A program made the position numbers and the translations under genes. DNA of 64,000 bases from Hydractinia symbiolongicarpus. Taxonomy: Eukaryota > Cnidaria > Hydrozoa > Anthoathecata > Hydractiniidae. Below the pieces are notes generated by a model. That model saw only the letters and a program-made list of their open reading frames with translations. It was not told where the DNA came from and searched no databases. The stretch spans positions 22,127,001-22,191,000 of the forward strand of contig NC_079875.1 in assembly GCF_029227915.1 (NCBI RefSeq), in the 5' to 3' direction. Below are positions 1 to 64,000 of the stretch, one piece after another; position 1 is the first letter of the stretch, and every line of letters begins with the position of its first letter.

Positions 1-963
1 TTTAAACGAAATCCCGTTGAGGAATCCACTGAAAAGCATTTAAAACATTTCCTATGCTTTCTATCACAAAATGATTTGTTTCATTTTAAAGACCCAAACA
101 ATTAAAACTTTTGAACGAAATTGACAACTTTAACTTTACTCGTATAACAATTTATAACAAAACTCCCATTACGGTAAATTTAAATTTACATGCAATAAAT
201 TTCCCGAAATCACTCTATTTTATCACATGATTTGTTTTAGTCAATCAAAATCGTCAACAAAACGTTTACAAAATACAGAACATTTTTATAGGGGACACAT
301 TATAGACGCTTTTGAAGAAAATTGTAAAAAATATAATCCACTTCGCCTGTCACAGACAGACAGAGAGACAGATACACTTAGCGTATTATTATGTAGATAT
401 TATTACTAAAAGTTTTACAAAGTGTTGTAATGTTCTCGCGTGGATAAATTTTCGCATTTTTTTCGCGGAACGCCGTTGATCAACTTGAAGCCTATTTTCC
501 GTTCGCGTAATTTTAAGGCGGCCGGAATATTTACGTTAAATTCTTCAACCAAAACATAACATCATCTACAGCGAACTTAAAACAAACGCTTAACGGAAAA
601 AAAGTTTCAATTTCCTCGATTTTTTCCTTCATTCGTGCGGATAATTGATAAGAAACATATTGCCAGATAAAAGTGAGTGAATTTGGTGGGTAGAGGCTTA
701 TCAGATGAAAATTTAGGCGAGTAGTTTCACCTTTGTTCCGACTGGCTATCAGTTTCAGATAATTTGAAGAAGGAACAAGCGTAATTTTGAAATTAAGCTT
801 ACATGAGAGTAAGAAGGGTTTCCGCATCTTTGTTTTTACATTTCTTAACTAAAATTTTTGAAAACACAGAAATGTTGAAAATTGTTTTTTAAAATACAGA
901 ACTATTTACAAATCTAAAATACTTCTCCATCACTGTTTTAGTGACCACTGTACCAAAGATGTT
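1..963. other. No supported gene
   Basis: AT-rich sequence downstream of the acidic-protein gene. A 98-codon minus-strand frame at 531-827 starts with ATG but shows no recognisable domain, splice context or signal peptide, and may be 3'UTR or chance. Nothing else is seen. Confidence 0.4.
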
Positions 964-1890
964 TTAGGAAGTCTGTAATTGGTGTCTTTTCCTCGAGGCA
1001 GATAACTTTTTCCGAATGTATTGTCTGTTGGTGTGTTTAGTGTTTTCTTTAGAAACGTCAGTGCTATTGCCAGTGTTAGATGGAGTTGGATTTGGATTCA
1101 GCGATGAAAGTTTGCTTTCAGTCGACAGAGGACGCTCTTCAGGGTCTTCATGCACGACAGGTGTCTCAGATTTTGCATCCACTGCTGTGAGGTTGGTGAC
1201 AGGGACATCTTTCGCAGGTGTGATGGTTTGATTCGTCTTTTTAGAATCAACAATGCCTGAATTTGTTGTATTGCTAATGACTTCAGGTGTCTTAGCTTCT
1301 GATGCGTTTTGACTTTTATTTGATCTGTACGCCGATATTGGTGATCTAACGTCGTTAAAAGAATCAACGCTATCCTCAACACTAGAACCATCATGTGCAC
1401 TTTCACTAGCTTCTGTACCGTCAACGTTGCCCACATTAATTTCTGATGGTTCGCTGTTCTCTACGTTTGCTGTTTCAGCATCGGCATTCTTTATTTCGAC
1501 ATCTTTCGACACCTCGCCATCTGGTATATCAACATGATCTTGTTGCACTTTAGTTGCCAATGCATCGCCTTCATGATCTAAGTTTACGATTTCATCGCCA
1601 GTTTCCTCATCTCCAGTTTGATTTTGATGTTGCGCTTGGCTGATTGGTTCATCACCCTCCTCTTCGTTATCTGATTGGTCAACATGGAGATCATCGACAG
1701 GGGCGTCGTTTTCTTCTTCATGTTCCACAGGAGCTTCTACCTGCTCATTACCTAGTTGATGTCCACCTACGTATACTTTATCCTCGTTGTCTGCCTCCTC
1801 AGCAGCCTCGGTCACGTTTGATTTCACAGCATGATGTTTGCACGTGACAAGTGGAACAAGAAGAGCGATTACGTGAAGTATTCGCATCAT
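964..1890 (-). CDS. Highly acidic secreted protein, unrecognised family
   Basis: One coding exon of 308 codons starting at the ATG at 1890-1888, followed directly by a second ATG. The open frame extends a few codons upstream only through a non-ATG codon, so this ATG is preferred. Residues 1-17 form a classic signal peptide (hydrophobic ILHVIALLVPLVTC, cleavage probably near the Cys). The rest is low complexity: Glu and Asp dominate the first two thirds, there are many N-x-S/T sequons (for example NVT, NQT, NAS, NLT, NST), and the last ~25 residues turn strongly basic (IRKKL, SRKRH). No domain or Cys framework is seen. A 5'UTR intron is well supported on the minus strand: donor CG|GTAAGT at 2181 and acceptor TTCTTAG at 1901, placing a non-coding first exon above 2181. 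It could be a matrix, mucus or mineral-binding acidic protein; that is inference from composition only. Confidence 0.75.
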   Translation of the reverse strand: MMRILHVIALLVPLVTCKHHAVKSNVTEAAEEADNEDKVYVGGHQLGNEQVEAPVEHEEENDAPVDDLHVDQSDNEEEGDEPISQAQHQNQTGDEETGDEIVNLDHEGDALATKVQQDHVDIPDGEVSKDVEIKNADAETANVENSEPSEINVGNVDGTEASESAHDGSSVEDSVDSFNDVRSPISAYRSNKSQNASEAKTPEVISNTTNSGIVDSKKTNQTITPAKDVPVTNLTAVDAKSETPVVHEDPEERPLSTESKLSSLNPNPTPSNTGNSTDVSKENTKHTNRQYIRKKLSASRKRHQLQTS

Positions 1891-1900
1891 GGAAAACAAC

Positions 1901-2181
1901 CTAAGAAGTGGAATTCAATATAAGAATAAAAAAAATGTATAATTTTTCCAACAGATAATTTCAAATAAAGGATTGCAACTATTGGTGACGTATGGAAACA
2001 TGAAGACATTCGATTTTACAGCAGCTTATCATTCTACAAAATTAATATTGTATAAGGATGTATAAGAATCTGCCTAGTCTAATTTTATGTCATCAAATTT
2101 TCCCTAAAGTGATTGCTACATTTACTAAGTTTATTGTTTAAAACTTGTTGTTACTTAGCTTGATTAATATTGAAAACTTAC
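1901..2181 (-). other. 5'UTR intron of the acidic-protein gene
   Basis: On the minus strand a GTAAGT donor begins at 2181 and a pyrimidine-rich acceptor ends at 1901, ten bases before the start codon. The fit to consensus is good. The upstream non-coding exon and promoter lie above 2181 and cannot be delimited. Confidence 0.6.
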
Positions 2182-2968
2182 CGTTGTTTACTTTATTTGT
2201 TGTTTATTTTCGTTTCTTTTTTCTCACCTCTGCGAGAAACAGCGAAAAAGAACATGAAATACTGTAGAAACAGTTAAAACTCTTCATGCATGGCTGTTCA
2301 TCATGCTGAATATGAATATAACACCCATTCTTGTTTTAAAGTTTGTTTACAAACAAGCCAGCGAAGTGAAACCATAATAGTGAAAAACCCCGAGATGTTT
2401 ATGGTGCTAATTTTAGAATATTTATTATTCTTTTATATTGTTTTTATATGCTATACCTGTTAAATTTTTTGACTAAATAATTCCTCGAGATATTTCTTAT
2501 CTTTTTTTTAACCCTATAATAAGCATATATTCAGCAAGGTAAAATCGAATATCCGTATTCAGTCGAGCTTGTGATATTCGAAGGCGCGCAGCGGAGCCTA
2601 ATATTAACAAAGCAAGACTTAATAATTACGACATCCGGTTTTACTGCGCTGAATATCTGCTTTATCATTCACCATTGGAAAGGAATCATTATCTAAAGCT
2701 TGTTTTGTTTTTGTTTTTATCTTTTTTGTTGTTCTTGTTTCTTGTTGTTTTAAAACGTTCGTGCTTCAGTTATTTTCAGCTCTCCATCTGATTGCTTATC
2801 CTTTGTGTACAACTATCGAGAACAATAAAAGATGGAGTGCGATATAATACATCCTTTGTTTGATAACTTTTTTTATTTTTCATTAGTTTTAACTCTCCAT
2901 CTGATTGACTTACATGTAATTTTTAAAGGACCTATATATGTAAAGGAAATATAAGTGCCGGAGAGACT
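2182..2968. other. Promoter side of the acidic-protein gene, no gene seen
   Basis: Contains the non-coding first exon at its lower edge. The rest is AT-rich sequence without a supported open frame. Confidence 0.4.
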
Positions 2969-3131
2969 ATCGAATATCTCGAGCAGATATTCGATATGGC
3001 ATATGGGAAAAGTAAGACCCGATACCCTATGTGATACCCGAGACCCGATGCCCGAGACCCTGAGACCAATACCCGATGCCCAAGACCCGAGACTTAATAA
3101 CCTAATACCAATACCCGAGACCCGATACCCT
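2969..3131. repeat. Perfect 11-bp inverted repeat beside a CCCGA-type degenerate tandem repeat
   Basis: Arms at 2969-2979 (ATCGAATATCT) and 2985-2995 are perfect inverted copies around a 5-nt spacer. From about 3014 to 3131 the sequence is a degenerate tandem of GACCCGATGCC/AATACCC units of variable length. Neither is coding. Confidence 0.7.
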
Positions 3132-3589
3132 GATATTTTTTTTATTTTTTATTTGAATATGAACTATTATAAAAACACATTTTAATATGTAATTTTCTTC
3201 GTTATACGGAAGTATTTGTTGCAGTAATATGAGAATATGCAACCTCGGCATCAACATTTTGGCGAGGCGGCGAGTCTGTGACGAACAGGAGGAAGCTGTT
3301 CGTATTAGAATGGCGAAGGAGCTGTATCAGTATCATGTATTTTTCAAAGTGAAAAATTTAATAAAAAGTATTACTAAGTAATGAGAGTATAAAATAAGAC
3401 ATCATAAAGTAATACTGCTTACATGGAAATATTTCAATAGCTGGGAAAGTTTAATAAAACTAGAAAAGTAGCTAGCTAGCACACTATACCTAGCAAACTA
3501 TCAAGATAAGAACAAAAAAAAAAAAAAGAATCTCAACTTGTTTCCAAGTGGCCAAGTTTAATTTGCAGCTTTATGCAAAGAATGACGTT
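3132..3589. other. Intergenic, no gene seen
   Basis: AT-rich sequence with short GCTAGC-type repeats near 3470. No supported feature. Confidence 0.4.
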
Positions 3590-3975
3590 ACATAAAATTA
3601 CTAGCTGAGAGACCTAATGCTGCCCATCAAAAGTACATGATCCTATACATTTTCTTGATCAGCGTTTCAAGATTTATACGATGAAGGCAACAGGTATACA
3701 AATTCATAAAAATAATTTTTAAGGTTTTGACAAGTCTTTGCTGACGTCAGCAAAATTTTTAAGCCTTTATATCTTTTTAACCGTTCGTCAATAGCACATG
3801 ATAATATATATTTTTTTCATCAGCGTTATAATCTCTGCATATTACAGGAAAGAAACTAAATTTCGGCAAATTTTTTTTGTATATGCACTGCTGACGTCAG
3901 CAAAAATCTAAAACAACCTATTTTTTCCATCATCCTTCTGCCTAAGTGGATTTCTCCACGTGCCTTATCGACTAG
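3590..3975 (+). mobile_element. Helitron-like element, 3' part
   Basis: This segment is a diverged copy of 4340-4728. Its end has the hallmarks of a Helitron 3' terminus: a short hairpin (GTGGA...TCCAC), a spacer, then CTAG at 3972-3975 followed by T. It includes two copies of the palindrome TGCTGACGTCAGCA seen in related copies. The 5' boundary was not found. Confidence 0.6.
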
Positions 3976-4728
3976 TCTATATAATAATACGCCAGTTCTG
4001 TGTCTCTGTAACAGGCAAAGTGGATATGTTCATTTACCTTTGATCTTACTGAAATTTTCTTTCAAGTAACCGAAAAATGCATGTCTAATATGTTAAAATT
4101 TCTGACGTTACGGCGCGACGTCAATTACACTACTTTAACGTCAATATCCTATATTAAATTAATGAAGCCGTTACAGTGCACTTAAAACTTTGATGCCAAA
4201 TAACTTGGAAACGAGGTGGTCACGTCAATGATTTTTCACAGCGTGGGTAACTAGGGATCACCTAGGACCAATTTGGGTAATTTTCCTAAATATGGGTCCC
4301 CAAATCCGTTTCGGAGTGGAAGGATTGATGACGTCATCAAAAAACATTTAAACCCCAATATCTCTGCAACCGTTTGTCAAAAGTACATGATCCTATACAT
4401 TTTCTTGATCATCGTTTCAAGGTCTATACGATGACGGTAACAAGGATATAAATTTCTAAAAATTTTTTTTCGCCTTTTAACAGGCCATTGCTGATATCAG
4501 CAAAATTTTTAAACCCTTATATGTCCTTAGTCGTTCATAGAAAAGATATGATCCTATATATTATTTTGATCAACGTTTCAACCTCTACACGTTACAGGCA
4601 ACGAATAAACTAAATTTCGCCAATTTTTTTTTGATTTTCAATGCTGACGTCAGCAAAACGTCTTAACAACCAACTTTTTCAATGTTCTATTGCCTAAGTG
4701 GATTTTTCCACGGGTCTTTATCGACTAG
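3976..4728 (+). mobile_element. Non-autonomous Helitron-like element, 753 bp
   Basis: Starts with TCTATATAATAATACGCC directly after the CTAG of the preceding element. This 5' sequence resembles the TCTCTATTATAATAGCC starts of the array at 16.7-17.35 kb. It ends with hairpin GTGGATTTTTCCAC, a spacer and CTAG at 4725-4728, followed by T. It has no coding capacity. Related relics occur at 27554-27930, 40278-40590 and 49325-49616. Confidence 0.6.
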
Positions 4729-4916
4729 TAGACAAAATAATTTTGCACAAATATATTGAAAATGTTTTTTTTTACAAAATATGTATCATTACGTTTTAAA
4801 TTACATCAGGTTGTTATTAGTGGGCATGTTTTATTACTTTATATGCTTAGGTTACCATAAAAGATATAAAAAGCCAGTGGGTTAAGCGTCGAAAAATGTG
4901 GCGCCGTAGATTATGT

Positions 4917-5235
4917 GGCGCCGTAGTTTAGTGGTTATAGCTTTCGTACTCTGTGCGGGAAACCGGGTTCGATTCCTCTTGACGGCGATTCAACATGGGC
5001 GAGTGAATGTTACCATAGCCCCGCGTTAACCCAAGTCATGTAAGGAAAATTGGGGAGATGGCACACTGTGTGGGCCGGTGGATGTTGCCAAGAGTTGTCT
5101 AGTAGAGCGTGGGCCCTACTAATTGGGTCTGCGTAGCTCACAATGAGCATTAAAAACTCTAGGATAATAGTCAGGGTATATCCCTCGATATTTGTGAGGC
5201 TAGCCATGTAAAATATGCACACACTTTGATTGAGC
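4917..5235 (+). mobile_element. tRNA-derived SINE
   Basis: The first ~72 bases resemble a tRNA: an A-box-like TAGTTTAGTGG, a B-box GGGTTCGATTCC, and end stems CGCCGT/ACGGCG that pair. The anticodon arm looks Asp-like but is degenerate and the T-stem is poor, so it is a SINE head rather than a working tRNA. The body runs on to about 5235. The 15-bp start ATGTGGCGCCGTAG is duplicated immediately upstream at 4896-4910. Confidence 0.55.
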
Positions 5236-5977
5236 GCTCAATCTGGCATATGGTTAAATCCAGGATGTACTAAAGACAGTGGTAGATATTAAACAGCTCA
5301 CCACTGTGTTAATTATCTCAAGAGTTTTAATACTAATTACAAAGCAGTGAACATAAAAAAATAACAAAAAAAGTCTAAACCGAGTATATAGTATATATAG
5401 AGTTCCATAATGGCAGTAAAAATTAAAATATTGACTTGAGATTTGGTATGACATGGTTTTAGATTGGTTTGATGAAATTCAGCCAAAAAATAGTTCTATT
5501 ATCATCATACTTTCTGAGTTTCAGAAATTTAGCCCTTTTCAGAGACGCTGATAAGCCGTTTTTGACAGCATATCAATTTTGACCAAGATACAGATTCAGA
5601 AAATTTTAAAAGCTATTCCAACCTCAGAAATAGGTCAGATGAGATTCAACCTAAAATTATGCCAGTAAACGAAAAATTTAGTTGCAAAGAATATCTTTTT
5701 GCTGATATCTTTTTGTTATTGGATGCTCTTATGAGAATACTGAATTAATCTTCACGGTTAGCTAGTTAGGCATTTTAAATATTTTCCAAGCAGAATGATA
5801 ACAATAATAAGTATGTATCAATTAAAAATCGTTTTTTGAACAGCGGCAAAATTTTGATGAGCTCTAAAAAGTGTGACTTTATGGAACTAATTTTGGTCCA
5901 AAACTATTGCTCAACCATTTTTTTCTTTTAAGGTAGCAATACTTCGTTGTTGGTAAAGTCGTATACCAATTCTTCTA
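5236..5977. other. Intergenic, no gene seen
   Basis: No open frame with supporting features. Only short AT-rich frames are present. Confidence 0.4.
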
Positions 5978-6409
5978 TTAGGGGCTGCTCATGTGGGAAA
6001 TATTTCCTTGGGAACCGGGTAAATGTTTCAGCATGATATCAAGTCGAGATCTCAGGTTGTTAACAAATTCATAACAAAAATTAGTTGCGTTCATATGAGA
6101 AAAAACATTAAACCGCTTTCCGAGATCTTGGGTGCGCGTGATCAAGATCTCGGTAAGCGGGCAATGCATTTTACCATATGAACAGAAATTTCCTCGGTAG
6201 GTGAGATAAATTTATGTTGATTCGGTATAATTTTCAAAAATAAACAATAGATTCTTATCACAATAAACAATAGAAACTTATCACATGGTATTTTTTTACC
6301 CGAGGAAAGTTTTCTCGCCCGTGCCATATGAACAGAAAGTAAAAATTATATCATGCTGAAATATTTCCCCGTTCACCAAGGAAATATTTCCTGTATGAAC
6401 AGCCCCTAA
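5978..6409. mobile_element. Long-TIR MITE, 432 bp
   Basis: The first ~60 bases (starting TTAGGGGCTGCTCATG) and the last ~60 (ending GAACAGCCCCTAA) are imperfect inverted repeats, each holding GGAAATATTTCC and CATGAT. Internal copies of CCATATGAACAGAAA occur near both ends. The terminal TTA/TAA could be part of the TIR or a 3-bp target duplication of PIF/Harbinger type. It encodes nothing. Confidence 0.7.
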
Positions 6410-7316
6410 GGCAGTGATACATAGAATCGACAAAACAGATCACATGTGGACTTGGCGATTTCAATTTTCAAACCAGCATAATGCTTTTGATAAAAAGTTT
6501 GGATTATTTATGTTTTAAACAAAACAAAAAAGCTGTAAGGAGTTTTAAAAACCATTTGAAATTATGTAGCCATATTTGCACCTTAAAGAACCAACGAAGT
6601 GCTATATGGTCAGGTGGGTAAGTCATTTACCAATTTCCAAGTTTCCCCTAGCTACAAGTTTTGCAACCCAGTGCTTGCTAGCCCACCAATTCAGTAAAAT
6701 ACACATAATTCAATTGTTTGAATTTCTTCAAGTAAACAGCAGCCTAAATAACATGATTGTATATTTTTACTTTCAGAAAACAATCACGCAATACGCGGGC
6801 AGTTTGTGTGTTGCGTATGAGAGGAATCAAAACAAACTTGCCGCACGTATCTGTGACGTAAAACGCCGAGCTCGCTTAGCTCTGCAAGGTTATATATAAA
6901 ACTTTGGTACATTGAGACAAATCTCATTAAATATTACACACAGAAAAACTGTGTATTGGAGGGTCACGTGACGAGGCCTCCTCCAGGGCCATGTTCGTAT
7001 CGCCGTCCCGGGCCAGAAAAGATACAAGATGCCCTGGGGAGTAGGTTGGAGAATATGCTGCTGACTCAACAAAAATTTATATCACCAGGATCTACAATGA
7101 AACTAGAATCAAAAAAAATTATTCTGTCTGCTCAAACATAAATGATTGAAGTGAAAATAGACTTTTTTAAATTCATTAGAAAATGTTTATTTTTTTGATG
7201 TAGGAGTCGAAATAACTCCTTTTAGTTTTCGAAAACACGATTAAATTTTGCATATTGTCCGATTAAATATTTGACCGATATTTTCCTCCACAAAAAGGGG
7301 CGGATCCAGACTTTTT
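6410..7316. other. Intergenic, no supported gene
   Basis: A 107-codon plus frame at 6576-6899 shows no domain, signal or splice context and is treated as chance. The end of this stretch is GC-richer (CCCGGGCC, CCTGGGG) and resembles repeat sequence. Confidence 0.35.
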
Positions 7317-7412
7317 AAGACTTAGTTAAAATATTGCTGCGAAGCAGCAATATTTGGACTAAGTCTTGAGTTTAGCAGCTGGGGGTCCTGGGGGGCGCTG
7401 TAAGCCCCCCAG
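7317..7412. repeat. Two adjacent hairpins (fold-back repeat)
   Basis: Arms 7317-7340 (AAGACTTAG...ATTGCTGC) and 7344-7367 are near-perfect inverted copies with a 3-nt loop. A second GC-rich hairpin, CCTGGGGGG...CCCCCCAGG, follows at about 7388-7412. They interrupt the AT-rich background and look like a fold-back repeat. Confidence 0.75.
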
Positions 7413-7869
7413 GTGGGGTCTGGGGCGAAGCCTGAGAAACTTTCGCAAATTTAAGCTTTGCAGGTACAAAAATCGCCGAAAATTGACTTCCGATTTATCT
7501 AGTTATTAATAAAATTGACGAAAAGAAACGCTAAGCTATAAGAAAATCTCCTAAGAACATTTTTTATAAGAATTAACTCTCCGTCTTACACGTCTTATTT
7601 TAGATAGATAAAAGCACTAAAATTAACAGGGATTAACTACAATAAAGTGAGACAATTGTGAATATATTTCAATATTTATAAACTCTTGCTGTTTCTGCCA
7701 ATATCAGGCTTCATCAGCATGACTAGGTGAATCAAATGATCTCACCAGTCATGGACAGCAAAATAAAACACAATAATAACAAAAACAATAAGAATATGGA
7801 AATATCAGAATAATGAAGATGAAATGTACATACATGCGATATGATACATACACACCTCAACCCATGTGT

Positions 7870-9830
7870 TTGTTCAGATATATCTAGTGGTTAAGGTACG
7901 AGTATTTCCTTTCGAGGGACCGAGTTCAAGCAAAGCGAAGTTTTTTAAAGCGAAGAGAAATATTTGGTTGGGTTAGGTTAGTATAATTATTTAACTGCCT
8001 AAATTTCAGTTCTATGAACGTTTAGGATATTCTTTTTATTGTGTCTATGTTTTCACATATTAAGATGAAAATATCATCAGGTTTTCTAGACATGTGTAAA
8101 TCTTAAACAAATCAATTTTAAGATTTTAGCTAGCTACAAACGCAGATTTCAAAGCAGCATCCTGCTTAAGCTGTACCTAGCCTTATTTATTCTTTTAAAG
8201 TTTGGTATATCTTTAGCTACCTTGGTGAAGAAGTAAAAGTAGCCAAATGGCTTGCTAGCTACAACAAAATTCTTAATCAATATTTCTTATACTAAAAATG
8301 CAGTTTAGGTAGCAACACCTTTTATTACTATTATAAAAACTTACTCAACAAAATAAAATTGCTGGAGGATTTTTTTTAGCTAGAGGGCGTAACGACAGGC
8401 TGTTGCCTGTTTTTTAATTTACACCGTAGTTGCAATAAATTTTTTTTGGATGAGGATTGCGCAATACCGTTTACCTTGTACTAAGTGCACAGCCCGTTGT
8501 TAGTGACAGATTGTTTCCTGTTGTTTTGTTTAAATTGAAGCTGTGATAAGTTTTTTCGAGGGGTTTGACGCCCATATGGATATGCAACATGGTTTACCTG
8601 TATCTAGTAAGCGCTTAGCCAAGTGTTAACAGTGTGTATCCTGTGTTATTACGTAAACCGAAGTTACATCAAAGTTTTTTTAAAAAGGGTATTACGCCTT
8701 AACGCATTGCCGACACAGTTTACCTGTACTAAGCGCTCAGTCAAATGTTAATGATGGCTGTTTCCTGTGTTTTTGTTTAACCGAAATTACACTAAAGTTT
8801 TTTTCAAAAAAGGACCTATGTGACATTGTTTGCCTGTACTAATCACTCAGCCCGGAGTAATATTTATTTTTGAACTTTTAGCGTTCTCTGAAAAATAATA
8901 AGTTTGGCAGACTGTTTTTTTTTGAAAAATATATTACACCGGAAACACCATAATGTTGTGCGCCTACTTTTTTAAAATTATATTACACCGGAAACACCAT
9001 AATGTTTTGCGCCTTACTCGATTTATGACATACTACACTATAAAGCGCTCCACCTAAATGTGTGGCATAGTTCACATTAATCACTTCTACAGGCGTTCAA
9101 CGCTGGGTAACACAGTTACTTGTGGTATAACCCGGCGTTTCGACTCTGGGTCCCCGGCTAGTGTAAATAATAATACCAATGAATTGCATTTTGGATTTAG
9201 TCTCTTTTGTTAATTTTAAACCGATGAACGTAGTCATAATCTTTTTGTTTCATTCGCCTACTTCTATTTCTTTTTTTGTTTTTAAACTTGTAGGATCCAA
9301 CTTTATGATCGAATCTTAGATATCTTAAATAACATTTTTAGTCATGTTGCAGGTATAATAAAACATTTCCAAAAAATCGCTAGAACAAGCAATAATATTT
9401 AATAAATTGATATGCCAAAACGTTTTCGTTTTTTTCTTATGAATGTTAAGTGTAGTGCAGTATTGTTTTAAAGTATTAGTTTTCACAGGTTACTTTTTTA
9501 CGAGCATCTGATTCTGAAGTCTGATCGACTGGCGTTTTTTTTACCGCTTTGGGCAACTAAACTTATGACCCTTGCTCTGCCCGCTAACAGTAACACGTTG
9601 GTTTGTTCTAGCCTGTATCTCACATACTGCATTAAATTTTTTGCAAGTTCAAGATAATACCACGGGATAATACCTATTTATTTCAAACGATGGAACAACA
9701 TTGTAGAAGTTCTGTAACAGGTTACTGGCGAACTTGAAAGGTATAGGGAACAAAATTACACAAGACGAACAAGAATCTGAAATCTTTTAGCCTGCAAGGG
9801 CTTTTCATTCAAACTTCATTCAATCTTTTT
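7870..9830 (+). repeat. Long interspersed repeat, copy A
   Basis: Two blocks recur elsewhere. Bases 7877-8300 match 32636-33080. Bases 9480-9815 match 33205-33515 in the same orientation and 22245-22480 in the opposite one. Bases 9000-9420 match 22640-22960 inverted. Copy A begins with a tRNA-like start (GTGGTTAAGGTACGAG, then GACCGAGTTCAAGC), as does the 32.6 kb copy. The middle carries about four tandem ~115-125-bp units (8392-8860), each with TTTCCTGT and TTTACCTGTACTAAG-like cores, then a duplicated ACACCGGAAACACCATAATG at 8937 and 8987. No intact protein frame is seen. The class is unknown. Confidence 0.6.
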
Positions 9831-10927
9831 TTTCATAGTTTACATAAAAAAGTGTAACTCTATTTGAAAAACTGTATGTAAACTGTAAATATTTGATTAC
9901 TTTACATTGGAGAGACGATCTCTTTCGACAATACGAGTTGCATCGCCAAGTTCTTTGCTGTTAGCCCTTCAAGAAGTGAAAAAATGTAGAAAGACCAACG
10001 TTTTGAAAAATAAAGTTGGAAAAAAAATTTAGAAATTATTAGAAAAACATTCAAATTTGTCAAGGCCCTGTTAACACCCTAAAATTCGAATTAGGGAAAG
10101 AATTGTGCTGAAGGGACTGATAAACTGTTCGAATTATAGAAAGTTTCGAATTAGAGAAATTCGAATTGTCGAAAGTTTTTTAGAGTTTTTTAAGGAAAAT
10201 TGACTAACATAATGTTTACGAAATCTTCTGGAAGGGCTTCTTCAAATTAATTTCGTCCTCAGAACGAAAGATATTTACGCTGGTTTTCTTTTTAAAACTT
10301 GATAAGCTTTGGTTGCAGATAACCTGCATGGCGTTTTTGTTCTCTGAGGATAGTCTCTCACTATATACTTATTATCTATGCTCATGGCGAAAATCTTTAA
10401 TCCATCGGGCTTCTTTTTTTATCTTTTATTTGATTTAATGTAAAAAATAAAACGCTTTATTTGTCACCTACTTACATCTTAGTCCTCAAACAAGTTGCGG
10501 AAAAAATTATATGATGACGCCATCGTAAAATTAATTATATTTTTAGGGTCAAATTTTATCTATCTTATCACAATGACTACTACATTTCATGTCAACTACT
10601 CTCATGTTTTGGACATCTTATAGGGCTTCCAGTTATTACTAGCATCCCCATATCCAATGTGTCATTTATAAAAGACATGCGTGCGGCATTTTAGGTAAGA
10701 TTCGAATCAATTGAAGGCAGCAAGTTTCATGCCGAGAGATCCAAGGCTAGCTTATATAGCCGCACCACCATTACCGCTCCTTACCAAGAAGTAGACTCTC
10801 CGAAACAAAACAAAACATGTATGGTATATTTAAACCTGCAATCGTGGTCACAATATGTTGGGACAAGACAATGAATTTCGAAGTTCGCCACCACAGGTAA
10901 TTGCGTAGGCTCATTCTATATTAGATT
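9831..10927. other. Intergenic, no gene seen
   Basis: Includes short direct repeats of TTCGAATTAGAGAAA near 10090-10170 and a weak tRNA-like stretch on the minus strand near 10690-10760. Nothing is supportable as a gene. Confidence 0.35.
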
Positions 10928-11064
10928 CAACCTCGTCCCCAGGCCCATTTTTCTCTTTCTGACAATCTCGGACGGCGAGAAGAAATGATTTCTTTTTCTT
11001 TGATCATTTCTTCGCGCCGTCTCGGATATCAAAAAAGCGAAAAATTGCCCTGGGAACGAGGTTG
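10928..11064. mobile_element. MITE with ~18-bp TIRs and 9-bp target duplication
   Basis: The left end CAACCTCGTCCCCAGG and the right end (reverse complement CAACCTCGTTCCCAGG) are terminal inverted repeats. An inner hairpin (GACGGCGAGAAGAAATGAT...) makes most of the 137 bp fold back. The flanks carry an exact 9-bp duplication, TATTAGATT, at 10919-10927 and 11065-11073. A 9-bp duplication is typical of Mutator-like elements. It has no coding capacity. Confidence 0.8.
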
Positions 11065-11799
11065 TATTAGATTAACACATCTTGAACTTGTGAAAGTTCA
11101 CTTGTCAATGTTCAGAGTGGACTTAGGACTTAGGTTATTTGGTGAATACGAAATTCTTTAAATGTGCTAATTGTTGCTGACGTCAGCAAGGCCATTAATC
11201 ACGAATTTCGACGTGAATTATTCCGGTGTGCGGGCGTGCTGTAACTAGCAACTTTTCAACGCTCTCTGCCTGGCCTACTTGTGTGCAAAAGTAGCGACTT
11301 TGCAGCCTTCCGGCTGCAGAGCACTGACTGTTTCACTGTTTTGTCCATATTTGGATAATGAATAAAAGACTGCCGTAGTCTCAATATTTTAGTCCACGAA
11401 TTGTAGGTTCCTCCAAGATTTAAAGTAGCTTTTATGCAAGACTTCAATACAAAATTAATTAGACACTTTTTAACAAATCCATAATTAGTTAGGAAACCAA
11501 CTTAGGAGCTTTCAGAACTAAGATTGTGGCAAAAATCAAAAAAATTGTGGATTTACACCCCTCGTCAGGGTTTCCATATTATCAACTGCAGTGAAAAAGT
11601 ACCACAAGAAGGTTACATCGCTATACGAAATACCCCGAAATAACTACCATCTGAAACATAACTATATATTTTTCTATAACATTTTTACCACTGTGAGAGA
11701 ACAACAAACATATATACACATGCACTCAGTAACACATTTACAAACTGCAGACATAAATAATTAAAGATTTGAAATTTAATTTTGCGACAATGAAATATT
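11065..11799. other. 3' flank of the C2 gene, no gene seen
   Basis: One TGCTGACGTCAGCA palindrome lies near 11173. No supported open frame. Confidence 0.4.
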
Positions 11800-11805
11800 T
11801 TTATT
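11800..11805 (-). terminator. Poly(A) signal AATAAA of the C2 gene
   Basis: TTTATT on the plus strand, 16 bases beyond the stop codon at 11822. This is close for a 3'UTR but is the nearest canonical signal. Confidence 0.5.
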
Positions 11806-11821
11806 ATAAATATGAGTTTTT

Positions 11822-14800
11822 TTATGGAGGGGATAATCCTTTGCACACATCGACTAGCTGCTCTGCTCTTAAATCGGACAGAGGGTACAATATTTTCCCA
11901 ATTACGCGTTCTCCCATAACCGGATGACAGTCCATGACGTAAAAGCAAAGTGTATATTCTCTCAGTTTGTGGTACAACACGTCACGGATTTGAAACGTTT
12001 CGGCATACACTGGATCGCGGTCGTTTTCCACCACCCGCGTGCGTTTCCATAGGAAATCCTCTGGAACGATGCACAAGTTGACGTAACTGTTCACACGTCC
12101 TTCTGCGTTTCCGGTCGCCGACGGCAGATCAATTCCATTTTTCACGGTAATTAGTAATTCTGGTACTGACGGGATGTATTCCAACGTGAAACTCAACATA
12201 CCAGGCGATTCAATCCTTCCAATTGAGTAGTGCTCCTGATCATAACTCACGACAGGTTCAGACATGACATCCGTGGCCTCACTGTCGTTCATTAAATGCG
12301 CATGCACGTACGCAGATTGGGATCGCTCTGGCGTGTTCTCTATATAGATGGAGGAAGCATCGTTAAAGCTATCTCTTCGACTGCTAGCTATACTTTCTTC
12401 CGGTGGACTGTCTGTTTTATCATACGCTAACGATCTCCGAAACAAGCGATCATCCATACTGATGCATCGGTTCAAATCAGTTTGCTGTGTATTGTGATGT
12501 TTTCGTTCGAATGTGGACAGTTTTTGTCTACCATAATGCGAAGCGTTCTGCGAGGTGATTGAACTCGGTCCTGATCGCTGTTTAAATGATGCTCTCACTA
12601 ACGGTGTGTTACTCTGTATTGTAGTAGGGTGTGTCACCGGAAGAAAAGAGTAATATGCCTCATTGTTTCCTTGGAAGTACGCAGTTGTTTTTCCCGGAAC
12701 ATATCGAGAGTTTTTAGGCGGTCGAATTTTGTCGTACTTGTGGGTTCTGCACCAATGCTTTAACACATAATAACTCACGATAAACACAAAGATTACCAAC
12801 GTCACGCTCAGTGATGCAAGCAATATCAACAGCCATTCTACAAAAATAGAGAGGGAATATCATTGTGTGCACAAAAAAATAAAAGTTTATGATTGAAGCT
12901 AGTAACCAACAATATTTTGCTTTCGATTATGTCGACGCTAACTTGCATTAATCCAAACTAATCATGCCTGAGTTGTAGAAATCAAACGAACATTTTTGTT
13001 TAATAAATTTTTTTGAAGAATTATTTCGAATCATGTTTGTTCTTTACATGATATCATGCAAAAAAAATTTTCTTTTCTCCATATCAAACGAAATCAAACG
13101 AAAATTTTTGTTTGATGAATTTTTGTTCGAGAATTATTTCGAAGTGTTTTTTGTGTATGTTTTTTTGATCTAAAACAATAACAAACGCTAAATCCGCTAA
13201 ATTCTTTGTAAGTAACTCTCTCATCATACATGAACCACACTGGCGATTTATTTACACAACACCTGTTTAACCTTCTTGATCTGTTGTAAAGAGAATAAGA
13301 GAATACATAAACAGACTATGTTACATACAGCAATTGCCACTTAACAATATCGTGGCTCATCCTTGACAACAAAAATATACGCTCCCACATTTTTCTCAAC
13401 AACACAAACGTTTGGTTAAAGTTGATTGAATTTCCTTCTTTTGACAGTTATCAACTTGAAACTTGCACAATGGAATTCGAAATCGAAATAAAATTTACTA
13501 AACGAACTTTCTGCATATGTAACTTTCATAACACTTTAAAACAAGACAACGTTGTGTAAACTGTTTTTGTTTTTCGTTTACTAACTTTAAACTGGTTTCT
13601 GTTTATCAACTACTTCGTTTTTTTAAAAGATACGATCCTCATGTTTCCTGTAAAATGTTGTTTATGAAACGTTGCTTGATAGGACTCCCTTTCTGCTCCA
13701 CCCTTTTCCCGCTAAACAATTTCACATCCAGCATAATGCATCATCCAGTTTCTGGATTTTAAAGTGGACTCTGCTGGGGGTCATCGTAATACACGTGTCA
13801 TGAAAGTTCATCTAACTTGGTAACGTTTAGTTTCGTTCTACGCCTTGTAATGACAAGGAAGTTACAAATTTTTATCTCACATACCAGATTCAATCAACTT
13901 AAAAGAATTAAACTTCTTTGCGTAATAAATAGCTTAAACAAGACAAGCAGACTATAAGGCAGCATTTACATTAAAAAAAACATCTATTTTATTAATTTCA
14001 TTGATCTTTTCTCTGCTACTTGCATGACCTGTCCCCTCTACCTCACAAGATGGTCTATTTTCATCCACAAATTTTAATCCAGCGTTTGTAAATTCTTAAT
14101 CTTAAGGTTAGTCAAAAATTATAGAGGGGAGTTAGTATTAAGCACTCACAATGTTGACGACATGTTATAAACCTTGCTTTTAGCGAAATTCGTTTCGATT
14201 TTGTGTCTTATTTCTTTGTTATGCGCACTGTGCCTTTCGATATATTACCGATATTCAAAGTGCCTAAGAAATATATAAACCATCTTAATGTACTGATGGA
14301 GATCTTACCGGGACTTGTTAAAAAGACACGGATCTGTTGTGTGTGCATGACGTCATAAAGTTCAAGCAGCCGGTTACAACTACAAGTTTCTCCCCCACCC
14401 GACTTTAATTGTAATTTCACATTTTGTAGGCATTGATGTGCTGTTACACTAAGAAACATACATATAGAATCTTCAAAAATTAAGAAACTTTTACTACTAC
14501 ATCCTATGTCTATTTCTGAAATAAGAAACCTGTTTTTAATTAATTCATACAATTATTTGAAGATGTTACAAGCATCACTAGGGAGTAAGTAGTTTTATTA
14601 CGTTACTGTACCTTAAGTTCCAAATGGGAATAATACACACCACAGTAAACCATTAATGGAACAAGCACTCATCTCAATTCACAAGGACATTGCATTTGTA
14701 CCGCAGACGAGTTAACTTTCGAACACTGTGTCACATAGAATTCGAATTCGTTCAAATGTTTGCTTTTTGTTATGTTTTGACAATCGTTATGAAGTTTGTT

Positions 14801-16102
14801 ACATACTGCATTCAAAACAGATATTTTTTAGTGTGAATGAAGCAAGCTACTCTCTTCATGTTCTCGAACAAACTTTTTATCAAAATAATGCGTTCATCAG
14901 AATAGATTTTAGTTTTTGATGCATTTGAGTTGATTTCAAAATTTATTTCTTATTCAGCCGGCCTCAGAAGATGGAACTTTGAGATAATCTCCGAATCCAA
15001 AACGATCCTCGACTAATAATTCTTATATTTTTGATGCATTTGCTCCGCCTTTACCAAAACGTTGATCATCGTGGTAATTGTGTTCAACTTTTTAGACCTT
15101 TGTTTACGAAAGAAAAGCGTGGTATTTATTCATTTATTGTTGAGAACTTTCAATAAAAGAGACTTTGAAACGAAAAATGATATATTTTTTTATTTTAAAA
15201 CCAACTAGTCCAAAAACTTTTAAAACTAGCTATTTATTTGATATAAGAAACCTTTACTTTACTAGGAAAACTGAAAAACTAAATAAGAAACATTAGGATG
15301 GAACTAAAAACATGGAATTTCAGCCTACAAATAAAAAACCTTTGAACTAGGCGCTTCGTCTGGGTTTCTTATAAAAAAACCCGTGTATTACCTCTAAAAT
15401 TAAAATAGGAAAGAGGGAGACATTGTGGGCGAATCGTGTGCTTATATTATTTTAGTGTAATCACATTTTTAGGGTGATTTTTTGGGAGCTGTTCTCAAGA
15501 GCTTAAGGTTTTTAAAAATTTGTTTTACCACTTTAGGGTATTTATACACATTGTTTACATTAGCAATACGAATAGCAACAACAACAACAACAACAGAATG
15601 CAGCAACTACTAGCTAACACTAAAAATAAAGACAACATAAGACGTTTTCACCATCATGAATATCCAGGAGGAACAGCCAAAAGACAAAAACGACGGTAGC
15701 AACACCAAACAAAGTAAATAAAACAACAACAACAAAAACAACAACAACAATAAGAGGGCCATAGCAACCAAAACAAAGAACAAATTTAAGATACGAAGAG
15801 TAAGAGCTAGCGACAGTTACAAAACCACTTGTGGGAGAATGCAGTTCATCAGTGTGAAAGAAACACGAGCGATTCTTTTTAAAGTCAACACCCATATAAA
15901 TTTTAGGTGACGTCAGTATTTCTAAGCGAATAGATTTTAGCAAATTTATTCACGTGAGTTATTGTTTATTTTGTAAAAAAAAATTATTCGCGATTTCACT
16001 GGTTGTCGTTTTCTTGACAAATAATTATCTTATTTTCTGAAGATGCAGCTTTAACACTCGTTCAGAAAAATATTAATGTTGTCGCTTACCTGGGACTTGC
16101 AT
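11822..16102 (-). CDS. Single-pass membrane protein with one C2 domain (synaptotagmin-like)
   Basis: Two coding exons, 16102-16090 (13 nt, MQVP plus one base, donor CAG|GTAAGC) and 12837-11822 (acceptor TTTTTGTAG), join in frame across a 3.25-kb intron to give 342 aa. Residues 6-29 form a transmembrane helix (LLILLASLSVTLVIFVF) at the extreme N-terminus, followed by a basic KHWCRTHKYDK stop-transfer. Residues ~35-215 are polar and probably disordered. Residues ~217-336 fit a C2 domain: LSFTLEY start, LLITVKNGIDLP, SYVNLCIVPE, KTRVV-like KRTRVV, DPVYAETF and GERVIGKI. Synaptotagmins carry two C2 domains; only one is present and the protein stops right after it. Most Ca2+-ligand Asp positions are replaced (NSY where SDPY is usual; one Asp kept in VMDCHP), so Ca2+-independent binding is likely. 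Membrane topology like synaptotagmin is inferred. Confidence 0.8.
12976..13145. repeat. Duplicated ~50-bp block inside the C2-gene intron
   Basis: AATCAAACGAACATTTTTGT...GAATTATTTCGAA at about 12976-13028 recurs, slightly changed, at 13091-13143. Non-coding. Confidence 0.6.
15576..15752. repeat. CAA/ACAACA microsatellite tracts in the intron
   Basis: Two AAC-triplet runs (about 15576-15595 and 15721-15752). The antisense frame through them reads as a Val/Phe-rich 107-codon ORF, which is a repeat artefact. Confidence 0.7.
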
Positions 16103-16705
16103 AATGCAATCTTTCTACGTGTAATTCATCACAAAATTTTAAAAAAAGCAGCGACACTATTCAGTTTAAATATCTGAAAATAAAAGAAGTATGAACAAAA
16201 AATATAGCCTCAGTTTCTACAATTGGTAATTTTCACAAAATGGCTTACTGGAAGGCGCGAAAGAAAGGTACATACAGCTGAGCATTTATGATATAATTAG
16301 TTGCGCTTTAAAAACACAAAAAAATATTCAAGTAACAGTCCCACAAGAGAGATATTAAATCGTTATAAATTAACTTCAACGCCATAAACAAAACTAAGTT
16401 GAATAAAAAACTTAAGTTTGTCTGTAAAAATGTGTACAAACTTTTTGTTGTTGTGAAAAGCAGTTTTAATATTATTTAAGGCTCTATTTAAATTAACAAC
16501 TTTTCGTCGTCCGAGCTTTAATTGTTACGCTCTTCTCCCTTAAAAATTTCTTAAATTTTTTTCTTTTACAATTTTACAATTAAAAAAAACTCTGCGTGGA
16601 AGATCTTTTGAAGTTAATGCTGTTTAATGAGGCAGAAACCATTTGTACATTTTTTAAAATGAACTGCATGGTTTTTGAAGAAACACTGGATATTATAAAA
16701 GTTAA
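16103..16705. other. 5' flank of the C2 gene
   Basis: Upstream of the first coding exon on the minus strand. No core promoter motif stands out and no other gene is seen. Confidence 0.35.
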
Positions 16706-17353
16706 CTAGTCGTTGCCCGTGGAAAAATCCACGGGTTCGCCCGTCCTTTATATTTACCCGTCGCAACAAAGTGGATAAAAATATATCGCATTTGATATTC
16801 GTGTTTCCGTAACATTATTTTCAAACTCAGCGGGGGGTCCGCGCAGAGACAGACAGACGACGGCTATTATTATAGAGACTAGTCGTTAGCCCGTGGAAAA
16901 ATCCACGGGTTCGCCTGTCCTTTTTATACCGCACTGCGTGCGTCTCGCTACTTGTGCAGCTAAGCTATTATTTTGCGTGACAGACGGGTATTATAATATA
17001 GACTAGTCGTTAGCCCGTGGAAAAAACCACGGGTTCGCCCGTCCTTTAAATTAACCCGTGGCAACAAAGTGGACAAAAATATATCGCATTTGATATTCGT
17101 GTTTCCGTAGCACGATTTTTTAACTCAGCGGGGGGTCCGCGCAGAGACAGACAAAATACGGCTATTATTAAAGAGACTAGTCGTTGCCCGTGGAAAAATC
17201 CACGGGTTTGCCCGTCCTTTATATTTACCCGTCGCAACAAAGCGGATAAAAGTATATCGCATTTGATATTCGTGTTTCCGTAACATCATTCTCTAACTCA
17301 GCGGGGGGTCTGCGCAGAGACAGACAGACGGAATACGGCTATTATAATAGAGA
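16706..17353 (-). mobile_element. Head-to-tail array of four short Helitron-like elements
   Basis: On the minus strand each unit starts TCTC or TCTA (for example TCTCTATTATAATAGCCGT) and ends with hairpin CCCGTGGATTTTTCCACGGG, a 7-base spacer and CTAG. Units are 16706-16878 (173 bp), 16879-17002 (124 bp), 17003-17176 (174 bp) and 17177-17353 (177 bp). Each CTAG abuts the next unit's TC start with no intervening base. The outer flanks fit the Helitron insertion rule, A before TC and T after CTAG. Units 1, 3 and 4 share one internal sequence (AGCGGGGGGTCCGCGCAGAG). Unit 2 belongs to a shorter subfamily (GCGTGCGTCTCGCTACTTG) that recurs at 59988-60121. None codes for protein, so they depend on an autonomous Helitron elsewhere. 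Confidence 0.8.
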
Positions 17354-18975
17354 TAACCCAATGTTTTAAGTTGTTGTAGACAAGCTACCGTGTCGCGCTG
17401 GAGCTCAGTTTAAATTCATAATGGCTACCAACTTAACTTTAGAGAATTTATAAAAGCAGGGTAATTTGACCTAACTGCCACTATTACCATAGGGTTACTA
17501 AGGACATTATGGGTCCCATGGATAAAATACAGACTAGAGTTAAAGGAAATATTGATCAAACGAAATGGTATAATTATATTGTTCCTTAACTTAAATAAAT
17601 TTAAAAGCGATATTCTAGACGAGTAGCAAGTTTTATGACATAATATTTTTGAAAAACAGACCTTTTTTGCTTTTATCGTTAAAAGCAGAAAATTTCGTAT
17701 TAATATGACGTCATTTTCAATCAAAAATATTTTTTGATATAATATTTTTGTGTTATTCAGTTAATAACCCTACCAAGAATCAAGGCCGTAGCATCAGTAC
17801 TGCTTGAGAAATTTATCGCAAAATCAGGAAAATGACCGATTTTTTAGGCGTCTGATCCGTGTAATATCGTCAAATTAATGTTTTAACTGAATTCTGTTCG
17901 TATTTAGACTTTCCACAAGTATACCAAGTTTTATCGCCTAAGCATATGTAGTTTCAAATTTATAGCGGTCACTTTAAGCACCCTGCCCGCGCCCTCCCCG
18001 CCAAGTGCTACACCAAACAAAAAAAGCCTGGTGTTAATAAGGAATAAACTGTGTCTATATTTCTGATGATAAAAGTTTGTTTCAGTTCGACTTGTTATTA
18101 CATTTATTACGATAATTTTCCCGCCCTTTTACATTAATGGTAAGCTCTTTGGAAAACGGAACTACTTGTAGGCTACATGTTAAAAACCGTGGTTATAGTG
18201 TCTATTTTCTGCAACTTCTTAAGTAAAAACTTTTGAGACTAAAAAAGTACAAAATAATAATTCATTCAGCCTCAGTTCAAAATTTACATGTAAAATAAAA
18301 AAGAAAATGTGCAATAATTGGAGACAGCTAATAAAGATGTTTTATGCATCAGTGCTAGTTCATTAGAGTTCATGAGAGTACAACTGGTATTTTAAATCAA
18401 AGTGTTTGCTAACAGTGAAAGTTTATAATGAAACTTCCTAGTGTGAATGTTACCATATCTTCTTCTTTTTGAATATCGTCTATTTTAATAAACTCATAAA
18501 AAAAACTTTGAAAGGTTGAGAAACGTATAAATAATGAAAATATATATCTATATTAACACTCTATTTTTATATTTTTCAAAAGGAATTTTCATTATAAGGT
18601 GTATATATGAAAGAGCACAATAATTGAAAACTAATTTATTTATATTTTATTTTTCGACACTTGTTCGTTAAGCAATTTTTTTTTTTGCTTTTAACAAGAA
18701 CGATGTATATTCAAAAGCGTATTCGTGTAAAAATAAAAAAATAAAATTAAAGTGAAAAAAAAAAGGAATTGTGAAGCATTTAGCAAGTTGTAAGCGAATT
18801 TGATTTACGAACCAGAGTTTCCAAGGATTCTTCTGAGCCGTTAATATCACAAGGCGAAGAAGAGGTCACGGAATTACGAAAGTCGCATTCCTGCTTATAA
18901 ACATCAACCTCATTCCTAGTGCTCCTTTTACATTTTTGATATCAAGCTAGTGAAGCAATTCCCATTCTACCTTTA
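17354..18975. other. Intergenic, no gene seen
   Basis: AT-rich with only short chance frames. Nothing supportable on either strand. Confidence 0.4.
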
Positions 18976-19140
18976 ATAAAAACCCAAGCTTAGCAAACCC
19001 AAGCCTAACAAACCCAGGCTTAGTAAACCCAAGCCTAACAAACCCAGGCTTAGTAAACCCAAGCCTAACAAACCCAGGCTTAGTAAACACAAGCTTAACA
19101 AAGCCAAGCTTAACAAAGCCAAGCTTAACAAAACCAATAC
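18976..19140. repeat. 15-bp tandem repeat in 30-bp pairs
   Basis: About eleven 15-bp units alternate between CCCAAGCCTAACAAA and CCCAGGCTTAGTAAA, giving a 30-bp higher-order period, then decay to GCCAAGCTTAACAAA. The unit length is a multiple of three, so the antisense frame stays open (GFVKLGF...); this is a repeat artefact. Confidence 0.85.
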
Positions 19141-20279
19141 AAGGCAAAAAGTTTTTTAGCGGAATAAATCGTCAAAAAGCTTAAATCTAACTTTAGTCAC
19201 TGGTTAGCAATCCATGTCAACACTGGTTTTCTTTAAAAGAAATCGAACGGTTGAAGGGCTGAGGCTAAAACCAAAGCAGGTGACCAAACTAAACAGTTAA
19301 AAAGTTACCCTGGGTCGAAATCTGAAAAGCAACCTACAAAAAGTTCTTTGCGATTTCTGAGTATTATATGCGTTGCTATTTTTATGAGCATAACTGGAAA
19401 AATTAGTTTGATTCTTTTTCTTACTTGATTTTTTTTGTTTATTATAAAAAATAGCCTTAAATAGTCAAATAGCGACACTTCTATAAATTCTGTCCACGGC
19501 AGAACCTTTAGACAACATATTTTTTGAGCATTTTTATTCCATTGAGGTTAATTCACAGTCTGTGTTTTTGCAATTGCAGAGCGAAATATAAAACGTCAGA
19601 AATTTTTTTGTCACATTTCGTTTTAATTACAATTACGCAAACTATAGAATTCAACTTATTCACACAATAATCTTTTTTCCCATCATCACTCTATCACCGT
19701 GTTTCCAACACTGTGAAAATCTTGTTCGGGCTTCCATCAAACATTTGTAGCTTCTGTAATCGTGCTTGAAAAAGATCTGGTCTTATGTTTACGTTTTTAA
19801 TTTAATGTGTGCACCATATTTAAATTGATAAACCACTTTTACATGAAACAATGATTGTCAAACTTGTATTCTTTTACGAAGTCGACAATCAAAACACCCC
19901 AAGGTGTGGAATAAGGAAACCTCCGTGCCCGAACCAGACGAAGTGCTTTACTAAGTGCTTTTACTGCTAGAGCTACCATAACTTACTGAACCACAGAAAG
20001 ACATTCCTAACGTAGCTAACAGAGAGCCACTAGAACCGAACAATTTCGCTTCGACGGTGACACCTGCCATTTGTGTTTGACGGATTTCGAAATTTCTACA
20101 TCCACTTCTTCCGTAACTTTTTCCGTACTTTTTAATGTCAAATTATTAATTCCAGTTGAACAGCTTCCTGCTGTGGTTTTCTGCATTAAATTCGGCATTT
20201 TTAGCATCTTTAATCTCTACACCAATATAAAAAGGACACTTTTCAAAACCAATTGCATAAAGTGTGTCACATTGTTTTT
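19141..20279. other. Mostly featureless; scattered short minus-strand frames
   Basis: Two minus-strand frames near 19979-19840 (46 codons, from ATG) and 20207-20016 (63 codons) sit downstream of the small ORF at 20420. Possible splice motifs exist (acceptor CCACAGCAG near 20170, donor GTAAGT near 19985), but no joined frame could be made convincing. They may be exons of one small gene or chance. Confidence 0.25.
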
Positions 20280-20420
20280 TTATCCAGAATTAAACGCTCG
20301 GCGATTTGCCTTCGCGAAAGTCAGAATTTTTCGTGTTTCCCCAATTACCTTCCAAAGCAAAGGACTAACGTTGCGTCCAAAGTCATGATAAACGTTCTTA
20401 GCGTACATCAGATCACCCAT
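20280..20420 (-). CDS. Small ORF, 46 aa, unrecognised
   Basis: An ATG at 20420-20418 opens a 46-codon frame starting MGDLMYAKNVYHDFGRNVSP and rich in Lys and Arg. A GAG|GTGAGA donor-like site lies upstream near 20468. Within the frame, TGGAAG|GTAATT could be a donor, which would make this the first exon of a spliced gene. No family is recognised and there is no signal peptide or membrane segment. It is listed because the residue composition looks protein-like; it may be chance. Confidence 0.25.
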   Translation of the reverse strand: MGDLMYAKNVYHDFGRNVSPLLWKVIGETRKILTFAKANRRAFNSG

Positions 20421-22244
20421 TTTGAATCGCATCTAAACTCGTCGTTTTTTCGATAGCCATTATCTCACCTCCAAAACAGATAACAAACTTTACTGAAACC
20501 AATTTGTAAGTTGTTGCTGTCAACAAATCGGTCAGCGCTATTTGCTAGCACAGCATAAATTTGTATACACAGTATCAGGACACAACACTTCATCTAACTG
20601 AGTAACATCGTAAAGAATCGTTATACTAATGTTTCTTTTGTAAACAAAACAACTTTTAAACCCTTCACACCAAAATGTAAAATTTGCAAAATACACATAT
20701 TTTCTTCAAAAGAATTAAACGCACATGTGTAACAAGCTGGTTATTTTACCAGGGCCATCGGAATCTCATTCTAACTCTTGTTTTCGATGACCTTCACCTT
20801 TTCCCTAGTACGAGCAGATGTATATAATTTATTCCCATTGCTAAAATAAAAATGTTTTTTTTGTGCATTTTGTCATATCTTGATGAAAAAAAAATTAAAC
20901 ATCGTTTAATATAAATTTTGGCTTGGCGCTGCAAGGTTTTATGTGCACAAGTAAATAAAAAAAGAACCAGAGAGAAAAAAACATTATACCAGTTATTAGC
21001 AAAAAGGTTATTCTACTTCTTGACGAGAAAGAAAAAAAAGATTCAGTAGATAGGAAATGTTGCGTAAAGTTGTAGTTGAGAGATTTTCGGTGTATTTTCA
21101 TACCATACTAGAAGTTAAAGACGACCCAACAAAATTTAGGGATTTTATTTGCATGAACAATACACAGTTTGATAGTTGTCAGACCTGTTGTCGATAGACA
21201 TACAAAAGCAAGACACAAACGTGAGATAGACTATCCCTCCAGAAAACTTGGTTTGTTTAGATTACCAACTTCAGATCATTAGAACTTTAATCTCAGTTAT
21301 TCAGAGGAATTACATTAGCAGCTGTCATCACTGTCTTAAATTCTATTATTGAAAAGCTAAACCCAAAATATCTCTCTACTCCAAAAACAGAGTTAGAATG
21401 GCTTGAAATATCAAGAATGTATAAGGAACGTTGAAACTTTTCGAACAGAATAAGCGCACTCGATGGAAAACTGGTCGTGATTCAACAATATAAAAACTTG
21501 GGATCACATTACAGAACCACAAAGGGACTGATGTATTGTTTTCTAGCTCTTGTAGTCCCCGAATTTGAATTTTTTACACTTGAGCAAACGACAAAAACTG
21601 AAACGTTGGTACATGAGGTCAAAGGAAACTTAAAAGTTGTTTTACAAAATGGAAACCTAAAATAGCCGACGGCGCAGAAACCTCAAGGCATATTCACAAG
21701 GCCTTTTTGTGGTAACTGGATGCGATGCATTTCCACTCAAGAGTTTTTAAAAAGCCCATATTCCCCAAAAAGTCTCAACATAGAGAACCGCATTTTTTTA
21801 AATCGATTTTTTAAAAGAAAGAACAATTTCCTAGTTAACAAATGTCTTTCGTCATCAAATTAATATGGAACCAGAGAAAGAAATACCATTGTGGCTGCGG
21901 TTTGTATGATTGAAAAAGTAAAAAGGATTCCATGTGTGCATCTAATTGCTGTTCCCATTGTTGTGTTTTTTTCTCATCCGTCAGTTTTTTCTTTCCAATT
22001 CTGCCGTTTCAAATTTGAATTCACAAAACGCACACACAACGCCGAAAGATGCTGTCTTAAATCGTGGGGTTAAACCACAGGTTAATGAGCGTTAAGCGCA
22101 AAGCAGAGCGCTCAAGTTTAGTTAAACAGTGCTGCTTATTCAGGTGAATCGCTGTAGCAATTATTATTATCACTACCATTATTTACCTATAAGCTTCTTC
22201 AGTTTCAATTGGAACTGTTATCAATGAGGTATAATGAGTTAAAA
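20421..22244. other. Intergenic, no gene seen
   Basis: Only short AT-rich frames (60-68 codons) without features. Confidence 0.4.
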
Positions 22245-22960
22245 AGAAAAGCCCTTACAGGCAAAAAGATTTGGGATTCTTGTTCGTGTGTAATTTTCTT
22301 TCCTATACCGTTCCAGGTCGCCAGTAGCCTGTTTAGCAGAGAACTTCTACAACCTTGTTCTGTCATTTCAAATAAATGAATTGTTTCATGCAGTGCGTGA
22401 GATACAGGCTAGAACAAACCAACGCGTTGTTTTTAGCGGGCAAAGCAAGGGTCAGAATAACTGCATTAGCACCTTTTTTTGTTGATCACCCCTTGAAATA
22501 TATTTTCTCAACAATACACCACCGTAACGCAAATCATCGTAAATCTTTAAAGTTTTAAAATTATATCAAAATTAAGGTCTCCCCAAATGTACAAAAAGTA
22601 ATCTGCGAAAATTAGTACTTTAACATTCGTAAGGAGGAAACGAAGACGTTTTAGCATATCAACTTATTAAATATCATTGCTTGTGGTGTAGCGATATTTT
22701 GGAAACGTTTTAATATACCTGCAGCATGACTAAATCCAAAATGATTCCGTGGTATTAATATTTAGACTAGCCAAGGACCGCAATTAAAACGCCAGGTTAA
22801 GCCACAAGTAACTGTGTTACCTGGCGTTGAACGCCCGGAATAGCGATTCATAAGAACCGTTAACTGTGCCAAGGTGGAGCGCGCTTTAGTATAGTATGTA
22901 ATTGAGTAAGGCACAGAACATTATGGTGTTTACGGTGTAATATATTTTTCAAAAAATAGG
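22245..22960 (-). repeat. Long interspersed repeat, copy B (inverted)
   Basis: Reverse-complement match to 9000-9815, collinear across several blocks: the ACACCGTAAACACCATAATG core near 22923-22945, the GGCGTTCAACGCCAGGTAAC block near 22800-22850, and the CTAGCCTGTATCTCACGCAC block near 22400. Non-coding. Confidence 0.6.
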
Positions 22961-22984
22961 CAAAGGAAATTTTGAAAATTTTCA

Positions 22985-25560
22985 CATGTTTTCCCATCTA
23001 AAAACTTTAGATAGCAAGATCGCAACGTTTCTCTATTTCATTTCTCAAATTCAGAACAGTGGACAAAGTTACCTTTGAAGCTCGATTGTCAAGTGAAATA
23101 AGTTTCGCCAACTGAGAATTATTCATTTTCAATAACATCGAACTGGTAAATAACAAAGCAGGCATAATGATGTAGATTTGCAATGCAACTTCACGAGTAA
23201 GCTTTGATCTTAGACGATTTAGTAGGTAGAGTTTATTTGAAAATTTTTTGTATACATTATTGAAGTGGTCTGCTAATGTGAGTGTTTGATCAAGCTGGGT
23301 ACCTAGATACTTGCAGTGGGTCGTTTATGAGATTTTGTATTCGTTATAATAGAGGTTTAAACTTCTGGATGAGATGTTCAGTTTTCTGTGCGTACCAAAT
23401 ATGATAGATTCAGTTTTTCCTTTACTGACATTCATAATAAATTCATATTCAGGAAAGTAATTCTGGACACTGGAAAGATCTTCATTCAGCATTTGATCAA
23501 GGGCAGTAATTGACTTTTCTGAACAATATAGAACTGTATTATCAGCGAACTGAACAATGTGTGAATTCGTGATCTTCAAAATCGTTAAAATATAATTAGA
23601 ACAGTATAAGCCCCAATATTGATCCTTGGGGTACTCCACAGACTATATGATTTAATTCCGATTTAACACCATCGATCTAGCAAAGCTGTTTTCTATTAAA
23701 CAAATAGTCCTTAAACCAATTTAGAGCGATGCCTTTAATGCCACAAGATCTCCATATCTCGAACAAGATGGCTTGACTAAGAGTATTTGTATTTGAGTAT
23801 AAAGCCTTTGACAAATTGACAAATAAACCTACAAAGTTATCTTTGTTAATAGACTTCCAAATGCTGACAGTAAGAAATACCGTCGCATGTTCGGTGAATC
23901 TGGATTTTCTGTAACCATATTGGTTTTTTGAAAAAAGTTCTTCTTTTTCAAGAAAATTGATTAGTTGATCATCTACAGCATGCTCTAAAATCTTTGAACA
24001 GACTGAAAGTACCGATATCGTTCTGTAATTTGATTTTAGAGAAGCGGCATGATTTTCGCCAACTTTTGGTCACTGGGAATCGAACTGGTTCTGAGTAATA
24101 AATTAATGATGAATGACAGGGGTGCAGAGATTTCAGAAGCAGCATCTTTTAACAAATTCGGAGGTATACCATTAGCACCGGTTGCTTTGTTTCGTTTCAA
24201 CGTAGCCAGTTGTTTTTTAACAAACAATTTGCTAACATACCCGAAGGTAAAAACATTTAGCGTCCTTTGATTGTTTTTCTTCGGGGTTTTTCCATCGTAA
24301 GGTGTTGTATAGGGAAGACAAGATCTTTAAGCTTTACCGCGCATGATAAAAGTGTTGACAAAACGAGTTTGCTTTATTATAAAGGGACTCTTTTATCAAT
24401 GGACAATGGATTGAGTGTAGGAAAGATGGTCTTGATTGTTTGCAAAAACTTTGACGGGTTGTTTTTATGTTCGATTAAAAGATCTTTTTGATACCGATTT
24501 TTGGCTATTCGAATATTGTTGTTACAGCGATTTTTTAAAGTGTTATACTCAGCAAAATCAGTTTAAGATTCACTTTGAAGAGCTTTGCGCAATGCTTTAT
24601 CTTGTTTGTCCATGACTTCCTTGATTTCAGTTGATAACCATTGACACGCTTACCTTTAATATTTTATGGATAATGGGAGCATGCTTAAAATACTTCCAAC
24701 CATAATCTACAGATGACATTTCACAGATAATTGACCAGTCATGTGTTTTCAAATCATTTTTGAATTGATCGGGGTTATAACGACTATAATTACGACATGT
24801 AATTTGACGCGGTGGAAATTTCTGATGTTTTATCTTTCTCACGCATCCCACACAATCATGATCACTAAGGCTCAGAGGTAAAACATCAACATGTGCGATT
24901 GTTTGTGAAATTAGATCTATCTTTTAAAACTCTTCTGGGCTTATTAAGAAATTGTTTGAATGATTGAACACTGAAAACTTTTCTTTTTGGTCGTCTCTTT
25001 TTAGATAGTTTATGTTAAGGTCTTCCAGGAGGATTGTTTCCATTGATTGGTCATTAACCACTTTTAACATTTTAGCGAGATCGGTAGCAAAATTTGGATT
25101 TGTGTAAGCGGAAGAATCAGGGGGTCGATATATTGAACATATGAGTAAATTTCTCTCTTTCAACACTAACTCAATCCAAATACATTCAATTTAGGTTTTT
25201 CTAAATCAAGCCTTCTTTTAAATTGAAGTCTGAAATATATATCGCAACACCTCCACCATTTCCATTTTTTCTTGGTTTTGAGACAAAACTATACTCCCAG
25301 ACTTAAAAATGATTATCCGAGAATAAAGAAGTTGTGTACGTTTCGGAGAGTATCAATATGCCGATATGTTTTGACAATAAAATCTCAATATTTGCATTAT
25401 TATTGACGTTTTTAGAGCAATATAATTATTCTGGTTGGAATTTATTTAGATTTGAAGAAAATAATTATTTCGAAAACGAGGCTATTCTTGGAAAGCTCGG
25501 CTATATAAAGGGTTTGACTGCAACTTTCAGCTCGGAATTGAAGCACTTAACGAACAGAAA
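22985..25560 (-). pseudogene. Decayed non-LTR retrotransposon (LINE): endonuclease plus reverse transcriptase
   Basis: On the minus strand, from high to low coordinates, fragments of an APE-type endonuclease appear at about 25300-24930 (NGNGGGVAIYI, ICSIYRPPDSS, ETILLEDLNINYLKRD). Reverse transcriptase follows at about 24330-23330: LKRNKATGANGIPPNLLKDA, then GVPQGSILG and the catalytic-region FADNTVLYCSE, where the usual ADD reads ADN. The frames are broken by several frameshifts and stops, so it is dead. The order EN then RT is that of APE-clade LINEs (CR1, L2 or Jockey type); the clade cannot be fixed by eye. Confidence 0.8.
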
Positions 25561-27553
25561 TATTTACGAAATTAAGTAATTTGTTCTACCTTTTGCTAAG
25601 GAACTTAGGGATAAGAATCATTTTTAGTATCGACCTCTTTAATTGAGTTTGGTATAATTAGGGAATTCGGGAAAGGTCTAAATTTTGAAGCAGAGTGTGA
25701 AGTTAAAAACTGCTACGAACATTTAATATTTTTTCCTTATGTTGACCATACCTCAACGGGTTGATCAAGAAAAGCTTTTAGTGGAACGCTTACCACTAAA
25801 TGAGAAGCCAACGATAGAACCGGTAGGTTTTTTTAAAAAAGTAACTTTTAATTTTACCGTGTATCAGTTATTTTTATCCACTTAAACTCAGGCGATCTAG
25901 AAATAGTTTGAGACAACCGCCTAAGATATTATTTCTATTCTCATGCTGAACGCTAAGCAGAAAGGATCGATTTACACTCTTATAGTCTCTGGCATGACTC
26001 GGTCGGGGTTTTGAACCCAAGAACGCTTTATCACAAGCCCACCAGTTGGTTAGGTATACGGAATAAGTTCCCGCGAAAGTTCAAAAATAATCGTGACACC
26101 ACGATGAGTGCTTAATATAGGTAAACAATGTCGCACAACCGTTTTTAGAGTGCTTACATCGGTGCGTCTCTTAGGCTCCATTTCCTTCGAAAAAAAAGTT
26201 TATCACAGAATAAATAAAAATAAAAACACGGGCAACAGTCCGTCATTACCTTTCCCGCATAAAACATTTACTTAGCAATTCTTTGTTGTAGAAAATTTTC
26301 AAATAAAATCCGAAAGTCTACCGTTGCAAAATACAGATACTGTTGTCCCATCAATAAACTTCAACTTTTGATAAAGTTTATATTACAACAGACTTAACAC
26401 AGGCCCGGCGGAGTAATTTTGAAAGTGGAGGGGCTAAATTAATTAGCAGGAAAGGAGGCCCGAACATGGTTAGGGCCGACAGGTTAAGAAAATTTTTTTA
26501 CATTTGGGCCCCTAGATTAGCTAAAAAATACTTCAAGTTCCAAAATATTGCGCTGAAAGCCTTCACAAAATGCAGGAGATTATATATAGAAACGCCATAT
26601 TTTATGTAAGATATATTTTCAAAAGAAGCAATAGTAATATCGAAGCAAAATAAAGATAATACAGAGAAAGGTTATAGTATATGATAACTACAAGTCCGCC
26701 TTTGTTAATTTTCCGAATACTCGCTTTCTGTTGTCGTCCGATTAAACAAATGCGTTGGCAATTTTGATCAGGTTTATAAAAACAACACTTGTATAAATGT
26801 AGCACACAGAATATATATAAATATATATGTTGACAATTAATAATTGATTAAACATATGATAACCTTCACGCTTTAGCCAGAGGCAGCTAACATCAGACAC
26901 AACCACTTGGCTTACACAACAAGTTTTTTATATCAAAATATATACCTCCAAAAAAGAATAGAATTAAATAAGGCTAGCTAGCTAGTCGGTTTTAGGATGC
27001 TTCCTTCAAAAATCGCTTGTGGTCGAAATTTTAAAATTGTTTTTTTTTTTTAGATTTATGTATGGCCAAAAAGCGTGACAATATATTTATAAATAAAATA
27101 AATACAAAACTTTTAGAAAACATAAATCTCTAAAAAGGCTCTGCAAACCTCCTTCAAAATGGACTTCACGTTGTACTTATTAACGTAACGGATCACAAAG
27201 CGTACAAGGGGTTCATAATTAAAATAGCGTAGTCTAATTTTACGACTTTTAATAATTTCATGATACTTCAGATTTCTTCTTAGTGTATATAGTGCTCTAA
27301 TTTTGAAGTCATAAATAAGTAGCAATTTTCAATAATTTTTCTTTCTGATTTATCATGTATACAATAGGGTGTATCGTGTTTCCATAAAATCACCGATGAT
27401 ATTTATTTCTCGAGAAAACTGGTATCTAATATTTTTCTATAGTTGTTAGCTGGAGATTGCTAAGATGAAAAACAGTCAAAATGATTGCGCATACTTTATT
27501 GGACATTTTCCTTACATGGCGTTAATATTTTTATGTAGTAAAGCACTTTCACT
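25561..27553. other. Intergenic, repeat debris only
   Basis: A weak tRNA-like stretch on the minus strand (about 25995-26060, B-box-like GGTTCAAAACC) and a GC-richer repeat fragment (CAGGCCCGGCGGAG) near 26400-26520. No gene. Confidence 0.35.
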
Positions 27554-27930
27554 CTAGTCGATAAAGCCCGTGAAGAATTCCACTTAGGCAGAGAGACAAT
27601 AAAAAATAGGTTGTTTTGGATTTTTTGCTGATGTCAGCAGTGCAGATACAAAATAAATTTTTCGGAATTAAGTATATTCTTTGCCTGTAATGTGTAATGT
27701 GTAGAGGTTGAAACACTGATCAAATTATGTATAGGATCATCATATGTTTTTGACGAACGCATAAGGAGATATAAGGGTTTAAAAATTTAAAAGACCCGTA
27801 AAGACGCACTATTTTTTTTTAGTTTGTAAACCTGTTGCCTTCATCGTATAGATCTTAAAACGCCGATAAAAAAAATGTATAGGATCATGTATCTTTGACA
27901 AACGGTTGCATGCAGAGATAAATACCAACC
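27554..27930 (-). mobile_element. Helitron-like relic of the 4-kb family
   Basis: Reverse-complement relative of 4340-4728. The 3' end CTAG lies at 27554-27557, next to TATCGAC-type spacer and a decayed hairpin (GTGGAATTCTTCAC). Internal matches include TGCTGAC(A)TCAGCA and ATGATCCTATACAT. The 5' end was not found. Confidence 0.6.
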
Positions 27931-27998
27931 AGAAGTTTTACCAAGGTGCTAAACGCTATTAAAATGATTTTCATGCATCACAACATAATTACTGCATT

Positions 27999-28372
27999 CT
28001 TTTTATTCTTATTATTCTTATTATTCTTATTGTTATTATTATTGTTATTATTATTGTTATTGTTATTGTTATTGTTATTGTTATTGTTATTGTTATTGTT
28101 ATTGTTATTGTTATTGTTATTGTTATTGTTATTGTTATTGTTATTGTTATTGTTATTGTTATTGTTATTGTTATTGTTATTGTTATTGTTATTGTTATTG
28201 TTATTATTGTTATTATTGTTATTGTTATTGTTATTATTATTATTGTTATTGTTATTGTTATTATTATTCTTATTGTTTTTATTATTGTTATTGTTATTAT
28301 TATTGTTATTGTTATTATTATTGTTATTATTATTATTGTTATTATTGTTATTGTTATTGTTATTGTTATTAA
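27999..28372. repeat. TTATTG/TTATTA hexanucleotide microsatellite, ~370 bp
   Basis: A nearly uninterrupted run of TTATTG with TTATTA and TTATTC variants. The plus frame reads as a poly-Leu ORF, which is an artefact. This length is unusual among the simple repeats here. Confidence 0.95.
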
Positions 28373-31300
28373 AACTATTTACCCAGGATGACCTCTTTAG
28401 TTCCTATTGGTTGGCTGGGTAGCTACAAAAGTATTGACTCTGAATTGTTTCCTGGAAGTAGCGACGGGAAAACATGTTTTAGCAAATATTAACATGAAAA
28501 GTGCTAATAAAAACTACACTTTAGCTCCTCTTATGCGTTTCCTGTATTACAATTAAACCTGTTGACAACGACTCTCAGTCAAATCAATATTTTATAATGG
28601 CCGACATGACTGTTGGCATAATTATAACTTAAAGTTAGTCAGCAATATATTTGGCATTAATGTATTTTTAAAATTGAAAATTTTAAGTAAAATTAATAAA
28701 ATAAGTGACCATTAAAGACCTGGTCAGGATTACAAATATTGATCTTGAATTTATTTATTTTTTGCATAAATTTATGGGCGGTTCAATTTACATGGCACAC
28801 CTTTGTACTCCCGTGATTTCCTTAAATCCTTTGACGCCATTCCTAATTAAAAATCTAAAACATATTCACTTGATGAAAACTAATTTAAAAGGTTAAAAAA
28901 GGTTAAAAGGTTATTTTTAATTGATTTACTTCTTCATATAATAAGCTGATGTGAATGACCATTTGTACGGATGCCAACACCACAAAGCTAGATATCTAAA
29001 TAACATCACATCTTCTCAATTGAATTTAATAAATTTAAAATTTCTCTTTAAATACTAACCAAAAAAACTACTCGATAACAATTAAACTAAATTACTAAAA
29101 CTAATATTCAAATGCTTCACAAAAAACAAAAAAAATTCGGGTTTGACTTTTAGAAAACTTCTTTGTATTAAAATAAAAAAACACAACATTGTGAATACAT
29201 AGTCAACCTAGAAATTGTTGCTCAAGCGAGCAAAAGATTAGTTTGAATGCAGGTAAACATCAAACAAATTTATGAGAGTTTGTAAAGACGAGGAAAAGAA
29301 ACACAATGGTTGGAATAAGCCGGAAGTTCAAATAAGCGGGGATCAGAATACTTGGGATTCGACACTCTGGATTTGACACTCAGAATTGCACATCAAGTCC
29401 GTCGTTTATCCTTTCAACTTTTACTGGTATTTTTCACTTGGTTTTAATTTTAAATCATTTACTTTTACGTATGTCTCTTGAAGCACTGTTTATCATGACA
29501 CAATACGAGATGCAGACACAAGTTTTCTATTTATTCAGATTCATCAGCAATTTCAGTCTTTTTTTTTATCTATTTTATTTTTGGATGGACATGGTAATTT
29601 TGTTTATCTTTTATTAAGTTTAACAACTCCGATTTTAGAAAATGCTACCACACATTGATCCTTAGAATGCAAACTACACAATAGACAATGGTTTCATATC
29701 GCAGTACCTGTTTGAATTGGGAACAAAGAAGGTCACACTTCAATTTACTGAAGCTTCTGTTATTCATGACGGAAAACTGAGTTTTTCTGATTTATATTGT
29801 TTTTTTAATGTGCAACACAATTCAATTTTGACAGTCATATCGCATATTCAATTCGATTCAATAAAAGAAAAAATATGGTTAATGGTAATAGCTGAACCTA
29901 TATTCTTGGGTAGAATTTTTTTACAAAAAAATAACCATAATCGATTTTTCACACGTAGAAAATAGGATGGAGCTGTCTTGAAAATTCGGTAGTAAATAAT
30001 GACAACAATTTTTGTTTTGTCATTAGGTTCAAGATAATATTGATGAAGGGTTTCAATCTAGTGGATATTTTTATGAACATATAAGTATACCATAATTTAA
30101 AGGGGTAAAAGTTAAGTATGAAAGCCTCGTTTGTACGGAGCGCTGTTCTTCTTGTAGCATGTGCTTAGAATGATTTCCAGGATTTTTGAATTAGTAGACG
30201 AAAAAACATGCTAAAAATTATGGTAACGTTTAAAATCTTGATCTTTTCAGCTTGATAATGTTTTAGAGTGTTCTAGAATTAGTCCAAAAAAACGGATTTA
30301 TTTTCCTTAAATTTTGCCTAACTGAACATGAAAAAGATGCTGAAGATAAAAGATGTGAATAGCATGTCGTTGCGCAATGCAGAATTGGCTATAATTAGGA
30401 GTGGGTTAAAGTATGCGGAGGAGGAGGAAAGAAAACCAACACATTACAAAATCTGTTGTGGAAAACGGCAGTTGCCATACCATTTCTTGAAATGGCAAAA
30501 CAGAGTCGCCTGTAAAATGCAGATCAAAGGCTGCAAAAGTTTTACTTAGGCAGATATGTAGGGCGGGTGAGGAACGTTGAAAATGGGCTGGTCGGAATTT
30601 TTGAGATGTCCGCATCATGAAACAGTTAACGAGACGAACCGGAACGGTCCAGGAAATCAAGAAAATAGGACATGCTGACGTCAGCAGGATTTATCACAGT
30701 TTAATGTTTCATATCTAACCAAACAACCTTTTTGTGCGGGAGAACGGGATTAAATAACAATACTATTCTGATTTCAAGAAAAAATCAGGAAAAGACGCAG
30801 TTAGCTGTAAAGAACACAAAGAAGCTTTTCACGGCTAATTATACTAAGCATAGTGTTTAATTATCCTGCATCGGCTAGCTATATATATTCTGTTACAGGC
30901 TAATCATCAGTTCACCCTGACTGTTCGCTGCTAACAACAATAAACTTTTGTCATGTTTCGTCAACTTTTCTGCAAAAATTATAACAAAAATCCTGTGTGA
31001 ATATATATCTTTTTATTTGCTTAAAGGGACGGTATTTAAACTATTTTTTGATCTATTGGATATTTCTTTTTGAAACTTTGTCACAAAGTTTTACTACTAA
31101 AATAAATATCTCAGAGAAAAAAAAATCAAAAAAATTAATTATGCACATAATTAATGAGGAAAAAGTATGACAAACCAATAAAAGCGTGGCAAAAATAACT
31201 AAAGAAATAATTGAGTAAACGTTTTGAAAGTCTCTCTAAATATCAAGAATACATTGAAGAATTGATTGAACCTCTAACATGTTTCAATATTTACTAATTT

Positions 31301-31507
31301 TATAAATAATAATTTGATAAAGAACAGTGAAAGGTAGTTGGAACATTAGAGGTTCAGTCAATGCAGCTCAATGATTTGATGCTAACCTGAAAATTTTAAG
31401 TCAATCCGGTAACGGTTCTAAAGTTATCTTTGACGGGAGTAAAAAAAGACAAGACGTTTTGAGAAAATTAACCGTAAAAAATGACTGTAAAAATTGTAAA
31501 ATTTGAT
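28373..31507. other. Intergenic, no supported gene
   Basis: Frames at 28705-28896, 29717-29965, 30328-30549 (plus) and 30406-30660 (minus) have no recognisable domain, signal peptide or splice structure. One CTGACGTCAGCA motif lies near 30675. Confidence 0.35.
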
Positions 31508-32046
31508 TTAAGACTTTCCATTACAATACTTTTTACCACCCTCAGTCTCCAAATCATGATCCTCAAAACTTTTCTTGAAGCTTCTAAGTTTCTTTCTCCT
31601 CTTTTTTGTTGTTTCTTTACTTGTTTTATCTGAATGATAGATGCGCCGTCTCATTAAACGCACAATACCGTGACGAGTGAAATATCCAACTTTCATGTTT
31701 AATCATTTCATTATGTCAATAACATCGTGTCCACCGTCATTATATTGTAAGACAGCACCACTACTTTATTTCCTGCCACCGAGGTCTTGTGACAACGTTT
31801 GCAGTTTAACTGATTCAGTGCCTCGTTAAGATTTTGTGTCTGACCATGAAGGCAACGCTTCAGAAGCTTGTCTGCCCCAAGATCAACATGAGAAAGGATT
31901 GGATTCAGGACTTCTACTACTGCAGGGCGGAATATTGATACTGGGCTTATAGTTAGCTCTATTCTCCTCTGTCTTCCAAGCTCTTCTAGTAATTGCCGTA
32001 CACAGAACCACATGAAGAGTACACTAACTCTCTTCAGATTAGTCAT
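31508..32046 (-). pseudogene. Mutator-like transposase domain relic (C-terminal part)
   Basis: Reading the minus strand, the upper frame (32046-31711) contains RPAVVEVLNPILSHVDLGA and then CLHGQTQNLNEALNQL and CKRCHKTSVAG. These follow the pattern of the domain known as the Mutator-like transposase domain of animal genomes (ILEVLKPIF, CLHGKTQN, NESLN, KRCPKT). The matching frame then shifts by one: LQYNDGGHDVID continues in another frame and, after a stop, links to the 62-codon ORF at 31696-31508 with its basic KKRRKKLRSFKKSF tail. Frameshift and stops make it a pseudogene. The family assignment is from memory of the motif pattern. Confidence 0.65.
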
Positions 32047-32635
32047 TAAATTGGCAAAGATTAAAATGAAGAATTCCTATTGGCTTTCAAAAAAATAGAA
32101 ATTTTCCGAGGCTTAGCGTTGACATAAACTAAACAGGGTCCGGACTCTGGGCTGTCCCTATCTATCTCTTTATCTCTCCAAGCGATTTTAAAGATTCCGC
32201 CTTTGCCGGCGGAAATCAAAAAGCTGTAAATCATTATGATTTTAAGAATTGATTGCATTTTCTTTGATTTATTTTGGTACATCGACTTGAGAATTTATAA
32301 TTATTAAGATTTCGGATTACATCCGAGATCTTATTAAAACGAGCTATCTTTTTCTTTTCCTCTTCTTCGACCGATATTTTACCTGATTGCCGCAACGTCA
32401 CGACTTTTAAAGTCCGACTTTGCCCCGTGTCCCCGCTCTACGCCGGCTGTGTTCGTATCTTGATATTCGTGAAATTGGAAAAGAATGAAGACTCCGTTAC
32501 GAATTTGATCACAAAATGTTGGTATAGACTAATATTTTAATATTAATTGATAAGCTATGCTAGATACTCCTTTAAATTTTCATTTCCAGTTATGTTTTTA
32601 ACGAGGCTGATTTTGTTCAACTAAACCAAGCTCTA
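32047..32635. other. No supported gene
   Basis: A 73-codon minus frame (32282-32061) lies just upstream of the transposase relic but shows no recognisable domain. It may be further transposon debris. Confidence 0.3.
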
Positions 32636-33515
32636 GGGGTTAAGGTACGAGTCGTTCCTTTTGAGGGACCGAGTTCGCAATATTGATTATACTCCAGCTT
32701 TTTCACTAATCTGCAAAGCGAAGTGTTTTGAAGTGAAGAGAAATATTTGGTTGGGTAATTATTTAACTGCCTAAATTTCAGTTCTATCAACGTTTAAGAT
32801 ATTCTCTTCATTGTGTCTATGTTTTCACATATTAAGATGAAAATATCATCACGTTTGCTAGCCCTGTATAAATCTAAAACAAACCAATTTTAAGATTTCA
32901 GCTACAAACGTAGATTTCAAGGCAGCATCCTGCTGGAACCTAGCTTTATTTATTCTTATTCTTTTAAAGCTTGGTTAATTATTATTTATTTTTATGCTGG
33001 GGTTGTAACTCTTCAGCTACCTCTGACTGAACAGTAGACGTACCCAAATGCAGTTTGGCTAGCTGCAACAAAATCTTTAATCGATATTTATGCTAAATCA
33101 AAAAAAAATTGAAGCAAAATTGTTTGGCTGGCGCCTGGCAAACGCCGCGGGAATACGATCAGATCCTACTCTTTCGCCTGGTCGCTGTGAACAGACGAAA
33201 TGTTTCCACGAGCATCTGATTCTGAAGTCTGATCGACTTGCGTTTTACTGCTTTGGGCTACTTTAACTTATGACCCTCGCTTTGCCCGCTAACAGTAAAG
33301 CGTTGGTTTGTTCTAGCCTGTATCTCCATGCACTGCATGACACAAGTTGCCAGTTCAAGACAATACCATGGGATGATACGTGTTTATTTGAAATGACGGA
33401 ACAAGATTGTAGAAGTTCTGTGCAAAACAGTCTACTGGCAACCTCAAACGGTATAAGAAACAAAATTGCACACGAACAAGAACCCAAAATCTTTTAGCCT
33501 GCAAGGGCTTTTCAT
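32636..33515 (+). repeat. Long interspersed repeat, copy C (internally deleted)
   Basis: Matches copy A at both ends (32636-33080 to 7877-8300; 33205-33515 to 9480-9815) but lacks the ~1.2-kb middle with the tandem units. Begins with the same tRNA-like GGTTAAGGTACGAG start. Opposing frames of ~75 codons in 33263-33497 are conserved only as repeat sequence. Confidence 0.65.
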
Positions 33516-36384
33516 TTTATCATTTGCAAACATAAAGACCAAAAAATACACAAAAGGAATTTATTTTAAAAGGTTACAATAAAAATATTAAAGAGCACAT
33601 TGCTATTTGCATCAGATAAAAAATATAAGTACTCCCTCCTTAAAGATGAGTAATTGTAATTCTGGCTTCTTTTAAACACATATTTGTGGCAACTAGAAAT
33701 TGGCATAGGCTAAGCATTGATGAAAGGATTAATATTTGTTCTAATGAGAGCAATAATTGCAGTACACTCAACTATGTAGAGTTCAGCATGAATTAGAAAT
33801 TAATTAGTCCACCACATCATTCAGAAACTATCAAACAAACCATAACGATGATTGCAATTGACTTGTATAAAAACTTTCGGAAACTTAGTGGGAAGGAGAT
33901 TAATTTTCGTTCCTATTCACATCAACAGAGGAAGTATCTGAGTTGCAGTATGGCGATGGGAAATCTGATGAAATGTTTATAAAATAAACGTTAATGAGCT
34001 CTTAATAGATAATTTAAAGACATGGTTTGTTGCCATTTTTAAAAAAAATAAAAAAGTGCGTTTCTAGCACTAATACTGATACTTGCTTTTTTGTTGACAA
34101 AAAAAATAATTTCTATTTCTATTGTAGCTACGAAATAAAATTTTAAAACTCACTAAAAAAGTTTCTTCCAATTAACGCGACTTTTAACTATTGTCACCCA
34201 TAATTTCTATTTTATAGCCATTCGAATTCTGAGACATAATTTCATCAGGAAGTTTAAACGGACTTAAATAAATTGAATAAATATGTCACGATTTATGACA
34301 ATACTCTACGCAGCGCTCTTGTTTTTTCGACAAAACGTGTTTCGTTCACTTTGGCGATATCCCAAGCTCTCGATATCTTGAACACTTCCCAATCCCTTTG
34401 AAAGTCCGGGTAGTGCAAGTATTGTAAAAAAAAGTAAAACGCAATATTTAACGTTTTTATTGGTTTCATTCATTCATTCTTTTATGCATTCTTTTGTCCT
34501 TCAAATCCGTTGTACATATAATTACCAACAAGCAAATGGATTAAGTTAAAGTACGTTTCGTTGTCTATGAGGGCTATTTCCAAGGAGAAACCATCGAAAA
34601 GTGTTATAGTCAGCTTGGATCACGTACGTGGGTTGAGAAACAAAAAGACCTTTCATTAACCCACTTTTGTGCTACTTTCGAGAAGAGTATCGCAATTCAA
34701 CATATACCAAGTTAAAAACAGAGTTTTATTTATTTTAACATCCCGTTGGCAGGATATGCTACAGTAAAATTATTAAAGGTTGCGCAAGGAATAAAGGTTC
34801 ATTTTTTGAAAACAATAACTTGTCCTATTCATTGCACACTCTTTTGGATGAAGGATTTACTTTTTTTCTGATTTTAATTACATTTTGCACAAATGACGTC
34901 AACGGAATGTGATTGTGGATTAGATTATTATTCTCCCACTGAAATGGTAATTGCTCAATTTACAAATTATATTATACCATGACTAACATATTATGTTTGG
35001 AAAAGAATGTCCGCTGTTGTATATTTCTCTTTCCGTTTATACGAATAAAACGAAAAATTTCCCGGTGCAAATTTTTGCATTAGATATTATTGCACAACAT
35101 AAATAATTTGATAAAAAAAAGAGGTTACTATCGCTACTGCGATACCATTTTTACTTAAAAAGACAGACAAAAACGGGTATTATTAATATAGAGACGACTT
35201 CTTGAACTGAATGACCTTATTCAACTCTTTTCTATTCTAATTCTCCTCCCATGTGATAACAAACATTTCTTTTTAATTTTTCGTAATGTGGTGTCTCTTC
35301 TGTCACTTCCAGAACCCCTGCCTTGGTCATTCGGAGCCTCCCAGAGAACTCGGCCTGAGTAAGTGAGATTTGTCCCTCATAGTTAAGATTATTCTTTTCA
35401 AGTTATTCTTAAAACAATCACCAAATGAAGAAAGACAATATTTGCAAGCAATAGCAAACAAAGAATTATTAAGAATGATATTATTTATCAAAATATTTCA
35501 GTTATATATCAATAGATTATAGCACATATTTGTAATATACATGTGATTTAACCCAAAGATATAAAATACACGAATTTCTCATAAAAATTAATATTGGATA
35601 AATTTTCCATGTTACTACAACTTGCCAAGAATTTAGTCCCAGGACCAAACATTTATCCTGTGTCGGATGTTTCCCCGAAATATGTAAAATAAATGTTAGG
35701 AATTTTGCTTACTAAAAAAAATACAGCCAAAAAATAATTATAGGCTGGAACAATCCTCGTCCTAGCATAAATAGGGTTAACGAGTGTAATTATAGACTAA
35801 TGTGCACTCTATTATAGGGGCGGCATTTTGAATATAACCCTGAGGATGTATTAACCCAGACTCCAAAAACTAACGATTAAAGATAATTAGTCAGAAAACT
35901 TTTTTTGACGGTTTATTGAATATTAATCTACACAGACTCTTTAACCTTCTGCAGCGTTCTTACCAAAAAATATAGAAAATCTTCAAATTCGCCTCGATTT
36001 TTTCTACTGAATACTGCTTTATGCCCCTCCCCCTCTACAACCTGGATTGTGTCGACTTTGGGGGAAGTGTGTCTTTTTATTTCTTTCGACATTCAGTAAC
36101 CAAAATCTTTTTTTTATTCTGCATATAGACAACGGGTTGTGTTAATTAAACAACAAGGCATCGAGTTCAGCTAAATATTTTTATATTTATATTTCTTGTT
36201 AAAAATCGTATTTCAGAGCTTTATAAAAATTTACATTGTTTCACATAAGTATATACATATTCATAAATATATGCCGTTACGGCGTCGGTTGTAATGTCTT
36301 TCTTTAATTCACGAAAAAATATTTTGTATCTCCTGATCCAATCTTTCAGTATGTGTGTCAAAAGACCCAGGGGGAGGGGGGAGT
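33516..36384. other. Intergenic; one Helitron 5' end fragment
   Basis: No gene is seen. At about 35163-35197 a minus-strand TCTCTATATTAATAATACCCG followed by GTCTGTC resembles a 5' end of the array elements at 17 kb; its 3' end is not recognisable. Confidence 0.4.
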
Positions 36385-38280
<1,896 letters not shown>

Positions 38281-40277
38281 TTTCTCTTGTTGTATCAAGA
38301 GATCTGACGCAAGTAGTGTCGATTGGATTTAACTGAAGTGACAGTCTTCTTTCGCTGTATTTATAGTCTCCAACGAACCATATAACGTGAATAGAGCAAT
38401 TTAATGAGAACCGCAACTTCAGCAGAGATATGTTAAATGATATACCTCGACGAGGCGAGCAATTAACCTGGTAATTACCCCTGTCATATGTGGCTGTAAG
38501 AATATTTTAAAGAAATACTACATTGTGCCACATGACGACAAACACCTTTAAGATATGCATAAGAAGCAGTTGTCGAAATCTGTCTTTTCGGATATGTTCT
38601 TAGCAAGACTTTGGTGTGATGTGAATTTTCAAATTTCATCGGTAGAATTCTCGAATGTAATTGGTTGTTTTTTTTTCAGTCATTGTAATAAGAAAGTGAA
38701 AAGTAACAAGAATAATTGTGGGCGAATTATCATGCGTAATTGAAGGTACTATCTCGTGACTTTAAGTAATTACGTTTTCTCTGATTTTTTTGGAGTTGCT
38801 GAAATAGAGGTATTTTTGTGATTTTGAACCATAAAAAAGAAAGAACTATTTAGGAAATAGAAAATAGGTTAAAGACTTGGATGGATATTGAGAGATAATT
38901 TAGAAAGTTGGTTCATAGTCATATTTAAAATTTGAACAATTTTTATCAACCCATTATGATAATTCTAACAGGAGATAAAACATTATTTTACAAAATTCCC
39001 TGACCAATAAAACATTTCTGACTTTCCCTGCCCACATCGGAAATGGATAGTTTTCATCCGCTTTTCCCAAACGTAGCCCCACTCAAAAAGCATTTCCTTA
39101 CTTGATTGCGTAAAAGTTTTACTAAAAAATTTTGTTTTGAGGTTTTAACTAAATAATTTTTTTTCCTTTTCTAACCACGAGGAGAGAGACGGTTGAAGCC
39201 ATATAACCCTATCAGGTAAAATTCTTTCTCCGCGATTGTAGAGTCATAAAAACAATATAATGTCGAAACAACCATCATAAGAATCTGACCGACCTAGTCA
39301 ATCACGTAAGGCTAACCTCAATGGCAATAGAGAAGATTTATGGTGCACAACATCGTAATTTTTCATTTGTAGAGGTTTTTAAGTAACCGTAAATCTTTTT
39401 TTGAAGTTTTAGCCTGTTTATCTTCATACAGAGAACGAAGTCAACTTGTAGTTGTTTCATAAAAGTCTAAAATATTCATATCGAACAAGATAAACTAGAA
39501 AATAGGAGAAAACTTCATTTCAAAAAAGTATAAATGCACCTTTTTTAGCAAATTCGAACTACTTTATCGAGAGAATGTGAAAAATATTTTATCCCTAATG
39601 TTGCAAGTGAAATGAACATCCTGCTTTGTTTTGTTGCTATTAAATGTTATAATGGAAAAGTACTGATTTATAGATAAAAAATTTTCCTTAAAAACAGGCT
39701 TTCTGCATATTATTAAAATGTATTCTTAACGACACCACATTATAATCAAGCCAAACCCATTAACCACGCACATATTTTCACCACGGAAAATCTAATTTAG
39801 GTAGTTTCAAATGTTGTAATCGTTTTATCACGATCTCGCCTACACATCAATTCGAGATAGTGACTCTTAAATTTATGCTACTCTATGCATGAGGAAAAGA
39901 CCTTTATTTTTGAAATAAACTAATATTACTGAATTCAATTGCGCCACAATAAAACTGAGCACTGAAAAAGCATGAAGAAAAAATCAAATGGAGAAATTCT
40001 TCAAACAAATGATTTAAAGAGCATAGTAAAAGAATATATTTTTTATCTGTAAAAAAACGACGCTTCTTATAAATTTTAATTTTGTAGTAAAATAAAATTG
40101 AAATATGACTAATTAATTCGAAAGGTATTGAATCATAAATTTTCAAAGAACTTTTGGATTTTTAGCTGATCAAGGAAACAACAAAATCGAATAGTTCTGC
40201 TAATGGCTGTGCATAGATTTATCTAAAATACCCAGCGAAGTTAGTAATTCACAAACAACAGTACACGTGCATTTTTA
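38281..40277. other. 5' flank of the astacin gene, no other gene seen
   Basis: Short frames only (for example 38555-38743 plus, 39904-40146 minus), none with features. Confidence 0.4.
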
Positions 40278-40590
40278 CTCGTCCGTCGATAAGTCCCGTG
40301 GAAAAATCCAGTTAGGCAAATGAAAAATAAAGCCATCGTTAAATTTTAATGACGTCAGTAGAATTTTGTTAACTCGTAAAGTCTATTGTGAAGAGCTAGA
40401 AAATAAATAGATAATATCGTATATGATCATGTGCTTTTGACGAACGGTTAATGAAATAAATAAATTTTTGAAAGAAATTCGTATACCTTATGCGTTAAGA
40501 TCTTGAAACTTTGATCATGAACATGTACTTTTGACAAACAGAGCTATATTTACGAGATAGATTTAAAATCAACGAAAAAAAATTATATAC
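40278..40590 (-). mobile_element. Degenerate Helitron-like relic of the 4-kb family
   Basis: Contains GTCGATAAGTCCCGTGGAAAAATCCAGTTAGGC, the reverse complement of the 3' hairpin region of 3976-4728, and GACGTCAG and ATGATCATGT-type internal blocks. The terminal CTAG has been lost. Confidence 0.5.
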
Positions 40591-40609
40591 TCCTTTTCAT
40601 AAATTAAAA

Positions 40610-41849
40610 TTGTGCGCGAAAACGAGGCAAGTGTTGTGCCGTCGCTGGCTGTGTTGTGAACAAATGGCTGCTGTTGCTGCTGAAAAAAAAAGTCACTCGG
40701 TCATCAGTGTGCAGCTTATGGTTGTAACAACACTGGCCTGCTTATACGAGAAAACGGAAGAATTCCTTCTGTTATCAGTTTGTTTGTTTTTTTCCTGAAG
40801 AAGTTCATGAAAAAAACCGTGGTGTAATTTTATTAGACGCCAAGATGGAATGGTTGGCTTTAAGATCAAGGAAAGCACAAAAATTTGCGAGGTGCATTTT
40901 CCACTTTCACAATTATTAAAAACCCCTGGAGGGACAAAAAAGAAATTAATAAATGGTACCAAGCCTACACTTCATTCTTGGAATAATCTTAGAAAAGATA
41001 TTCATACTCGAAAGGCTCCAGTGGATAGAGCTTCTCCTCGTAAAAAATGCAGAATTATGACAAATGAAGATAATGAAAGTCAGGGAAGTACACAAGATGC
41101 TGATAAGACTAAAAATGATTTGCTTGAAGATGAAAACAAAAAATTAAAAGAGCAGTTATCAAAATTAGAGGAGGATTTGTTATCAAGCAAAAAAAATATT
41201 GGAAGTGTCAGCTAGCCTTAAAATGAGATTTACAGACCATGTGCTATCTTCAGACAAGTCGTGCAACCATTACACTGGGTTACCCAGTATCTCAATATTT
41301 TCTCATACATTAACCTTTTTAGATCCTGGTGTACTTGAGGAAAATGTGGTGTTATATAACAATCAAGAGGTTAAGGAAGATTCGAACAGAGGACGTAAAA
41401 GAAACTTATCTCCTGTTGAAGGTTTTTTATTAACTTTGGTTAGGTTAAAAAGAAATTTCGACATTAAACATTTGACATTTTTTGAAGTTTCAGAAGGAAC
41501 AATTACAAACAGAGTAAACAATTGGTTTAATGATATGTACATAAAATTTGGTTCAATATGTATTTGGCCAACTAGCGAAGCAGTAACTGATACCATGCCT
41601 GAATCTATGAAGAAAAAAATTCTAAATGTGCGCTGCATAATAGACTGTGTAGAATTCAAGGTGGCAGTTTCTACATCTCTAATGCTACACCAACAGATGT
41701 ATTCTGAACATAAAAGTCACACAACAAAAGTGTTAGTTGGCAAAAAAAAAAAAAAAACGTTTTTATGCTTTTTTATTGATAAACAAGCAACCAACAGTTC
41801 ATCACTTCTTTATGGAGCTTTCAGGCTTCATAATTTGCTTACCGCGTGA
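40610..41849 (+). pseudogene. Broken THAP-domain DDE transposase
   Basis: The 5' part holds a THAP-like zinc finger split by frameshifts: CAAYGCNN at about 40708, then in another frame ICEVHFPLSQLLKTPGG with KKLINGTKPTL, the conserved C-terminal half of a THAP domain. A charged coiled-coil stretch follows (DENKKLKEQLSKLEEDL), ending at 41215. A second frame from about 41205 carries a DDE_Tnp_4-type core: LLTLVRLKRNFDIKHL, WFNDMYIKFG, IIDCVEFKVAVSTSL (first catalytic Asp region) and MYSEHKSHTTKVLVG. The frame then runs into an A-tract and stops at 41849 before the later catalytic residues. Several frameshifts plus C-terminal truncation mean it is inactive. Confidence 0.75.
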
Positions 41850-42662
41850 CCCGAGCGTGTTATTTGGGAGATATATAAAATGTGGCCAAAATGATGGAGA
41901 GTTTAAACAATTGTAACATATTTAAAATACGGTATTGTGATCACCTCCTCAATAATAGTTACGCAACAAATCCTCCGTACGACACAGTTCGTCAGAGAGA
42001 AAAAGTCACACACTGGCCTCGTTTTGAGAAATGTTACGCAATAATTTAGGAAAAGGAGTATTACTCCATGCATGAGGGAAAGACCTTTATTTTTATGGGG
42101 GAGCATATTTGCTTAGTTTTGTGTTGTTGTTAAAAAAAGTTTATAATTTCAAATTTTCGCAAGGTTTGGGCGAAAGCCATAAAAATAAAAAATTTATTTC
42201 GCAAATACTTGTAAATGTGAAGTAAATTTTACTCGTGGTTAAGATGTTTTTTTTGTTATTGTTAAAATGTGATTCTATCTATTTTATCAATCTACCATAG
42301 ACATAAATATTCATAACGCTCTTAAAAACATGGTGAGTGAGGATTTGTGTGTTATGGGAAACGAACTGAATCTTCAAACATCAAAGTTTGGTTGTCATAG
42401 CAAAACTAATAAACTAATAAATAATTTATCACATCACCACCATCTGGTGTATTTTATATTAAGCTGCATTGAGTATCTATTGCAACTAATACAAAATAAC
42501 AATTAAAGTAAATTAAATAATGTAGTACAATGTGTTTTTCTCTCAATCAGTTGCCACGTTCGTTACAGCATCGCCAAGCACCACAATGTATACCTTCACA
42601 ACCAAACAACCGAACTAACAATAAGGCAAACATTAGGTCATGTTAGTTTGTTATATATGTTA
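41850..42662. other. Intergenic, no gene seen
   Basis: AT-rich. An inverted half-unit of the following minisatellite (AGTTTGTTATATATGTTACT) sits at 42644-42663. Confidence 0.45.
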
Positions 42663-42977
42663 CTTAGTAACATATATATCAAACTTAGTAACATATATAT
42701 CAAACTTAGTAACATATATATCAAACTTAGTAACATATATATCAAACTTAGTAACATATATATCAAACTTAGTAACATATATATCAAACTTAGTAACATA
42801 TATAACAAACTTAGTAACATATATAACAAACTTAGTAACATATATAACAAACTTAGTAACATATATATCAAACTTAGTAAGATATATAACAAACTTAGTA
42901 ACATATATAACAAACTTAGTAACATATATAACAAACTTAGTAACATATATAACAAACTTAGTAACATATATAACAAG
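42663..42977. repeat. 21-bp minisatellite, 15 units
   Basis: Fifteen tandem copies of CTTAGTAACATATATATCAAA or its AAC variant (ATATATAACAAA). Units 1-6 and 10 are the ATC type and the rest the AAC type; unit 11 has a G for C change. As 21 is divisible by three, three frames stay open for over 110 codons (YISNLVT, NIYIKLS, LLYMLLS), which is an artefact. Confidence 0.95.
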
Positions 42978-43323
42978 GGATCTTATTTTTGATTACTATG
43001 GCACCTCATATGATTTTTTCCATGGCACCCTAATAAATATCTGAAATGTATAACAGACATAAAGTGCAAAAAGTTGACAAAACATAGCGTCAGAAATTTT
43101 GAATGTCTGAAATGATCTGAAATAAAAGATTCTAATATGTGTTGCTTTTTTCAGCAGTATATGTCCTATGGAAGGAGGAAATAAACAGAAAAGTAAACGT
43201 ATATCTCAAATATTGTTCAGCATTATTGTCTTAGAAAGTCGTGAAGTCCAAACTGTTTGATACAAACTTCAGAATTGACAGTCCCAAAAACAAAGTAGCT
43301 GCTCAAACAAAACGGAACTATGT
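42978..43323. other. 3' flank of the PAN/CNTNAP-like gene
   Basis: No gene. No canonical minus-strand poly(A) signal was found close to the stop. Confidence 0.4.
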
Positions 43324-44487
43324 TTATGTTTCTTTACAAATTAGATGCTTAGCCTTCAGATTTAACCATTCATTTGAATATCCTGTATCACCCCCGTGAA
43401 TAGCGGTTAAGGGCAATCTCTCTTTCTCCTTGATTTCCCCTTTATCGTAATAGTAACCACTGGTAATAGAGCTATCACAGTTGCATTGATTTGATGCACT
43501 ATAGCAAGTGCCAGTTATACCACAAGAGCAATAGCTGGCTGCGTTTCCACCAGCCCAATATGGTATAATACTACCGTGTCGATCTTTAAGATAAATGTAC
43601 GGTGGGTTATAGGTATAGTACGGGTTGGCGTTGTGACAAGCCATTTCTGCATATTGAGTGCAACTCACTGATTGTTTAACCAATGATATCACTGCATCAA
43701 GACTTGTGGCGTTGTATTTCAGTATATGAGAAAAACTACCAGCAGCTTCCATTTTATCAACCCTAATGTATTCTTCATTATCATGGTGGACGTCAACGTA
43801 ATATTCGGTCCCCTCCTTTCGACAATGTACTTCGATGATTCCCATCTGACCAACTGGTTTAAGGTAAAACCAGCCGAAATCGACAGATTCTGATTGCAAA
43901 CCTTCTTTACAACTTTCATATGGAAATGCTAAACAGAAACGTATTTTTAAAAATTAAGTAAGCCGGTCAGAACTTAACATAAGTCAGCGTATTGAAGGGT
44001 GTTTTTTAGGAAGACAGGCCAAATATTCTTAATTTTAATTTCGCACACGAGAAAACAATAGAAAAAGAATAGGAACAAAAGGGTAAACATAAAATAAAAC
44101 AACCAAAAAAACAAAGTAGGGGAACGAGAAGTCACACAAACCTGATAGGCTATCATAATAATTCCAATCAGAATGGTGGACAAAATCGCTCATCTTTGTA
44201 TCCATACTATCCACTGAAAGCAAGTCACAGTTCTTCCCGTTTCTTTGGTGATTGAATGAGTAGCACGATGCATCCTTGAAGCACAAGATTCCACATTCTC
44301 TAAAATTGTCAACGATATGCTGCGCAAGCTTCGGCTTGTCTAAATATTTTCCACTAAATACTCGCCGAAATAACGCCTTTTTCTTGAAAGAGGAACGCTC
44401 CAAGCTACGCAAATTTATTGTAGTTACTTCGATATTAAAAAGTGCGTAAAGAAATGCCAGACAGAAAAAAACTCTGCTAACCTTCAT
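43324..44487 (-). CDS. Secreted PAN/apple plus CNTNAP-type fibrinogen-like protein
   Basis: Two exons, 44487-44142 and 43928-43324, joined by a GT–AG phase-1 intron (donor CAG|GTTTGTG, acceptor TTCTGTTTAG), give 951 nt (316 aa). Residues 1-22 are a signal peptide (VFFCLAFLYALFNIEV). Residues ~38-113 form a PAN/apple domain with Cys in NFRECGILCFKDASCYSFN and KNCDLL. Residues ~122-316 match the fibrinogen-like part of contactin-associated proteins: SCKEGLQ start, VHHDNEEYIRV, SFSHILKYNAT, YCSCGITGTC, CNCD, LPLTAIHGGDTG. No membrane segment, EGF or laminin-G domain follows, so it is a secreted two-domain protein; such proteins are frequent in cnidarians. It probably binds glycans or proteins outside the cell (inference). 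It lies head to head with the receptor kinase gene. Confidence 0.88.
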
Positions 44488-46029
44488 ATTTTAGCTAATT
44501 AAAAAAGAATTTAACATAGAAAATGTTCTCTACCTTATGAAAGTAACATCGTATTTTTCACATATTCAATTTCTATAATGGGAATACATTACAATAAATT
44601 GGATATTGATTTTGCTAGGTGACATAAGAAAAGTTGATTTAAGATGAAATCCAACATTTTACTCATTGGTGGACCAGAAAATCAACTTCAATGGCTGCAA
44701 TACAACCATTTTGTCAGTATTATATAGTACTTTAAATTTTTAAAATAAACATGTTTCTGTTATTTTGAAAGGACGGAAACAGCTAATTATTATTTACTCT
44801 AATTATCTTATCCTGTGGTGGAAACAGTAATGACACTCTGGTTTAAAATAAATTCATTTATCTTATGTCATAATAGTATCCAAAATCTTAAAATTGGAGA
44901 ACGTACAGAAAATAAATATTCCTACGCATTTAAAGAGTATTTATAAGAGGAAATGCTCAAAAGAAAACCTACACACCTGACAACATTAATTTCAAAACAG
45001 CCTTCAGGAGCTTTCATTCGAGTTCAGCCGTTGTTCCGAAATTAAACTTCGAGCAACCAAAACAAAGTCAGTAAAATCGGGTTATGCCGGAATTTTTATA
45101 GTAACAAAGCTACGTACAACCATTTTTAACAGAAAACAGCTATTATTATAGAGATAAGTTAGTGACCTGTGAAAAGATCCACGGGTTCGCCGCTCGTCCT
45201 TTATATACTGCATCTCGTGCATGTGACTACTACGGCACCATTGTGCGCAGATACCGACATATAACAGTAAAAATGAAGGTATTTGCTTTGGCAAAGAGTG
45301 GTAAATATTATATTTCACCTATATTTTTTCCCCAACAACAACGGGTAATCATGACAATCAATCAATAAACTTTTTAACGCCATTTTGTCCCACGGTAGCA
45401 TATATGAAATCCGCGTGACGAAACTTGCAAAAAAGACAGGTCCTTCTTTTCAGAAAGTACAGTACCAATTCGACAAGGTTTTTTTCACTACAGAATACAG
45501 CACAAGTGGAAACTCGAGTTGCCTAAAAAACTTTGGCAAAAAAAGATTTTTGGTATCAATACCGGATTGGTTTTAGGATCGGTCTAAAAAGCTTTTCGGT
45601 ATAGTGGAAACAACGCCTCAAGTATAACCCTTAATTCTTTGAAGTTATTTAATAAACGATAAAGTTTCCGATATATTTCATCCTTTTCTGCATGCAATTT
45701 TCCCACGCTTTATACCGATCATTTTTCTTTTCTTTTTTAATCTTTACAAATTTTATATATATATATATATATATAAATATAAATATAATTTTTTTTTATT
45801 CATTTACTTAAGTTTCTGAAACAAGAACCTTAAACCATAATGCATTCTATTTAGAATCTTTTTCAAAGAGAATTCAATTTAATTAGCGCTTACTATATAT
45901 TAGAACTAGAGCCAGGTGCAAAAGGAAACAGCATTTATCCTTTCGCAGTGTAAATCGCCAACAGTTGTTGAAGAATTAAAAGATAGAAGCGGGTCAAACT
46001 TACTAACTTACTTTAAAGCGTGCAATGTA
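44488..46029. other. Shared upstream region of the divergent PAN/CNTNAP and receptor genes
   Basis: Includes Helitron-like relics at about 45120-45245 (minus: a 5' end TCTCTATAATAATAGCTG abutting a decayed CACGGG hairpin 3' end), a TA microsatellite near 45756-45775, and A/T-rich promoter-like sequence. No other gene is supported. Confidence 0.45.
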
Positions 46030-46084
46030 ATGTTTTTACTAGCATTTTTGTGTGTGGTTGGTATTCTTTTTCTTCCACTAAGCG
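46030..46084 (+). other. Possible alternative leader exon of the receptor kinase
   Basis: ATG at 46030 opens 18 codons plus one base (MFLLAFLCVVGILFLPLS) ending at a strong GCG|GTAAGT donor. This is a typical signal-peptide exon in phase 1, the phase of the first exon of NIDO modules 2 to 6 and of the FN3 exons. If spliced to 49184 it would make a receptor without NIDO 1. Spliced instead to the TTTTTTTTAG acceptor near 46218 it would be a 5'UTR uORF. The main start used here is ATG 46326. Confidence 0.4.
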
Positions 46085-46325
46085 GTAAGTGTCTATTTTC
46101 GAATCGTTTTAGAATTTGTTGTGCAATTTTCAAAATTTAATTTTCTAGCGACAGCTTAGTTGACTTGGTGTAAATGCGTATTTTAAATTAAGGGCTGAGT
46201 TTAGCTTCTTTTTTTTAGTGCAACTTATAATTAATATTTCCAAGAAAAATAAAAGATAGTTTTGCTTAGGTAGTCATTTTTTGAAAACAAAAAACAACAA
46301 AGTAAATTCAAAATCTGCAGCAATA

Positions 46326-49300
46326 ATGTTAGTTTCTTATCTTTTTTTATTGTCTATATTTGTTACAACTCCTTATTGTCTCGTAGATTGTATGGAATGC
46401 ACGAACCAGCAACAGAAGTATGATTCAACTACGAAGAGTAATTTCTCCTTAATTGATGATAGAGACGTTAGAACGTCAAACCACAGAATAACTTCGCTAT
46501 GGCTTGAAGATTTTGATTCTTACTATAGAAGTCCAATATTGGACAAATGTTTCCAATACATTGATGACGGTCTTTTTGTAAGTTTTTTTTACCGTTTTTT
46601 TTGCGATCACTTTTGAAGCATACCGTTTTAACAGTACCAAAGTCATATTTCAGCCTTCTATCAAGTAATGTTACACACCGTTTGAAAGAGTTTTCATATT
46701 TCAAAGTTTATTTTCCAATATTTTAGCCTGTTTTCGGGATGAGAAATACTCATCTCTGATTGAATGACGTCATCTAAGATTTGTTTTATCTTAATTTTCC
46801 TCTAATATACAAACAAAAGCTATTTGGAATATTGAAGTTCTAAAAGTATTGCATCTGCTGGATGCTGGAAGTTTAAAAACATTCGTACTAGCAAAAATAC
46901 TAGGCAGGTGTTTTTTACCTTTTTTCACAGATTAGTTAGATATTACACATTTTTATAGAAAAAAAAAGTTTATAAGAAAATAACACTCAAGCAACCAAAA
47001 AAATGTAGAAAGTTTTAAGGAAATGTGAACAGTCTTATTTTATTGACCACAGTTCGTAATTTTCTGTTCTAATTAAAATTCAATGCTACCAATCGATGCT
47101 ACCTTGTGTTTTCTTGAACCTTCAGTTCAGCCTTAGGTTAAAAAAGTTATGTTACTTATATCACTGTTACCTTTTAAACATAAAAAACTTTGGTACCACA
47201 GTTGTTCCATCTGTTAAATGAAGTATATATACATTGCAGACACACTCTGAAAATTTGAAGTCAAAAGCTTTATACAATCTCAAATATTCATGTTACAAAT
47301 TTTCGAATTTAGTTAAAAACACAATCGTTAAAAAATCACAAAACAAAAATAAGTTTTATATGTATTACATATATTTTTATATTACTATTCATACGAGCTA
47401 TGTGTGAATCGTCTATCTGTTCTGCCTTAATTTGGGAAATTGCACCTTTTAAACCAAAATGACTCAAAACTTGCAGCAATCCTTTTTTACCAACATTGTA
47501 ATAAATGACAGCAGAGTGAACACCCATTTCAATGGTTTCCCAACCAACAAAAGTGACTTTTTGTATCCTAGACCATATAATACTGTTCAGCGCCCGTTAG
47601 CATTTTGGGGTTTTCCATGCATGCATTTCTGTAATAATTCATCAGATTAGGTCTTTGAATATTGGTTGGAGTAAGTTTTTGATAAATACAGGTATGGTGT
47701 TGGAAATTTTGTACCTTCTTAACCAGTACTTACACCAGCTGCTATTATCACGGGGACAGAACTGGTGACATGTCGTGAAATTTTTAAAATCTGTAAAATA
47801 AAAAAGTGTGCGCAAACGTATTTCAAGGCGTTCCGGAATATGTTTACCACATTCCAGTTTAATTGGTATAATGCCATGCTCCTCATAGGGATTTGACTTG
47901 ACCATATCATGAAGTACCTCTATCCCCTAAATATTCCTTGTAAATTAAATGATAATCGAACGATTAAATATGTTAATAGCACCACTCATTTGCGCCTGAT
48001 GATTTATCATGATTTATCTGATAGTTTCTTTCAAGCTTCAAAATTTCTTCTCAGATGTGTCTTTTATATTCTCCTACATTTTTATATTCTCCCACATTTT
48101 TATATTCTCCCACATTTTTATATTCTCCCACATTTTTATATTCTCCCACATTTTTATATTCTCCCACATTTTTATATTCTCCCACATTTTTATATTCTCC
48201 CACATTTTTTTATTCTCCCACATTTTTATATTCTCCCACATTTTTATATTCTCCCACATTTTTATATTCTCCCACATTTTTATATTCTCCCACATTTTTA
48301 TATTCTCCCACATTTTTATATTCTCCCACATTTTTATATTCTCCCACATTTTTATATTCTCCCACAATTTTATATTCTCCCACATTTTACATCCAAAGCA
48401 TTTCTTGATTTCACTTCAATGTCTATACATTTGTTTCTAGAGATAGATTTTACTACCCAATGTAACGAGGAATGTCCTCATAAGCCATCAAATGAAACAC
48501 GCGTACAAGATTTGTCATTGACAAAATCAATTTATAATTTTTAGTGTTCTGAAGTACTTTTAACGATATTTAGATGGGAATTCTTGGTTATTCAAATCAC
48601 GAAGTAAACAAACTAACATATGTATTTTATCTGACCATACATGATATCGAATATACCAAAGCATGTAACTTTACAAATGCAATCAATACAAGTGCGTACG
48701 CCCAAGAACTTTCAGATGATAAATTCACGGCTGATGAAACAGTTATCCTCACATACAATATAACTCAAGATACATTTACAGTTGATGAATTCCAACTTAT
48801 ATTTGTTTCAAATGAGAGCATCACATACGTTATATCAACAGCATGTAATGCTGGACACAATAAAAAAACTGGATTTCGTTCATTTTTACTGGCCGTTGGT
48901 TACTACAAATATTGTCCCTTTGATATCACATGCAGTAATCAACTAAAGATTGTCGAGATAGAACATAAACTTTGCACGAGGAGACCAGGTAATACTCATT
49001 TGTCAAGGTGTGCTTGGACACAATGAAAGACCTATTCAAAATTTTTAGTCTAACGATACAAAATTCTAAAAGGTTCTTACCGCGCACATTTCGTAACTAT
49101 GACTTGTGGCTAATCCATTTTATTATAATCCATTTTATTTTATTATAAAATACAATAACTTTCAATAAATAATTCTGTTCTAGTTACCTACACATTCTGG
49201 GGAAGTACCAATTATAAAGAGGGCAGCAAAATAATGCTACCAAAACCTTTTTTGTTTTTCTCAAGTTACACAGACCACATCATGGTAAGTCTTAACTTTT

Positions 49301-52300
49301 ACTAATTTTTACTGCTACAAATTTTCTTGTATATACAGTGGAAAAACAATTCCTTAAAAAGAAATTTTCATACATTGGTGAATCCTTGCTAACGTCAGCA
49401 AAATTTTTAGATTCTCGTGTCTCTTAAGAGTTCTTTAAGAGCACATGATGTTATACAATACTGTGACCAGAGCTTCAAGCTATATGCGACAGTGGCAAAT
49501 TTGTCAAAAAATATTCTTTGCTTAAGGATCGACTTTTTGCTTACTTCATCAAAATCTTAGTGCTGTAAACATTATTTTTTCTGAATTAAGGGGATTTTTT
49601 CCACGGACGTTCCACAAAATCCATCCACCAGTCAGAACCATTTAATCATCACAATTTCTTGTTTAGGTCAGTTCAAATGGTGCTCTATCAATTTCATCGG
49701 TTTCAAATGGCTACAAAAGTATACCAAATGAAGACACAGTATTTGTTATGGATAACATACCTCATAAAGATTCGTATTGGGGGAAAGAAATATATTTTAA
49801 ATACCAAACAACCCCCCTCTATTTAACGGCTGCTAATAATGACGTATCCAAATTTACTCTCACTCCATTTAAGGCTACAAAGATTCTAATTTTCACTGAT
49901 TTAAAATCCTACACATCAAAACAAGCAATCTTTGCTACAGACGACACCTCAACCTATGTGATTTTAAACTACCAAACACTTGAAAATGACGGTATGATTG
50001 GATACTCAGAAGTTTCTTGTGGAAGTAAAGTACTTTTTGACAAAAATTCAAGCCAGATGGTAATGCAAACATCCAATATTGGAGTACCTGGTCGACATGT
50101 GTTTCGCCTGACCCAAGATTGCACAGTGGCGGGTGATGTGATAACTGTTGCATTTTCACTAGTTGTTATTCCTTTAATTTGACATGATGTAACAAAATAG
50201 TTTTTAGCTTTTTTTACAGTGTCACAGCGCTGTAGGAAGATGATATTTGTGAGAGAGAGCCAGATTCAGTGCCTACCCAAAAGTTTCACATGAGAAATAA
50301 AAATCTAATGTCCATTTGCATATGATTCCATATTATTCCTAGCTAAATATTACCTCATATCAGCTCGTTCTTTTTTTTAATAATGTTAACATTGTTATTT
50401 ATTTGATTATAAAAGATTATCATGTCTATAGATATGTATCCATTTGGGTCAAGACAAGGTGATCAAAGTTTGCCTGTTTGCGATAACTGCACAGAGGTTT
50501 TGTCCCTTAAAACGAAAATCCCTCTAAAGTGGAAGAAAATTTCAAAACTTTACGTAAGATGTATTGGGTTATTAATAATACCTTACCTGTGGTGAATCAT
50601 ATCATAACAGACCATTATTTCAAGATGCAAGAAAAAAATTTGACAGTTCAACTGATCAAAAGGATATCAATTTTAATGTGATTTACGTTAATGTTTTACG
50701 TTCAGTATAAACATTTTCTAAAATACTTAGTAATATTCTATGGACCTAATATAAAATTTCAAAATCATTTAGATTCTTTGTAGGCTTCATAAAAAGTTAG
50801 TCTAATATAAGAATCCTACCGCAGTGTTTTTTGTCAGCCTTATACCCCTTTTTCTTTTAGATCAACTCTGACGGCTACATATCTGAAGGTCATTCAATCG
50901 AGCCGAACAAAGTAACGAGAGAGGAAAACGAACTATATTTTCAAATTGCTGCATACCATTTAGACTTTGATACTACTTTAGGTGGAGCAGTGTATTTTAG
51001 GGAAACAGGTGATGACTATATCATCTCTCGTGCGAACGCAGATATAAAGTTTATTTACCCTGAAGCTGCAGATGTCACCAACGCTGTTATCGTAACATAT
51101 GACAATATGGCGGCTCATAATGACACAGGACGAAATTCTTTTCAAGTTGTAATAGGGTACAACAATTTAACCAGTGCGTATTTGATAATCATCTACAAAT
51201 ATTTGATGTATGGGAATGCGTTGGCGATGTTTAAAAGTCTACCTTGTTCCAGAGTTGACGTAACAGCTACCTATGAATACGAGAATGCGTTTTATTTGGT
51301 GGGTAATCAAAAATCGAATAAACGAGGGAAATATATTTATGACCTGCATGGTGAAAACAAATGTAACGAAGGTAATTGTTTTTTTGTCTTACTTTCAACT
51401 CTCTGATCACAAAAAGAACATTAGAAACAATATGTTGATTTTAAAATTACCTTTAGTAAAATTAAATACTGCAAAACGCGGATTCTTTTTTACTGGTGGT
51501 AGATTGTACAATTCACTACCATTGAAATAAGAAAAATCCAAGGAATAAAAGCTTTTGGCAGTGAGTTTTCAAAATATTAATTTTAGACTTTATTTTTCAC
51601 CCTCTTTTTTCTTTTTTTCTGACATAATAATTATAATTGGCTTATAATACTATAATATTTAGCTTTTGTTTGAACACGACGAACGTTGATAACAGTTGCA
51701 TTGTATATATGGTACTTTCTATAATAACCGAAGTTCTTATCACGTATAAATATTCGCAAATAAATAAATATAAATAAATAAATAAATGAAAGTCAGAATA
51801 TGTAAGCAAAAACAATGGTAAAGTATTAGTAGCACTAAAGTTTCTATGTTTCACAATCCTAATTATTAAAAATGATATGTTGTTTTACATAAAAAGTTTT
51901 CTCTCCTTCTATGCTTCGACGAATGTTTTAGTAGGTAAATGTCTATTCTAGTTTGCAGAACAGACACTGCTAATAAACACTTGGCAATGCTTGATAAATA
52001 CGATTTAAAGTTGCTAAAAAAAACAAGAAACACAAACAAACATTCAATGATATTGAAGAAGATATACCCCCGTCTTACCGAAAAGTTATACGTAAGTTGT
52101 TCTGGTTATCCCTGGTTCCGCGTATTCTGTTACAAAAATTAATTATATTATTATAATTATGACAACTGCTCTGACTGCACTGGTCTTATCTTTGAAAGGG
52201 ACTCCAGTGACATTCATGACACAGAGAATGACAGTTAATGTAGACCTTTGATAAAAGACAAGTCTTGTTCTGTGTCATACTCTCACTCTGAGTATTTTCC

Positions 52301-55300
52301 AACCTTTTCCACAAATGCCTACGAACTTCTTGAGAAGAGGAAGAATTGCAACATTCAGATTCTAAAGAATCTAGATTCTAAATTTAAGAAGTCACTGGTC
52401 AAATCATTGTCTAATTTCTTTTTTTCTTTATTACAGATGACAGTTTTCGCAAATTCGTATGATCATCTAACCATAAACCGAACCACCTACATTGAATCAT
52501 GCAACATAGGCACTATACTGCAGGCTCAGCAAAGCATACGCGATTTCGATATGACCTTCACACCACAAGACGTAGTAAAAGTATCCTATTACATCAACTC
52601 AAATTTGACGGAGGAACAAAAGTTTGAAATCACTTTTGCTTCAAACAAAAATGCAACTTACGTTATCATGTCGCGATGTACACTGGGTCCTGGAAACATT
52701 CACGCAATTGGGTATTTCAAAAATTGTTCGTTTGCAATTACTTGCAAGTACTACGTAGAAACAAAGTTCATAGAACATAACAAATGTGGGAAACATGTCA
52801 CTCGTGAGTGCTCACATCTTCGTTTTATATATCGATTTTTCCATTTCGGGGTCCTCTTTTTTCAATAATCATATAAACTTCTTGCATCGTTATTAGTTAT
52901 GACATTGATTCGCAGATGTGTTTTTTCCCGCTTTGTTGTGACGCCTATTTGTCCGGTCGTACTACTTTGTAACGACGTTTGGTAACAACATTTTGTTTTT
53001 TTTGTATGTGGGAAACATATCCGTGTTACAAAAGAATTATCTAAAGATTTTTAAATTTTTACTCGTTTGCCTATTGTGAACATCATAACCTCGTGTATGA
53101 ACTCTTCAAAGTTCAATTTTTCGTTTTCCTTATTTTTTTTTTTTGAAGTCTTCTTATGCTGCATGTCGTTATGTCCTTTTGAATTTCGATAAGTTAACAA
53201 AGATCTGTGCTAAGTTTTCCATCATTATGATGTGTCCTTCATCACATTTGGTTGTTAAAAAACCCAGCTTCAACTTCTGTTCCGTCCCAAAAAATGCCTG
53301 GACTGAATGAGTTCTAAAATTAATTGTGGGTAAAAATATATCCAAAGTATCGCAGTTTTAATTAAAACTGTTGTCTTATCAATCAACTATTGCTTAATTG
53401 TTTTTACAGCAAAAGGTGTACTACTTAACTGCATTTAGCATAAGAAAGATTATTTGAAAACTTTGTTGCATCTAACTGTATTTAAGTATCTTACCTGATT
53501 TATCAGAGGTGGATAACAGCTAGATAGCTTCCAGTTGTAGAAAATCAAATTGGCTTTCTTACATATTCAGCCGAAATAAAAACACGTTGGCTACATCACT
53601 GTGGTCACCTTGTCACCGCAAAAGCAGTCGTCCAGCTGTAGTTACTTCGTGTCGTCCAGCTGTAGTTACTTCGTGTCGTCCAGCTACAGTTGGTGGAAGT
53701 TTTAAAGCGATTGCGTTGCTTAAATATTTTTAATATTTTTAACTAGTTTTAAGTGACTGCTATCTACATCTTCCCTTTAACAGTCTCTTTATTTTAGTAC
53801 TGTATCCGACAAAAGAAGACAAAAAAAGCGAACATGTTATTGAGTCGAAAAAGCGTAGTCGTTGTTCTTGGGAAAAGCCTTTTTTATTGTTTTCAACGGA
53901 AGCTACAAGTATAACAGTTAGTGCATTTTTCGTTATTTTTCTCGTAAACTTAAAATGTTCCTCCTGCGTTATTTTTTATTTCATTGCAAAATGTGTCTTT
54001 CTTTTGGAAAGTAGTATCATGAGATGCAATAATACAATCGGGACGACTTAAAATTATTTTAGGATCAGAAATCTTTACATTCACAGAGTTTTGTAAGCAA
54101 GAAAATGAGCATACACTTTCTCCAAGCGACACTAAAAGTTTTTAAATTCATCTTGAAGCTCCTAAAGTATTCAACGATTAATTCAGTATTTTAAATGCGC
54201 CACGTGTTGTTTTACATCAAAAGATGTTTCGCAGCTAATTCGTTGTCGAAAATATCACTCACACTTCGATTTGTAAAAATCCCTTTACACAAGAAATGAC
54301 CAAAATTCTATTTACTTTGTACGGCCTATATTTTCGAACCTAGATATCGAATTATTACCTATTTTTTTAATTTTAATATGTTTCGTCCATTTGCAGAAAA
54401 AAAATTTCAATATGACGAATGACTATTTTTTCGAAGTAGTTCAGATTCCATCTTCTTTACTTTTATTCACAAATGTCTCTCGCACTATTAAGCTTGCCAG
54501 ATAAACAAGCAAAAACGTATTAAAACCTAGGTTTTTTTGTTTTTTTAAAAAAAAATGAAAGTAAAATTTATTAACATAAACCAACCTAGAATTTACAATA
54601 TAAAACACAAATGACTAAAGACATTGTACGTGGAAAGATAACACTTTGAACATTGAAAGGGTGACATTACGATACGAAACAACATATAACTAATATTGAT
54701 TTAACAGTACATTTAGATGCAATCGTAAATTGAAGCTCTATTCGCCAACGCAAAGTCATTGAGATTAATGACCCTATCTAGCGTCGATCTAGAACCCCGA
54801 ACACATCGAATTGTCGACCGTAGCAACGAGAAACATATCTTTGTTCGTATGACATTCGTCGCTAAAGATACCGGAATGGACCGTTTTTCAGCAATCATAT
54901 TGACTAAGCTTTTAAAGAAGTTAAAACCTAGGTACTGGCCTTTTTTCTTTTTGTTCAAATGACTGTTTCTCTCTCCGTTTAGATTGAACATAGTTATATT
55001 TCAATTGAGCCAGAAAAATACACGTCAACAGATGCGAGGATATTATTGGTTTACGATGTAACAGAGGAAGACGTATCTATATCCAGCACGGTATACTGCG
55101 AATACACGGAAAACACCAACCTGATAAGGGCTGCCAACATGGATGTATCTAATCATACATTAACACCATTTTCTGCTAAACATCTGCTACTAGTAACATT
55201 CTCTAATGTGAAAAAAGGGATTTGGGACCCACGTTATTTTACATTTCAAGCAGTGTTGGCCTCTGATGGAAATGAAACATTTGCTATCTTGAACTACTTC

Positions 55301-58300
55301 AAATTAGAAGGAGACGCAACTTATATTGGCCACGAAGAGGAATTTTGTCTGAACTCCATATTTTACCAAAGTTTAGGCAGCACAGAATTAGTTCATACAT
55401 CAAATGTTGGAATACCTGGAAGACACGTGTTCAAACTAACATCGGAGATTGGATGCATACGGGCAAGTGAGTTATTTTGCGATACTTAGCTTGTTTACAT
55501 GCAGAAATATTTCTGCACTTTGTTTTATTGAAAAATAGTAACTATTCATATTGTTTCCGAGCGTGCTTTTTTATAAAAGCACGCTTGTGTACTGTTAAAA
55601 CGCAATTGCTCAATACACTCACGCTGTATTAAAGATGGCAGCGCGCCTAAGTTTTTGTTGGTCGTTTTGTTGGTCGTCAAATGCTTGAAATTCGATTGTC
55701 TGAACTTGAACAAAGCTGTCGAAAACATATCATAGCAAGATTCAATGAGAAGCCGTACCCAGTCCCGAATACTTTAAGTACCTGCTGGATGGAGCGGAGG
55801 CAAAAGTGAATCGATTCACATTACAACTTAAGTATCAATTTTATCCGGTACAGATTAAATTTTGATGTCAGTTGTTTTCACCTTAGCTCTTTACCCGCAT
55901 GGAGAGACAAGTGGCGATCTTGTAATGCCAAAAGGAGACAATCTTGTAGAGAAGTTGAAGCTTAACTCGCCGTTAGAATTAAACACAGGAATTATTCACG
56001 ATATATTTGTAAGATTAATTTTGTATTGCTCTGCTAATTTTCCCGTGTATTAATTTCCTCGAAATTAATTTAGGCCAAAGCATGGAAAATTAAACTTTCT
56101 AAAAAACGTGGGCCATTCCTTAAATATGTCTGCAAGAATACACAGAAAAAAAGAATTTGCTTTATTTTTTCTTTTGTTGATTGTTTATTAAACTCGATAC
56201 CTTCGAAGTTCCCACATTATAACACATCACAAAAACTTGTGCTCCGCAACAGCATTGAGAACACCATCTGTAAAAATTATATGAAGGAAATAACAAACAA
56301 CACATACCGGCCAAACATAGTTATTTAAGGTACATTTTCTCCTTTATTGTTCTTAGGCTGAACTTACTATTTCGTGTACATAGACCGACGTGTTATTTAG
56401 ATGAAGTGATTACTACCTCACCTATACTATTATCATATAGGGAATCGAGATCTTGTCTTCACTTTGTTTTAGGAATCGAAATATCATGTAAACGCCGCCC
56501 TAAACTTTAAAATTTATTCTTAAAATACGTCCTTGTTTTTCTTTTCTTGATCCATGTTTTAATATACTTTTTCTCAGTTAAGCACCAATGCTTTGATATC
56601 GACAAAGAGACTTTCATCTTCAACCGATTACCATCTGTATGTGCAGTATCCAAACACTATCATCGCACCATATAATCTAGACTATGACACAAGAATTAGC
56701 GGTGAGATATATTACAGAGAAACTAAGGAAGAACACACGTTAAAGCTAGCCTCTATGGACATCGATTCTGCGTTTGGAGTTAGTGTCAATATCACATCTG
56801 CAATTGTTGTCACTTATCTTGACATTGCAAGCAAAAATGCACCGCTTCTCAAAGATACATTTCAGGTTGTTATTGCATATAACGATAATGGCGACGCTTT
56901 TCTTATTTTGATTTTCAAGCAGCTGAAAAATCCAAGTGGGCTTGTGATGTTCTCGGAGAGTTCTTGTTGCAGCATCAATGTGAACAAACTATTCAATTAT
57001 GGTGACGCAAGATTTTTATCTGGTCATACAAACACTGCAGAAGGACTTGGGAAGTTTGTCATTGATTTAAAACGTGATTTTACAGGTGATTGCGTAAATA
57101 ACCTATCGTCTATTTCTTCTTCTAAGAATTTATTGTTCTACCAACTTGAAATTTTAAAGTTAAAAAGAATGCTTTGCTGACAGAGTAGGCATCCCACTGT
57201 TCGTATCAGGAAGAGTACTTTTTTTTTCTTTTTTCAGATGTTTTGCAAGAAAGCAAACAAAAACAAATCTACACCAACACAATTGGATATGATTTTATCA
57301 AAATCTCTTGGGAATTTGAAGCAAATAATCCGGCCATTATTACGCTCAACGTAGTTGGTGAATGGGAAACTAAATGGAAATATTTATCGTGTGATGTAAT
57401 TACCAGTGATGAATTTCATAACTTAATTCAAAATAAGACATACAAGATAGAGCTGATAGATGCTAACGGGAGTTTACCTGCGGTTGTGCTGTTCTCACCT
57501 GAAAAAATAGGCAAGCGTACCTTTTAATGCTTATATTCTTTAACTGGCTAACGCCTTACTATCCTGTTTAATTAACTTGAAAGAACATTGATCATTCAAC
57601 GCGGATACTTTAAAATTCAAATTTTTACTTTGTTCGAAAATAACAGTTTACTTAGTTGAAGCAATCTTTCATCTCTGCAGTTTTGTCATATTCAAATATA
57701 TCTCTTATGCCATCAAAGATGAAATCCTATGGTCACGGTAGTCCTTAACGTTTTCTTATCAATTTATTTTACCCATAAATTATTATTATTTGCTTATGGA
57801 TTACGATGTTATTTTAACTTAAGTACGGATGGCTCTGCCTTTCCTCTGACTGTAACTATGTTACATTATCTCTATACGTACAGCATTGCTCTAACTTGCT
57901 TGGCTGCCACACAAGCCGATTAGCGGTCAGTAGACGGCACCAAATAGGCTGACAACACTATATTCAAAGTGCACCTGAGTGGGGACTCGAACCTGAAACC
58001 TTATGATTAAAAACCAAATGCTCTACCACTACACCATTACTGCATTACGAGTTCCATTTCCAATGTAGGTGCTGTATCGAATGTTTCTATCAGACAAAAT
58101 GGACATCAATCGTTTTTATATTGGAAGACTCCCGTAGTAAAATTTGGAAATCCGGCAGTGGCTAAGACCTTCATCAAACATACAATGATAGAATCTGGCA
58201 AGGAATATAATTCCTTAATTTCGTCTTCCATTTATGAGAGTCAGTACAGTTTCAGTGGAGAGATAGGGTCAGAACATACTTTTGTTATAACTTTAGCAAT

Positions 58301-61300
58301 AAGAAATCAGCTTGGTCCTTCGGAAACAATCACATACACATTTGTAGGTAGGTATTAGACTGGTTACGAAATTTTGAGGGTATGTTACGCGTTTACTTTG
58401 TAAATTGAGCACATTATGATTCTACTCAACCTGAATTTCTTCTCAAAACAAAAAAATGTGAATCTAAAATTGTTACATGTTTTCAAGATCAAAATTTCTC
58501 CTTTAAATTGGCGACTCATTATATCTTTTAATTTTTAAGAAGTAGCGTATTTTATTTTTAACTAGCCAGGATACTCAACGTCCCACGCCGAGTGTAGCAT
58601 GGTAAAATGTTTTTTTTGGCTAAGTAGGTTTCCCGAAATTTCCAAAATAGTTTTCCGACAATGGTCAAGAATTGAATTATCTGCAAACTTCTACGTTTTA
58701 GAAACAGCAGAAAGTTCATCAACAAATATCATTATCATCGCGACGACTTCTGTGTGTGTTGTTCTGCTTGTTTTCCTCGCCATGGTGTTGTACTACAGAA
58801 AGAAAATGAAAAGAAGAAATAAATTTCTCTTCACGCAAACTGCTTACAAGGTAAGGGTTTTTTTCGTCCGCGATGTTCAAAAATCTAGACCTTAATATAT
58901 CACCTTAATGTGCACTCCTTGTTGAGAAACATTTAATCCTGTGACTCGGCGATACGCATTTCCCTATTTTCATTCAAAAACCTTTAGTTGGATCCAGATC
59001 GAAGCATTCTTGAACAATGCAATAACTTGACGTATGATACTAAGTTTGAATTTCCAAGAAAACACATCTCGTTGTTTCGAGTACTGGGCGAAGGCGCATT
59101 TGGTCAAGTATGGATGGCTTCAGCTAAACAGATGGAAAACTTTAAGCCAAGACAGATTAAGAAAAGGGCTAGTCTATGGAAGAGATACGGAACAAAGAAA
59201 AAGACGTTTGTAGCAGTTAAGACACTTAAAGGTTGTGATTATACATTTTTTTGTACTTATAAGAGCGTCATGGATACTAATTTTCAATGTTGAAATATAC
59301 CAACATATTAACAATCCAAAAGGTCTCGGGACCGGTAGTATCTTTACAAGAATAAGAACTTTAGCGTTAAGTGACTCTGTGTTTCAAACTCACAAGGTTT
59401 AAGAATAACAAAAAAACGGATAGTATATTTTTCTTTCTAACAAATAAAAATAATAAAATTGCAAATTTGTGAGGAAAAAAAAACGACTGAACTTTAAACT
59501 TGTTGGAATATTAAGAACAGCCGAAACATTGAATTTTCTGATATAGAAGCGAAAAATCTTTTAAATATAAGGTTTAGGGAGCTATTAAACTCTAGTTTAA
59601 AACTTTAAGGTTTCAGTCTTAGTAAGCAGTATTTTCAAAAGAGTGTTTCTCACATTTCTGGAGTATATAGATACCTTTTCTAATTTTATTTGACTGATAA
59701 AGTAAAAGCCATTTGGCGAGGCAAAGTTAAGCACAAACCAAAGATATTGACTTGATTTGATTTGATTTGATCAGCATACTTTTCAGAACAAAAATGACGT
59801 CACACCGTTTTCCCAACAATTATTTCTACCGAATTTGATTAACAGGGTAACTTGTTCAAAATTTTTTTTGTTCAAGATGGTTAATTTCCCTCTCCCGCCA
59901 TGGTTATATCGTGACTAAAATCCAACAAAAATTGGTTTAATATTTTTGTCGATTGAAGTTTGTTGCAACCATGGCTAATTTAAATGACTAGTCGTTAGCC
60001 CGTGGAAAAATCCACGGGTTCGCCCGTCCTTTTTATATTGCATTGCGTGCGTCTCGCTACTTGCGCAGCTAAGCTACCATTTTGCGTGACGGACAGACGT
60101 ATACGGGTATTTTAATATAGAAGACTACGATTTTAGGAGAATTCCTCTCACTTTCATGCAATAGAAATGTTTGATCAATTGAAGATGTGATATCGTAACA
60201 GGGCCAATGGCGAACACTACACCATCACATCTTTTCCATGTACCTTCATCGGGGAAGACCTGTTGCTTTTTATTTCGAACGATACACGTGAAGAAGGAAT
60301 AATGTGGTTTTATAGACTGTAAACATGTGTTCACAGTCTATAAAACCTTACCTACTCGAGACGTCCCACTGTAAAAATAAGATAAAGTGACATAAAATTT
60401 ATACTATCGGGAACCCGCAAAAAATGTTCCACTTACTTTTCTTACTTTGTAAACCGGAATTAAAAAATTATTTAACTCGATAACTCGAAGTCATTAATCT
60501 TTGGTTCACTTCGTAATTTTACACCGCAATAATTTAACCCTTATAATTTACCTTAACGTGTGCAAATGTTACTCTGATTCCAGATTATACTTATTTATAT
60601 TGAAGTGATTTTTCTTCTCAGCTGGTGCCACAGAATCTGACTATAAGGATCTTGCAAACGAACTTAAACTTCTAATACACCTTGGAGAACATCGAAACAT
60701 TGTCAATCTGCTTGGTGCATGCACTCGCGATGAGAATTTGTTGGTGATTCTTGAATATTGCTCAAATGGAGCTGTGTTGAATTATCTACGGTTAAATCGG
60801 GATGATTTTGAAGCTTCTTGGTATAAACAGAACAACGAGATCTTCAATCTTTATCAAATAACTTGGGTAGCGGTTCAAATTGCTGATGGGATGAACTTTT
60901 TAGAAGAAAAAAAAGTAACGCAAGTTTTATTGTTTCGGTGTGTTGTGTGTACTATAGATATTATACTTCCCACGGGTATTATTCGCGTTCTTAAACTGTA
61001 AGAAAAGTTTGAATTTCCGATAAAAACTAAATGTCATTCATTGGTCTGGATTGCTACAAACGTTTTGTCACTTTAAGTCCTTGATGTTGATCAAAATCAC
61101 ATGGTGTAAAGCCGATCATCTTCCTTTTTTTGTCAAACAAATATTTTATTTTTATTTTAAGTGTGTACATCGCGATCTAGCAGCAAGAAACGTTCTTTTA
61201 ACGGAGAAAATGTACGCAAAAATAGCTGATTTTGGTCTCGCAAGAAACACTGAGGGAACAGACTATTACAAAAAAGAAACGGAAGGAAATCTTCCCATTA

Positions 61301-63483
61301 AGTGGATGTCCCCGGAAGCTATAACGCATCAAAAGTACACCACTAAAAGTGACGTGTAAGATATTCTGTTTTGAACAAATACGTAACGAAACGTTATACC
61401 CTTGTTTCTAAGATATAGTAAGATACTTTTACAACGATTTTTTCAGACTTTGAAGTTATTACTCTATTATATTTAAAATATAGCTATTTCTGATAATAAT
61501 AAAAAGCGACATTCAATTAATTTTAACGCCGGAGAAGTTGAATTATGCGTTTCGTTTAGCATTATCAGGGTTCACGACGCACACTTTCTTATTTTTCAGT
61601 TGGTCGTTCGGCATTCTACTCTGGGAAATTTACTCACTCGGTTCGACACCCTACCCAGGTGTTAAAAATGCTGACGTGCTAAAATACGTCAAAAGAGGAA
61701 CAAGAATGTCAAAACCAAAGCATTGTGAAGAAGACATTTATCAGTTAATGTTGCAATGTTGGTCAGGACCCTCCGAACTTAGACCTTCATTTATTGATTT
61801 GCGTAATAACATCGATCAAGTGTTGGTTAAAAATGTATGTATCAGGAAATTTTATAAGTTTGTTTGAAAAATAGTAAAGGGCAAAGTCAAAGAATAACAA
61901 TCGATATGTGTAACAATGTAACGACGTTGTTATTGACAAATAAGAAAAGCAAATTGCTTACTACACCACCTGTTTCCTTTACCATCATTTGCACACACCA
62001 TTTTTTAATAAACGTATTCTTGTTACATAGTTTTGGTACTCGAAATATGCAACATCTTGCAGTCGCTAACCCTGATCTCAACCAGAACTATTTTACTTCG
62101 TGTATCGGTTTAGTTATGTGTGAACAGACACTATAGCTGATCAATGAATCGTCCGGAAACAACATTAATCTGAATTGTATGAACACGGTGAAATATTTCT
62201 TGTTAATTCATTTATTTACTACATAGGAACAAAGCATGTTCGGAGGACAGTCGTTGGCGAATGTTTACAAAATAGCGTCGTTGAAATCTTCACAAAGATA
62301 CACCGAAACAAAAAGGTTAGCCACTGCTTTTTACTTTCCACAAATATTGTATGCAATTTCATTAAATTAAACCCTTTTTGTTTATTATTGTTAGAGTTTT
62401 TCTCGCGCTCTGATTGGCCAATCTACACGAATGTGCTATATTTTTATTTTCTACCGAGAAACGAGTGCAATTTTTACTTATTTTTTAATTTTACAGTGCA
62501 GCTGATATTTTTTCTCTGATTGGCTGAAATAGGGTGCAAGAAGCTGATATTTTCTTCCCGATTGGTTAATAACTCGCTGAGAAAAGTAACTTGTCGGAAA
62601 ATTTGTTCCACAATTTCTCCTCATAAAAAACATAATTTTTTTACAAAACAAACTAACAATATCAATGACAAATATTCACAGTTTAATTATTCTTTTGTTT
62701 CAACATAGTTATTAAAAAGAAAAGTGCCAGTGCTCTACACCGTAAAGATATTTAATTCGATTATTAAACATAGTTGTGATTAGCTGTATTCTCTGATTTT
62801 ATTTGACCCACTGCTACGGGATAGTGTTTTTCGAATAGTATTCCCACAGATGTGTGACGTAAAGTATACCTGTACTATCTGCCCCAGCTAGATGCACGGC
62901 TCGGTTAACCAGCACCTAAGAGCTCAAACTGGCGTTCAACGTCAGGCTACCCACCTATTATTGCGTATTCGATTGGTTCGTTTAAGATACATACATTTTA
63001 TGCTAATTTTAATACTCGCTTCTAAGCTTACGCAAAATTAAACTGATTTCTTTTGACGAGAACATTTAAATAAAAATCTTGTTTTAAATATTTTTTAGTG
63101 AGAAACTTACTGTTTATGATGACGATTTGCCTGCAGAAAAATCTGTTGGACAAAATGATGAAAATTCTTATGATGACACATACCAAACCGACGACTATCT
63201 CACGCTGGAAGAAAATGGTTTCCAAGAGGAAAACGAAGAAGAAGCATGTGAAGATAATTTGGGACTTCAGAAAGATTGTGCTCCAGAAGAAAGCAAAGCA
63301 AGCTTTACCATTGATGATAGTTACATCAGTTTAGTAGAAAATGACAAAAATGCTGGAAGAAATCAATTTGTCGAAACGCAAGAAGAAAACTGGAAGGCTG
63401 ACAGTGAACTTCAAAGCGAAAATGGAGACAAAGGACGTTCAAATGGGATGTCGGAAGAAGCAATAGAACTAGAAAAAATATGA
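46326..63483 (+). CDS. Receptor tyrosine kinase with NIDO x6 and FN3 x2 ectodomain
   Basis: Twenty-one exons: 46326-46577, 48574-48988, 49184-49284, 49667-50132, 50432-50553, 50861-51371, 51952-52091, 52437-52803, 53798-53916, 54983-55466, 55887-56008, 56578-57085, 57238-57510, 58069-58347, 58702-58850, 58988-59231, 60622-60914, 61162-61355, 61600-61834, 62227-62315, 63099-63483. Phases agree throughout and sum to 5748 nt, 1915 aa. Signal peptide at residues 1-20 ([17 protein letters not shown]); six NIDO-like domains to ~1202; two FN3-like regions to ~1386; transmembrane helix ~1395-1417; kinase ~1463-1758; acidic tail to 1915. It should be a type I surface receptor that phosphorylates itself and partners on tyrosine after ligand binding. 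Kinase and juxtamembrane ([12 protein letters not shown]) look like the PDGFR/KIT/FGFR group. The least certain joins are exon 1 to 2, the GC donor at 57511 and the GTTGTG donor at 59232. Ligand unknown. Confidence 0.85.
47477..47910 (+). pseudogene. Decayed NIDO exon inside receptor intron 1
   Basis: One reading frame contains, in the right order, pieces resembling a NIDO second exon: [42 protein letters not shown] and [16 protein letters not shown] (compare [10 protein letters not shown]...AFLILIF in module 6). The frame is broken by four stop codons (TAG, TAA, TAA, TGA) without splice sites that would remove them. A possible end fragment, [14 protein letters not shown], follows the minisatellite at about 48430-48475. 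It looks like the fossil of an extra module. The similarity is partial and could in part be chance; the opposite strand also has an 88-codon open frame (47905-47642) of unknown meaning. Confidence 0.45.
48063..48388. repeat. 18-bp minisatellite, ~18 units, in receptor intron 1
   Basis: About eighteen near-identical copies of TATATTCTCCCACATTTT. The unit length keeps several frames open on both strands (FYILPH, IFSHIF, LYSPTF, MWENIK), all artefacts. Confidence 0.95.
49325..49616 (+). mobile_element. Old Helitron-like relic in receptor intron 3
   Basis: Diverged copy of the 3976-4728 family: CTAACGTCAGCAAAATTTTTAGA, GCACATGATGTTATACA, and a remnant of the 3' hairpin (GGATTTTTTCCACGG). Both ends are eroded. 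Confidence 0.5.
53627..53688. repeat. 24-bp direct repeat, 2.5 units, intronic
   Basis: GTCGTCCAGCTGTAGTTACTTCGT twice, then a partial third copy, in the intron before NIDO module 5. Confidence 0.85.
57238..58347 (+). other. Ectodomain part 2: two FN3-like domains
   Basis: Exons 57238-57510 and 58069-58347, each a symmetric phase-1 unit of ~90 codons, match the size and phase of FN3 exons. The second has an FN3-like ending ([22 protein letters not shown]). The first has ISWEF, a central Trp and [12 protein letters not shown], and is less typical. The intron between them has a GC donor (ATAG|GCAAGC at 57511). Confidence 0.6.
57800..58046 (-). mobile_element. tRNA-derived SINE in the receptor intron
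   Basis: On the minus strand 58046-57972 reads GGTGTAGTGGTAGAGC (A box), a Lys-like TTTTTAAT anticodon loop, and GGTTCGAGTCCCC (B box). The acceptor ends do not pair and the T-stem is poor, so it is a SINE head. The body runs to about 57800. It ends only ~22 bases before the acceptor of the second FN3 exon. Confidence 0.55.
58702..58850 (+). other. Transmembrane exon of the receptor
   Basis: Encodes residues 1387-1436: a Ser/Thr-rich stalk, a ~22-residue hydrophobic helix ([20 protein letters not shown]) and a basic stop-transfer ([11 protein letters not shown]). One transmembrane segment, type I orientation. Confidence 0.9.
58988..61834 (+). other. Tyrosine kinase domain of the receptor
   Basis: Four exons encode residues 1437-1758. 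Glycine loop LGEGAFGQV (~1469-1477), catalytic Lys in FVAVKTL (~1514), alpha-C Glu in [17 protein letters not shown] (1618-1625), DFG (1638-1640), paired activation-loop tyrosines YYKK (1650-1651), [21 protein letters not shown] and [11 protein letters not shown]. All residues needed for catalysis are present. The kinase insert is short. A basic insertion of about 25 residues lies between strands beta-2 and beta-3 ([20 protein letters not shown]). The HRDLAARN form and YYKK loop identify a tyrosine rather than serine kinase. Confidence 0.95.
59988..60121 (-). mobile_element. Short Helitron-like element in a kinase-domain intron, 134 bp
   Basis: On the minus strand starts TCTATATTAAAATACCCG and ends with hairpin CCCGTGGATTTTTCCACGGG, spacer and CTAG (59991-59988) followed by T. 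Same subfamily as unit 2 of the 17-kb array (GCGTGCGTCTCGCTACTTG). Sits in the long intron between the first two kinase exons. Confidence 0.75.
62227..63483 (+). other. Cytoplasmic tail exons of the receptor
   Basis: Exons 62227-62315 and 63099-63483 encode residues ~1759-1915. The last exon is strongly acidic and holds tyrosines in [18 protein letters not shown] and DDSYISL contexts, candidate SH2-docking sites. The first tail exon ([14 protein letters not shown]) is predicted only from splice sites and phase. Confidence 0.75.
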
Positions 63484-63503
63484 ATAAAACAATTGTTAAT
63501 AAA
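63483..63503 (+). terminator. Two poly(A) signals of the receptor gene
   Basis: AATAAA at 63483-63488 overlaps the last base of the TGA stop, and a second lies at 63498-63503. Confidence 0.6.
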
Positions 63504-63759
63504 AAATAATAATATTGTAAAGTTTGGCGAAAGGGACTGTTTCCAAATGACGTCAACCGTTAGGGGGGGAGGTGGTTAGTAGTTAACGCCGGTTGACAGT
63601 GGAGGAATCTTGAAGAATTGGTAACGCCATCTGATAAACAATGCCTAAGTTAAGATATTGTCAAAAGAAAGATATATGTATGCATAAACGGAATTGTTTC
63701 GGACGCACGAAATGTCATTGTCACGAACTTATAATTTTATCAGAATCTGCCATGGTGAC

Positions 63760-63868
63760 GCGGAAAAAGCTCGCGAGCTTTTCATTTGGCGCATGTGCAC
63801 TTTGACAAAATTAGAGATTTTATCTTAGTGCGCACGCGCTAACTGAAAAGCTCAAGAGCTTTTTGCGC
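63760..63868. repeat. Fold-back repeat with 41-bp arms
   Basis: Arms 63760-63800 and 63828-63868 are inverted copies with a few mismatches around a 27-bp spacer. Each arm contains its own palindrome (AAAAGCTCGCGAGCTTTT and AAAAGCTCAAGAGCTTTT). Probably a MITE; its outer ends and target duplication were not defined. Confidence 0.65.
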
Positions 63869-64000
63869 TATAGCGGAAACGAGCCGTAAGACACAAGCTG
63901 TGAAATAATTAACGAGATGGGAATTAGTACTAACCTCGAAAGCAAGATAATAATCTATTGATGCATAATGTCCACGCAGCTTCTAGTTTCGACTGAAAGC

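What the first reader, a model, noticed from the sequence alone, without database searches (positions are those of the whole stretch)
46326..63483. Receptor tyrosine kinase with six NIDO domains and two FN3 domains outside
Seen: 21 exons splice with consistent phase into 1915 codons, with NIDO signatures ([31 protein letters not shown]) upstream of a transmembrane helix and a complete tyrosine kinase. Known: NIDO is a matrix and cell-surface domain (nidogen, tectorin, mucin-4) and is not part of the standard vertebrate RTK classes. Inferred: this is a distinct receptor class sensing matrix or NIDO-type partners. I know of no described family with this layout but could not search.
Basis: partly seen in the sequence, partly recalled or inferred. 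Interest (0 to 1): 0.88.

Follow-up and report, generated by a model that had tools for sequence, protein, structure and literature searches.

The report
Receptor kinase with nidogen-like ectodomain
This animal gene appears to encode a cell-surface receptor whose inside half is an ordinary growth-factor-receptor-type enzyme, while its outside half is built from repeated modules of a kind known from matrix and mucus proteins.

Summary
The gene model holds: 21 exons give 1915 codons with no internal stop and all 20 junctions in phase. Pfam finds a complete tyrosine kinase (302 bits) and NIDO (147 bits, four stretches) in the spliced product.

"Six NIDO" is partly right. Four modules pass Pfam's cut-off. 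The other two match no Pfam NIDO but share the intron layout and have a weak profile match. The six form a three-module block present twice, A-B-C-A'-B'-C'. "Two FN3" is not supported.

The kinase is FGFR-like, with the catalytic motifs I looked for present. Best explanation: an active receptor tyrosine kinase with an exon-shuffled nidogen-like ectodomain; the ligand is unknown. The first exon is uncertain.

No other animal could be examined: the protein database was off, structure prediction was off, and the genome search did not complete (and nine genome calls). Ten capped literature searches showed no NIDO receptor kinase, which is weak evidence of absence. A new variant of a known kind, resting on one uncorroborated gene model.

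The parts
46326..46577 (+).
   Evidence: lowest codon score of the 21 exons, 0.04
46030..46084 (+). alternative first coding exon, signal peptide MFLLAFLCVVGILFLPLS, phase 1, spliced to 46387 (would give a 1913-residue protein) or to 46270
   Evidence: donor score 5.99; acceptors 46387 (5.73) and 46270 (7.55); both joins keep the frame open; not proven
48574..48988 (+). E2, module A (diverged NIDO-like)
   Evidence: matches E8 at 27-29%, E 3e-10; no Pfam NIDO; hhalign of A+A' to module B E 0.004, 0 of 300 shuffles
49184..50132 (+). E3 (49184-49284) and E4 (49667-50132), module B, NIDO
   Evidence: PF06119 30.9 bits, cut-off 25 (protein 2)
50432..51371 (+). E5 (50432-50553) and E6 (50861-51371), module C, NIDO
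   Evidence: PF06119 60.3 bits (protein 3)
51952..52803 (+). E7 (51952-52091) and E8 (52437-52803), module A' (diverged NIDO-like)
53798..55466 (+). E9 (53798-53916) and E10 (54983-55466), module B', NIDO
   Evidence: PF06119 49.9 bits (protein 6); contains [13 protein letters not shown]
55887..57085 (+). E11 (55887-56008) and E12 (56578-57085), module C', NIDO
   Evidence: PF06119 59.2 bits (protein 7); contains GEIYYRET and [10 protein letters not shown]
57238..57510 (+).
   Evidence: no FN3 match
58069..58347 (+).
   Evidence: no FN3 match
58702..58850 (+). E15, transmembrane helix ([24 protein letters not shown]) and juxtamembrane
   Evidence: hydropathy maximum 2.88 at residue 1396
58988..59231 (+). 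E16, kinase N-lobe: GEGAFG (residue 1470), VAVK lysine 1514
60622..60914 (+). E17, kinase: alpha-C glutamate 1531 (by alignment to FGFR2), hinge
61162..61355 (+). E18, kinase: HRDLAARN (1618), DFG (1638), activation-loop YY (1650-1651), SPE (1665)
61600..61834 (+). E19, kinase C-lobe
62227..62315 (+). E20, start of cytoplasmic tail
   Evidence: in-phase, codon score 0.36
63099..63483 (+). E21, cytoplasmic tail with Y1821 (DDYLTL) and Y1863 (DDSYISL), stop; AATAAA at 63483 and 63498

Best explanation
One gene encodes a single-pass receptor tyrosine kinase. Seen in the predicted product: a signal peptide, an ectodomain of six two-exon modules arranged A-B-C-A'-B'-C' (four recognisable as NIDO, two diverged), two unassigned membrane-proximal modules, one transmembrane helix, an FGFR-like kinase with the catalytic motifs intact, and a tyrosine-bearing tail. 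Also seen: each of A, B and C resembles its primed partner. Inferred for origin: a three-module block was duplicated and joined by phase-1 exon shuffling to an FGFR-type kinase. Inferred for working: the NIDO array binds a multivalent partner, most likely extracellular matrix or mucus-type polymers, or NIDO proteins on another surface. Clustering then lets two kinases phosphorylate each other on the paired activation-loop tyrosines (Y1650/Y1651), and tail tyrosines in acid-x-Y-[LI]-[TS]-L-like motifs recruit SH2 proteins, in the manner of the FGFR tail site for phospholipase C gamma (that site is recalled, not from a call).
For: 21 exons in phase, 1915 codons. NIDO 6.4e-43 and kinase 3.1e-90 in one product. 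Modules B, C, B', C' each pass the NIDO cut-off. A~A', B~B', C~C' self-matches. Module-boundary introns phase 1 in 8 of 8 and mid-module introns phase 0 in 6 of 6. FGFRs fill 59 of the 60 rows shown, out of 2496 PDB sequences matched; the other row, ranked first, is an EGFR chain with two summed copies. 141 of 291 aligned residues identical to FGFR2, and the catalytic motifs looked for were found. NIDO-to-TM introns are short (152, 558, 354 bp) with no AATAAA.
Against: No transcript and no orthologue. Splice sites were chosen to keep phase, so phase agreement is partly built in. The first exon and exon 13's donor are ambiguous. Modules A and A' fail Pfam NIDO, and the FN3 spacers are not confirmed. 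One ATTAAA (58006) and hydrophobic open frames (57729, 58599) lie between NIDO and kinase exons. Nothing shows what the array binds.
Confidence: 0.8

Rival explanations
1. Two adjacent genes: a secreted or membrane NIDO protein (E1-E12) and a separate FGFR-like RTK (E13-E21) with its own signal peptide, joined here only by the exon model.
For: Splice joins are predicted only. Open frames with hydrophobic starts lie between E12 and E15, at 57729 and 58599, and one ATTAAA at 58006. AATAAA also occurs earlier in the gene, e.g. between E6 and E7.
Against: 152 bp between E12 and E13 leaves little room for a terminator, promoter and signal exon. No AATAAA between 53575 and 58818. The E12, E13, E14 and E15 joins are all phase 1.
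Confidence: 0.08
2. A real NIDO-RTK whose ectodomain mainly works as a homophilic or trans recognition surface (allorecognition-like or pathogen sensing) rather than as a matrix sensor.
For: Tandem diverging modules (27-35% identity) and 19 N-glycosylation sequons in the first 1390 residues. NIDO is listed as a domain indicating extracellular localisation in a cnidarian pattern-recognition survey (PMC8260672, passage).
Against: No sign of a gene cluster in this window: every tblastn match of the model at E up to 0.01 lies inside this one gene. Polymorphism could not be tested.
Confidence: 0.3
3. A decaying or non-expressed duplicate of an RTK gene.
For: No transcript data. The first exon is weakly supported.
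Against: No stop or frameshift in 1915 codons; kinase motifs intact; model frame best in 20 of 21 exons.
Confidence: 0.04

Closest known systems
FGFR family receptor tyrosine kinases
   Same: Kinase domain: FGFR1-3 fill 59 of the 60 PDB rows shown, 141 of 291 residues identical to FGFR2, YYKK activation loop
   Different: No immunoglobulin-like match in the ectodomain at E up to 1; FGFR ectodomains are Ig-like (recalled)
NIDO proteins: nidogen, alpha-tectorin, MUC4
   Same: Four PF06119 modules above cut-off
   Different: MUC4 carries NIDO with AMOP and VWD (PMC9080433 passages); partners of the others are recalled; none is known to me to carry a kinase
Venus kinase receptors and Hydra Sweet tooth
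   Same: RTKs confined to invertebrates or one organism: VKR (PMC4026697 and PMC3703292, abstract starts), Sweet tooth (PMC3703292, passage)
   Different: VKR has a Venus flytrap ectodomain and an insulin-receptor-like kinase (abstract starts); Sweet tooth's lectin ectodomain is recalled
DDR (discoidin domain receptors)
   Same: Would work like it if the matrix-binding reading is right (recalled)
   Different: Discoidin ectodomain (recalled); no discoidin match here at E up to 1

Membership tests
Receptor tyrosine kinase | extracellular part, single transmembrane helix, cytoplasmic tyrosine kinase in one polypeptide | tested here: met
   Spliced model, TM at about 1395, PF07714 3.1e-90; from predicted splicing, not cDNA
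Receptor tyrosine kinase | catalytic residues intact | tested here: met
   K1514, E1531, HRD 1618, DFG 1638, SPE 1665 located from motif positions; activity not tested
FGFR family | FGFR-type kinase domain | tested here: met
   Best single-domain PDB matches shown are FGFRs, 286 bits; only 60 of 2496 rows were shown and no tree was built, so this is by similarity only
FGFR family | immunoglobulin-like ectodomain | tested here: not met
   Pfam scan of the whole protein lists no Ig family at E up to 1
NIDO domain (PF06119) | score above gathering cut-off, modules B, C, B', C' | tested here: met
   30.9, 60.3, 49.9, 59.2 bits against 25
NIDO domain (PF06119) | score above gathering cut-off, modules A and A' | tested here: not met
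   No NIDO match at E up to 10. Profile match to B E 0.004, 0 of 300 shuffles reach it; to B+C E 0.005, 1 of 300; to C alone E 0.19
Fibronectin type III (PF00041) | detectable match in exons 13 and 14 | tested here: not met
   No Pfam match (E13 and E14 at E up to 1; E14 at E up to 10); no PDB match at E up to 10; hhalign to one recalled consensus no better than shuffles, 99 and 61 of 150 reach the observed score, without a positive control
Undescribed NIDO-RTK class | same architecture in other species | not testable with these tools
   Protein database off, genome search unanswered (9 calls); NIDO-module scans of viral and prokaryote contigs found no relative

The most novel reading that the evidence does not exclude
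This is one member of an undescribed class of receptor tyrosine kinases in which a duplicated three-module nidogen-type array was shuffled onto an FGFR-type kinase, so that a cell can turn contact with matrix or mucus polymers, or with NIDO proteins on another cell, directly into tyrosine phosphorylation.
Probability: 0.35. Interest if true: 0.7.

Novelty: new variant of a known kind. Interest (0 to 1): 0.52.

Why it matters
Receptor tyrosine kinase classes are told apart largely by their ectodomains. A NIDO array on an FGFR-like kinase would add a matrix- or mucus-type recognition surface to that list, and would be a clear case of ectodomain exchange by phase-1 exon shuffling and block duplication. 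RTKs confined to invertebrates, such as VKR and Sweet tooth, are already known, so the kind of surprise is familiar; the specific pairing is what I did not find in the sources searched.

Tried and rejected
FN3 for exons 13 and 14: Pfam, NCBIfam (a library for bacteria and archaea, so a weak test), PDB sequences and a profile comparison with one recalled consensus. In one search there was no positive control with a real FN3, and the two other exons run alongside gave 5 of 150 (E12) and 150 of 150 (E8) shuffles at or above the observed score, so that test has little power. I leave FN3 unproven rather than excluded.

Separate-genes rival: kept, low. PDB relatives of the four NIDO second exons: one hit at E 0.18 to an unrelated enzyme, taken as chance. 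Relatives in viral contigs and prokaryote contigs: 52, 2 and 52 stretches matched a pattern, none confirmed. Exon boundaries: E6 was one base short, and E21 started four bases late; both corrected. The script stopped with an error after printing the exon table. A wrong acceptor base for the alternative first exon was corrected. Of seven candidate acceptors joined to the 46030-46084 exon, two keep an open frame of the right length, 46270 and 46387; 46270 scores higher (7.55 against 5.73). The strongest acceptor nearby, 46219 (12.38), gives a stop when joined to that exon. Codon scores did not decide the start: -0.35 and -0.26 bits per codon for the two signal-peptide pieces.

Literature: ten searches. 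At most 20 papers were listed per search, of up to 595 that matched, so most matches were not seen. Passages of ten papers were seen; none of the passages shown describes NIDO and a receptor tyrosine kinase in one protein. Against certainty: the sponge survey PMC8242945 names tyrosine kinase domains among its putative cytokine receptors and NIDO among 'other domains' in a figure I could not see. The library holds open-licence papers only, no supplement look-ups were allowed, and architecture databases were not available.

Full report
What was checked. With GT-AG sites, and a GC donor at exon 13, 21 exons from 46326 to 63483 join into 1915 codons with one terminal stop. Codon usage, scored exon by exon with that exon left out of training, favours the model frame in 20 of 21 exons; the exception, E16, scores higher in a frame holding 11 stops.

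Domains. Pfam on the whole product gives the tyrosine kinase (302 bits, profile 3-257 of 258) and NIDO (147 bits, four stretches passing on their own). Scanned one by one, modules E3-E4, E5-E6, E9-E10 and E11-E12 reach 30.9, 60.3, 49.9 and 59.2 bits against a cut-off of 25. Modules E1-E2 and E7-E8 give no NIDO match at E up to 10.

The ectodomain is a doubled triple. Matching the product back to the window at E up to 0.01, E2 matches E8 (27-29%, E 3e-10), E4 matches E10 (35%, E 1e-18) and E6 matches E12 (33-35%, E 2e-21 to 5e-21), and every match lies inside the gene. So the order is A-B-C-A'-B'-C'. Every module boundary from E2/E3 through E14/E15 is a phase 1 intron (8 of 8) and every mid-module intron is phase 0 (6 of 6). 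That symmetry is the usual mark of exon shuffling (general knowledge). B and C are clearly related to each other (hhalign 95%, E 2e-8; 0 of 100 shuffles). A is only weakly related to B (E 0.004, 0 of 300 column shuffles) and to B+C (E 0.005, 1 of 300), and not detectably to C alone (E 0.19). I therefore call A and A' diverged NIDO-like modules, likely but not proven.

FN3 is not supported. Exons 13 and 14 are phase 1-1 modules of 91 and 93 residues next to the membrane, a place where FN3 would be ordinary. But Pfam and PDB sequence searches find none, and comparison with one recalled FN3 consensus is no better than shuffled sequence, in a test without a positive control. A structure model could settle it; that tool was off.

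Kinase. Of 2496 PDB sequences matched, the 60 shown are 59 FGFR1-3 entries and one EGFR. The EGFR row ranks first only because two copies of 160.7 bits are summed; FGFR2 scores 283 for one domain. Identity to FGFR2 is 141 of 291 aligned residues. The glycine loop, VAVK lysine, alpha-C glutamate (by alignment), [11 protein letters not shown], paired activation-loop tyrosines and SPE are all present. The tail holds two like motifs, DDYLTL and DDSYISL. The FGFR tail site EYLDL, which binds phospholipase C gamma, is similar, but that is recalled.

One gene or two. The gap from the last NIDO exon to exon 13 is 152 bp, then 558, 354 and 137 bp to the first kinase exon. On the + strand no AATAAA lies between 53575 and 58818, while two lie at the stop codon (63483, 63498). 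Against this, one ATTAAA lies at 58006 in the E13-E14 intron, and open frames with hydrophobic starts exist at 57729 and 58599, so a separate or alternative promoter is not excluded. I put the single gene at about 0.9.

The start. The 61 bases at the front of exon 1 are 70% pyrimidine and score as non-coding. They end in an acceptor-like site at 46387 (score 5.73, near the middle of the 20 model acceptors). Upstream, 46030-46084 encodes MFLLAFLCVVGILFLPLS with a donor scoring 5.99, equalled or beaten by 4.4% of the 3353 GT sites in the window. Joined, the frame is open and phase 1, like the other module starts, and the protein would be 1913 residues. But a second acceptor, 46270, scores higher (7.55) and also keeps the frame open, leaving two hydrophobic stretches in a row. 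The short signal exon also scores as non-coding (-0.26).

Relatives and literature. No eukaryote collection could be searched: the protein database was off and the genome search did not answer in nine tries. Scans of viral and prokaryote contigs with NIDO modules confirmed no relative. Ten paper searches, each listing at most 20 titles, and passages of ten papers showed no NIDO-RTK. In the holozoan tyrosine kinome study PMC8662651 the main text holds no word beginning 'nido' (passages only). In a sponge survey, PMC8242945, tyrosine kinase receptors and NIDO both appear, the latter in a figure legend; whether in one protein I could not see.

Mechanism. Most likely a working receptor: the array binds a multivalent partner, kinases cluster, the paired tyrosines are phosphorylated in trans, tail sites recruit SH2 proteins. 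Anatomy and catalytic motifs are read from the predicted product; splicing, binding partner and signalling are inferred. Matrix or mucus is my first choice of partner because NIDO proteins otherwise occur there (recalled); a trans-cell or homophilic partner is a serious alternative (0.3).

Noticed in passing
window 36794-37180, - strand: Astacin-type metalloprotease piece (PF01400 4.5e-21); the neighbouring open frames 36388-36630 and 37643-38083 gave no Pfam match but may belong to it.
   Followed up: partly
window 43327-44490, - strand: Open frame with a signal-peptide-like start (by eye) and a PAN domain (PF00024 3.8e-07, 44038-44490), next to a cysteine-bearing frame without a Pfam match (43327-43953); 1.5-1.8 kb upstream of the receptor and in the opposite direction.
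   Followed up: partly
window 11825-12859, - strand: C2 domain (PF00168 2.4e-11) after a hydrophobic segment; synaptotagmin-like by eye.
   Followed up: partly
window 23010-25190, - strand: Pieces that look like a broken LINE reverse transcriptase; only 23680-24069 matched (PF00078 29.2 bits, cut-off 29.6), 23010-23324 did not.
   Followed up: no
window 41169-41846, + strand: Transposase-like frame: HTH_Tnp_4 26.7 bits (cut-off 27) and DDE_Tnp_4 19.8 bits (cut-off 24.8), both below cut-off.
   Followed up: no
window 48062-48388: 18-bp minisatellite, about 18 copies at 98% match, inside intron 1 of the receptor gene; another 21-bp array, 15 copies, at 42662-42976.
   Followed up: no
window 967-1914, - strand: Acidic open frame of 316 residues with a signal-peptide-like start (by eye) and no Pfam match at E up to 0.01.
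   Followed up: no
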